DNA of 64,000 nt from Saururus chinensis (lineage: Eukaryota; Streptophyta; Magnoliopsida; Piperales; Saururaceae). The notes below the pieces were generated by a model that was not told where the DNA came from, ran no database searches, and was given only the letters and a program-made list of their open reading frames with translations. The DNA is taken from positions 43,442,668 to 43,506,667 of the forward strand of contig CP141145.1 in assembly GCA_035235625.1 (NCBI GenBank), read 5' to 3'. Of this stretch, positions 1-64,000 are shown one piece after another (position 1 is the first letter of the stretch; each line of letters starts with the position of its first letter). The position numbers were made by a program, and so were the translations under genes.

Positions 1-3000
1 ATCATTTATCAAGGCCCAAAGGAGTTTGTAGTGGAGTTCTTCGAATCAATTGGCTTCTCCTTACCTCCACGGAAGGGGATCGCAGATTTCCTTCAAGAGG
101 TAACTATTTCACCTTATCTTTAATAATAACTAATTATGACTCTTGTCCCACCGTACTTATTTCCTATACGGTATATATTTAGGTCACATCTAAAAAAGAT
201 CAAGAACAATACTGGTATGATCGTTCAAGACAGTATGTTTTCATGAGTGCTTCAGAAATTGCCGAGGCATTCAGGAGATCGGAATACGGGAAGTCCATAA
301 GTGCAAGCATCTCTGTTTCCTTGGACAAAAAAACTAGTCACCCTTTCGCTCTCGCCAGAAAAAAGTATGCTACTTCGAAGTGGGTTCTTCTTAGGACTTG
401 CTTTTCACGAGAGCTCCTTCTACTCAGTCGGTACCGCGGCCTGTACATATTCAGAACATGCCAAGTGCGAATTCAGAATGCAACTTTCATTTTTATCTTT
501 GGTTTGTACAACTATTGAACTTAAGTCGCTCAAGTTTCTTCTGTTGTCTATTTGTAGGTTGCAGTAGTAGGGTTCGTGACGTGCACCATATTTTTACCCA
601 TAAGAAAGCATACAATGAATGAGGTTACTGGCAACCTATATATGTCTTGCCTGTTCTTTGGATTGGTGCATATGATGTTTAATGGCTTCTCTGAGCTGCC
701 AATTTTGATAAGTCGACTCCCAGTCTTCTACAAGCATAGGGATAACTCCTTCCATCCGGCGTGGGCTTATTGCATTCCCAGTTGGTTTTTGCGTTTGCCA
801 TACTCAATCATTGAAGCCGTCGTTTGGTCATGTGTTGTATACTATACAGTTGGATTTGCTCCTAGTGCCGGAAGGTAACTGTGTTATGCAACTCATGGCT
901 CTTCTTATGTGCGTTGCGTTTCATGTATTCATGCATTGTATATAATATACTTCACCAATTTGATCCTCGATATTGTAGATTTTTCTCCTTCATGTTGCTA
1001 CTGTTCGCTGTGCACCAAATGGCACTGGGTCTGTTTCGGATGTTAGCCTCCCTAGCGCGAGATATGGTCACTGCCAACACATTTGCTGCTGCTTCCCTCC
1101 TTGTTATGTTCTTATTAGGAGGATTCATTCTACCAAAAGGTTGGTTTTCTAGCTAGGTTTGCCATTGTAGTGGTTGTATGAATGAAGTTAGCATGTATGG
1201 TCCCTCAATGCTAATCAACAGACAACTCATAGAAGTCTCTAGCCAAAGTAGTATTTCTTTTTAGGAAATTATTTATCCTTGTGACTCCATTTCTCCAGAT
1301 ATGGTCAAGCCATGGTGGATATGGGCTTTCTACATATCACCTTTACTTTATGGACAGCGTGCGATTTCAGTAAACGAATTTACTGCACCACGATGGACGA
1401 TGGTGTGTATATCATTTTGTATACTCATATTTAATGTTCTTAGGGTTCTAGATTTGATCATAAGGCAATCAGCATATCTTACAATCGAAGTGTACATTTA
1501 AAAGTAGAAAACCTTATTTATAGCAAAAACAAAGTAGATAATCTTACGTTAATATTATTTATCTCCACAGGAATCTGCTTATGGCAATGGATCAGTGGGA
1601 CAAAATGTCCTCCATGAACGTGCTCTGCCCACCAATAAAAACTGGTACTGGATTGGACTTGGTGTTTTACTGGCCTACAGCGTATTTTTCAACGTTCTAA
1701 TGATGCTTGCGATGACCTATCTTAAACGTAAGTTAATGGAAAAATAATAGTACAGAAGAATGGCTTCGTTATTCAATAGTTTTTTGAGCTATAATCTGTT
1801 TAAATCCAACAACATCACTTACCTTGATGCAGCTCTTAGAAAGGCTCAAGCCTTAAAAAGTAATGACGGTACGGAAGATAGTGCTCAAGGAAAATCTACT
1901 TATGCTGGTTAGGTTTTTTCCACCTTTCTTGTTCCACTTCTTTGTTCTGATTGGCAAATGTCAAGTAAGGTAAGCTTAATATGCTTCTCATAAGGAACAT
2001 AAAGGATGTAATTTTCGTTGTGTTTTGGCACCCTTGGCAGGAAATAAAACCAAAAGAGGAATGATTCTTCCATTTGAACCACTGGCAATGACATTTCATA
2101 ATGTCAATTACTATGTGGACATGCCAAAGGTAAAAAACTTTCTTATAGCAAGACATTTATTTTCTCTAAATTGTTTCACTTTTGGCCTTTTAAGAGGCTC
2201 TATGTGTCTGACATTTTTCTTTTCTTTTTGGACACTAGGAAATGAAACTAAAGGGTGTTCCAGAAAAGAAATTGCAACTTCTATCAGACGTAAGTGGGGT
2301 TTTTAGGCCCGGCGTTCTTACTGCGCTAGTGGGTGCAAGTGGTGCAGGAAAAACCACTCTGATGGACGTGCTTGCTGGAAGAAAAACGGGTGGTTACATA
2401 GAAGGTGATATAAGGATCTCAGGATATCCCAAAGTCCAAGAGACTTTTGCCAGAATTTCGGGATATGTTGAGCAAAATGATATACATTCTCCTCAAGTGA
2501 CGGTTGAAGAGTCATTATTGTTCTCATCAGCTCTACGGCTTTCCAGGGACGTGACGAAGGAGCAGAGACTCGTCAGTATCGTATTTGTTGCTTCTTTCAA
2601 TGTCAATTTTCATATCACCTATATGTTTATGACGTCCATCTCAATTTCAATCATTTGATTTTTATTGCAGGCATTTGTTGAAGAGGTGATGGCATTGGTG
2701 GAGCTAGATAATCTTAGACATGCATTGGTGGGCTTGCCTGGTCAAAGTGGATTGTCGACAGAGCAGAGAAAACGCCTTACAATCGCAGTGGAGCTTGTTG
2801 CAAATCCATCTATTATATTTATGGATGAACCTACTTCAGGATTGGATGCTAGGGCTGCCGCAATTGTCATGCGAACTGTTAGGAATACTGTTGATACAGG
2901 AAGGACGGTGGTTTGCACCATCCATCAACCAAGTATTGACATATTCGAAGCCTTTGATGAGGTATTTAATTTGCGTGATATCCTCTGACGAGATTATATA

Positions 3001-5130
3001 CGTGTCTTTATCATTTCATCCTTCTGCTCAAACTCTTTTGGCGCTTATGCAGCTTCTTCTCATGAAACGCGGGGGTAGGGTCATATACGGCGGCAAGCTT
3101 GGTGTGCACTCGCAAGTTATGATAGACTATTTCCAGGTAAATACTTCAGTAGACAGATCTTATTTCACGTTATTCTTGTTCTCTTAATTCCTTTTGTGGA
3201 GGATCGTGGAGTGTCGTTTATTATTGTTTACATAGAAACATAAATCTGAACTACTTCATTACAAGTTTACAACTAATATCTCAAGTTCTAGCACTAAGAG
3301 CTATAGCTTTTTCCTATTTTATTTGGTTGTTTTATATAGAGCATATAGATTTTTCCTATGATCATTGAGTATATTTATCTGTTAGCCAAAATAAAAGAGC
3401 ATATTGGTTTAAGGCTACAAAATTTCTGGTAATCACAAGCTGTCCACGCCGCTCCTTTACTACAGGCAATAGAAGGTGTACCCCTTATATCAGAAGGATA
3501 CAACCCTGCAACTTGGATGCTTGAGGTCACAACGCAAGCAGCTGAAGAAAAGATGGGAAGAGACTTTTCCGATATATACAAACAATCGAATCAATACAGG
3601 TGATATTAAATTTCAAATGTGATTACATTCGTGTAAAAGTGTAAGGTAGAAGATTATTTCATTAAGGTCATAACTGAAAGATTTAATTTTTATTTTTGTG
3701 TAGGGAAGTGGAAGCTCTAATTCAGGAACTGAGTGTTCCTCCGGTTGGCTCTCGCCCACTAGAGTTTCCTTCCAGCTATTCACAAGACAGTTTCACACAA
3801 TTTAAAACTTGTTTTTGGAAGCAAAATCTTGTTTACTGGAGAAGCCCACTCTACAATGTTGTTCGGTTGTTCTTCACTACATTGAGCGCTCTGATACTAG
3901 GTTCAGTGTTTTGGAATATTGGATCAAGAAGGTAAGTTCTATTATCTCCCTCCAATGACATTTCATAGGACGAACATGATTATTGTTTAATTAGTTTATT
4001 GTGTTTTGAGTGAAATTAACTTATCCTGTTCCTCTTGTTACAGGGAAACAATTCAAGACTTGTTCAACGTGATGGGATCTCTTTATTCTGCTTGCTTATT
4101 TGTTGGTATAAATAATGCTACATCAATTCAACCAGTCATTGCAATAGAGAGAACAGTGTACTACAGGGAAAAAGCTACTCGAATGTTCTCTCCATTTCCA
4201 TATGCGTTAGCCCAGGTAAGTACATTTGACCAAAGCCACTTCAAATGACTTTGGAACCAAGGTTCATCGTTACCCTACGTGGAGTAATAATTATTTCTTT
4301 TCTGAAAATAGGGTCTGGTCGAGCTTCCTTACATTGCATTGCAATCAATTATTTATGGGTTCATCACATATTTCATGATTGGCTACGAAATTGCTTTGGG
4401 TAAGTTTCTTGGAGGAGCTTCTGAATTTAATTGTTTTCGTGTAATCGCACAAAAGTTTGCTCTAAACAACCACGTTCCTCTAAACTCTCTTATTAATGCT
4501 TCTTCGTCTATGATAAATGTGTTTCTGTTTTGCAGCTAAAATTGTCCTCTACATTATCTTTATGTTCCTTACGTTCACATATTTTGCATTCTACGGGATG
4601 ATGGCCGTCGGTCTGACACCTAATCAGCAATCAGCAGCTGTAGTTTCATCGGCTTTCTACTCACTGTGGAATCTTCTTTCTGGTTTTCTTATTCCAAAGC
4701 CGGTGAGACAAACAATTCTCATATTCCGTGATACCTACCTAACCAACATATTCTTCATTTTACTTATATTATTACTATTAGGCAACAAATTATATTATGA
4801 AATTGTTTGCATTAGACGATTCCTGAATGCAAAAATTGACCGACTGGGTTTGGCCACTTGCAGAAAATTCCGGGTTGGTGGATCTGGTTTTATTATATTT
4901 GCCCTGTGGCGTGGACCTTACGAGGGATCATAACTTCGCAACTTGGTGATGTCGAAACCCCAATCATGGGTCCTGGGTTCGAAGGATCTGTGAAGCAGTA
5001 CATCGAGACAAGCCTGGGCTATGGTGCTGGAATGACTGGCGCGACCGCGGCAGTGCTAGTGGGCTTCTCCTTGCTCTTCTTTAGCGTCTATGCAACCTCC
5101 ATTAAGCTCTTCAATTTCCAGAAGAGGTGA
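1..5130 (+). CDS. PDR-type ABC transporter, ABCG subfamily (5'-truncated by the window)
   Basis: This is a full-size pleiotropic-drug-resistance ABCG transporter of the plasma membrane, using ATP to export hydrophobic metabolites or hormones. Exons: 1-99, 183-464, 558-874, 979-1139, 1299-1402, 1571-1727, 1833-1907, 2041-2129, 2239-2571, 2671-2961, 3053-3136, 3466-3599, 3704-3931, 4044-4215, 4312-4399, 4536-4702 and 4864-5130. They sum to 1015 residues plus TGA, in phase throughout. The window opens at the end of NBD1 ([19 protein letters not shown]). TMD1 follows, then NBD2 with Walker [10 protein letters not shown] (about 2329), the Q-loop region VEQNDIHS, a signature region around [15 protein letters not shown] and Walker [17 protein letters not shown]2 ends with the PDR C-terminus LFNFQKR. 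Family members have about 1430 residues, so roughly 400 N-terminal residues lie outside. The many introns resemble the ABCG31/PDR3 clade, but orthology is not shown. The substrate is unknown. No break is seen. Confidence 0.95.
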
Positions 5131-5612
5131 AAGGCAAATATATAGTGAAGATGAGAAACACTCGGTGCCCCGCTCGACCCATTTCTCTGTGGCTACATGC
5201 CTACATGTTTGATGCTTGCTTGGAGGTTTTCTGACAGGGAAAACTGAGAGCCGGGGAGGGAGCAGTGCATGGAGGCGATCCTTTGTAACATAGTTCTATT
5301 ACTGGTCTATAAATATTAGAAATTCATATTGTTTTGTGCAAGTCATTCAAATCTCCCCTCCCGGCGAGGGGAAAAAGAGAAGAAACAAATTTGGTTCTTA
5401 CTATTTCTCGGGTAGAAAGTTAGAGACAATGAACAAATTATGTGTTGCTTCCTTGTGAGAACGAGTGAAGATAGAGAAACTATTGCATTTTTTTCAAAAG
5501 TAGAAAATAACAATTTTTTTTCTTAAAGTACGGGCTTCAGTTGAAACAGAAGGAAAAAGAGATCTTTGGTAAAGGATAAATAGATTTGTCAATTGCATGT
5601 TGAGCTATTGTA

Positions 5613-5704
5613 CTTCCTCCCTCCTGCGTAAGTGACCGTATTGGGTTTTTAAAAAAGAAATAACTGACAAATTAAGTAGGACATTTATCGTGGGACGGAA
5701 GGAG
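5613..5704. mobile_element. Stowaway-like MITE
   Basis: A 92-bp element is flanked by TA on both sides. The right end reads in reverse as CTCCTTCCGTCCCACG, close to the Stowaway (Tc1/mariner MITE) terminal consensus CTCCCTCCGTCCC. The left end, CTTCCTCCCTCCTGCG, is a diverged counterpart. It has no coding capacity. Confidence 0.55.
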
Positions 5705-5899
5705 TATATATTTGTACTTTTTTTATCACCTGCGGCTCCTTTGGGCCTTTGCCCTCTATCTAAGTACCACGCTAAGACTCCTATGTGACAAGGTCACGAT
5801 TTATCTAAGAAATCATGATCATGCTATACATGTCCAACGCCCCCTTCATAGTTATGCAAAAATATTTATACATTATTTTTTGTAGGACAAATTATAAGA

Positions 5900-8800
5900 T
5901 CCAATAATTTTTCATTTTTAATTATTTTATTTTTTGGTTGACTTGTAAAATTTAAGGAGTTTGACTATTTAGCCTTATTAGTTAATTAATTTTATGAATA
6001 GGTTGAATTTAGGGTTGATATTAGTATACTTATAAAGTAAATAAAAAGAGCTTCAAAATATTTACATAAATCGAAGTTTGAATGAATGAGATAGAACCAG
6101 TTGAAGTTGTATTAGATGTACATTACTCGATTACCCGAATTAGACCTTAAACTAAGCTTTTTACTTAGCCTTTAGGGCTTATTTAAGTTGAGTTACACAA
6201 ATAGGGATTTCGGAACTAATTTGGATGACCCAAAGGTAGTTTAGTAGCTGGAGTCCAGGGATTAAGAATCCTAATCATTATCACCTATCAATAAAAGAGT
6301 TTTGAGAAATATTAGAAGTGACTAAGATTTTTGGTTTCGTAGCTTCTCTCAACATGAGTAAATTAAAATTATTATTTTGTAATTCCTTGAGTTTTGATTG
6401 AGGATTAAAGGTTTTTCATGTCTAATCATAATTCTCATGCCTCTTTTGATTAAAATCTCAAAATTTATCTTATTTCATGCAATTTTTAGAACCATAAAAC
6501 CTTATTTTTTATTCAAAACTTTGTTCTTCATGCTTAGAAGTCATTAGACTCAATAAAGTACTTGAAATTATATATTTATCAAAGTTATAAGCCTCTAGTT
6601 GGTAGAAATTATATTTTATGGTTAAATCTAATAAAAATTTTAAATTTTTGGAATAAGGATCTTTTGATTTAGGAAGATTAGAAGTGATTTTTGTTAGACC
6701 ATATGCGTTATATGTAAGGTTAATTAGCCAATTTTTTTGTTAAAATTATGTCAGAAACCTCAAGTATTTATTTAATACTAAAATCTAATTAGATGTAGTT
6801 GTGGTCGAGCTAGATTTAAAATTAATGGGTTCAAAAAATATGAGCACACATATTCTTATGGCTTAAGCATAAAGACTAAAAGATGCTGATGTGTTATGAA
6901 ACTTATTCAAATTATATTCGCATAACAAAATCACTTAAAGAAGATTCAAAAGTGATTTTAGAGGTTTTAGAATAAAAAAGACAAAACTGTTATGAATAAT
7001 ATTATTGATCAATCATTGGTGTAATGTATTAATATAATTAATCGATTGTTGGTGAACACTTGCATGGAATTAAAGAATCAATCGATCAACCCCACAAATG
7101 ATCGATTATCACATGCAACAATCCTTTGTAAAAGGAAGCTAAAAGTTTATCAATCAATCGCTTTGGAGACTGATCGATCACTCAAGGTATCGTGTATTCA
7201 TAAAATAGTGAATGATCAATTATAGTTTGAAACGATTGATCTCTAACATTTTTAGTTGCCTTAAATAAGTCATTCTAAATTAGATTTCTTTCTATGTTGA
7301 AGTCAAAGACCAAAATCATTTTGGAGAACTATATAAAGGATAAGAAGTAACGAATTTGAGAAGAGAAAAACTTAAAAAATTTGGAGAAGAAGGGAGAAGC
7401 ATTTGCTTATTATTTTCCTTTAGAATTCACACAATTTGAAGAGAACATCAAAGGTGAATTCATGAAGTTGTTTCACAACTAAGAAGAAATTTTCATACTA
7501 GGAGTTGCAGCAAATCTTCAATGAGATTAAAGATTCTAAAAGGCCAAAGTTAATGCAACAAGAGGAGTTTGTTGAAGGCTAGCAAAAGACAACGATAAAG
7601 CAAGAAGAGATTAAAGTTTTAAGCATTTCAGGGAGAAGACTTAAAAGTCAACAATGAAAAGAATTTGTGGAGATCTAAACAAAAAGAGTTTGTGTTAGAG
7701 TCAAAACAAAGGTTAGTGGTTTGCTTGTGTTATGAAATTGTCTTGCTTACTAGTAGTGCATTGATTTGGTTCCTTATTGGAACTACTGTAGTTTTTTACG
7801 TTAGTTTGAGTTTTTCATGTTAAATTATTGTGTGTTCATGTGTGGTTTAAATGCTTTTTGCTTGATGTTTGATAGTATAATTCATTGTGAGTGCACATAG
7901 AAAGTATTGTTATTATTTCTATTATATAAGAAAATTTTGCGTAATAAGGTTATATCTCATAGTCTTTACCTTCGTTAGATCATCGGACTATAGGCAATGT
8001 GGTGATCCACGACGTTGATTAGACGGGGCCCTAGAGGTAAGGGTTTTAGTTTTGAGATAGATTTATTGCATTAGCACCTTGTTTGATGATGTTGATCATC
8101 CTTTTTGAAGAAGAATGAATACATGATTTAATTTTTCTCTTTGAGAGACTTTGATGTTGTTTGTGCATGATTTTGCATGAGATTAATAGAATTGATTCCA
8201 CGAAGAATTATGTTGATTTGATGATTGATCAGAATGATATTTGGTGAAAAATCGTAATTATTGTAATTCTATTTGGCCAATCTATTGGCCCCACTAGGCG
8301 ATTGATTGACATAATATATTATTTATCGACATCATGTTGTCAATCGATTGGCTCCATAGGGTGATCAATCAGCTACACAAATAGCAATCAACACAATGTT
8401 ATCAATCGATCAACCCCATGGGCGATAGATTGACTATACAAGCTACGACCAGCACGTGTTTCCAATCATGGCCTTGCCAAGGTGATTGATTGCCAACACT
8501 GCATAACTGATTGTTAACACTGTATGATTGAATTTTTAATTGTTTTTGTTTCTTTTTAGTCCAATTGATTAGTCTAGGGGATTCAATCAATGAATACTAT
8601 TATCAATAGAGTATGTGTGTATTTTACATATCCATCTTCATGTTTTTGACATTCTTTTGCATGCAGTAGACTTAAGGTTTGTTGATGCGCATTAGGGTTC
8701 CTTAAGTGTACATATGTCTAAGGTTAGTTTAGTAAATACATGTTACATGCATGTCTTAGTATATATGATATTATCTATTGAATCATGTCTTATATGAGAT

Positions 8801-9745
8801 AATATGATTATTTAGGGTTGTATATGTAGACATGTTAATTTATATTTCATGAATTATGAATATCATTTTAAAACTATGGTTAATCATGGTTAGCTGAGGT
8901 TTTCTATGGTTGTCAATTTGTTGTATTGGGTTTTGAATGAACTTATTTTATGTTCAAAATGGTAAGGTTTTATGTATGTAAGGATAGGTTTCCTCCCCCG
9001 GGCTAAGATAATTGAGGCTATTTAATTATTAAGACTTCTGCAGTTGGCTCGAAGCTGGTCATGTTCATTGTACACTGGCTTGACTAAAGATTGTTGGTAT
9101 TTTGAATGTTAGGTGACATATAACAGGCAACAAAAGGCAACAGGTAACAAATTTTATTGGTTAATATAGTTTTATTGTCTTGTGATTGATTCTTGATATT
9201 CTTTTACACCGGATGGTTATGTAAAGTTTTGGATTATATTTCTAAGATTTATTTACACTTGGTTTGTGTAAGGACTTTGTTTTGAATATTGAAGTATGTG
9301 TTAGGGTGTTACTGCAAGTTTTTCAAAACCTTACCAGGTATTCACCTTTGCTTTATTTTTGGGAATCCTTCTTGATCCTCTGTGTGATGGTGTTATGCAG
9401 GTGCTCAGGATGACTTATACTGAGGAATAAGCTTTATTAAGGACTAATTAGAAGAAAATAAATGAACACTTATAAACTTTAAATGATTTTTTATTGCATT
9501 TTATTTTCTAGTTAGTAGATTTCTTTGATTAGTTTGAGACATATATTTATTTCATTGCACAAGGATTTTTAAAATATATATGTTTAATCCTAGTTATTAT
9601 AAAAAGTAGTTAAATTTCTTTTATATAATTATTCTCTGAATTGTTTATGAATAAAGTGATGACTTAACTATGATTTTCGATCTAATTTAGGGTTGTGTTA
9701 GAAGTTGTCGCGTCCTATTGCTAGTTTTGGGTTGGGGGCGTGACA
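5900..9745 (-). mobile_element. Possible decayed LTR sequence, minus orientation (left edge uncertain)
   Basis: Read on the minus strand, the sequence starting at 9745 is TGTCACGCCCCCAACCC. TGTCACGCCCC is a common 5' start of Ty3/gypsy (Tekay/Del type) LTRs in plants. The AT-rich tract to its left has no coding remnant that I can see. No second LTR or target duplication was found, so both the extent and the assignment are tentative. Confidence 0.3.
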
Positions 9746-10514
9746 CAAACCACACATATGGTGAGCCCCTCTCTCACCACCATGAACTCTGACACCTCCT
9801 TTTTCTTCTCTTCATCATCCTCCTCTCTTCTCTCCCTTTTTTATCCCCCTCCACTTTGATATCATTTCTTCTTCTTTTCCTCTTCCCAACAACCAACAAA
9901 AAAATAATAGTTTGGTTGTACATAGTTGTGGCAAAAGCACGACCTTAACAGCCAAGTTTGCTACAATACTATAACCCTTCTTCCTCTTTCTCTATTATTT
10001 TCCTCCTCTTCCTAGTAGTTGGTAGAATAAGAGGTTAAAATTTTTGTGGGTAGTGATTAGGTATTAGCACTATTGTTGAAGGCGTGGCTAGATCTAGATC
10101 GACCACTAGTGCAAGAGGAAGAAGAGAAGACAAAAAGGGATACACTGGGTAATAAGGAGGAAAATAAGAGGGTAGAAATAAAAAAGCTGAAAAGATAATA
10201 AGGAAAGAAAAATAATATTCCTACTAGACTTATTTTACAGTAAAATTTAACGCATAACCTTTAATTGGACTAAGAAAAATATCCCATATTGTGAGGTGAG
10301 CCGCTATTGGAGAAGTGACACATTTTGGGAGAAAGTAGGAGCGCTCTATGATATATCAAGAACCTTAAGTCATAATGTTCATTCCACTGAATTATAGTAA
10401 AAGATAGGGAACATTTTTAACAACCATCCCGTTGCACTTTCTTGCCGATTAGACATTGTATATCCGCATTGCAACTAACAATATTACGAGTATAATTTCG
10501 TCAAACATTTTGAC

Positions 10515-11819
10515 TCAGGGGATGAGTTTGTCTTCCCTCATTTGATCCACCCAATGCAAGATGGACTCCGCCGCCTCAAAACTCGCCGTGAACCCCAGGT
10601 GGTCCGCCTTCTTCCGGCTCACCAGCAACTTCGTTTGGCACCGAAAGAGAGAGTCCATGAACCACCAATTGGCCAGCTCCTCCATCTTGGTGGCCCTCAG
10701 CCCTGCCTTCGCCACAATCTCCTCCCACACACCCCCCTTGTCGCTCATGCAGTCCACAAACTTGAAGCCCGGCGAGAACATGGGCGCAGGCACCCCCAAC
10801 CCGAACTTGGCCGCCAGGGAGGGCCAGATGGACTTCCACGTGAACCGGGGCCCGTTGACAGCGTTGAAGGCCTCGCCCTGGGCTCGGTCCACGGCGTCGC
10901 TCGTGGAGGCCCAGAGCAGCTGCTGGGCCACCAGCCTCGCGTCCGATAAATCGATGTACTCCTCCTCCCAGCACATTCTGGAGCCGCCGAACACGAATGG
11001 GAGGTCCAGATACTTGCAGAGGGTTGCGTAAACAGACAAGCTGCCCATGAAGTTGAAGTGAGTCCGGCTCGAGCTTCCCAAGATCAAGCCGGGCCGGTGC
11101 ACGGACCACCCGACCTGGCGGCCGGCCAACCTTTCCCCAAGCAGGTCCTCGAGGGCGTAGTAGAAGTTGTGCCGTTTGGGAACGCGGGGACTCTCTTCAT
11201 CGTAGACGGGGGGGCTGCCGGGGGCGGCCGGGGGATCGGCCGGGGATGCGTAGTGCTTGGCCCCGGTCTGAAGGGAGATGTGTTGGAGGGAAGCGGCGGC
11301 CCTGGGGAGGAGGGCGTCCAGGGCATTGGACATCATGGACCGGTTCAACTCGTAAGAGGCTGGGCTGTCGAGGGGCTCCTGGCTGGCCCAGGTGATCCAG
11401 AAGACGTGGGTCACGTCCTGGAGCGGGGACAGCTTCTGGGACGTGTCTTTGGGGTCGAGGAGGTCACATGCGATGAAATGGTAGAAGCATGGGCTGTCCT
11501 CATGCTCCCGCTGTAGGACATGCGCGTCGGGCTTTCGAGCTACACCGTACACCTTCCAACCGGGCTTGGCCAAAAGAGTCTTGACGAGCACCTTGCCCAC
11601 GAGCCCTGTGACACCGATGATGAGGGCAACCTTTGGAGATGCGAAGGCACTACTGTCAACTTCTCCTCCGGCTACCATTTTTATGCTACTTCCCTTCTTC
11701 GAACCGTCCCTGGGCAATGGCTTTCGACTTCCTATGTTCGTCAACCCCAGACTCCAGATTCTCCAGGTTGGTTTTATAGCGGCAATTGACATATGAGGTG
11801 TGCATTGCAAGCGATGCAT
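10515..11819 (-). CDS. PRISE family reductase (progesterone 5-beta-reductase / iridoid synthase-like)
   Basis: A short-chain dehydrogenase/reductase of the PRISE (VEP1/P5betaR) group, which reduces activated C=C bonds of enones with NADPH. The 434-residue frame is uninterrupted. Visible motifs are the nucleotide-binding GVTGLVG (69-75), YGVARKP (91-97), the LQTGAKHY block containing catalytic Lys188, and NFYY (218-221) containing the catalytic Tyr. Family members usually have 380-400 residues. The extra length is an N-terminal extension rich in R, K and S, so translation may instead start at Met48 (codon ending 11678), giving 387 aa. The extension could also be an organelle-targeting sequence. 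The coding region is much more GC-rich than its surroundings. There is no intron. The true substrate cannot be read from sequence: PRISE enzymes act on steroid enones, 8-oxogeranial or small enones. The neighbouring carrier gene is on the same strand but functionally unrelated. Confidence 0.93.
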   Translation of the reverse strand: MHRLQCTPHMSIAAIKPTWRIWSLGLTNIGSRKPLPRDGSKKGSSIKMVAGGEVDSSAFASPKVALIIGVTGLVGKVLVKTLLAKPGWKVYGVARKPDAHVLQREHEDSPCFYHFIACDLLDPKDTSQKLSPLQDVTHVFWITWASQEPLDSPASYELNRSMMSNALDALLPRAAASLQHISLQTGAKHYASPADPPAAPGSPPVYDEESPRVPKRHNFYYALEDLLGERLAGRQVGWSVHRPGLILGSSSRTHFNFMGSLSVYATLCKYLDLPFVFGGSRMCWEEEYIDLSDARLVAQQLLWASTSDAVDRAQGEAFNAVNGPRFTWKSIWPSLAAKFGLGVPAPMFSPGFKFVDCMSDKGGVWEEIVAKAGLRATKMEELANWWFMDSLFRCQTKLLVSRKKADHLGFTASFEAAESILHWVDQMREDKLIP

Positions 11820-12681
11820 GAAATCTTAATAAGCATATGTGCTTAGACAAACTAACGAGTGCAAATTTCAGCAGATTGCTGACAGACCTCGAGAAATAAA
11901 TGGAGGAGTTCAATTTATGTGCAAGTGGGATTCTGGTTCTAACTTCTAAAAGGTGGGTGCAAGGTCAAAATGCTCACTACGGGCAAACATGCTTGCTCCC
12001 TTTCTCTTTCCCCCGTCGTAAGGAGGAATTTGCGCATCTTGGGTCTCGTGGTGGTGGCCAATCAAAGCTATGCGCTTTTTTTAGATTAAACTGCTTACAA
12101 TATCAACTACCTTTTCTTTCTCGTTACTCTTCGACGTGGACAGCATAGCCACCGCACGCATATAATATTGTTCAAAAACCAGTTGCTGTACCCAGGAGAC
12201 AAGGTCGTGCATGTTAGTCTGAAACATTGGCGGCCCTCCCAGCTTTTGACAATCTTGTTCTTTAATTAAGAATAACAAGTGGACGTGCAATTTGATTATC
12301 TACTCTACTCTATTGCCCGGGTTTTCTCTATGAATCAATCAGTCAATGGGACCTTTTATTCCGGAGGAATACTACAGCATCTAATTTTGTTTTTCTCTTT
12401 CTTCCAGAAGGTAGCATAGCGCCACTGACCTTCGCACTGCACAGTTGTCACCCGCAAAGCTAGTAAGTTTGTTTAATACTATGGTTGTTATCTTTCCTTC
12501 TCAGAAGAACTTGTATGCAAATAGTAATCCTTTAGGTAATAATCAATTACCAATCTTTAAAAAATTGCAAGTCTACAATAATCCGCTATTTTTGCAAAAC
12601 TTGCGGAGCTTGTAACACCATCCGGCGCAAAAAACTGCTACTAGCATGGAAAACCTAAAAGATATAGCAACAATTTCTGCT
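11820..12681. other. Spacer between two minus-strand genes
   Basis: This holds the upstream region of the PRISE gene and the 3' flank of the carrier gene. Nothing coding or repetitive was recognised in it. Confidence 0.5.
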
Positions 12682-15600
12682 TTAGCCTACAAGTTTTGCA
12701 CGATTCTCTTCCACAATTTTTTGGAACTCTTTCTGACTGGCTGTAATCAAACCTTTCACGGTATCAAAGGTCGTCAGCCTGATACTGCAAGACCGTAAAA
12801 CAAAAAAGTTAGGACTTCCAGATTCCTATCACAACTTGTAAACTGCAGCTTCTGAATACATTTTGCTAAAAAATATAAAAGAATAAACACATATGAGGAC
12901 GCTGGACGGGAGCCAAATTAACCTGCTGTTTGGAAGATTTTTCAAAGCATTGGGCACAAAACCCCGATATAATCCCACAAGCCCATCACGTTCAACAATA
13001 CCTGCATTTAGGCAAGCAGATTAACTGTTCTCGTGAAATTAAGACTTATTTTTTCAAAACAAGATGTAACAATAAATAGACAACATTATACATATTGGCT
13101 TACATAAAACTCAAGCTTGTCAAATAGTAAGAACCATGACAACAATTTGTGCATTTAAAAGGAGAAGTATAACTGCAATATTAGGACTTTCTTGATCTTA
13201 CCCACTGTCTTCTATATATGTGATCTAAAAAGAGACCTCTCATAATCATTACTTAAAATGTTGTAACGTTCTTCTTGCCCTTGTGGAATACAAATAACCT
13301 ACCTTACCTACTCATTGTGGTTAAAGTTCCAAGCCCCAAGGGTTCAAAAACACAGCAAGACTTAAAAGTTAAAACTCAATCATTGGGCTTTTCAGACTTA
13401 AAAAATTCGGCCAGATTAACTTGGACTGGTCTGGGGTTGATGTTTTCAGCATGCTGAACCAACCTGAATATTAATTATGAAGCATCCAGATAGTAGAGTT
13501 CAGTCCACCTAACTACATAATGGCAATTTTTTAAACAAACCATAGGTTGGCAAAAATGACCAGTTTAAGTGTGCATGCAAGGTCCACGATGCAAGTTTAG
13601 GACAAGACAAGTCGCATAGGATTCAAGATAAAATGGACCATGCAGAACCATTTCCCAGCTGTTCATTTAACTAAAAAACAGGATTTTCTAAGGATATCCC
13701 TTGGTCAATGAGCGAGTTTCCAGCAATAAAATACAGCACCTTTTCTAAATTTATTTTTACATAATTTATAAACCCATTTTCTGAATTTGTATAAAAGCCT
13801 TTCTCTGGACATACAATAATTACTTACATTAACAACAAAAGCACTTATCCAGTTTTGTAATGAATAACAGCAAAAATAAAAATCAATCAAACACAGTGGT
13901 GCCCCTTAATGGACCTACATAGTGCAGAAGATGAATAAAGCATAAACTTATGTAGTAGCCACATTTTCCTGTGGCAAAGACCTGTTTCCAGGGATTCACA
14001 ATGGAAAAATAAAACAACTTCACTGTTCTTGATTACAAAAATATCAACAGCATTTACAATGATACTGATAATAAGTGGCAATCAAAATAGCTAATATAGC
14101 TAATACCATAGCAAGGAAAGGAAAAGGGTAATATCAGGTAGCCCAATATAAAATGTTTTGGTTAGTCTATTTGATCCTGCACTACTTTTATTTGATTAGG
14201 AAAATTGTACAAGTAACTTAGGAAGAAAAGAAACATTTTAAATGCATAGGAAGTTCTCCATGCATATTTACATAGAATTCATGACAGTGATATCAAATCC
14301 AAAGAAGAAACTAATATAGATTTAACAGCAAAGAATACAAGACACTATTTTGAGAGTACTTCTTTCAAATGTTCATCATATCAATCTTGCCTGGAACTGC
14401 ATCTAGCACCGTTCTGTAAGGTGAACCCCTCATTTGCATTTGCCTCCGAACAGTATCCAGTGGATAGCACATAAGTGTAGCCAGTGTTGCAGACACTAAT
14501 GCGGTTGCCAGAGAGGCCTCTGGCCGCTTCTGATACTTTTCAGGCAGCGATTTCTTCACCCTAGCAATTTATACACCATACATTATAATTTCATCTACAA
14601 ATGTAATTCATTTACACACATGTGCATATCACAAAGAAACAAAGCTGGTGTGTGGACTTACAAGTCAAAAATGCAAAAATTGACAGCAATATAAGGAGCA
14701 ATGCCAATAAGTGAAGGTCCAAGACCACTGTAAAAGGAAGCAAACCCTTCTTCTCTTAGCATTTTTAGTGCAACCTGTATATAGTAACTGTCAGAACATA
14801 ACTATTGCAACAAACAAATTCAACAATAAACGATGAAGGAAAAAACAGATAATTTTACCTCGGACATCGTTATGACACCTGGTTCAACAGCCAATCTTAA
14901 TCTCAGAACATCTAGTGGGTATGTTACCTACATTATGCAGTAGAAAGATTGTAAAGAACTCATTGGTTGTAGTGTCAGAGAGTCAGCAAGAGAGACAGAA
15001 AGTCCATGTATCATACCAGAGTAGATGTCATGCCGGCACAAGCCCCAGCTGCCAGTCTCCCTATAACAGAGAGTTCAGCATCTGCTCCCTTGAAAAGTTT
15101 CTGCAGCTCAGATGCAAACTGTTTTAAGCAATATTCGACACTAAAATGCAGATTATAAATAAGCCTTGAACATTAAAAATTCATATATTATATCATTTTC
15201 GGGTGAAGGCAACAATACCTTGTAAGTCTCGTAAGCAAACAGTTGAACGGCACTGTATGGAATTATTCGTATCACCTAAGAAAATACATGAAAAGAGCAT
15301 ATTAAGCTACTGTGAAAAATTTTACGAAATGTTATTCTCTAGTAAAGCTTAGAGGGCCCTAGAGAAAAACCTAGTTCACAGAGCAGCTCATGAAGAAAAC
15401 AAAAATTGAAGCAATATACCTGAGGAAGATTTCCTTTCCAGTACCCTTTAATTCCTTCGTCTTTGCCTATCATCGCCATTGCCTGCAAGTGATTAAAATC
15501 AGAAGCATATCTGAGTCCAAAGCCTGGTTGTTAACACAAAAGCACTGACATAAATATTGCCTAAAAGAGATGAATAACTAAGGCTAACCTCAATGAAGCC

Positions 15601-16230
15601 AATTCCCCTTTTCCCACCCTCTTCCATCGCCCGTAGCCCATGAGTCTGCAAAAGAACAGAAGCTGTTTTCGAATTAAACATCACCCTTCGTGAATGCAAA
15701 AGAAATCACCAAACCGCATTTTCAAAATATGAATTTTATCTAATGCAAAATCTAACTTTCATCGAATATGGCGTGACAGAAATGTAAAAAAAAAAAAGGA
15801 TGAGATAACAGCAGGAATGAATCCAAATTGCAGAGCCGAGAGGAGGAACAGAAAGAGAAAAACAGGGAACCTGCATGAGGAGCTTCACACGGTCGAGAGG
15901 GGCAGTGAGGGTCTTGGCGGCGGCACCGGCAATGGCTCCGGCCACGAAAAGGGCGGCTTCCCTGGGCACGAGAGCCAACAATGCAAGCGGGTGCTTTACG
16001 AACTGCTCAGGCGAGGGCGCCTCAGATGGAGCCTTGTCGAAGCCCGCCTTGGTCTCCACGGAGAGGGAGGCGAAGTTGGGCGAGGCGGGCCGCCGGCCGT
16101 GCAAACTACAGAAGGCGAAGGCGACACCCTGGCCTTCGTCCTCCAGCCCGACCGGCTCGGCCCGTGTTTCTCCTTCCCGTGGGCTCCGGAGGCCCGGAAT
16201 GGGGCGCCATGTCAGCACGCCTTCCCTCAT
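12682..16230 (-). CDS. Plastid ADP,ATP carrier, mitochondrial carrier family (EAAC/TAAC-like)
   Basis: This mitochondrial-carrier-family protein is predicted to exchange ADP and ATP (or PAPS) across the plastid envelope or thylakoid membrane, as known for Arabidopsis EAAC and TAAC. Ten exons, from the 5' end: 16230-15871, 15645-15589, 15482-15420, 15275-15219, 15100-15017, 14927-14859, 14774-14662, 14560-14391, 13001-12923 and 12784-12682. They encode 384 aa. The ATG at 16230 is the first in frame; a TTG lies just upstream. The N-terminal ~100 residues look like a chloroplast transit peptide. The three carrier repeats show TAPLDRVK, TYPLDVLR and CYPLDTVR (PxDxxR/K signatures), and the C-terminus is hydrophilic (EENRAKLVG). 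Exon 1 is GC-rich. The intron 14390-13002 (1389 bp) begins with GC instead of GT (CCAG|GCAAG). The frame and family similarity both require that junction. Choosing between EAAC and TAAC needs a tree. Confidence 0.93.
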
Positions 16231-19057
16231 CCCGTGCAATTCAAAGAAGCGCGGGGAATTCCTCCCGAGGGGGAGATAAGGTGGAGGGAGAGTTTGCAGA
16301 GAGGGAAGAAAAAAGAGGGAGGGTGGGTTTTAGACTTTGCGAGTTTATGAGGACGATTATGGTTAATGAAATACGATTTCTTGTTAATCAAATGAGCAGT
16401 TTGGGAGGAAAGATTAGGTGGAGAAGGCAAAGGTCCCTTCATCTTTGCTCCTCACGTGTCACGACACGAACGTGGTTAACGACTAGGGGCTGTCTTTGTA
16501 ACCACATTGAAAAGGATAAGAAAGGTACTTCTCCTCTAAGTTTTTCATGAGGATTATATAAGATAAATTTCTTTCTCTTTTAAAAAGGTGGCTAAATAGC
16601 CCCCTAATCATTTCCTAATATAAGTAACTTTGTGGGAGTTTTTCAAGTCGTTCGATAGAGCTGAATATTAGCCGAATGTCTGATCGTATCTGATGCTTTC
16701 ACTGATTTGGGTCTCTTAGCTCACAAAGTCAATTGGTTTTTATTCGGAAGACGATATTCTTACACTATTTTTTTATGTTAAAAGTTTACTCTAATCTTTG
16801 ATTGGAAGGTTAATTATACCTAACAACATAGAAATTTATTTTTACCAAACTAATAAGAGGTGGAGTAACTCTTTGTGTAAAAAAAATTAGAGTAGAACTA
16901 TCATTTTCTTTTTCATAACTGTTTTTAAGTTTTTCAGATTTCATATTCAACTTAATCCAATAAGCCCTCAAAGTCGAGCTGCTGCTCACTTGAGTCTAAG
17001 AGCTTCACAAATCAATCTTATTTTTAACCATTAATTTCATTTTGTTATTGCCAACAACAAAAAATTAAGATTAAAATCAAAATGGATAGTTGAGGGGTGG
17101 GGTGTAATTTGCAAGCAAGAAGTCGAAATTCTTCATAGTTTAGCAATGGCGTGTCACGAAGCCACCAAAACTTTAGAAATAACTATTCTATTCTGCATTC
17201 GAACCAAAGAGACTAATCAAATCATGTCACGCCAAACGCAGATAAGTGGAGCACTATGTTGGATTATCAATCCCCCACAATACTTTTTTATTAACGAATA
17301 TACTATAAAATTATAAAGTATTTTTAATGCTTTCCATTGACAATGCCTAACATAAAGAACAAATGAAAGTCATTTATCTAGAATGGCGCACATGCTGGCA
17401 CATATTAGCGTCAATGCCAATAATGTTAATATATGTAAACATATACACCATTAATTTTAAATATCAACGGCTCATATATGTTTTTTAAAAATACTTCCAT
17501 TAATTAACGGAGAAGTGGGGTTCAATTTTGTCATCAAAGACATTCTACTTTATTCCCCCAGTTTTCAATATAAATTATGGCCATCTATCTACTTTCAAAA
17601 ACTAAATCAAAAACTAAATCGTACATATAATGTGTTAGCTAATCAAGGGACATAGAGCTCAAGCTTCTAGGAAAGACATTCATATTCTCGTGTACAGAGA
17701 AACTTGGTCATGGGCAACTATCGTCTGAGGACTGAGTTCTCACTCAGCAATTACTTTTACTGGGACACCTATTACGTTTTGACATAAAAATAACTCCCAT
17801 TATATTATGTTGCCATCGAATGACCCGCACTGAAAGTTAATAAATTTGGCAGTTAGTAACCCTATAGTCCATTTAATGGAAATTTGTGAATTGCACTTGT
17901 GTAGCCCCGTACTAACGAGGAACATTATATGTCAGCCACATCTTCTTCTAATTTACTTTACATAAAATAAAAGTCTTCCTCCAATTTAAGGTTGTTATTT
18001 CCCCAATGTCTCAATTCCCCAATTGCAGCTCACTTTTTCTATTAAGTATCATAAAATCTTCTGCACCTATTTAATTCCTCCTTTTTTATTAAATAATTAT
18101 TAGTAAGATTGTAGGTGCATTGCATGTGATATGTAAAAGTAAAGTGGTTTATAAAATAAAAGTACAATGATTGAATATAGTTTTATGCAAATGTGTTTGT
18201 ATAAACTATAGGTGGATGATTTGAAAATGTATTAAAATTATATTATATACAAGTACAATATGATAGGAAACAAATATAAACTTAGTGTCATCCTAATGTA
18301 TGTGAAATGGAAGCACATGTCAACAACCACGATATGACGATTCACCTACAAAAAGAAATAGGACAAAATTATGAAGTATGTATGATGTAGACATGTAGTT
18401 AAATACAATTTTTTTATTTACACTTTAATGATTATATATATTGTACTAACCATCTTTGCTTTTTGAAACTCCAACACAAATGTAAGACTTCAATAGGCTA
18501 CTTAATTTGCAATATTTTTTGTTGTATTTTTAAAGTGAATATGAATTTTTTCCAAAGGAATCCATCCAAAATGCTTATGTAGGCCGAATCATTTGAGCAC
18601 TACATTGAATGAAAACAAATTACTTGTTAAACAAGAAATGCCTAATAAAGAATAAAATAAATTAGTAATGAAATGTGATTACTTTAACCTTCAACTTTTG
18701 CATTTTATTTGCAGAATAGCATGTCATCCGCTCTCATTCTTTGTTAAAGTTATAACCCATATATAGTTGGTATCATCACCAAATTTCATATGAAATAAAT
18801 AGTTACCAATATAAAGTGTTTGTCATGTAAACAACTTTAAGACATGTGACTTACAAAATAAGGTAGTCATAAGTACCTACAAGTGTTTTTCAATTGTGAC
18901 TCTTTACAATTAGTACAAGAACAATTGTCATCCAAATTATATATTTTTTTGTGAAATTTAGAACATGATAGATACCACATGTCTAGATTTATTAAAGGAC
19001 ATGATACAAGCTTCTACCATGAGAAACACTCCCTGCAAATATAAATCAGATACAATA
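16231..19057. other. Intergenic AT-rich stretch, nothing recognised
   Basis: This contains the upstream region of the carrier gene, then AT-rich DNA. I see no gene, RNA gene or clear transposon end here. Confidence 0.5.
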
Positions 19058-21536
19058 TGTAACACCCGAGAATTTGCTAAATTCTCTATACTTAGATACT
19101 TGAAAATAAGTGGGTTTGACTTTTAGGTCTTTTTAGTATAATAACTTTCTTTATACATAAGGTTTGAATATAAAACTTTACTATTGAATAACAGAGATAA
19201 AGAGCTTCGTATAACTACCAAGAGTGCACAAATTAAAGCTTAAGTGATGAAGTTATGATAGATGAAACATCAAGCAAGTTTTGGGTGTACATATGAAAAA
19301 TAGTAAATTTAACTTTTGAGCATTCTCAATAGAATAACTTATCCTTTGGTTTAAATTTTATAGCCAAACTTTACGAATAGAAATTCGACAGACAATAATT
19401 TGAAACACATCTAAGAATGTATAAATCAGAGTTTGGATGAAAAAGTTATGGTTGTTTGAAGTTGGACTCGAGGAGTATTATGACTTGTAGATGCCTATCG
19501 ATCTAAACAGTGGTCATTCTTAAGATTATAACTTTTTCTACATAATGAATTTTTAAAATTTTGGGATTAGAAAATAGATAGAAATATCTTTCGTAACGGC
19601 ACTAAGAACATATTAAATAGAGTTCTTATTAGGAAGTTATGGTTGTCCGAAGTTAAGACTTGTTGTAGTCAAAAGTTGTTATCGGCAAGGTTTGATATGT
19701 CAATGACCTTGTCGATAGTTCAGGCAATTTTATAATTTTAGCTCAAAAACTACCCAGATTGACAATTTTAAACTAGAATTTTTTCCTCTTTCCCTTAGAA
19801 GTAATTTTTAAGACCTTTAGACTTCATGTCTTTTGGAAAAACCTCTCTAAATAAAGAAGAATAAGACCAATGTCTCTCCAAATTAAGATAAATTAAGGGT
19901 GAAATATAATTTTGCGGGCATTCACTACAACAAAATTGACTATTAGCAACGCTTACTGCAAGCGTCCCTAATAGCCATTAGTGACACATATAAAGCGTCG
20001 CTAATAATTTGGAAAAAATTATATTAATAAAAGTGTTGTCACTATTGCATATTAGCGACGCTTCATTAAAGCGTCGCTAATAGTATAGTATTAGTGACGT
20101 TTACAAAACGTCGCTATTAATGTATTATTAGCGACGCTTCATTAAAGCGTTGCTAAAAGTATAGTATTAGCGACGTTTATAAAGCATCGCTACTAAAAAA
20201 ATATTTTAATTTTTTTAATATATATATATATATATTAAATTAAATAAATAATTAACAATGACGTTTATTATTAAACGTCCCAAATAAGATATTATTAGCG
20301 ATGTTATACAAACGTCGCTAGTGTGTATAATTATTTAAAAAAATTAATTTATAAAAAAATAATTTAATACTATTAACGACGCTTAAAAATGCGTCACTAA
20401 TAATATAAAAATAAAAAATAATTAAAAAATCTTTTAGCGACATTGTCATATGTATGAGCGTCGCTAAACAAATTGAAATAATAAAAAATGGCACCAAACT
20501 GGGTCAGTACCCTGTTTGGAACGGGCCTAACCCACAACCTGCTCAAGGCATGGGTCACTGCACCCGCGCGGGTCAGTCCTGGCCCACGCGGGGTGTGGTT
20601 CAGTGTCGGTGTGGGTCAGTCCTAACCTGTGCGGGGCCATGCACACCCGCATGGGATCGTTCGCACCTGCTCAGGGCGGTTCACCCCGAGCGGGAAGGGG
20701 CTGGCGGTTCAGCGACGACCCGCAGAAGCAGGTCGAGGCAACCTGTTTCTACGGGTCCTCTTCAACCTCTCGACAGATAGGTTGAAGTGACTCCGCTGGC
20801 GGGTCCGATTCTGCCTTCCATCGTTAGGTGAGGACTGCTAGCTCCAAGCCTTCAAAAAATTTTCCGCTAGACGGAGCTCATCATCTCTCTGCTCAAAAAT
20901 ATCTCCCGTCAAGCCCACTTCCTCTGACGAGGATGCATCGGGCACGGGCGACTAGTCAAGTTCATCGGAAATGCCGGACAGATCTTCATCCTCGGACCCA
21001 AAGCTGTCGTTTTTCCTATCCCCACCGCTGACGGAGAAGGGACGAAGAGAAGCGAAGGTGGAAGCGGAGGAGGAGAGGAGAGAAGACGCTGCGGTTTCAC
21101 AGTTGGGACGGCTGCCGGAGGTGATGGCATATAAAGTATCGGGCAAAAATTCACTTGAGCGCGAGCTCGGGCGAATTTCAGCCCGCGGGATATATTTAGC
21201 GACGTTCTTAAAGCGTCGCAACCAGTTCCTATTTGCGACTCTCAATTACAAGCGTCGCAAAAAAATCCTATTTGCGACGCTCCATTACGAACGTCGCAAA
21301 TAGTAAATAGATTAGTGACAGTAAAAAGATAGCGCCGCTCATACAGTAATATTAGCGACGCTATCTTTTAACCGTCACTGATGTCTTAATTTTTTTTTTA
21401 AATACTATTCGCGATGCTCGATAATGAGCATCACTATTATTATTACTAAATGGTGACGCTTCTAAATAAGTGTTGCCATTTATTATTCTATTAGTGATGC
21501 TTAGTTTAGAGCGTTGCTGATAGTTTTTTTTTTACT

Positions 21537-22105
21537 TTTTCCCTCCCTCTCTTTCCTCCTCTCTCCTCACCTTCTCTCTCTCTCCCATCTCTCTTATCTC
21601 TCTCCTCACCCTCTCTCTCCTATTTTCTCTCTCCCTTCTTTCTCCTCACCCTTTCTCTCTCTCCTATTTTCTCTCTCCCTTCTCTCTCTTGTCTCCCTCT
21701 CCTCACCTTCTCTCTCAACCCTCTCTCTCTAACTTCTCTCTCCTCACCCTCTCTCTCCTATTTTCTCTCTCACTCTCCCTTCTCTCACTTGTCACCATCT
21801 CCTCACCCTCTCTCTCTCCCTCTCCTTTCTCTCTCTCCCCTCCTTTCTCTCTCCCTCTCCTTTCTCTCTCTCTCCCCCCTCTCTCTCCCTCTCCTCTCTC
21901 TTCTATTCCTCTCTCTCCCTCTCCTCTCTCCTCTAATTTCAATTTTTTATTTTTAAAAATTAATTAATCTCCATCTATTCTCTCTCCTCTCTCTCCCCCC
22001 TCTCTCTACTCTTCCTCTCTCCTCCCTCTATCCTCTCTCTCTCTCTCCTCACCCTCTATCTCCTCCATCTCACTCTTCCCTTTCTCTCTCTCTCTTTGAT
22101 TCCTA
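21537..22105 (+). repeat. CT-rich low-complexity tract
   Basis: About 570 bp of CTCTCTCCCT-type sequence inside the CACTA element, interrupted near 21935-21970 by an AT-rich break. The opposite-strand equivalent, a GA-rich run, lies at about 22394-22475, so the two could pair as a hairpin. Open frames across it are low-complexity artefacts. Confidence 0.85.
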
Positions 22106-22665
22106 TCTTCTCTCTCTCTTTTATTATAATTTATATTTTAAAAATAATAAGAAAATTTAAGAAATAAAATATATTATATCTAAATAGTAAAAGTTTAATC
22201 TATTATTAACACTACTTTTATTAAAAATTTAATATTTATTATATATACAAATAGTGAATACTCAATAAAATATATATTATATTTAGGAAGTTTTTTAAAT
22301 TTATTATTTATCAAATAAAATTAATAAATCTATTCACAACGCTTATAATTACTTGTCGCTATTACAAATGCTATTTACAACGCTTATTTCAAGAGGAGAG
22401 AGAGGAGAGGAGAGAGAGAGAGGAGAGGGAGAGGGAGAGAAGAGAGGGAGAGAGAGAGGAGAGGGAGGGGAGAGGGACATTAAATAATTTTTTTTGTTTA
22501 ACATTTTTTATAAATTATTTTATTTTATAAATAAAAAATAAAATAAATACTATTAGCGGCGTATTATTCTATACGTCACTAATATTTTTTAAAAAAATTA
22601 ATAACTTATTTTAGGACTATTAGCGATGCTTGTCACAAACGTCGCTAATAGTTATGATTTTTTTA

Positions 22666-22668
<3 letters not shown>

Positions 22669-22752
<84 letters not shown>
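22669..22752. repeat. (TA)42 microsatellite
   Basis: An uninterrupted run of TA dinucleotides near the right end of the CACTA element. Confidence 0.97.
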
Positions 22753-22756
<4 letters not shown>

Positions 22757-23865
22757 CGATGTTTGTGTAAAGCGTCGCTAATATCATTAGTATTTGTGAC
22801 GCTTTAAACTAAGCATCGCTAATAGTTCATTTTTTTTGCGACATTTTTTTATGAGTCGCAAGTATAGGTTTTTAGCGACGCTTAGAGTTACGTCGCTAAT
22901 ATATACCTTGCTAATATTACATTTTCTTGTAGTGATTAGTTGGCATTGTACTTAAGAAAAGATTTCAACACCGTAAAATAGGTTGAATTGCTAACTTTGT
23001 ACCGTGATTTAACATGAAATATGCATGTATGATTTAAATTATTAAATCATTAGATATGAAAGCATGAAGAAATGATTATTTGGTAATTCATGTCATGGGT
23101 TGAGAAAACATGATCTTATGTGTGATTGCAAACCTTAATTTCATGCTTTGGTTTTGAAGTAATTGCATGAGATATGTTTTGAATACTTACATGACATGAA
23201 AGCATATATAGGATAATTTATAAGATTTTGTCATGATTACATTTTTATATCATGTTTTTCCTATGTTTAATGATAAATTGATAGTAAGAATTATTATTTA
23301 TTATTATAGGAAGGTTATGTGTGGGAAGTATTATGTTATATTATGATATGAAGCAATATTGGGAAGTCACAACAATTTCTATCATTCCTTCCTGTCCATC
23401 AACACATCATGATGCCACAAAAGAGATGATAGTCTTGTTATCGATGAGCATCAACATGTCGATGTGCCACCGAAAGGTCACTAATAGTGAGGTCGATGCA
23501 TCAATGGAAACAGTTACCTTGTCATTCCACTATCAGCAAGGGTTTGACGCATCAATAAGTTATTAATGGTCATCGGTGACTTATTCAACACATCGATGAG
23601 TCCGCTAACAGTTATTCAATTTTGGGCATTTTTACAAATATGGTCTTGGCTAATCTTGTGTTGAAAGAGTAAGATTTGATTGAAGAGTTAGTTAATCTAT
23701 CCATTGAGAATATATCATGTGAATGAAAGCCTATGATAACTAATTTCACAATTAGATCTCAAGTAGTGCAGAAAATTTTGAAAGCTCAACTCTTAGATCA
23801 AGAAATTCAAGAGAATGAAGGAAAGAAAGATTTCTTAAGAGGACTAGTGGTGGGATAAGGTTTAG

Positions 23866-24380
23866 GAATAGAGTGGTAGTTCCTAATGTAGAAGAATTGA
23901 AGGAGTTGTTAGAAGTTGTACATCATTCACAACATATAATTCATCCTAGAGGAACTAAGATATATAGAGATTTAAAAGAGGGATTCTGGTGGAGCAAAAT
24001 AAAAAAGGATATTGGTGAATTTGTGTCTAGATATTTGTTTGTCAATAAGTTAAGGTTGAACATCAAAGACTAGCAGGAACTTTAAACCCTTTAAACATTC
24101 CAGAATATAAATAAAAGAATATTACGATGAATTTTGTTGTGGTATTACCTAAAACTTTAAAAAATTTGATGTTATTTTGGTAGTGATGGATAAATTGACC
24201 AAATCTGCTTATTTCCTACCCATTAGATGGACACAATCACCCAAAAGTTTGGTAAAATTATACATTCAAAAGATAGTGAGATTACATGGAAGTTTACTAT
24301 CAATTGTATTGGAAAACATCCTAGATGCTTTGGGAAGTAATGAAAGACACCATATTAAGCATTAGTTTGAATAAAGTTGG
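23866..24380 (+). pseudogene. Ty3/gypsy integrase fragment
   Basis: The frame at 23866-24073 reads VVVPNVEELKELLEVVHHSQ, then HPRGTKIYRDLKEGFWW and KKDIGEFVSRY. This is the zinc-binding HHCC region of gypsy integrases, with the second cysteine motif lost (the family has CxxC; here LFVN). After a stop and frame changes, 24180-24330 continues with MDKLTKSAYFLPIRWTQSP and KLYIQKIVRLHG, the start of the integrase catalytic core. Stops and shifts make it non-functional. Confidence 0.85.
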
Positions 24381-25381
24381 AGAAAGACAACTGATGAAAA
24401 AAGAGTTAATGTTTTTTTGCATTGAGAAGATTAACAAAGAAGGGAGAAACTCCTCATGATTAGAAATTGTCGGAGAAGTATATGGATTTGTGATTAAGTT
24501 TGAAGGGAAAAGACAAGTTGAGTCAATGCTTTGTTAAGTCATTTAAATCGTTAGATAGATTTAACAAGTTTTTGGTAGGCTTCAGTGTGGCAACACTCAT
24601 AAGTGAACATCTCTCAAAGGGAATTGTTGAGGAGAAACCATGTGGCAATTTCTCTCTCTTGGCACCAACAAGTAATTGTATGTGCCTTCTTTTGGAATTC
24701 TTTGACCAAGTCTCTCAACCTCCTAACCACTTTATCTTTGACTCAGAAACTAACCTCTTGGCTTAACTAATCACAACTTATTTGACTTGGTCACTCTAAT
24801 CACAAGCCACTTGTGTTTAGAGGAGATTTTTATGTGAAAATACTATAAAAATGAGCAAAAATCTCCCTTCCCCCTCCCACACATCCCTCCCTCTCCCATT
24901 GTGGTGTGCGCCTCTCCCTTTCTCTCTCTTTTTCCCCTCTTTCTTTCTTTCTCTCTCTCTCTCTTCACGTCTCCTTCTCTCTTTTATCTTTTCCATCCAT
25001 TTTCAATTTTATTTCAATTTCTTTCACTCTCTCTTCCAAATCAAGCAAAATTGATTTAAACTTCTCCCTCATACTAGATCGATCTCTTTCTCTCTCTCTA
25101 AATTCTTTTGTACTATGAATCATTACTTAGAAAGTTGTTTGTTTTCATAGGATCCAAGTGCATGGAGGTCGAGCCTGAATCGTAAATCGGTGGTAAGGGA
25201 ATTGACCTATGATTCTAGATTATTATGAATACTCATTAGCACTATTAGGAACTATATGATTTTTAGAGTAGGGTTTTATTGAATTCCAGTACGAAGTAGA
25301 TTTTTTGTTTATTTTATTGTATTTTCGTAAATATTTAGTTGAATGATATTTTGGTTTAGTATTAGAAAATCCATATATAAA
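24381..25381. other. Gene-free remnant after the integrase fragment
   Basis: AT-rich DNA with a CT-rich stretch at about 24850-25110. It is probably part of the same decayed retroelement, but nothing in it is diagnostic. Confidence 0.4.
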
Positions 25382-25603
25382 CAGGTGGTGCATGTCTATC
25401 ATAAGTTCATGTCATAAGGTGTTGCGTTAAGTCCAGCAACGAGTGCAACCCTTGTGTTTAGTTGCCACCATTTAGTTCAGAACCCTGAACAGATTGCTAG
25501 TGAAAAGCCGGAAGAAGGCGAGGATGACATCAAGTCATCATGCTCCTTATGCCCTAGGCGACACACGTGCTACAATGGCCAGGATAGAGGGTCACATTCC
25601 CAA
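25382..25603 (+). pseudogene. Nuclear copy of plastid 16S rDNA, 3' portion (plus orientation)
   Basis: The sequence matches the 16S rRNA region around E. coli positions 1040-1260. Visible are CAGGTGGTGCATG, AACGAGTGCAACCC, GTTTAGTTGCC, GATGACATCAAGTCATCATG and GGCGACACACGTGCTACAAT. The GTGTTTAGTTGCC form is plastid-like rather than mitochondrial 18S. Scattered substitutions, mostly G-to-A and C-to-T, mark it as an old plastid-to-nucleus transfer and not a functional rRNA. Confidence 0.85.
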
Positions 25604-25605
25604 AG

Positions 25606-26220
25606 GCACCCCTCTCTTTCAAGAGGATTCGCAGCATGTCAAGCCTTGGTAGGGTTTTTCACTTTGCATCTAATTACATGCTCCACCGATTATGCGGGCC
25701 TCATCAATGCCTTTGAGTTTCATTCTTGTGAACGTACTCCCCATGCAAGATACTTAGCATGCCCCTGTCAATTGCTTTGAGTTTCATTCTTGCAAATGTA
25801 CTCCCTAGGTGAGATAGTTAACGCATTGGCTATAACACTACACAAGTCGATACACACAATGCCTAGTATCCATCGTTTACAGCTAGGACTACTGGGGTAT
25901 CTAATCTCATACGCTCCCCTAGCTTTTGTCTCTCAATGTCAAGTGTCAGCCAAGCAAAGTGCTTTTACTGTTAGTATTTTTTTTCCAATCTCCACGCATT
26001 TCATGCTCCACCGGAAATCCCTGTGCCCCTACCGTACTCCAGCTTGGTAGTTTCCACCACATGTCCAGGTTTGAGCCTTGGGATTTGTCGTCAAACTTGA
26101 AAAACCACCTACATATGCTTTACGCCCAACCATTCAGGGATAATGCTTGCATCCTCTATCTTACTGTGGCTAATAGCACGGAGTTAGCCAATGCTTATTC
26201 TTCAAATACCGTCATTGAAT
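25606..26220 (-). pseudogene. Nuclear copy of plastid 16S rDNA, central portion (minus orientation)
   Basis: Read in reverse it matches 16S rRNA from about position 1010 down to 480. It includes GATTAGATACCCCAGTAGTC (reverse of 25888-25907, with one change) and GAAACTCAAAG, plus the GGTAGTTTCCACC and CTTTACGCCCAA blocks. A short internal duplication repeats TTTGAGTTTCATTCTTG (about 25710-25730 and 25776-25796). With the preceding plus-strand piece it forms a fold-back of one rRNA gene. Confidence 0.85.
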
Positions 26221-26363
26221 TTTCTCTAAAAAAACAAGTACCTCACTCCCCTCTTGCAACCATGAACCCCATTGCCACTACTGCCTACTCCTCTCCTCTT
26301 CTTCTCTTCCTCCTCTTCCTCTTCTTGGCATCTAGCAAAAGAAAGTGGTGGAGAGGCAACCCC

Positions 26364-26414
26364 TTCTTCTTCTTCTTCTTCTTCTTCTTCTTCTTCTTCT
26401 TCTTCTTCTTCTTC
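26364..26414 (+). repeat. (TTC)17 microsatellite
   Basis: An uninterrupted run of TTC trinucleotides. The poly-Glu and poly-Ser frames across it are artefacts of the repeat. Confidence 0.95.
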
Positions 26415-28309
26415 ACCTCTTTCCGACAACAAGTGGAATAGAAAGCGGAGCTGAGCTTGGTTAGCTGCTATCAAGCAACTCGATCATTGTCGAAGACATA
26501 GCCGTAGCATATGCAAGTGCAAAGGAAGAAGAAGAAAAAGGATACATGGAGTAATGGGGAGAGAATAAGAAGAAAACATGGGAAATAGTGTAGAGTGGAA
26601 ACCCAGCGGAGGCGTGGCAGTGGGCAAGCCCAAGGGAGGCACAAAGTATAAAAATTCTGACTTTAATTCAATTTACTACACAAGATGCATGAACATGCAA
26701 AACTATAAGCAATAAACATGCAAATCAAGGCATATAATGAATCAAAACATAAGAGATGATAGATATAAACTGACCTTTGGGGCTGATCAGCCCCAAGACG
26801 TCCCTTGCCTTTTACGCCGATGCCCGTCCTCAATTGAATCACAAATCAATTAAGCAAAGTGAGTAGATTGCCTTGTATATGTGTAAATCCCTCAAACACC
26901 CTCTTCTTGGATGGAAAACTCGGCAAGGAGGTGTCCAATCCCTTGTCCTTGAAACCATGAATCAGCGAGGGAGAGGATTCCCCTCTAGCACCACTCACCA
27001 AGAATAGAGGGAGAGGAGAGGGGCAGCCAGCCCTTAGTGCTCTCAAAAGCAAGAGGGCGTTGCACCAACAAGGGAGGGGGGCAGAATGGGAGAGAGAAGA
27101 GGAGAGAGGGGGAAGCATACCCTTCTAAGGCTCCCTCCGCTCTTTTGTCTCCCTTTTATACCCCTCCCAATTTTTTCTTAAGTGGGCTTCAATTAGACGG
27201 GCCTCCTTTTGAATTCATTGGGTTCTTCTTAGAGGTTCCGACACAATGAGAGTGAGCTCTACTTCTTAGAGCTCGCAAGGGCCTAAACCCCCTATACACT
27301 GCCAAGCCCACGATAGGGTCGACCCCTAGCTAACCATAAATTCGACCATTAACATTAATTCGTGAGTAGGGTCCTATAATGTGTTAATACATACCCTAAT
27401 CGCATGCCTTGTGTGTTGTATAACGTATGTGGGTCCCATAAGAATTCATGTCACAATGGCTCTTGTGGGGTCGATGCAACAGTACCACTAACCTTGGACC
27501 CCATGACCTATATCGACTCACAATAACTACGAATAAAGTGGACTAACATGGCCCAAGCCCATACCCTAGTCCAACAAAGAGAACAATAAAAAATAAGTGA
27601 AAATTTTAAGAAAAGTAAAACATTAGTGCGGGAAATAGCAGCGTTCACAATTTAATTGAAAAGGTCGATGTTGGGGTATGCCTTCTACGGAAAGCGAAAA
27701 GCTCACGTGGAATGTTGCTTGCCAACTCTCACGTAATGGAGAAAGCAAAACCATCATTTCAGCTCATAACAAAAACTCTCTTATTACATGAACACTCAAA
27801 ACATAAAAATTCAAACTCTCAGTTGATGCAAAACTGTCTAGAAACAAATTTATTCAAGCTTTATGATTACAAATATAAAATTAAAATATCAGATTAAAAC
27901 AACAAGCTCCTCGTAGAGCACGCGGCTCTATTCATTGGCTTATTCATGGTACACATACATGCTGTCCACTAACCTTGGCAGCCGTAACAAGAAAGAAAAA
28001 CAATAAACATTGGCAGCCGTTTCGGGAAAACGCTCTTCACTAACCTGTTCCCCAGAAGTTTAAGGAGATTATAGCTAATATGCAACAGCATTATCCATCT
28101 CCATCGTGGACACGGGATAGTTTTTTCTTGATTCCACCTTACGGCCAATTCACACGGGAAAGATCAAATTAATGTGAAAAATGTGAACTCGTCCTGCCAT
28201 GAAGCACTATTGTTTGCTCGTTATAAACAGTCCGTCAAGCAACCAAAGCTCCCTGAGATGATGACCCGAGGCCCAAGTTGATGCTATTTCCTGGGTCTGA
28301 CACAGGAGC
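26415..28309. other. Gene-free spacer
   Basis: Mixed GC-rich and AT-rich DNA 3' of the CAX gene. A purine-rich stretch lies at about 27000-27115. No gene, RNA gene or clear transposon end was recognised. Confidence 0.45.
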
Positions 28310-31029
28310 TTAAGAAAGATTAGCTAAAAGGTCTTTCACTATTACGTGTTTTCTGAAACAACTACTTTCCGAATAATACTTACGAAGTGGTGTTTTCAAC
28401 ACGAAAAAACATGCTCCAATCACAACGTAGGCAAGAAGCAGAATCAATCCTTTCAAGTAGTGCGAAGTCCCGTCCTGCAGATTTTAGCAGCTCGCCATCA
28501 ACTCTATTTTCTTTTATTGTTACATATAGCCTAAGTTGACAAACTAAATGTTGTTCATATGAATAGTTAGTGCCTTCCCCTAACAGCTCAAGCTATAGCT
28601 TTTAGGTGAATTGGTTGAGACACACTACGTTATTTTCTATTCATGCATGATGTGTATTGCTCTAATGCTCCTTATTAACGTGTGGTAGGTTTGATCATGT
28701 ATAGAAGACCAAACCTGCAAAGTGAAAGCTGTAAGCACCACAGTTATACAGAGGGATCCAGTCTCGAGGAGATTGAAATCAAGATCCATTCTTCTGCCCA
28801 TGATCCAAGCTACAATCACACTTAGAGGAACCTGAACCACCATTAAACAAAGGGTAAATATCACAACCAAGATAAGCCAGAGGGCCGGCACTGGTAATAC
28901 TGATTAACAGGCTTGACTTCCAAAATCTCACCACAAACAAGGCAATTTGAGTTGCAGATCCTAGTGCAACACCAAGAGATATGTCCTGCAAAAACAACAA
29001 AAAATGAGCTTAATTTTTATTGGTAGAACAACCACAGAGTGAAGGCTTCGGATTGATTAATTTAGTCATCCTTACCAATTTGTTTTTGAATGCGAATATA
29101 AGAGCACCCGCATGTTCTGCTGCATTTCCAACAATTGGCAGCAAAATTATGCTTATGAAGCTAACAGACAAACCCCACGACTCCGATGCAGCCTGCTCCA
29201 CGAAAAACGTTGCTTATGTACAAACAGCATTAAACATTCGGCTAAACGAAAAACACAAACAAGTAGCTAGGCAGATGAGTCAAACGTGCATGATACCTCT
29301 ATAGTCCCCACTACGTACTCGGACAAGACAGCAATCATAGAGGTCATGGCAATCAGCCAAGCAATCGCACTGATGAATCCGATAACAGGCGTATCATCGG
29401 AGACTATGTCGTCGCTTTCGTCTTCTTCCTGGTCATGGATGCAGTGTTAAAAGTTCGTTGTTAGTTTAGGCCATCCAAAGCACCGAGAGCTGAGCCTAGT
29501 TAAGACAAGACTGTAATGGGATGCCAGTACTTATCCTCCATTGGGGTGTCCGTCTAATCCTGGCCGGTTTTGATGACCAAAGCCCCGTGACCAGACACAT
29601 GGAGCTGGTACATCAAGGCAGGTATCAGTGCCCCTTATGTACCATGGAGCCCATGTGGGCTGGTTCGGAGCTTGTCATAGAAAACTCGTCAGAAAACGTT
29701 TTTCAATTATTATTTTTTTTGGCGTTGCATGCAAATGACAGGGTGGCGAGTTTGTTTTTTCTCTCATCACAGAGGAAAGAAAAGTTTAGTTACCTCGTCC
29801 ACTTCGAAGAATTGCCCAGGGGTTTTCAGTTGGAAGAAGAGATAGGCAATGTAGGCGAGGAGCATGATAATGCTGCTGGCTCTTGATAAGTGAAGAGTAG
29901 GTGTGGTCGTCAGAGAAAGGTTATTCATCGAGTATCTGAACATCAGTGGGAGCATGTGGCATAGCAAGGCTAGAAACAGAAGTGCAGAGTTCACGTCGGC
30001 TTGTTTCTGTAGTTAATCAGCATATTAGGGAGAAACAAATTACAGAAACCATTTGGAAGACAAACTAATGAAAAAAAAATGGTGGAGTATTCATGAAAAC
30101 GGTTTTTGCTTACTCTGTCGTATTTCTGTCCTTTTGTGAGGTTGGCTAGTCCTCCGCAGAAGAGAGACGAGCCGAGAACAAGGAGCAGGTTGGAGAGGAT
30201 GGAACCCAAAAGAGAGTATTTTACCACTTCCACCTTCCCTTGATACAAAGCAAATAATGCAATGATCAGCTCTGTTGCATTCCCGCATGTTGCATTGAGG
30301 AGGCCGCCAACTGACAAACGACAATGCCACCCATTTCTAGTTAAGATTGAGTTTCAACTATATTTAAGTTTACGGATGAGCTAACACGAAATGGAGAATG
30401 ATAGGGAAAATGTACCAGTTGGGCCCGTTAAGAAAGCAATTTGCCTGTGTACGAAATAAGACGGCAGAATATGAAAATGTTAGAACACTGGGAGTTTTAC
30501 TCATACTGGAGAGGGTAATTATAATTAACTTCAGATTATAATTGAAGGCTCAAAACTCCACACTCTATACTTACTCCGTGAGGAAGCTCACTCGCTCCGC
30601 CAGTGGCGTCAGCCCAAGCAAGCTCAACGCAAAAAGCCATGGCTGTCGTTAATTTGCATGGGAACACAAGAAGAACACGAGGAATATTAGTTTCTGAATT
30701 ATATGCATATTAAACTGAGAAGATCATTGTGCTTGCTAGGATCTTATTCGAAGACTATATACCCTTCCAAAATTATAGAACTGAGCGATAACTGCCAAAG
30801 GAATTGCAGGAAATAGAATGAACAGCTTGGTGCCCAGCAAAACTTCTTGAAGATTGATCAGAATTTGCCTCAAGATACCACATCTCACTTTGGTCACAAG
30901 ACTAATATCAGACTTCTTTCGGAGGGAAGATGAAGACATGTTGTGGGCAGTCCTCCCATGTTTATTCTCCTTGCTAGAGCCCTTGAGGTTTCCAGCCTCC
31001 AGGCACCGGACTTCGTTTTTGGAACCCAT
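28310..31029 (-). CDS. Vacuolar-type cation/proton exchanger (CAX family)
   Basis: CAX proteins move Ca2+ (and often Mn2+) into the vacuole in exchange for protons. Ten exons, from the 5' end: 31029-30763, 30642-30575, 30444-30416, 30310-30114, 30006-29794, 29428-29297, 29192-29076, 28985-28932, 28831-28715 and 28474-28310. They give 452 aa, with every junction in phase. The hydrophilic N-terminus resembles the regulatory tail of plant CAX proteins. The two ion-selectivity repeats are clear: [20 protein letters not shown] (about residues 119-138) and [19 protein letters not shown]. An acidic stretch, DEEEDESDD, lies between the two halves. About 11 hydrophobic segments are visible. The last exon was read through to TAA, giving the tail [11 protein letters not shown]...; the end could differ if CTTC|GTAAGT is used as a donor. 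No lesion is seen. A giant MULE lies 494 bp upstream of the ATG. Confidence 0.95.
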
Positions 31030-31137
31030 TTTGGTGCTGTACAAAGAGCAAACCGAGCGCCACCGCCACCACGCCTTTGAAAGGAAGGATGTCTTCCTAG
31101 CCTAGCTTCTTGTTCTGAGCAGCCAGGTCCCCCGATT

Positions 31138-31145
31138 TTTATATA
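31138..31145 (-). promoter_or_regulatory. Candidate TATA box of the CAX gene
   Basis: On the minus strand the sequence is TATATAAA, 109 bp upstream of the CAX ATG. That is a plausible distance for a plant TATA box with a leader of about 80 nt. No transcript evidence is available. Confidence 0.45.
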
Positions 31146-31513
31146 TAACGTATAGCCAGAGTGAGAACGTTCGCCGAAGCTTCCTTTAGAAACGACAAAC
31201 TTGGCAGTTAATAGTGACATTATTTCGTCGTTTCGGGTATTTTAAATAAAAACTATCAAAACTTCATATGAACAGAAATTTTGAAAAAAATTTATTTATA
31301 TTAAAAACTTAGACATTGTTATATAAAACAGGTAATTTTACGATATTTTAAGAAATACTTAATTCAGATTTGTCTAAAAATTCACGGTTTACGTTTTGGA
31401 GGGAATTAGTAGTGCTCCATTTGTATACGTGAATAGCTATTCCTTGAAGAAAAATCTACAAGATAGTCGTTACCGGGTCAACCCCAAACTATAGTAAACC
31501 CAACATGGCCACG

Positions 31514-31522
31514 AGTTTTTTG
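31514..31522. repeat. Left 9-bp target site duplication of the MULE
   Basis: AGTTTTTTG lies directly outside the left TIR and is identical to the copy at 53339-53347. Nine base pairs is the standard TSD length of Mutator elements. Confidence 0.9.
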
Positions 31523-31542
31523 GGCTTCGGATCGGCTGTGAT

Positions 31543-31570
31543 GCACTCCCACCGGGGTGGGTGGGAGTGC
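31543..31570. repeat. Terminal hairpin in the MULE TIR
   Basis: GCACTCCCAC and GTGGGAGTGC form perfect 10-bp arms around an 8-bp loop, 20 bp inside the element end. The same structure occurs in mirror position near 53291-53318. Confidence 0.8.
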
Positions 31571-33297
31571 CGAATCAGGTGAAACCACGTCACCAGGGTG
31601 GTAGCAGGAGACCGGGTTACTCGTTGACCCGGGTGACCGATGGCTTCGTGAACAGGACGACCGGGCGAAGGTATTAATTAGATCAGAACCGGGCGAAGGT
31701 ATTAATCAGATCAGAACCGGGCGAAGGTATTAATCAGATTAAAACCGGGCCAGGCCAGTGGAGTGCATTTCACGAAACCCAGAACTCCCGCTCTGATCTG
31801 CCCCGGTGATCCGATCAGCACTCTACGACTCACTCCGTCCCGCTGCTCCCGCTCCCACCCGGTGACCAGAGAAGCACCGATCGACGCCGGAGAAGAGTGG
31901 AGTGTTCTTCAAGGAACCCACTTTCAGAACTCCTGCTTCCACCCAACCCGGCGATCGGAAGAGCTCCCGCTCTGCTCTGCCCCGGTGATCCTTGGAGCAC
32001 TCTGCAACTCACTCCGTCCCGCTGCTCCCGCTCCCACCTGGTGACCAGAGAAGCACCGATCGACGCCGAAGAAGAGTGGAGTGTTCTTGAAGGAACCCAC
32101 TTTCAGAACTCCCGCTCCCACCCACCCCGGCGATCGGAAGAGCTCCCGCTCTGCAACTCACCCATCCCGGTGACCAGAGCAGCGGCGATCGACGCCGAAG
32201 AAGAGTGGTCAGGCAGCAACATTCTCAGAGGCAGCCGACACATAAAAAATGAAATAGGAGGTGCAGTCTGTTGGCGCTCGCTCCTGCAAGTCGGTCTGAT
32301 TCCCGTTCAACAGTCAAAAAAGCACGATCGTTGAGGTACAACAAACGAACTTGAGATGCAGATGCGCTTATGTATTTTTTTTTGTCTCTATCCGTCATTC
32401 CAGGGGAAAAAAAAAGGAACTTCAATTGTTTTAACATTCCATTTTCTTTCACGGACAACTTCTGGGGTTTGATTGTTCTGCATTGTGTTTCTTAACGCGC
32501 CAAAGTGACTGCTCCATCCCAAATTCTTTAGGTTCCATTTTCTTTCACAGATATTTTCTGGGTTTTGAATGTTCCACATTGTGTTTACTGCAAGCTTCAG
32601 TCACTACTCCATCCCAGATTCTTTAAAGAATAGAAAATTGGATTTTTTGCTTTTTACCACATTTCCACCGACCTGCATTTCGTTTGTTCCGCATTTTTTG
32701 ATGGGCTTTCTTTCAGCTTACCACGCTTCTATATGTCGGAGAGAATAAACTGCATATGCTCTGTGGTTATTTTTATTTTTGAATCTGAAGTCCTAGATCG
32801 ACAAAGTGAGGCCTTTTCAGCTCCTGCAAATCAAAATTATGTTGTCCAGAGCCTCTTCTCTGTTTTGCTTTTTCCAGGAAAAATTGTATCTTTTCCACTT
32901 TAGAATTTTTTGTTGCCTCGTCTCTTGATGAAACTGCATATGCTCTGTGTTTATTTTTATTTTTTAATCTGAAGTCCTAGATCGCCAAAGTGAGGCCTTT
33001 TCGTCTCCTGCAAATCAAAATTATGTTATCCAGATCCTCTTCTCCGTTTTGTTTTTTCCAGGAAAAATTGTATCTTTTCCACTTTGGAATTTTTTGTTGC
33101 CTATCTACTGATGAAACTGCATATGCTTTGTGTTTATTTTTATTTTTGAATCTGAATTCCTAGATCGCCAAAGTGAGGCCTTTTCGTCTCCTGCAAATCA
33201 AAATTATGTTGTCTAGAGCCTTTTCTCCGTTTTGCTTTTTCCAGGAAAAATAGTATCTTTTCCACTTTGGATTTTTTTGTTGCCTATCTGCTGATGA

Positions 33298-33955
33298 ACC
33301 TTGGAGCAATATTGTTCCAACTTGGAGCAATATTGCATCAACATTGGAGCAATATTGCTCCAACCAGAAATGTTCAATGATTTTGATGCATTTAATTGCT
33401 TACCGATTATTTTGATGCCTTCAATTCATATAAGCCTTGCAACAATATTGTTGTAGGGTTGGAGCAATATTGCTCCAACCTTGAGCAATATTGCATTAGC
33501 ATTGGAGCAATATTGCTCCAACTTGGAGCAATATTGCATCAACCTTGGAGCAATATTCTTCCAACTTGGAGCAATATTGCATCAACCTTGTAGCAATATT
33601 GCTCCAACCTTGGAGCAATATTGTTCCAACTTGGAGCAATATTACATCAACATTGGAGCAATATTGCTCCAACCTTGGAGCAATATTGCTACACCGTCAG
33701 AGCAATATTGCTACACCGTCAGAGCAATATTGCTACACCGTCAGAGCAATATTGCTCCAACATGAAATGTATTATTACTACACCGTCGGAGCAATATTGC
33801 TCCAACCTGATAGGTTTGATGATTTTGATGCCTTTAATTTATTTAAGTCTTGGAGCAATATTGCTACACCGTAGGAGCAATATTACTACACCTTAGGATC
33901 AATATTGCTCCAACCTTGCAACAATATTGATGCAAGGATTGAGCAATATTGCTAC
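33298..33955 (+). repeat. Palindromic minisatellite, left TIR
   Basis: Many copies of the perfect 20-bp palindrome TTGGAGCAATATTGCTCCAA and partial forms (for example GCAATATTGCATCAACATTG and GCAATATTGCTACACCGTC) at irregular spacing. Open frames reading EQYCSNL/NIAPTL across it are artefacts of the repeat. Confidence 0.92.
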
Positions 33956-34075
33956 AATTGTAAATTATAAATGCTAATAATTCTTAACAACATTATAACT
34001 TTTGTAATGTGCTTTTTGATGTTTCAGGAACAGTGTCTTCACTATAGTAGGGCTTCCTTTCATTGAATATCTATC

Positions 34076-37000
34076 ATGGCAACTAAATCAAGTAGGTTTT
34101 TTTTAATCCCTACGTTTAAAATGTTTGTGGATGTTGTTGATGTACTAATATTAATGCTTATGCATTAGGATTATTGCTCTTGTTATAGCAATATTTTAAA
34201 TGTTAATCCTATTATCAATAATTGAATTATATGCGACATTTTAAAGACATTATTGCTACAACATTTCTGCATTATTGGTAATTTTATAGCACACTAGCTA
34301 AAATGTTGTAGCATTATTTCAGCTATACTCATACCATCTTGAATATGATGCCAGTGTATATTTTAAATATTGCTATGTTATTTACGGGGTTATATTCAAC
34401 ACTTTTATTATATGTCTAGGTACCTTCTTACTAATACTTAGATATGTATTGATGCAGAAGTTCTTGAATCAAAGAAGAGGGGCTCAAACCTTGGAGGAGG
34501 ATCAGGAAGAAATAGGCGAGAGTCATTGAAAGTCCCTTGTTTCCCCTCGGGACTAGCAAAGTTAGTGAGCATATTGTCTACCTTCCCAGAGGTGAAGACT
34601 CTTGTTAGCCAAACCCCCTTCATCCAATTGTTAGACGCCAGAAACATCGTTTGTCAGGCGTTACTTTTTGAAGTAATTTTGGGTTATTGGACTGAGGCCC
34701 AACCTGGGGTCACATTCAAAGGATGTAGAGTGGACTTCACTATGGAGGATGTGGCCCTCATTACTGGCCAGAAGAAGGGGGGCAATCGGGTGGTCTTCGC
34801 CCAAGAAAGGGAGGAGAGGGGTGCGTATTGTAAGCATCGTTTTGGGAAGAAGCAGGTTACAAGATCTGAAATTGAGAAGACCATGGACGTTTTAACTGCC
34901 ACGACTGACCCTACATCGGTGGAGGATTGTGCAAGAACGATTATCTTGCACATTTTCTCATGCCTCCTATTTCCTCAGACCCACACTGTGGTCAAGAACG
35001 CGTTAATTGACCTGGTGGAAGACATGGGCAGCCTCCATCAATATGACTGGCCTCAAGCTATTTATGAATTTTTAGTAGTCTCAGCCTCAACCCTCCATAG
35101 GAAGATTATGTCGAAGGAGGGAGGCAAGTCTGAGGGCTATGGATCATTGATTGGAGCAGCATTTGTCCTACAGGTATTTTATACTTGCTACATAATTGTA
35201 TTTACATGATTATATAGGAGTTACAAAATGCTAATTTTTATCTTTTATATGTTATAGGTTTGGGTGTTTGAGCATTTTAAGATGTTCATATCCCCTGTGC
35301 CGCATAAGCTGCCCCGATTTGCGAAGTGGCCAAATTGTGGCATGCTAAAGGGGGAAAAAGAGGCTAAGCACCATAGGTCGGTGGGCAAATATGCACAAAT
35401 GTTTAAATTTCTGAGACCACAAGAGGTAATTGTGACTATTTTTTATATTGAAATGTTTGAGTTTTTAAAATCTGTTCAACTTTTTAGTTTATTGAACTTT
35501 GCATGTTAACTAATTGTGCATATGTTGACCACAGGTTCTATCTGTGTTGGTTCCTGTTGCGAATGAGGCAAATCTCATTGAAGGGGCAGGAAAGGCCTTA
35601 AAAAAAAGGAAGGTAGGAATGGAAGGTGGGGCGCTGGTGAAGGCGAGTGGGGGAGGAATGTTGGTCCTGAAGTCGGCACTAGATAATATGGCCTCTGCAC
35701 TTGGAGTTGTGCATACTGCCATGCATATATTGGAGGAGGAGGGCTACCCTACTGACCATCTACATGGTGTCATGGACACCATTTCAGAAAAATTTTTGAC
35801 ATTTAAGAACATGGCCAATCATTTGGTTAAGAGGCCATCAAAGAGGATGAGGCATACCTCCCCTGCAGCAGCGGACGAGGATGAAGGTGGCAAAGCTGAC
35901 GAGGAAGATATTGGAGATAATAATGATGATAATGAAGAGGAGGGTGAGGAGGATGGAGGGGAAGAGGAGGGTGAGGAGGAGGGAGGGGAAGAGGGGGAAG
36001 AGGTGGAGGAAGAGGGGGAGAGGAGGTGGGAAAGGATGGGGGAGAGGAGGAAGAGGGGGAGAGGAGGAAGAGGTGGGAGAGGATGGGGGAGAGGCAGGAG
36101 AGGAGGGTAGAGTGGATGAGGGAGAGGGGGAGAGGAGGAAGAGGGGGGAGAGGATGGGGGAGAGGCAGGAGAGGAGGGGAGAGTGGATGAGGGAGAGGGG
36201 AGAGAGGCGGATGAAGAGGAGGGGGGAGCGGAGCAAGGGGAGGATAAGAGAGAGGAGGGTCCAGTTGGGGAGTGCCGAAAGAATGATGAGGAGGGAGATG
36301 GGGAGGGAGATAAAGAGGGTCTCACTTCGAAAAGACCTCTACGGATAAAATATAAAAGTAAGAAGTATGGGACCCCTTTTACTCAGGAGACAAAGAAGAA
36401 GAGGAGGGAGAAGAAGGAAATGATTGTGGAGGAGGCTGCAACCATTTTAGTTTCTTGCGAAGCCTCAGCCAAGCAAGCATCCCGTACCTTCCCTCGCCGT
36501 CCAATGAAGATTAACTTATGCAGTCCTCTATCTAATTTGTGTACGCGAGATCAAGACACTATTCAAAAATTCATTACAGATAGGAGTCATTTTGTGGTGG
36601 GTGTCGGTGTCGCAGACAATGACTTAGTGGATATGTTGAAGGCGGAGTACATCTCGTCTAATGTAAGACTACAATTTCTATCTCTTTAAATCTTAAGTAT
36701 TCAATATTGATTTTATACTAAGTGTATGCTTCAATGTATGTAGGTAATAGATGCTTACATGTATATGCTACAACAAAGAGCATCTAGATCTACTGGAAAT
36801 GCCTTCCCCAAATGCCACTTTGGGACCTTTGCGTTGCAATTTTATTTCACCAAGGTATGGTCCAAAGCCTAATATTTTTATGTATTGGGTTAAGTTAGGA
36901 TATGGACTAAGTCAAATCCAATGGGAATTGCAATTGAAGGTTATGGCAGAGGACGCATTGGAGGACCTCGCAACCACATGTTTTGGAGCGGATAAAGAAT

Positions 37001-37576
37001 GTCCTGATTTCATCTTTATACCAATGTGTGACAATGCACATTTTCACTTATTGGTCATAGATGTTGACAAGACTGAAGTGAAATGGTTCGATTCCATGCC
37101 TGGGTATGGCCATAAGAAACGACATCCTAATGTGAAAAAATTGGTGAGTTAATGTATGATTCATTGAAACCAATTTTTCTTTAAACAATTGCTTTGAAAC
37201 TAATTTGGCAAATATGTGAATAATAGATGGATAGCATTGGAGTATTTCTTGAGGAGCACCTTAAGGTACCTAATGCTAAAAAGTGGAAGATCGTTAGTAA
37301 GAAGGGACCATACCAATCAAACGGGGTTGATTGTGGGTTCTTCCTCATGCGTACTGTATATTGCATTAGTTCTGGTTTGCCAGTTGATTATACTCAGGTA
37401 TAATGGGGTTAATAAGATATATGGGCCAATTGCATATATTTTTTTATTTCTTCTTTATTCCTTCAATCAAAATGGGATACTAACAAATTTATTCGTTTCA
37501 ACTTTTTTAGGAAGATATCTCTCAGCGTTTGAGACTTGGAATGGCTGCAGAGATCCTAAGAGGCTCTATTGATTGA
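34076..37576 (+). pseudogene. MULE-borne Ulp1-like (peptidase C48) gene, frame interrupted
   Basis: This gene encodes a long plant transposon protein with a C-terminal Ulp1/SENP-type cysteine protease domain; C48 enzymes cleave SUMO or related modifiers. Likely exons: 34076-34091, 34458-35173, 35258-35425, 35535-36662, 36744-36854, about 36895-37143, 37227-37396 and 37511-37576. The N-terminal ~300 residues (CFPSGLAKLVSILSTFPEV, DFTMEDVALITGQKKGG) look like the domain that precedes Ulp1 in such transposon genes. The protease core shows DNAHFHLLVID (catalytic His region), WFDSMPG (Asp) and NGVDCGFFLMR (catalytic Cys). An acidic Glu-rich tract at 35880-36320 is coded by GA repeats, and the frame breaks there (TAG at 36108). 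The 40-bp gap before 36895 is too short for a normal plant intron. Alternative splicing around the tract is possible, so loss of function is likely but not proved. Confidence 0.8.
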
Positions 37577-38439
37577 GTATGAGTCTTTATGGTGATGGTG
37601 AGAACCTTAAATGATATGTATTAATGTTTCCTAGATCCATAGGTATGTATATATGAAAGGGGTGAATCTAACATTTGCTTGGGCTTTACTTTGTATTAAA
37701 GGTTGAAAGCTGATGAATTTGGTTTCCGTCGGTTTTTTTTTATTCTACTACTTACATTGGTGGTTAGATGAATGAAGACAAAAGTTCCCGGTTGAGACTG
37801 TCATGGGGTCTTTTGTTTTTATCCGCCCAATATTTAACTCTCTTCTTCTTCATTATCTCCTTCTTCAATGTTTATCACCCAATTATTTCTTTTTGTCCAG
37901 AAAAAGGTGATGATAGATGAGAAGCTTTTGTTTTAAAAGGTAGAGTATAATACAAAGGTTCTCACCGAATTTATATTCATCTCTTTTTCTCTCACTTTCT
38001 ATCAAATGCTTATACCAAATTCATTGACAGTTCGCCATTATTTGCTAGAGGTCTTCTAATGAAATGTATGTTTAATTTTTTTATGATCCTGGTTGTTCAC
38101 TCGTCAATTAATTTCGCCATAACCCTCATTCTTTGAATATTACCCAATTAGCTTTCAAAAGAAAACTAACTATTGCTTTGGCTGATCCTAGTTGTTCTCA
38201 CTCATCAATTAGATACGTCATGACACTCATCCTTTGAACTGTTACCTAGCTATCTTAAAAATGAAAATTGTTTCTGCATCATGTGATTATATGTTGAAGT
38301 CACGATTTGTGGTGTGATCCATATATGGGACATGGTGATATACCTTTGTATTTTACATTTTTTCCTTTTTGTTTTGAATAATAAAGAGCATTTGCAACTA
38401 TGTTTAATAAAACGTTGGCCCATTTGTTTGTGGTGACAG

Positions 38440-41280
38440 AATCATCTGAGACTTGAAATGTAGGCAGAAATTGAAAAGTCTGGACGACTTTCATTGATAG
38501 ATCTTGCTGATAATATTGGTGATGATTTGTTCTATGTGGAGATGCAGTCTCGATAGATAGTTTCTAGCAATTCAGATCTCATGCTAATACAAGGAGATAT
38601 AACAGCTCAATCCTATTTGGTCTGCGATTCTTTGAAGAAATTAATGAGAGGCTTCGAGAATGTAGTCAAATTGCATTAGCAGATCTCGCTGCTCAGTTGC
38701 ATGTCAGCTCAGAGTTGCTGGCTTCTGTTTTGGAGACCCGTCTTTGGATTCTTGTAAGCATATATTTCTCCTTGCATTTATATCATATAATGTTTGTGTG
38801 ATTGTAGATGACCACTGTATGCAACAGGGTGTCATGAAGTTTGCACTTTGTTATCAAATTATATCTTTCCCCTTGTTGAAACCACATAGTACATCAACGT
38901 GCCAACTTTGTATTTGTAGGATATGAAAAATGCTGTAGAAAATTTAATATGATTCTTTGTGTCGCCTTGACCAATTTATAGCCAACATCGACAATTTTAC
39001 ATATTTCATGAATAGTTATCACCTTTACTATCATCTTATCTGTTGCTCATTTGAGAAAATTGAATTTGATTGAGATTATGGCACCCACAAAGTGTGGATC
39101 ATCTGCTGCTACTAATTGACTAGTGGATACTTATTATCTTTCTCTTGTTTATTTTTATTTTCTTCATCCTACGTTAACATGCATTCAAATTCTTCCATGT
39201 TAAATTCAATGAAACTTTTTATCATGTAATAATTTTGTGTATGCCAAAAACCTCATTGTCAAGTGGAGCAGTAGCTAGGAATATCATTTATGTGAATAAC
39301 ACAATATCATATGAACTTAACTATTCCAAGAAAATAAAGATGAACAGAAGATTAGGTTAACTACTGTTTATAAGTTAAAATGTTCTTCTACAGGGATATG
39401 TGGAGCCAAAAAATATGAGGTGCTACTCATAGAAACGTAGATCTGAATATAATCCTTTGAGTTCTAGTCATAATGGGATTTTATACTTCTGAGAGCTAAA
39501 AGAAATACCAGGCAATCACTTGTAGCCATGTCACTGGCCTATGAAGAAAAGGATCTCCATGACTTTTACAACTTTTTTCTTTATTTTTGTTCTCTGAGAC
39601 ATTCTTTACTACTCAAAAATATGCTTCATCAATAACCATTTGTATTTATCATGTCTCCAATTGTCAAAGCAGTACCAACATTACAATTTTATTCTTTCTA
39701 GATGCAAGGAAGACTTGAGGGAGGATAGCTGTATACACCTGCATATGTTGCACGTATTAATGCTATGGTGCGTGGAGCTTCAAGGGGTATCATTGTTCCC
39801 ACTAATTTATCAACAGTTTGGAGCTCTCTACAACAATTATTAATTGAGACAGATGGATTGAGTGGTGTATCTGTTGAAGGTGTTTTCTTCCAATCTTTAT
39901 GTAATGGTCTAGTTAAGGAAGGCGAGATACTTGGATCACTTCGTGCTGGAGTTCAATGGACACCTGCTGTATGAAACATCTTATTAGCATTTGTTGCTCT
40001 TAATTATGTTGTGGCTTTCAAAATCTCCAATTTTCTGGCTTGATTTGCTTAAATTTACGTGAACTTTTATGATAAAAAGTTACCAGGATTAAGAATGTGA
40101 AAATGGGAGCAAATTAAACTGTTAGTAATTTGATGAAGGTTGTTGTGGGACACTTATTTTTAAATGCTGTTGTCGGTTTTGTCTTTGCAGGTTTTTGCCC
40201 ATGCTCAAAGAGAAAGCATAGAATTTTTTTTCACTTAGGTAGGAGTGCATACTAGCTTTCCAGCTTGAAACAGATATTTATTTTTAAGAAAAATTAATGC
40301 ATACATCATCCTTGCTGCCTTTTCTGATATAATTCCCCTTGTGGATTACAGGATTGACTGCCTTTCAATTCTACCTGCAGTTTATGGGCCTCAGGATGCT
40401 CCAAAGGTTTTGTCTCTTTGTTCATCAGTTAAGAGGGCACTTAAGGTGAACCTTTTTAATGTTTAAGACACTTCTTGGACATGTACTTTGATTTTGAATT
40501 ATTTCTCACACATCACTTCCCCAGTCAGCTAAAGCAACTATTCTAGGGGAGTATTGTGTGTTGAGTACCAATTTCATCAAGGTCAGTCTATAGATCCTAG
40601 TCCCTTGGTATTTAAGATTTCTGCAAATATATTTTTTTCCCTTTCCTTTGGTCTCTTTTTATTTGTTTGTTTATTATGAGGTTATGTCATTCTCCCTTTC
40701 TTTAATGTGCAGGATGTGTTCGGTCTCCTAGACAAAGAAACAAAAACTCTTACTCATATAAGGGCTTCTCATGACACTGTTCTTTCTTTTATGTGAAATA
40801 AAAAGAAAAATTAGAAGCCCACCCTTTTAATCTAAGGTAGTCTTTTGTATGGCATCTTAGTTTGGTCTTTACCTTCTAATGGCATGACAATTTGTGAATG
40901 AGGATTTTTATTCTAGTTTATTTCTTTTATGAGAAATAAAAGCCCAAGATTTATATATTTTTATAACATCTTTTTCATATCTCCTTCCAGGCCTTTTTGG
41001 ATATTCAACTTTATGAGAAAGCCCTCGATTTATTTGAAGATGATCCATCAACCTCAGTATGTTTTTCATTGTTGATCTTATGCTATAGTGTTTTGTACTT
41101 AATATGGATATTTAATATTTGTAGAATGATGATGCTAAGATTTTCTTCTTTAAATTTTAGGTAATTCTCCTTAGGCATCTGCTAAGGACGACATGTTCAT
41201 CTATGGTGGATTTTCTTTTATCAAATTTGGTAAAATTTACTTCACCCACTTAATCGACTGATTCTGTAAGGATGACACTG
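38440..41280 (+). pseudogene. UFL1: Captured UFL1 fragment (E3 UFM1-protein ligase 1)
   Basis: Exon-like blocks match plant UFL1, the E3 ligase that attaches UFM1. In order: GRLSLIDLADNIGDDLFYVE (38475-38550), RLRECSQIALADLAAQLHVS (38650-38705), YTPAYVARINAMVRGASRGI then VPTNLSTVWSSLQQLLIETD (39733-39855), FFQSLCNGLVKEGEILGSLR and WTPAV (39885-39973), then a DCLSILPAVYGPQDAPKVLS block (40355-40445). After these come ATILGEYCVLSTNFIK (about 40525-40580) and YEKALDLFEDDPSTSVILL then RHLLRTT (41011-41190). They are separated by intron-like DNA, so the gene was captured as genomic DNA, not cDNA. In-frame stops (after DLRLEM-type sequence, after MQSR, and TAG before LYTPAY) and missing segments show decay. 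The 5' end of UFL1 is absent. The neighbouring CTR1-like piece follows in the same direction. Confidence 0.85.
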
Positions 41281-41339
41281 TCTGCAAGGACAATTTCTCT
41301 TAGTCGGGAAATAGCTCAGCTTGTCGGAGCAGTCCAAAA

Positions 41340-42233
41340 TGACCAAGAAACATTGCAACAACCATGGAGTAACCTGAATCCTGCACAGGTTTGTTAAGGG
41401 CTAGCATGCATGTGTTTGAACAGTTATAAGTTCTAGGAAATAATGGAACGAGCATGTCTGAGAAAGATAATCTACGTCGTTACATGCATTGGTTTACCCG
41501 GTCAATTCCTGGGTTTGTTTGGTTAGCAAAATACCGGAAGTAACAAGCACAAATTTTCTTGCAAAAAAGACATAGCCTTGGTAAATGAATGACTTGTATT
41601 TGGTTCCATTTACAGTTAAATTTTTTGTTGCTTTTTGTTTCCCTATTATATGTCAACTTAATCTTTAACTCTCTCTCTTGTGCCCCTTTTTTTTTGGCTT
41701 TCCTCATGCAAGATAAGCATGGGTTTTCCTTCCCCCCCCCCCTCACTTATTTCATATATTTGTAATCTTTTTCTTCTCTATCTAATCAAACAGCTTCGTC
41801 AAAGTCGTTGTAAACATGTATTCTATTTATGAAATGGAGATCTCAGGCATAAAGAAATAGACAATAATAATATATTTACTTAGACTGCAACACAGAGTTT
41901 GTTGCTGCCTATTCTATCTCGTTTCAGAGTATTTCACTTTTACAGGTAGTGGCTGTTGTTGGTTTCAAGGGCAGAAGGCTTGAAATTCCGAGTGATATTA
42001 ACCCTCAAGTCGCTGCTGTGATTGAGTCCTGCTGGGTCAAGTAACTAGATAACCGAACATCCATTTTTCGTTTTGGATTCCCTCTTGCAGCAATGAACAC
42101 ATCTTTTGTTCGTAAAACTGTAGGGACCCTTGGAAGAGACCATCTTTTGCCAGTATCATGGAGTCTTTGAAACCCATGATAAAGCCTTCAACACCTCAAC
42201 TAGTTCTTGCTGAAGTATCACAGCTTACATAAA
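41340..42233 (+). pseudogene. Captured 3' end of a CTR1-like Raf kinase gene
   Basis: Three exons survive: about 41350-41388 (TLQQPWSNLNPAQ), 41946-42040 (VVAVVGFKGRRLEIPSDINP then QVAAVIESCWVK) and 42124-42233 (DPWKRPSFASIMESLKPMIK then PSTPQLVLAEVSQLT, stop TAA). Splice junctions are intact and in phase. LQQPWxNLNPAQVVAAVGFK and EPWKRPSFAxIM are characteristic of the last kinase subdomains of CTR1, the Raf-like negative regulator of ethylene signalling. The rest of the kinase is missing. It directly follows the UFL1 fragment, so a transcript could join the two. The junction between the sources lies somewhere near 41290-41350. Confidence 0.85.
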
Positions 42234-43614
42234 ACGTGAAATTAGTTGCTGAGTGCTTGTTTCTCGGCATGGACGTTGTTTTTTGGTGAAGCAATTCTAG
42301 TGGGAGCGGCTTGTGTGCAGATTGTCACATGTACAGGACTAAATCTATTTTGTGGATGAGTTTCAATTATTTTTTGCTTCTACCTAACTCTTACCTCTTA
42401 TTACGTTGGTCAATCAGAGTGCCCTGCTATCTACACTCTCTTTGTTCTGTTGAAGGCGAGCTGCTATCTCACATTTCAGGCTGAGTTTCAAACGCCCAAC
42501 TTCAAATCTTTTTTCTCCGCAATCACTAAATGTGTATGGTCAAATATCTTAATATGTTTTTTGTATGTATTATTATTCCTGTGTAATTAAATGTCTAACT
42601 CATAGAGAAAATGAATTATATGCGAAAAGTGAGCAATTGCTTCACTAATGTCCAATATTTACATAATGCTTATTGTACAAGCAGGGATTCTTCAATAGAT
42701 GGTCGTAAATTTCGATTCTTGGTTTGCAGGCAGCAGCGATTGATTTCATTTGTAATATCCGGACAGTTAATTATGTAAGCATGCTGGTTTTGCCTCTTTC
42801 ATCCTTTCTTATAGGGACATTTGTGATAGAAACATGGCGGTGATCATTGTTCGGTTATTTCGTCTCAAAGAGAAGAACGCATGGATGATGTGTTTATGCG
42901 TGGGCTCCACGCCATGGCCTGGACACATGGCTGTTATAGCCTTGCAGGACTTCCATGCTATATGCTAAGCCTTAAGGAACCAAACCTAGTCCTCTACGTT
43001 AGAAGAGTTTTCGTTTTCTACTTCTCATTGACAATGATCCCAACCTAAACTATGCATAGGAGATCGATAGTGTATATGTTAGGGCATGTTAGCGTCTGTA
43101 TTACTATGAGCGTCGTTAATCTTATATATCAACTGCTTTCGTATGTAGCTTATGCTGGGTTTATTGTTATAGGGGAGCATAAATTGATGTAAATTTGCTT
43201 ATGCTTATTTTGGTGTGATAAAAAAAAAGATTAGTGTGCAAAACCACCATTTCTAAATTTTGAATGCATGAAGGGCATCCCCACCTTGCATGACCTCTGG
43301 TTGGCAATGCTTGTATGATTTTTTATTTTTGTGTTTTTGCCAAGAATATTAGCAGCACAAAAGTAGAAAAAGGGTGCTAATAACCATACATTGCTACACC
43401 AAAACTTGTCTAACAAAACATTATATTTGGTCTTGATTTAAGAATCCAAAATAAATATACATTTTATTAGACAAATTCTCGTATAGAAAAATCATTATCA
43501 TGTAGGAGGCCTCTTATTGCACTAACACATTGTTCGGTAGGAAGGAACACACGCATCTTATAAGATTTGGTAATTTTTGTTTTCTAATTGTCTTATTTTT
43601 GTTTTCTAAGGGCA
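42234..43614. other. MULE interior without recognised genes
   Basis: The first part may be captured 3' flank of the CTR1-like gene. The remainder shows nothing coding or repetitive that I can identify. Confidence 0.4.
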
Positions 43615-43616
43615 TT

Positions 43617-44470
43617 GCTACTGTTAGGGCAATATCGCCCCAATATTTAAGCAATATTGCTCCAACATTAAAGCAATATCGCTCAAATGTTGGAGCAATA
43701 TCGCTCCAAAATTGCTACAATATCGCTTCAATGTTGGAGCAATATCGCTCCAACATTGGTGCAATATCGCTCCAATGTTGGGGCAATATCGCTCCAACAT
43801 TGGAGCAATATCGCTCTAACATTAAAGCAATATCGCTCAAATGTTGGAGCAATATCGCTCCAAAATTGCTACAATATCGCTTCAATGTTGAAGCAATATC
43901 GCTCCAACATTGGTGCAATATCGCTCCAACATTCCTACTGTTGGAGCAATATCGCTCCAACATTAAAGCAATATCGCTCAAATGTTGGAGCAATATCGCT
44001 CCAAAATTGCTACACTATCGCTTCAATGTTGGAGCAATATCGCTCCAACATTGGTGCAATATCGCTCCAATGTTGGAGCGATATCGCTCCAACATTGAAC
44101 ATTAGAGCAATATTGCTCCAATGTTGGAGCAATATTGCACCAACATTGGTGCAATATCGCTCCAACAGTAGCAATGTTGTAGCAATATCGCTCCAACATT
44201 GGTGCAACATCGCTCCAATGTTGGAGCAATATTGCTCCAACATTGCTACTGTTGGAGCAATATCGCTCCAACATTGAACATTAGAGCAATATCGCTCCAA
44301 CATTGCTACTGTTGTTGCAATATCACTCCAACATTGAACATTAGAGCAATATCGCGCCAATGTTGGAGCAATATCGCTCCAACATTGGAGCGATATTGCA
44401 CCAATGTTGGAGCGATATTGCACCAATGTTGGAGCTATATTGCTCCAATGTTGGTGCGATATTGCAGCAA
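43617..44470. repeat. Palindromic minisatellite, central array
   Basis: About 850 bp of tandem copies with the core TTGGAGCAATATCGCTCCAA, interspersed with AATATTG forms. It differs from the TIR arrays mainly by an internal CG, which is also the methylation-prone dinucleotide. Both strands read as EQYRSN/NIAPTL-type artefact frames. Confidence 0.92.
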
Positions 44471-44749
44471 GTTTAGCATCTCTTTTGGATGAACATTGAT
44501 GTTATTCACTATAAATTTGTTTCATATTAAGTGTTTCCAAGTGATAATTTCTCTTAATGGAAATTTTAAATTACATTTCAAAACTTGAGTTCGTTAATGC
44601 TTTGATGATCACGCTTAATATATTAATGCATATGAAACTTACTAGGTTCCAACTACTCTTTTAGTATTTACTTCATATTCATTCCCTCTAACAAACATAT
44701 CAAGTAATAAAATGATCAAAGATAAGAACGAACCAAACAAAAATTTCTC

Positions 44750-45200
44750 TACACTTTCGTTGGGCATGAACTCATAGATCAATAATTTTTATTCTTAGCG
44801 GATGCACCATCCCAAAAGCCTAACAAGGTTTTAGTGCTAGAGCTTTGCAATTAGTTCCACCTCATTCTTGAACCCTTCAAATCCCTGTCCTGAACTTTGA
44901 GAGAGCCTTTTCACAGCTATTTCTTGACCCTTTACTAATTTTTCCTTGCAAGATTGCCATTAAGCTCCTTTAATACCTAGATGCTTATGATTAATGCTTA
45001 GTGAGCTATTTTATAAAATATCTATTTTTATGATCCTCCAATTTCTTTTCTTATGTTTCTATGGAGTTACGGTTCTTAAAATCCCTACAATGAAGTGGGG
45101 AAAAACCATATAAACATGTCCACATCCACCCTCTCCAAGCTTGTTGGCCGTAAAGAAATTCTCAGAGTATGCAATATTGTGATAAAGGAAAACAGAGTAT
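44750..45200 (-). pseudogene. Captured S-domain receptor-like kinase fragment
   Basis: On the minus strand, 45170-45100 reads NFFTANKLGEGGCGHVY (the glycine-rich ATP loop), and about 44950-44760 reads [20 protein letters not shown] then [13 protein letters not shown], with NLVRL and LIYEF beyond stops. [18 protein letters not shown] is typical of S-domain (SRK-like) receptor kinases. Stops and a gap between the blocks show that it is dead. No extracellular domain is present. Confidence 0.75.
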
Positions 45201-45299
45201 GCAATATTGTGCACAAATAAGAAACACTGGCAGTCCCATCTTAGGCAAGCCCCACCCATCCAAACAATAAGAATGAGGTCAACACATTTTATTTGGGAT

Positions 45300-46260
45300 C
45301 ATGTAATATGTGCAGCTTTAGCCATACTGCATCAAGGAGGATGTTTGAAGCTTTAACATCGCGATATATCACTTGACATTCTGAATCGTGCAATAATGTG
45401 AGTTCTCATGCAGCACCAATTGCAACTTTGATTCTTATATCCCAAGAAAGTGGCTGAGCTCCTCCTGAAAAAGAGGTCCATTTTCTATGAGATGCAATAT
45501 AACTAAAAAGAAATCAACAACTACTAAATAGATATCTTTACGTATTAACAGGAGTCACAACAAGTACACAATCATGTCCGTACACCACAAACAAAGGCAC
45601 TTCATTATACATGAATTATATGAAATCTACGTCTTTAAATGTTGAAAGTGTGGGATTTTTTTTACTTATGACAAACGTTTCTCCCGAAGATGCACAAGGA
45701 GCATGATTTCATTTCCAAGTAACATAAAACAAAGTAGTTCTAATTTACGTTTAAATAGGTGGTTCTCTAGACTACCTTTTGGCAAGTACTCATAGACCCG
45801 ATGTCGGTAGTCACCCTCGAGCAATAACCAATGAGCTTACCTAGATTTGGATAGTGAAGTTGGTCGAGGTCTTGCACAATTGTCTGTCCACATCAGTTGT
45901 GAAACCAAATTAATAACACCAATAAAACTGAGAAACTTAATTAAACAAATTCTATAAGAGAAGAAAGGCTTACCAACCACTCTTTGTGGCCTTGAAAACC
46001 ATATGCTTTAAGATTCTTCACAGCAACAACCATTCCAGATCCAGGCTTTAAAGCAGTTATTGTTTGCTCATCGACCCATCCCTTGAAAACATAACCGAAT
46101 CCTCCTTCTCCAAGGAGAGATTCTCGTATGGAAGTTTCTAGTCGCATTTACGAGCTGATTGAAAGGGAAGTTCTTCAAATATGGGGATGACGAGATTTCG
46201 CACTCAGTTTGTGGTGTTGGAGCATTAGAACTACCACTATTCTACATTTGTAAGATGGCA
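45300..46260 (-). pseudogene. Captured RLCK-VII (PBS1/BIK1-like) kinase fragment
   Basis: Minus-strand exon blocks: 46240-45973 gives SSPYLKNFPFNQLVNATRNF, then after a frameshift SLLGEGGFGYVFKGWVDE and PGSGMVVAVKNLKAYGFQGH with KEWL. The block at 45890-45775 gives a shifted DLDQLHYPNLGKLIGYC, and 45460-45330 gives AQPLSWDIRIKVAIGAA, a stop, then VIYRDVKASNILLDA. These match plant RLCK-VII kinases from the N-terminal motif to subdomain VIb. The gene lacks its C-terminal half. Introns are retained, so capture was at the DNA level. It sits next to the S-domain kinase piece on the same strand. Confidence 0.85.
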
Positions 46261-48048
46261 GAGTCAAACTTGATACACTTGTAGATAGTTTTCTCTTGCT
46301 GTTGGTTTTTGAAGCCTCTGATCCAGAGATATAATGGAGTTACAAAAAGGATACAATGTTATACACATTTTGTCTCCTGATTCTTTAAAACTACAACCAG
46401 TATGAAGGAAGAATAAAACCTAAGAATTGAAGAATATTTTATAGCAAGTGTGAACAGAGCACGCAAATGCTAACAGGAAAAAGGGAAAGGAGAACATTTT
46501 ACAAAGAAAGTACTATATTCCCCCTAATTAAATAGTCCATGGATAACCAAATGCTATATGTCCTAGAAATCCGGAGATAGAAAATCATAACTTTAAGATT
46601 GATGTTGCCGAGTTAATATGGCCTTAATTATGCAACGTAAAAATCACCTCAAATCATATACTAACTTGGTTGCAAAATATAACAGAAAAAACTTTGTGGT
46701 CTACACCTCGAAATATCTCACTTCTAATCCCACAGCCCAATTAAAAAGAGCAAATTAATATAACATGAAAATAAGCATATTTAGATCATTTGTCCCAACT
46801 AAATCTATACAACGAAAAACTTAAAAAAAACCAAGCACTTTCACTTTTCCAAAACATTAACTAAAACATACATACCCTTGTTCCTAACTAAAAAATTAAC
46901 TAAAACATAGAGCAAATCCCAATGTTCCTAAGTTTAACAAGTGAATATCAATATAAACATAAATGGTGGATCACACAAAAATACCTAACAAGGTTTCACA
47001 AATCTACGGAATATTGCACTGGTGATGGAATAAGAACTCCTTCAAAGTACCTGTTTATCTTTCATATGCAGGTAAGCAATAGTTTAAAAAACTATATCAT
47101 CATTGCAATATTGCTGCCTGTAACATAGTTGCCAAATCAGTTACATGTCTACCTATAAAGCTTAAAATATTATGGTACAATTCCAATAATCAAAGTTCCA
47201 TCATCAAGTTTATGATTGCCAAACATTGATAGGAACTATATTATGAACAATCAAGCCTCTTGTGAGTCATTGTTCTTACAGGTCTGACCACAAAACGGTC
47301 ATTCTTATTACGATATACAAAAGCAAACGACAATTTAGCATCTCTTCTTCTTGCTTGAGGATCAACCTCTTTGATCGGAAAAAGTTTATAAATGTGTACA
47401 GTTCATGTCCAGGAAAAAAAGTATTACAAAAGACTTCAAGAGGGGTAATATAAAATTTAATATACCATATCTATCAATTCATGAATTGTATCATCCTTCC
47501 ATGTTTAAATTTATACTTCATCCTTGGGTTCCTTATCTCTCATTGCAAAATCTTCATTGGAATGGTGCCCACCAATCTACACTAAATAGAAAGCATTTAG
47601 ACAGAACAACCAAATGACAAAAGGAGAGCTACATAATATGATTAGTGTGACACTCATCGAAGTTGGATTCATCACCATGTTTGAGAATATCTACAAAATA
47701 ACCTAGCTTTCTTTTTTTTACAAACTCGATTCCAAAGACTAGATTCAATACAAATTGTTACATAGTAGCATCATGCAGGAAAAATTACCTCATCTATTTT
47801 CCAAATCGTAGAAATTGTCTTCAACCTTCCAAGATTACATATAACATGACTTAACAAAATGTTACAAAATGTTATCAACCTACTGTGATTCATATAGCAT
47901 CACTTAGCAAAATGGCAAAAAATATTTTCAACCTCCTGCATAAAAAACCACTTAAAATTGTAATCAGTAAAAGCTTATAAAAACTGATTTTATACTTCAT
48001 GTTCAATTAATAACAAGTGATTAATATCTATTTTTACCTGAATTGGCT
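46261..48048. other. MULE interior without recognised genes
   Basis: AT-rich DNA between the captured kinase fragment and the transposase gene. I recognise no coding homology. It may include further captured introns or untranslated DNA. Confidence 0.4.
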
Positions 48049-50622
48049 TCAGCTAAACCTCAGTTGAGGTTTAGGAATCTGCAAGTGGCTTGATTCTATG
48101 GGAGACATACTGACTTGCTGATGCACAATGTAAATAAATTTACTAAATCATATTTTGCTAAAACTATCAAATAAAATACTTTAGTTAAAGCAAATGATTG
48201 AACTTACCTCAAGTAAGTTGGAAAAACTTTCGATACCTCTAGGAGTATCTTCGCAACAAAATGAATCCTATAATACATGCCAATAATTTAGAATTATATA
48301 GAATACAAAAAGACATGTGATAGTATCTATAACATAGTGAATAAATATAATTACTTGAGGTGGCTGAAACATTGGGATATGAGGTCGAAGCTGCAATTGA
48401 GGCAATTGAGTACATGAGGCGGGAGACTGCTGAGTGCTTGGACTTGATTGCTTTTTTTTCTTGTGATGTCTCTCAAGGCAACCCCTCTTCCTCGCAGCTG
48501 CTTTACCATCACGAGCACGTTTCTCCCGTATTTTTATCCCTGATGCAGGTACCTCAATATTTTGGTCATTGATATCCTTTTGTGCGAGGGTCTCATGCAT
48601 ATTTGCAGCCTTATCTTGAAGCTCATTTTGATGAGTTTGCTTCAATTCTTCATCTATTACTTGGGACATAATTTTAGCTTGAATCATTGTTGCCTTATAT
48701 GCCACTTCAGATTCAGCACCCCGTGCTGCTATGGCAATCAATATACGTGACAACTCCATGAAGCGTGTTCCCATAGCCTTATGTGGGTCAGTGTCAGTAG
48801 TTGTTGAAGTTGAATTCATTATGACCTGAACTTTTGCATCTCTTGACCACCGTCTGATTATGTATTGGGAAGGGAGCATCTTCACACATCTACTATCAAA
48901 CACTTTCAATGAATGACTGCATAGTATTCCTGCAAATTCAAACTTCTTACAACTGCAAACAATTGTGTGATCTTGTAAATCAAATGTGACATTGTGTTGA
49001 CCATGCTTTCCTACAACTTTGAACTCCATTGTTGCTCCTTTCTCTATATATTCATGAATTTCACAATCTAAGTGATCTTGATACTCACTTAAAAATATTT
49101 CAAAAGCAGCTGGGGTATAAATTTTTGCCGCTTGTGCTAACATTTTAGAGAACATGAGTAACCTAGGAGTTCTATCCAACATTTTAAAATCAGCTTGTAA
49201 CTCTTGAAAACGTCGATCATCTACTAATCTATCAAAATGATGAAGAAACTCCATAGGATTTATTTTAGAATTTACATACCTCCTCAAAATACTGTTCATA
49301 GATTCACTGCACTGTGTGGACTTCATTCCCGCACAAAAATGATGTCGACCATAAGCCATAGCCCATTTTTCCTTCTCACGAAACAACTGAAGCAACCACG
49401 GATGATCTTGAACTGTATATTTTTCAATCATCCTATTCCATCCCTCTAAGAACTCCTCCTCTGTTTCAAACTCAAATATGCATTGTTTTAGATCTCTTGC
49501 AAATGGTGAAACTTTTCAAAAACATGGCTGAGATGTTTAGTTGCATTCGATATATATGCCATATACATAGCGATGATGGGTTTCCGGCATAACAACTCGA
49601 ATAGCTTTAGTCATTGCTGCACATTGGTCCGTAATGATAGTAACCGGTTTCTTACGGACATTGCAACAAGATAAGTCTCAAGTAACCAAATAAAAAGAAT
49701 CAATGAGTCTCATCATATAACAAGGCAGCCCCAAATATGGTATTTTAGCGATGATGATTTACACCAGTGAACAATGCACATGGCCAATTTATGTTAGTAG
49801 TTCTATACGTGGTATCAAAGCTGATCACATCCCCAAAATTCTCATAGTCTACTATCATCCTCGCATCTGCCCAAAAGATATTAGTTATCGACTATCTTCA
49901 TCCAACCGCATTGAGTAGAAGAAAGATGGATTATCCTTTTGTTTTCTTTTGAAGTATTCTAACAAAGCCGCTGCTTCTCCTTTTTCCATCACCTTTTGAC
50001 GCTTAGTACGTAAATAATTTTTCAGATCCACTGCAAGAAACCCTACATTTTGTTGACCACCAGCTTGGCTTGCTTGCAAAGCTATAGAATCTTTAGGTGG
50101 AATGCCTACACTTGCCGCTGAATCAGCCAACACAGATTGAGACATACTCATGCGTCTATGTGAATTCAAAAATGGAACCTTTGTTGGGGTCACAACCATG
50201 TGATTATGACTTGGCTCAAATTCTACAATTTTATACATGTCACCTACAAGCTTGATAACCATCATAGCTAAACAGCCCGTTCATGTTTCTGGACGAGGAT
50301 TCTTCACCACTCTATTTCTTTTATCTTCAACTCTTTTGCCTTCTTTTGAACAACAAAATCTTCGCATTCTAATTATGCCATCTTTTTTCCATTTCCATCC
50401 TCTTCGAATGCTAAATCCAATTGTTGCACTATAATCATTGTAGAATTTGTAAGCCATCTCCTCTATTGCAAACTCCATTCCAATATTTGGTACTCTTTCT
50501 TCTACTTCATGAAAATCTAATTTTCGACAAGCAGAGTTTACTTGGCTTCCTATTTGAATGTCATTTTGTTCATCACCTTCATTATGCCCATCACATCGAA
50601 CACTTGACCCCTCACTTGCCAT
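48049..50622 (-). pseudogene. FAR1/FHY3-like MULE transposase, inactivated
   Basis: This is the mudrA-type transposase of the element. The start is MASEGSS at 50622, or a Met six codons upstream at 50640. Order: FAR1 DNA-binding domain (GMEFAIEEMAYKFYNDYSAT, FCCSKEGKR, TGCLAMM, SHNHMV), then a transposase core, then a SWIM zinc finger (CSCKKFEFAGILCSH at about 48960-48910) and a basic C-terminal part (KRARDGKAAARKRG). Likely 3' exons are 48267-48208 and 48117-48049, ending TGA. Lesions: an in-frame TGA at 50281-50283, between RPET and TGCLAM where the family has Arg, and several small frameshifts between 49884 and 49430. The remains VISFDTTYRT and TIITDQCAAM of the DDE region are still readable there. 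The downstream 387-codon frame is otherwise intact. It faces inward from the right TIR, as expected for MULEs. Confidence 0.9.
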
Positions 50623-50729
50623 TGCCCTACACAAGTCCATAAAAATATTATGAAGAAAAGAAGGGAATATATTCAAAATTTTGAAACTAAGACATTTTAT
50701 TAGTGTGTAACAAAATACTATATGGCTAT

Positions 50730-51560
50730 ATTGTAGCAATAATGCTCCAATAGTGTAGCAATATTGCTGCAATGTTAGAGCAATATTGCTGCAAAGTTGG
50801 AGCAATATTGCACCAACAGTGTAGCAATATTGCTCCAAGGTTGGAGCAATATTGCCCCAATGTTGATGTTATATTGCTTCAAGGTTGGAACAATATTGCT
50901 CCAACAATGGAGCAATATTGCTCTAATGTTGATGCAATATTGCTCCAAGGTTGGAGCAATATTGCTCCAAGGTTGGAGCAATATTGCTCCAATGTTGATG
51001 TAATATTGCTCCAACCCTACAACAATTTTGCTCCAAGACATATAAATTAAAGGCATCAAAATCATAGAACATTTCAGGTTGGAGCAATATTGCCCCAATG
51101 TTGATGCTATATTGCCCCAATGTTGGAGCAATATTGCCCCAATGTTGATGCTATATTGTCCAAGGTTGGAGCAATATTGCTCCAACCTTGGAGCAATATT
51201 GCTCCAATGTTGATGTAATATTGCTCCAAGTTGGAAGAATATTGCTCCAAGGTTGGAGCAATATTGCTACAAGGTTGATGCAATATTGCTCCAAGTTGGA
51301 AGAATATTGCTCCAAGGTTGATGCAATATTGCTCCAAGTTGGAGCAATATTGCTCCAATGCTAATGCAATATTGCTCAAGGTTGGAGCAATATTGCTCCA
51401 ACCCTACAACAATATTGCTGCAAGGCTTATATGAATTGAAGGCATCAAAATAATCGGTAGGCAATTAAATGCATCAAAATCATTGAACATTTCAGGTTGG
51501 AGCAATATTGCTCCAATGTTGATGCAATATTGCTCCAAGTTGGAACAATATTGCTCCAAG
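50730..51560 (-). repeat. Palindromic minisatellite, right TIR
   Basis: Mirror copy of the left TIR array, with the same TTGGAGCAATATTGCTCCAA core. A non-array insert matches the left-TIR segment reading TGATTTTGATGCCTTTAAT. The copy number and order differ slightly from the left array. Confidence 0.92.
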
Positions 51561-53338
51561 GTTCATCAGCAGATAGGCAACAAAAAAATCCAAAGTGGAA
51601 AAGATACTATTTTTCCTGGAAAAGCAAAACGGAGAAAAGGCTCTGGACAACATAATTTTGATTTGCAGGAGACGAAAAGGCCTCACTTTGGCGATCTAGG
51701 AATTCAGATTCAAAAATAAAAATAAACACAAAGCATATGCAGTTTCATCGATGAACGAGGCAACAAAAAATTCCAAAGTGGAAAAGATACAATTTTTCCT
51801 GGAAAAAACAAAACAGAGAAGAGGATCTGGATAACATAATTTTGATTTGCAGGAGACGAAAAAGCCTCACTTTGGTGATCTAGGACTTCAGATTAAAAAA
51901 TAAAAATAAACACAGAGCATATGCAGTTTCATCAGTAGACAGGCAACAAAAAATTCTAAAGTGGAAAAGATACAATTTTTCCTGGAAAAAGCAAAACAGA
52001 GAAGAGGCTCTGGACAACATAATTTTGATTTGCAGGAGATGAAAAGGCCTCACTTTGTCGATCTAGGACTTCAGATTCAAAAATAAAAATAACCACAGAG
52101 CATATGCAGTTTATTCTCTCCGACATATAGAAGCGTGGTAAGCTGAAAGAAAGCCCATCAAAAAATGCGGAACAAACGAAATGCAGGTCGGTGGAAATGT
52201 GGTAAAAAGCAAAAAATCCAATTTTCTATTCTTTAAAGAATCTGGGATGGAGTAGTGACTGAAGCTTGCAGTAAACACAATGTGGAACATTCAAAACCCG
52301 GAAAATATCTGTGAAAGAAAATGGAACCTAAAGAATTTGGGATGGAGCAGTCACTTTGGCACGCAGTAAACACAATGCAGAACAATCAAACCCCAGAAGT
52401 TGTCCGTGAAAGAAAATGGAATGTTAAAACAATCGAAGTTCCTTTTTTTTCCCCTGGAATGACAGATAGAGACAAAAAAAAAAAATACATAAGCGCATAC
52501 GCATCTCAAGTTCGTTTGTTGTACCTCAACGATCGTGCTTTTTGACTCGAACGGGAATCGACCGACTTGCAAGAGCGAGCGCCAACAGATCGCACCTCCT
52601 ATTTCATTTTTTATGTGTCGGCTGCCTGCGAGAATGTTCTTTGCTGACCACTCTTCTTCGGCGTCGATCGCCGCTGCTCTGGTCACCGGGATGGGTGAGT
52701 TGCAGAGCGGGAGCTCTTCCGATCGCCGGGGTGGGTGGGAGCGGGAGTTCTGAAAGTGGGTTCCTTCAAGAACACTCCACTCTTCTCCGGCGTCGATCGG
52801 TGCTTCTCTGGTCACCAGGTGGGAGCGGGAGCAGCGGGACGGAGTGAGTTGCAGAGTGCTCCAAGGATCACCGGGGCAGAGCAGAGCGGGAGCTCTTCTG
52901 ATCGCCGGGTTGGGTGGGAGCGGGAGTTCTAAAAGTGGGTTCCTTGAAGAACACTTCACTCTTCTCCGGCGTCGATCGGTGCTTCTCTGGTCACCGGGTG
53001 GGAGCGGGAGCAGCGGGACGGAGTGAGTCGTAGAGTGCTGATCGGATCACCGGGGCAGATCAGAGCGGGAGTTCTAGGTTTCGTGAAATGCACTCCACTG
53101 GCCTGGCCTGGCCTGGTTTTGATCTGATTAATACCTTCGCCCGGTTCTAATCTGATTAATACCTTCGCCCGGTTCTGATCTAATTAATACCTTCGCCCGG
53201 TCGTCCTGTTCACGAAGCCATCGGTCACCCGGGTCAACGAGTAACCCGGTCTCCTGCTACCACCCTGGTGACGTGGTTTCACCTGATTCGGCACTCCCAC
53301 CCACCCCGGTGGGAGTGCATCACAGCCGATCCGAAGCC
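50735..53338 (-). repeat. Right terminal inverted repeat of the MULE
   Basis: This is the reverse complement of the left TIR with the same internal block order. It ends ...GCCGATCCGAAGCC at 53338. The ~180-bp GC-rich repeats are at about 52640-53040 and the ~185-bp AT-richer repeats at about 51570-52110. The inner limit is approximate. Confidence 0.9.
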
Positions 53339-53347
53339 AGTTTTTTG
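53339..53347. repeat. Right 9-bp target site duplication of the MULE
   Basis: AGTTTTTTG directly follows the right TIR and is identical to the left copy. Confidence 0.9.
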
Positions 53348-55931
53348 AATGCTCCTTCCATCCTAAATTAATAATTTTATATAATTTTTTAAGTAATCTT
53401 TCAGCTTTTAAAACGGCAACAACATTCATCTAATTAGCCCCAAGGTACGACCGTGTTATTGATAGTTTCATTAAACTTTTAATGATTTTCTTATTTCACT
53501 CTATCTATAATAGAACCCTATTTCAAACTGTGAGAGACTTTGATTAGAATGAGAGGAATAGATCCCCTATGGGTCATCTCTCTCGGCCCAATTAAAAGCT
53601 GAGATAAAATTTTAATGTAAAAAAAGTAAAATATGAATATCAGCTTTTTTTTTTGGTAAAAACCAAAAAAACTAATAATATACGACAGATAGAGTTTCTC
53701 ATCTTCTCTCTACGTCGGGCTCTTCTAAGCCATGTGGAATACCACTTAAGCTAATCCCCACATGCACAAAGTCATTGCAGGACATGTATGCATATCAACG
53801 TGCACGTCAAGAGAAGAGAAAAGCTGCCGCGCGCCGAACAAGGCCACAGAATACACGTGAATGTGATGGAAGCAGTAAGTGTGAGTCTCACTTTGGATAT
53901 TCGCATTCTTAAGATTTGATCAATTGAGTTTCGTGTGATATCGTGAAAGCTGTGGCTAAGACTGAAGTTTATCAGCTTCCACAGAAGCAATATCTTCCGC
54001 ATCAAACCACCAAACAAAATTGACAACGAACTGTCAGAATGTTGTTGCAAGAACGTGACATCTGTGGGAGGGACAATTCACGTACAAGGGTCTGCGTTAG
54101 CTTCCTCGAAGTTTCTAACGTACTGACAATGAAGACGTAACTGTAAGATTTGTAATTGATAGAGGAAGGTGGTGCGAAGTTTCTGAAGCACCTCCCAACC
54201 ACCAAGTAAGTCAAATAATTTAGTTGAGAAACGAACATTAGTACTGGCTAGAGCCCCATCGTCCAGATGGGCTTGTGAACTACAATCACAGCCACCCATT
54301 ATTTGTCCGTAGTTCGTCTTCAGCTCTATCCTTGCATTTTCCAGGAAGCTTCTCCGTACGGCCCCATTTGTTAACGAAGAAGACATACTGACTCCAAAAC
54401 AAAACTGGGAAAAATACATTTTACCAAGCAAACAATCATAGCTTGAGACTTTAGAGCGATGGAGCTAGCTTTGCCTCCGCGTGGTCTTGAATCCCGCTCA
54501 GGAGGCTCAAATATGTTGCACTTCCCATCCTTATCAATTCCCCGCCACAGATGCTGAAACTCTAGAATTTTATCAATTCTTCTTCCACTGATTGAAAGTA
54601 TCCTCGTCTTCCGTCAATTGTGAAACTCTAGAAATCCAACTTTTGGTGACTCCATAACGTATTACATATTTTTCTATAAGAAAACGTTAATACTTGTACA
54701 ATAAAGTGATGAGCCCCCACACGTCTCTGAGGCGGCGGATTTTTGTTGAATAGTATAATATTATCATTACCTATGCGATGCCTACTTTCATTATCGAACA
54801 AGGTGTTAATTTAAAGCCTAAATAAAGAGATAATAATATTCCTACACCAATTTCAATCCAACAAAACCTTGCTGAGAAAAGTGGGTTCTCTTGTTGTAAA
54901 CCCACTTTTTTCTATCCAATTAAAACAAGGTATAATTTTTTTTAGACAGAAAGTGATTTAAGGATATCATCATCCAACAAAACGGAAAGACTCGGCATAA
55001 TAGGCTTGAACTTCGCTTTGCTATCACAGCATAAAGGTGGAAATTAAATTAGTGTATTTCCTAAACACAATACTATCATAGCACGAACCATTTTTCAAAA
55101 GAGCAATTTAAAAACTACAAGGAAACATAGATATTTATACAATATTCTTCTAACTATACAAAAGAGGGACTACAGATCCAAAATCTATTATCGGACAGCC
55201 AAAAATGAGAAAGAATAAAAATATAAGGCGCAGACAACAGCACAGAAAGTTGATAAATTTTAGAGAAATTGAATCAAAATACAAAGCCGATTTTTAGTCA
55301 GCTTATATCAAAATATATTATGAAACGTACGTGGGTCTTCTGGCACGTCATCAAAATATGTTGATCACGTGTTAACATATGCTATTCTTCCTCCCTACAT
55401 CCCTACGATTCAGTAAAATGCCTCCTTAAGAGTTTTAGTTCGTCAAGAATTTCATATTGATAAAAAAGCAGGGAATTTCATCAGGTAAGGAATAACAAAA
55501 AAGAATTTCTTTCTCAATTAAAAAGAACATATATAACAAAACCCGCTAGAAAAACCATGAGGAGGCAATATAGAATACAATGAAATGTCAAAATAATTAC
55601 CACAAAGAGATTTTTAGCGACTGTTTCATCATTAAATCTTGTTGGACCAACCGCAATGTACCATGATGGCATGTTCCGAGAAGCAGCCTGCATAACGAGT
55701 CCTCTTCCCCAGCCTACCATTCAGAGAGCAGCTGACCCCAGTATTAACAATGGACTCAACATGTACTACCCATCTTTTGTAAATTAAAAAGATTATGTAC
55801 ATAAGCATTCGAAGAATGTTTTTATCAAGATCTGCTTCTGTGGAACTCCTCTAATGGGCTGATGGCGCATTGAATGTCCCTGTTTGCACTGTTGGGCAAG
55901 TATGGACATAACGACATTGCTGGGTCAAGTT
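53348..55931. other. Intergenic region with one exon-like island
   Basis: Mostly AT-rich DNA. A minus-strand frame at 54078-54431 (MSSSLTNGAVRRSFLEN...) was not recognised as any family, and I do not call it a gene. The only segment that looks exon-like is 55601-55713. Confidence 0.4.
55601..55713 (-). other. Exon-like island of unknown origin
   Basis: On the minus strand 113 bp are bounded by TAG| at the left and |GTAATT at the right. They encode GWGRGLVMQAASRNMPSWYI then AVGPTRFNDETVAKNL. The composition is protein-like, unlike the surrounding AT-rich DNA. I do not recognise the family. It may be a lone exon of a broken gene, or an alternative exon downstream of the methyltransferase gene. 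Confidence 0.35.
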
Positions 55932-58207
55932 TCAGCCTTCGGCAGTTGATTCCTCAGTAGCAGTCCAGCTCGGGCTAATGCAATAAACACGAGAGCCCAA
56001 ATGCTCAACATTCAGGTCAGCATCCTCACACCCACTAAAAAAAAATGCCTCATCTTCTTTGCCAATCCTTCGTCGCCAACTCATTAAAAATGCTGGTCTT
56101 GGAAGGCCTACATGCTTTTCTAAAATTAGTTGGTTCATCCAAGTATGGGCCGTATGGCTTAAAACAATGCCTCAGACGGACTTTTTATAAATGCTTTTCG
56201 TATAAGAAGGAAAACTATAGAACTTGGTACCTGCTTCAGAAATGGTTGTATCATCCTGTAAATTCCGCAGAACTGTTCTCGCATCCTTTGTCTTATACGA
56301 TTTAAGAAGAAAAGATAAACTTTTTATCAGTTCTGGATATTGTTTAACATCTGAAATCAGTAAAAATGAGTCATATTGCGAAGAAAGGCAGCTATTAACA
56401 CGTACAAACGATCATCTCTTATTTAAATCCAACAATAGACAGATATCACATGCTTCTTAACCACATCCCCAACTCAGAACAGAAGCAGTTCCATTGGTTT
56501 TCTATGGAAAGGAAACGTCAACATATCTTAGTTTTAGCCAAAGCAAATCATGCATTTAGAAACCCAATGACCCCATTCAGTCAGCTTATGAGAAGCAAGA
56601 AAACTTACATAACAATATATCACTAGCAATGATCAGGTCCCAGTATGTGTGACAGATTGGAAAGGTTTCGCCCCATGTATCTACAAGGAAGTTTCAATGT
56701 TAGTATTATGATGAGGCAAGCGGGTAAATATTCTTTACAAAATGGATGTGAATTGACTGCTTCTACAGAGAAGGAAACTAAATAAGAAAATGCATCAAAC
56801 TAAGTTCATATGTGAGGAAAACGTACGGCGTATATGTGGCAATGTAGACAGCCCATTAACCTTACAGTTATGAGCTATGTTCTCTTCCACTTCCTTATCA
56901 TCAAGATCAGAAGTAGTGATGTCAAGTCCAAAAGATTTTTGCAGAAAGATAGCCAAAGCGCCAGTGCCACTGCATAGAACAAGAGATGTGTCTTGATGGG
57001 ACAATGTGACAAGGATAAGGTTCAACCTCACAAAGTCATCCAAAAGTTTCGGACAAAGTAAAATATCATAATCTGTAGCATCAAAAGACAGATTTAGAAG
57101 GAAGCTACTACAAGATTATATCACTATAAATATTAAGAATTCACTAACAAGTCTCCTGTTTGGCTCCGTTAGTGGCCACAACATTTAGCTTCCTTTCCCT
57201 ATGCAGCAACTAGACTTTACATTTATACTCCTATTAAAGAACATCTAGACTTCAAAATCTATCTAATTTAATTTCACCTGTATTAAATTTACCTCTGGCT
57301 CCAGTTCGGTAGCACATATCATTTTCTTAAATTTAAATAACTTAACACTTTTTACAAGCTCATTACTTCAAAATGTGGAGCACGTTTTTCAGATAAAGTA
57401 AAAAACGTTTCATTAGCATTGTTTTGCACCTTTTTATGTCCATCTACTTCGCAACAATCTGGAATCCTACTTCTAACTTGCTTTTCTAACACAAAATTTT
57501 GCTGAAATAACTCGGACAACTTTACATTAAAATTTGTTTTGCACTTAAACGAACAGAAAATGAAGAGAAAATAAACAAAATCAACTTATTTATTGCCAAA
57601 ATTTATAATGTGGCGAAGAAAGCGTTCTCATGCAAGTGAACACATAAAAGGGTGGCAGAAGCTTAGTAAAAACGTGATAATTACCTCCCCTAGAATATAA
57701 TGAGAAAATTTTAGTTCTTATACCAACCTTCCGAATTCTATTATACGCCGTCCCTCTATATAGTGCCTGTTGCAAACCAGCCATTCCGCAAACGCAAAAG
57801 TTCCAGGCCACAGCAAATTAGCATTGACCCGATGAAACGAAAATTCACGAATGATCAAATCCTACAGATCATAGTTTGTCATGCGGACTTTTTCATAACA
57901 AAATAAAAAAAAAAGGTCCAGCATCGTTCTCGCAGTCCGGAGAAGATAGATAACTTCATTTTAAATTTCGAAATAGAATGGCTTACCATTCCGGGGAAAC
58001 TATGAGCTCGCTCCACATAGTTCTCGTCGCTTTCCTTCTGAACCTCTCCTGCTTTTAGCAATGGAAGCCCCGATCAATACAAGGAAAGCAGAAATGCGAG
58101 AAGTATAGTTCGTAATTAGGAAATTATGAGGTGGGGAAAGAACCAGTAGAAGGGTTTTCGTCGTCGTCCTGAAAAAGCGACGACGGCGAGAAGAGCGCAG
58201 CGTCCAT
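55932..58207 (-). CDS. METTL21-type SAM-dependent methyltransferase (Methyltransf_16)
   Basis: Probably a protein-lysine methyltransferase of the METTL21/family-16 type; the target is unknown. Seven exons, from the 5' end: 58207-58144, 58048-57987, 57861-57728, 56969-56827, 56680-56609, 56350-56231 and 56119-55932. They encode 260 aa with all phases consistent. The ATG at 58205-58207 starts MDAALFSPSS. The SAM-binding motif I is FGSGTGALAIFL (about residues 85-96), followed by DITTSDLDDKEVEENI (post-I acidic region). WDLIIASDILLY is the family's D-x-x-x-x-D-x-x-Y-type motif IV, and the C-terminal conserved block is PRPAFLMSWRRRIGKEDEAF then HLGSRVYCI. The length is usual for this plant group. 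The gene is divergent from the GDSL gene on its right, with about 2.2 kb between the start codons. No lesion is seen. Confidence 0.92.
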
Positions 58208-60443
58208 CACTCCCTTCTCCCTCCACACACCACCGTCCAACTGCGCGCCGCAGCCCGGAAACGAGGACGCTGTGCGGCGGCTGTTGATGCGGTATTCTTA
58301 CGACCCCAAATGGGCCGGGCCTCACATAGCCTATCGTAGACTGGCGACGTTCGTAGTTGGACCTTTTAGTGACCAAGCTCTACAGCGAAGAGAATTTAGA
58401 CGCGACTGCTTACATTCCGAGATGGATCAGCCCATGAAGAGAGGCTGAGCTGGGCCTGCTTTGGATGCAAAAGTTGGCCCAATGTACTATGTGGCATTGT
58501 CAATTACGATGACTGGGGCTAAGGAGGCAGATGGTATTCTGTCCCTTACAACTGTGGCCACACGATCGAAATCGTGCGCACGCACACATTAACGGACTCT
58601 TGTAAATTTCCCATCATCCTAACGTACTAAAATGGCAAAAACAAAAAAAACCCTGATGTGGTTCTGAGGACACCACGGAGTCCAACTTTGGTAGTCTCCT
58701 CAAGCTTTATTTATCTGCGGTACAAGTTGGTGGGCCACCTTAACTTTTGACTTTGGGCGGAAGATAGAAAAAGCAATAAGTAGAATAAAAATAAGTGCCC
58801 AGGCCGTATCTTTGCAAGGTTGAAAAAATAGTAAAAGAGTACTAAAAGAAAAGGTCCATATGAAGATGAATGCAGCTGAAGCCAACTAACCAACCTACCG
58901 TGCCAGTCCATCTGTCGGGAGCCGGCGCTCCCCTCGGGGATTCACAGTGTCGTGGACGAGAGAGAGATAAATGGCCACCTTCCACGCATTCATTCCTCAG
59001 CTAACTCCTGTGGTCAGCTGTTACACCGGCAATAACAAAGACAGTCACCAGTCATCACTGCTCCCCCTCCCGGGCCTCCCCTCACTTTTTAATGCTAGTT
59101 TTATAACTCTTATTGATAATAAGCTTAATTTAAGTTACGCACGAGAGTATTTGGTATTTAAGATCAATATTAAGGGTTCTTATGTGCAGCTTGATAGTTT
59201 ACGCTAGCCTCATTATCAATACAGAGCCTAAAAATGCTTCCCACGCGGTTGAGGTTGACTAACCCTCTTATTCTACTTTACCGCTATCATTACGTTTTGC
59301 ATTTTAGTTATGAAAATATTTTCCGGATTTACAAGATGCTGAGTCCTGTGATTATACTATATAAGGCTCCCAAACACAATATACTACAGGGCAGCTTGTC
59401 GTCATATATGAGACTAGGCAGAGTCCTGTGTTCATGTATGCTTTACAATGAGCGCCCAACATAATATACTACAAGGCAGCTCGTCAGTCATATATGAGAG
59501 TTGCCCTCGGAGCCCTATGTACTTATAGTCACGAGGTTCTAACGAGGTCACATCATTTAGATAATTTTTTGAACATCCAACTTGGCTCAACCAATGAATA
59601 AGATTCATGACAAAGAGCATATATTTAGAAGCTTTAAGCCTCAAGATGAAACAAAGGGCGGATAGTCCGAAAGCAAATTGCGCACATTCTTGAGAATCCA
59701 ATTAGACCTCATTTTTTATATCTCACGCATTCTTGTTTTCACAATGCCAAAATCACCAAAATTCAAAATGTAAGTGTCCATTATATATATATGGGGTTGT
59801 TTACATAGAGATTCGTAGGAAAGATTCATGAACCTCTTAACCGTAATTGGATGCACAAATTAACCAAAGAATGAATTATCTACTAATTGATATGTTAAAT
59901 ATGACTAGAGGCTAATTTGATATTATCAGGAGGAGATTACTCAAGTATTCATAGGTGGTAATTAAGAAAAAAATTATTAACCGTCCTCAGATTCTCCTTA
60001 AAAACCCTAGCAAGCATCCTTCATCGGTAATCTGAATCCAAACACCCCTAAATTGCCGGCCCGGGGACGGGGGTTGTTGAATTATTTAGTAGGCCATTAA
60101 AAGTGGGCGGGCGTTGCCATCCCCATGGAATCATCACGAGCTTTCACCGAGATCGCACTTCATTAGTCATAAACTACGCCTCCCAATTAGATGTGACTAC
60201 AGCCAAGACGTCAACTAACATGACGCGACTAGGCTGAAATTCGTGGGTCCAACTCTCTCACACCCAAGCTCCTAGCCCACGGCGGTTGGAAGTCGGAAAT
60301 TGACTGCGTATCAGCCTTAATACAGCAGAACACCGGCGGTAGACTCGCGAAGGGCCGTCCTCTGATACAACTTTCCCTTGCCGTTCTAGTTATCTGCTTA
60401 TTGAACGAAACAGGAGTCGCCCAAGAGGAGGAGGTTGATTGTC
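58208..60443. other. Spacer between divergent genes
   Basis: This holds the two presumed promoter regions of the methyltransferase (minus) and GDSL esterase (plus). A short imperfect direct repeat, CAATATACTACAGGGCAGCT and CATAATATACTACAAGGCAG, occurs at about 59379 and 59459. No gene was recognised. Confidence 0.5.
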
Positions 60444-62930
60444 ATGGCGGGTCTGGCTCGCCCTGTCTTCGTCCTCTTTGGTTCCTCCATCGTTCAGTTC
60501 AGCTTCAGCAATGACGGGTGGGGAGCTGTCCTTGCCGATGTCTATGCTCGAAAGGTATCCACCCTCCCCTACCCTTTCCTCCCTTCTAAACCCTGTTAGA
60601 TTATCTACTTCACTTGAGTCCATTTTGTCTCCGACCCGCAGTTTCTTTTGTTTTGCTGTCGTATGGATTTTGCTAATTACCTTCTAATTGGCAATGGGAT
60701 CGTGTTAAAGAGATCTTTTGAACTGCATTTGAAAAAAAAAATGTTAGCTTTTTGTTTTTTTTTTCCTTCATGGTGCTTGCTTCCCCAGAACCGAGTCATG
60801 ACATTTGGTTCCTCGCGTTTATGTTCTATAGGCGGATGTGCTGCTGCGAGGCTATTCCGGATGGAACTCGAGACGGGCCATCCCAGTTCTTGATCAAGTT
60901 TTCCCCAAGGTAACCTGCGGCTTTCGCTTCTTACTGACTGTCACAGGATTCAAACATCTTACAGCAGGATACTTTCTCTCGGATATTGAATAGTTGATAC
61001 GCAACCAGCACCTTATCCGCCCCTTTCACCCAATTTTATGCAAATAAAATAAAGTACAACGGAGGAAAATAATTGGAAAAAAGAGGACCTCTAAAACTTT
61101 TTTTTGGGCACCCAGTTTACACTAAGAAGGCCCCTATCGTACTCCTAAATTCAATACTGTCTTAGCTATCTTGCAAACGAATCTACCCTTACTTGAAATT
61201 ACCTAAAGTCTCGCTGAACTTATTGAGTATGGTCCGCCCCTTAGTTGAGTATATTCTCAGCAGCTTCTCCAAGTCGCAGACAAAGTATTTGCTGCCTAAT
61301 AGTCCTTTAAAACTGTAGCCAAAGTTCTCAATTTAACTCTTATAAATTTTTGAGTTTTGAATGCTCTAATAACCAGCCTCAAATCAGCCATAGCACCTCC
61401 TTTATATAGAAAATTGGCCGAGAAGCCTAGTACTACTATGACTCGCCCAATCTTAATTACAAATTCAAAATCCCAATCTTTGCCCCGTTATAATGTTGTT
61501 ATCCATATTCTTGTGTTTTGTTTTAGGATGCAGCGGTACAGCCCTCTTTAGTGATAATTTACTTTGGTGGTAATGATTCCATGGGTAGCCACTCATCTGG
61601 TCTGGGTCCCCATGTGCCACTGCCAGAATATCTTGAAAACATGAGAAAAATTATAGTTCATGTCAAGGTACATTGTTCTTCTTTGACAACTTTCGGTTGT
61701 TCTCTTCCGAAGATCATTCGCTCTGTGATATATTTTCGAGTTTAACCACTCTATTAGGTTGGTTATATGTTTATATATTTGATTAATCAGAGCCTCTCGG
61801 AGAAAACTCGCCTCATCGTTCTCACTTGTCCGCCAGTCAATGAGGAAAAAATTAACCAAATTCCAAGGTACTTCATGCTTGTGTTATTGTTAATTTTCTT
61901 CAGTGACAACGGAGGCGTTCCATGTGACTTTTTTTTCTGCAAAATCAGTACATTTTTCAGCAAGTTGGAGCGGACAAATGAAGCATGCCAAAGATATTCT
62001 GAAGCTCTTGTGGATCTGTGCCTGGAGATGGACGTAAAGGTTATTAATTTATTTACTGCAATCCAAAAGAGGCACGAGTGGATGACTACCTGCTTCACGT
62101 GAGCTCTAATTTACTTTATTTACTAGGAAAGGCATTAATTTCTTCTGTCAAATCTCTACCAGCGTGGATTTTCACTGTTAAGAAGCACCATAGATGAGAC
62201 TTCGCTTATTTATCCATTCCTGTTAGCAATTTATGGATGAGACTCGCTATTTTTGTGCCAAAAACTAAAAATATTATTCATGGATAGGGGAAACATTTGA
62301 TACTGAGTCGAAACAGTAGTATAACTGTGAATTAGTTGCACACAGCTAGAGGACTAGACAAAAAAGTCATGATTTCTTATTAGGCACCCTGTTCACTCTT
62401 CGCCAGCACTTTCACGTACAACGATTTAGACATGTCTAATGTGATTAGGTCTAGAGAGGCATTTTACCTCTATCAGGAATTACAGGAATTGGCATAATTT
62501 TGTTGGAGCCACATTTTTCTATTAGTTTTTATGCCCATATATTATGATGGAGCACTAATACACACTGCATTTGGCTACTACGGAACTGAAAAAAGCTTTT
62601 CCATAAATGTGCCTATATGTAAGTGATTGCATTTTTTCAGTGCAGTTAATTTGGATATATCCTTCCATTCTTTTGTTCATTGGTATTCCATCTTGGCATT
62701 ATTGCTTCAATCTCAGGGATGGAATCCATTTTTCTTCCGAAGGCAGCAAGATTGTGGTGGAAGAGATCCTTAAAGTTCTAAAGGAAGCAGATTGGAAGCC
62801 ATCTTTACACTGGAAATCACTGCCTACTGAATTTGCAGAGGATTCGCCTTATGATGTTGTTGGGTTTGACGGGAAGGGTACCGTGAACATATCTGAATGG
62901 ACTTTCCACAGAGAAATTCAGTGGGATTAA
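60444..62930 (+). CDS. GDSL/SGNH esterase, CPRD49 / isoamyl acetate-hydrolysing esterase type
   Basis: A small SGNH hydrolase expected to cleave short-chain esters. Six exons: 60444-60554, 60832-60909, 61527-61667, 61791-61867, 61961-62098 and 62717-62930. They encode 252 aa with phases consistent. Block I is VLFGSSIVQFSF: the nucleophile is the second Ser of GSS (residue 15), and the replacement of GDS by GSS is normal in the CPRD49 group. Block II is GYSGWNSRRA, block III is YFGGNDS (Gly-Asn oxyanion residues) and block V is DGIHFSSEG (catalytic Asp183 and His186). The C-terminus DSPYDVVGFDGKGTV and EWTFHREIQWD is diagnostic of this clade. There is no signal peptide, so a cytosolic enzyme is likely. 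It is complete with no lesion. Confidence 0.95.
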
Positions 62931-64000
62931 TATCCGAGGCAGTAAGGCAGTGGTTTCTCCTCCAGATGTTAGAAGCTTCTGAAAAGGTCGCATTAGCATA
63001 CTATGTTTTGCTCTATACGAAATGTTGAACCAACATTTTTTTCTTCCACATGTGAACGTTTAAGATGGAGCTAATTTTTAAGGCCGAGCTTGAGAAATGT
63101 CTGATCCTGAATTTGTATATGCACTGAAGCAGTTTTTAATGTACAAGTCCTTCGGTAGTGTGTTACTTCTTTAGGTGGCTAAGTCCTAGATTTTCTTTTC
63201 TTTTTAGCTTTTAAGAGAATAGCCTGTGACCTGCTGGTTAACAAATTCCAATGGTGCAGATGAAATATGAGTCTCAATGTTCTTCTTGGAAGGAAGGCTC
63301 GTCACCAGTGAAAAATGTAAAATAAGAAATACTACTTCCTCTGTCCATATTAATAGCTCTATTTAATTTTTTAAAATAAACTAATAGAACTGAGGAAGTA
63401 TATGTTGAGAATAACACTTACCAAAAGACTTGGGAGGTACATGGTTCATCGTTGTATGTCGGTGTCAAAATCAATTGCTTACAATTAATATCCCTCTTTG
63501 TATGAAACTAATATATGAAAATAATTCCTCTTTTAAACAATTTTGATTTTTTAATGACCCAAGGCCAGACTTTAGCTCCTCCCTAAATACCCAAGCGTAC
63601 TAAGCCGAGAGTTCAGACCAGAGAACAAAATCGAAGTTGAGCATTTGCTTTCACCAGGAAAGAGCAACCATAATAGAACACAATTTCAGTAAATAGTATA
63701 TTTGCAACAATATTACGAGCTAGACTTGTCGTGCTTCTATTCATAAGATCAACGGCAACAGGATTTCAATCCAATCTGCACGGGTAAGCACGAGCACGAG
63801 TTTTGGGGGAGAAACTATTTTTAAAGCAAGCTCTTAGTCCTACGTATACTAGTTCTGTATGCCTGCTGATTGCAATTTGTGTATATCATCTGTGTGTATG
63901 AGAGAGTTTTCCGCATCAGTGTTCACTGCCGACATTACTGCCTGACGAAGAAAGCAACTAAACCGGTGTGCGTCAGATTTTCGACGTTACCAACTTACCA
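62931..64000. other. 3' flank of the GDSL gene and window end
   Basis: AT-rich DNA with one small MITE (63335-63398). No further gene was recognised up to the window edge. Confidence 0.5.
63335..63398. mobile_element. Short Stowaway-like MITE
   Basis: A 64-bp element flanked by TA. The left end is CTTCCTCTGTCCATATTAATAG, and the right end in reverse is CTTCCTCAGTTCTATTAG, so the termini are inverted repeats close to the Stowaway consensus. Confidence 0.65.

Follow-up and report, generated by a model that had tools for sequence, protein, structure and literature searches.

The 64,000-nt window analysed here (Saururus chinensis, GCA_035235625.1, contig CP141145.1, positions 43,442,668–43,506,667 of the forward strand; coordinates below are window positions unless a contig is named) raises the question of whether a transposase, a protease-like gene and pieces of several host genes lying between two inverted repeats make up a single mobile unit. 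The stretch at 31523–53338 is a 21.8-kb Mutator-like element (MULE) with long terminal inverted repeats (TIRs), and both the identical flanks and the inverted termini described in the original prediction are seen: a perfect 9-bp target site duplication (TSD), AGTTTTTTG, lies at 31514–31522 and 53339–53347, directly abutting the termini GGCTTCGG.../...CCGAAGCC. The TIRs align best as 31523–33952 (forward strand) against 53338–50934 (reverse strand), with 94.47% identity over 2440 columns when gaps are counted, while 44 of 1761 bases (2.5%, gaps excluded) differ within their outer 1770 bp. At 2.4 kb they are longer than is typical for MULEs, whose TIRs commonly measure hundreds of base pairs. 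The left TIR holds a 28-bp array (3.2 copies) and tandem repeats of 179 bp (2.1 copies) and 183 bp (3 copies), and past the alignment the likeness between the two ends runs on as 22-bp arrays. The FAR1-type and Ulp1-like genes do face each other, reading inward as proposed, but neither is contained within a TIR, both lying just inboard.

The FAR1-MULE-SWIM transposase gene (48271–50853, reverse strand) is interrupted by 11 in-frame stops in the window copy and frameshifted in its DDE region, which supports the description of the element as formerly autonomous. Its FAR1-type assignment is borne out by a sibling on contig C6 (20.37 Mb), in which MULE (PF10551, 2.9e-28), FAR1 (1.1e-18) and SWIM (2.7e-4) domains are found; the MULE-type DDE domain is recognised there and degenerate in the window copy, and the N-terminal FAR1 and C-terminal SWIM finger are those of a FAR1/Jittery-type protein. 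Uninterrupted 863-aa transposase frames are present at at least two other loci (53 of 4529 candidates scored), and the best public match is a FAR1-RELATED SEQUENCE 5-like protein (52%). Against three more distant relatives the transposase dN/dS was 0.54, 0.35 and 0.41; values of 0.52–0.88 for the window copy and other near siblings were set aside because of frameshifts and few changes. Comparison with the near relative C5:15.42 yielded 25 fixed differences, 21 non-synonymous (19.9 expected) and 4 synonymous (5.1 expected), and gives no visible indication of constraint on the transposase.

The second gene, PMD-Ulp1 (34442 to approximately 37569, forward strand; exon limits approximate), is by its sequence a SUMO-protease-like gene. 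Exon 1, in frame at 34442–35206, contains the PMD/DUF1985 region, exon 2 starts at 35258, exon 3 (35529–36686) has a frame break in a purine-rich linker, exons 4 (36751–37149) and 5 (37227–37400) supply His and Asp, and Gln and Cys, respectively, and a probable final coding piece lies near 37512–37569. These four residues align with those of SENP1 and are kept in the window copy, and in a sibling the gene matches Peptidase_C48 (8.3e-11), in agreement with the Ulp1-like gene originally proposed. The sibling gene also matches PMD above the cut-off (6.7e-12) and DUF1985 under the curated cut-off (4.4e-7), DUF287 not being among the listed matches. The linker frame is open in one of nine elements checked, at C6:4.67 Mb, and this sole linker-intact element is broken in exon 1, so that no complete PMD-Ulp1 gene was seen among the elements checked. 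A search of public proteins gave no Ulp1 homologue, probably because low-complexity words crowded the candidate list, and it therefore carries no weight as to novelty.

Three palindrome arrays, absent from the original prediction, may be the most informative part of the element. The left array (33300–33957) repeats the 20-bp palindrome TTGGAGCAATATTGCTCCAA at ~22-bp spacing, the central array (43622–44470) has mostly the C-type core GCAATATCGC, and the right array (50731–51560) straddles the inner end of the right TIR. With up to three mismatches allowed, 72 palindrome matches were found in the window, all inside the element, where 0 would be expected by chance; genome-wide there are 529 exact matches against 0 for the reversed control. 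The core was found on neither strand at the two located donor loci of the captured genes (UFL1 and a kinase), and of the 50 palindrome sites listed for contig C1, 11 lie >15 kb from any known family match.

The arrays sit in the non-coding parts of the element, their palindromes spaced by about two helical turns, and are a putative target of PMD-Ulp1. Taken together with PMD-Ulp1, they are reminiscent of the VANC/KIU anti-silencing module, in this case carried by a transposon of FAR1 type; by this analogy, and with less certainty than the steps proposed below for the unit itself, the protein would bind the tandem palindromes in non-coding parts and lift host silencing, with the cargo as a passenger. 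We tentatively consider it possible, if somewhat doubtful, that a FAR1-type MULE not belonging to the VANDAL lineage possesses a VANC/KIU-like module of its own, made up of PMD-Ulp1 and the three arrays, enabling intact amplification of a debris-loaded 22-kb element. It is also quite conceivable, at a little under an even chance, that the FAR1-type transposase binds at the arrays (or that these are promoter elements of both genes) and that PMD-Ulp1 has its action elsewhere, de-SUMOylation of host factors being one example. Such a role would fit the placement of two of the three arrays at the inner edges of the TIRs, adjoining both gene starts, and the transposase binding sites and promoters that Mutator TIRs contain according to the available text of PMC3310237; however, the third array lies mid-element, distant from the ends, a 16.9-kb relative (C9:6.22) that has the central array and, in its TIR parts, just 6 T-type cores nonetheless has a perfect TSD, and so does a 12.8-kb copy on contig C8 without the central array. 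It is unlikely that slippage and unequal exchange have spread the arrays as neutral minisatellites: array copy numbers do differ among siblings, but dyad symmetry and the ~22-bp spacing are kept in three separate arrays of two sequence types, and at least one array is present in 10 of 10 elements examined, the central one being absent from one.

The host-gene cargo that had been claimed is confirmed for two pieces by donors located in the host genome. A fragment of UFL1 that includes introns and has undergone internal deletions (37701–41268, forward strand) has its donor at C1:61.98 Mb and shows a one-base, frameshifting insertion and TAG stops in exon 2. The insertion is common to six copies and to C5:15.42, and in the six amplified copies the UFL1 exons are 4.0–5.1% off the donor and the non-coding parts 4.9–5.8%; on these grounds selection on the UFL1 cargo was rejected for the amplified copies, and the piece was frameshifted and degenerate before the recent amplification. 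It is followed by an 84-bp remnant of a further captured gene (41270–41353, forward strand), which may be ZNHIT2-like and which is common to many relatives; a Pfam search with a longer version found in a relative gave no match. From a Raf-like protein kinase gene, the 3' part was captured (41349–43598, forward strand); it matches its donor at C2:48762448-48760175 (48.76 Mb) at 94.0%, and weak kinase matches at 44645–46241 (reverse strand) mark receptor-kinase-like captured fragments, presumably RLCK- and CRK-like. The UFL1 and Raf-like kinase pieces were captured as genomic DNA, introns included.

Pieces of genes are likely to be acquired and shortened in the course of gap repair, and the transposase would bind the conserved outer TIR and move the whole unit. 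A nested Pack-MULE was considered as the cargo source, since element positions 5931–6175 match C9:6.22 at the inner ends of its TIRs, and was rejected: this segment is probably the Ulp1 3' end, taken into the TIRs of that relative. The 12.8-kb copy at C8:35.27 Mb, from which the whole cargo is absent, was rejected as a cargo-less ancestor: 9.2 kb has been lost across a 4-bp microhomology, and the sequence at its left breakpoint is unbroken in the diverged C9:6.22 and C5:15.42, so that it is a deletion derivative.

Other copies sharing the ends, on which the original prediction depended, do exist, with at least nine further TIR pairs spaced 21–22.5 kb in the host genome (40 of 186 candidates scored). 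Six fetched siblings are colinear with the window copy and 98.5–98.6% identical to it over 21–22 kb (gaps excluded), and the seven full-length copies including that of the window are pairwise 98.48–98.87% identical over 21,136–22,164 ungapped columns. Perfect 9-bp TSDs, all different and within the 8–11 bp of MULEs, flank seven of ten fetched family members; one of the remaining three has a single TSD mismatch and two have no match at the predicted ends. At C6:4.67 the TSD fits CCTTAGGAG/CCTCAGGAG only if shifted by one base, and C1:40.13, without a TSD at the predicted ends, adjoins the TIR of another element. Within elements, the two TIRs differ by 0.9–2.5% in seven of nine cases, the difference being 7.8% in C1:40.13 and 9.7% in C5:15.42 (gaps and arrays left out); the idea that TIR divergence predates the copies was dropped because in those seven elements it is about as small as the difference between copies.

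Since the copies are colinear and mostly have their own, different 9-bp TSDs, the unit transposes whole. These observations show that the 22-kb unit of TIRs, transposase, PMD-Ulp1, arrays and cargo has inserted many times, mostly with the TSD still visible, and that the window element, full-length and transposase-dead, is no one-off and belongs to a recently multiplied multicopy family (21.7–22.5 kb) amplified with its cargo aboard. The reading as a large TIR-MULE is upheld. Spread by segmental duplication, with no transposition, might be suggested by the several copies on contig C6, but it is highly improbable and already refuted for the TSD-bearing copies, whose flanks differ and whose different perfect 9-bp TSDs lie right at the TIR ends. 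The absence of any unit, with ordinary host genes lying between two separate MULE insertions, has a negligible probability and is already refuted by the same 22-kb order at six other fetched loci, four of six with their own perfect or one-mismatch TSD, as well as being at odds with donor genes on other contigs and a kinase donor stretch without a TIR end, even if end-to-end family elements are possible (C1:40.13 Mb). An amplified 22-kb MULE unit with cargo, joined less certainly by PMD-Ulp1 anti-silencing, is the best explanation as a whole and a probable one.

To view the element as combining classes that usually occur separately was too strong: in grapevine, ULP genes are found in TIR, non-TIR and Jittery-like MULEs, one MULE family contains parts of a cellulose synthase gene, and a multicopy MULE measures 17.7 kb (PMC2528002). 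Since ULP genes and captured fragments are each already known from MULEs, the Saururus family is a variant; its novelty relative to known MULEs is in being unusually large, long-TIR, cargo-loaded and amplified intact. It shares FAR1 and SWIM with plant members of the Jittery group, which have FAR1 at the N-terminus as well as a SWIM or CCHC finger (available text of PMC6446971), and an Ulp1-like gene with some Jittery-like grapevine families, whose ULP sequences lie 3' of the transposase (PMC2528002). However, grapevine Jitvine-1 (11.9 kb) and Jitvine-2 (14.4 kb) are given without a TIR in Table 4 of PMC2528002, and Jittery-group TIRs in the available part of PMC6446971 are 39–292 bp or none, against 21.8 kb and 2.4-kb TIRs here; several host fragments and the palindrome arrays further separate the Saururus element from Jitvine-1/-2. 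Mutavine-1 of grapevine is also very large (17.7 kb) and multicopy, with potentially functional ORFs in 12 copies (Table 4 of PMC2528002), but has a 70-bp TIR and is placed among MuDR-like families, whereas the Saururus element is FAR1-type with 2.4-kb TIRs.

Similarly, the KIU/VANC VANDALs of Arabidopsis have a second gene with a DUF1985-type N-terminus, with Ulp1 in KIU, and tandem repeats of short motifs in non-coding regions (available sections of PMC5735166 and PMC13317346), both comparable to what is found here. VANDALs are termed non-TIR MULEs (PMC13317346) and some are listed with 46–174 bp TIRs (PMC6446971), again going by the accessible portions, compared with 2.4 kb here; unlike them, the Saururus element has a FAR1-type transposase and matches PMD above and DUF1985 below the cut-off, and its anti-silencing function is putative. 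Pack-MULEs likewise are multicopy and hold host gene fragments between MULE TIRs, as do the Saururus elements, with located UFL1 and kinase donors and with introns in the fragments. In the available text of PMC3310237 and PMC6431247, respectively, Pack-MULEs are by definition non-autonomous, and small, none of Jiang 2004's being >7 kb, whereas the Saururus family is 22 kb and carries a transposase gene, uninterrupted at two loci. The 16.9-kb relative C9:6.22 would itself qualify as a non-autonomous Pack-MULE.

In one amplified, potentially self-mobilising 22-kb MULE unit, several host-gene pieces travel together with a transposase and an Ulp1-type gene, and because two donor loci are identified, the order of capture, decay and amplification can be worked out. 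PMD-Ulp1 and the arrays provide a concrete, cheap test case for TE-encoded anti-silencing beyond the Arabidopsis VANDALs. DNA transposition is described as dropping sharply past 6 kb of cargo (cited in the available text of PMC6431247). A 22-kb family that occurs in nature and has fresh TSDs is relevant to this limit. If true, the anti-silencing module would have let a 22-kb element amplify at a size called inefficient for DNA transposition.

The element at 31523–53338 is bordered by identical copies of AGTTTTTTG at 31514–31522 and 53339–53347, and its TIRs of 2430 and 2405 bp are 94.47% identical across 2440 columns, gaps counted. The original prediction of a large Mutator-like element (MULE) is borne out by other copies with the same ends in the host genome (516 Mb and 11 contigs searched; window, C6:43442668–43506667), where the outer 678 bp gave at least 55 matches, including at least nine convergent TIR pairs 21–22.5 kb apart beyond the window copy (40 of 186 candidates scored). 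A chance origin of the ends is excluded by the length of the TIRs alone and by their recurrence in the genome. Ten elements were compared, namely the window copy, seven of the nine long pairs and two shorter pairs of 12.8 and 16.9 kb. Perfect 9-bp TSDs, each of a different sequence, flank seven of the ten (the window copy and those at C3:20.05, C6:21.55, C6:20.37, C8:35.27, C5:15.42 and C9:6.22 Mb, by contig), a TSD with one mismatch flanks C5:32.44, and a TSD match at the predicted ends is absent from C6:4.67 and C1:40.13. For C6:4.67 a one-mismatch fit is obtained only with a one-base shift; the right end of C1:40.13 adjoins the TIR of another family element (C1:40149776–40149777), with no matching TSD. 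Over the outer 1770 bp, the left and right TIRs differ by 0.9–2.5% in seven of nine elements (2.5% in the window copy), by 7.8% in C1:40.13 and by 9.7% in C5:15.42, which suggests that in the latter two the TIR at one end was exchanged, possibly between subfamilies.

Pairwise identity among seven full-length copies, the window copy included, is 98.48–98.87% (21,136–22,164 aligned columns, computed without 459–1,277 gap columns). The interiors of C5:15.42 and C1:40.13 are close to these amplified copies, although in each the left and right TIRs differ so strongly. C>T and G>A changes account for 47–64% of the substitutions private to one copy (in the window copy, 70 of 124), as would be expected of methylated DNA. 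Plant substitution rates are about 0.65–1.3e-8 per site and year, and would place the amplification burst roughly 0.5–1 My ago.

The C6:20.37 sibling carries an 863-aa transposase frame with FAR1 (1.1e-18), MULE (2.9e-28) and SWIM (2.7e-4) domains; at least two such uninterrupted frames are present in the genome (53 of 4529 candidates scored), and the window copy has 11 stops. The closest public protein, from Magnolia sinica (52% identity, 84% query coverage), is annotated FAR1-RELATED SEQUENCE 5-like. Values of dN/dS of 0.54, 0.35 and 0.41 against three relatives of 71–90% protein identity indicate purifying selection on the transposase in the past, and its fixed differences from the near relative C5:15.42 look neutral. 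The second gene of the sibling matches PMD (6.7e-12), Peptidase_C48 (8.3e-11) and, below the cut-off, DUF1985 (4.4e-7), with His, Asp, Gln and Cys, which we take to be the catalytic residues, lining up with those of SENP1. The window PMD-Ulp1 gene retains all four, and none of its six checked exon parts is interrupted; its frame is broken, however, within exon 3, in the purine-rich linker. This linker is read through in only one of nine elements checked, C6:4.67, which is itself broken in exon 1, so that no complete Ulp1 gene was seen among the nine.

The donor of the UFL1 cargo, from C1:61983129 on, is the sole match to positions 1–53 of PF09743 (53 of 53 candidates scored). Donor bases 61983518–61988596, introns included, are present in the element as pieces 92.5–97.8% identical; two stretches are missing from the interior and a short repeat is rearranged. 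Since the C5:15.42, C10:37.12 and C2:16.24 loci retain more donor sequence on the right, the simplest account would be that about 5.3 kb was captured once and trimmed afterwards. A one-base insertion in exon 2 is common to six amplified copies (C6:4.67 left out) and C5:15.42 and is not found in C9:6.22; the amplified copies also have stops in their exon-2 matches. Judged from sequence, UFL1 in these six copies is a passenger and not a maintained gene, because divergence from the donor in exons (4.0–5.1%) nearly equals that in non-coding parts (4.9–5.8%). In contrast to these, C9:6.22 differs from the donor by 2.0% in exons and 3.7% in non-coding parts. The UFL1 exon occurs at 25 places, the donor among them (30 of 30 candidates scored). 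UFL1 sequence also lies just past the C1:40.13 junction, at C1:40152127.

A second captured piece, 41349–43598, aligns with C2:48762448–48760175 at 94.0% identity over 2282 columns; from its motifs we take it to be a Raf/CTR1-like kinase, and Pfam places PK_Tyr_Ser-Thr just below the cut-off (9.8e-5). The donor locus has upstream kinase exons and no TIR end within the 7.9 kb examined. The whole 2.2-kb query recurs in eight elements and parts of it in four, an 84-bp neighbouring remnant stands alone at 13 places, and 13 further matches are short and weak (39 of 39 scored). Further kinase fragments at 44645–46241 are weakly supported (0.0069). This block recurs at 40 places or more (40 of 64 candidates scored), with longer matches 86–98% identical, which probably makes it older and more widely spread; no donor for it was located.

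Shorter relatives accompany these copies. C8:35.27 has lost element positions 5966–15189 across an AAAT microhomology, its TSD still perfect. The 16.9-kb, non-autonomous C9:6.22 relative (C9:6.216–6.233 Mb) is Pack-MULE-like in sequence, with no transposase match, an Ulp1 region matched at the 3′ end only, and the same UFL1 piece beside an AAA-ATPase fragment (PF00004, 2.8e-38); its TIR pieces are 84–95% alike, and its extended TIRs probably take in the Ulp1 3′ end. Outside the element, two opposed bacterial/organellar-type SSU rRNA fragments (Rfam RF00177; 25322–25550, plus strand, and 25808–26282, minus strand) are probably inserted organelle DNA, and the short TTAGCGACGC-type repeats at 20050–20196 and 21211–21300 are possibly the ends of another transposon. 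A 436-aa open frame on the minus strand (10515–11825) is a PRISE-family (progesterone 5-beta-reductase/iridoid-synthase-like) host gene with its nearest relatives, at 63%, in Tasmannia (T. lanceolata) and Magnolia among the best 7,997 candidates by word sharing, which would fit a host among the magnoliids.

ULP genes are known in MULEs with TIRs, without TIRs and Jittery-like, as are transduplicated fragments and a 17.7-kb MULE (PMC2528002). In a further study, plant Jittery-group MULEs are listed with FAR1 and without PMD, their TIRs being either 39–292 bp long or absent, whereas PMD is listed for several of groups 42–50 (PMC6446971). The titles and abstract starts searched in the open-access literature yielded no FAR1-type MULE that combines kb-long TIRs with PMD-Ulp1, tandem palindromes and several pieces of host genes.

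The perfect palindrome TTGGAGCAATATTGCTCCAA, at up to three mismatches, has 72 matches in the window, all within the element, where none are expected. They form three arrays of about 22-bp spacing, with T-type cores in both TIR-side arrays and mainly C-type cores (GCAATATCGC) in the central one; a solitary core lies outside them at 47105. Exact sites number 529 genome-wide (reversed control, 0). Among the 50 sites listed, which are all from C1, 39 have a known family hit no more than 15 kb away and the other 11 have none. The core is absent from both strands of the two fetched donor stretches. In VANDAL elements, VANC proteins combine DUF1985 with DUF287 domains and bind to short motifs tandemly repeated in non-coding TE regions (PMC5735166, PMC10398659), KIU genes are VANCs carrying an Ulp1 domain (PMC13317346), and an anti-silencing role of MULE-captured PMDs is speculated upon (PMC5418596). 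The PMD-Ulp1 gene and the palindrome arrays fit the VANC/KIU anti-silencing scheme in architecture, from which we infer that they may function in this way.
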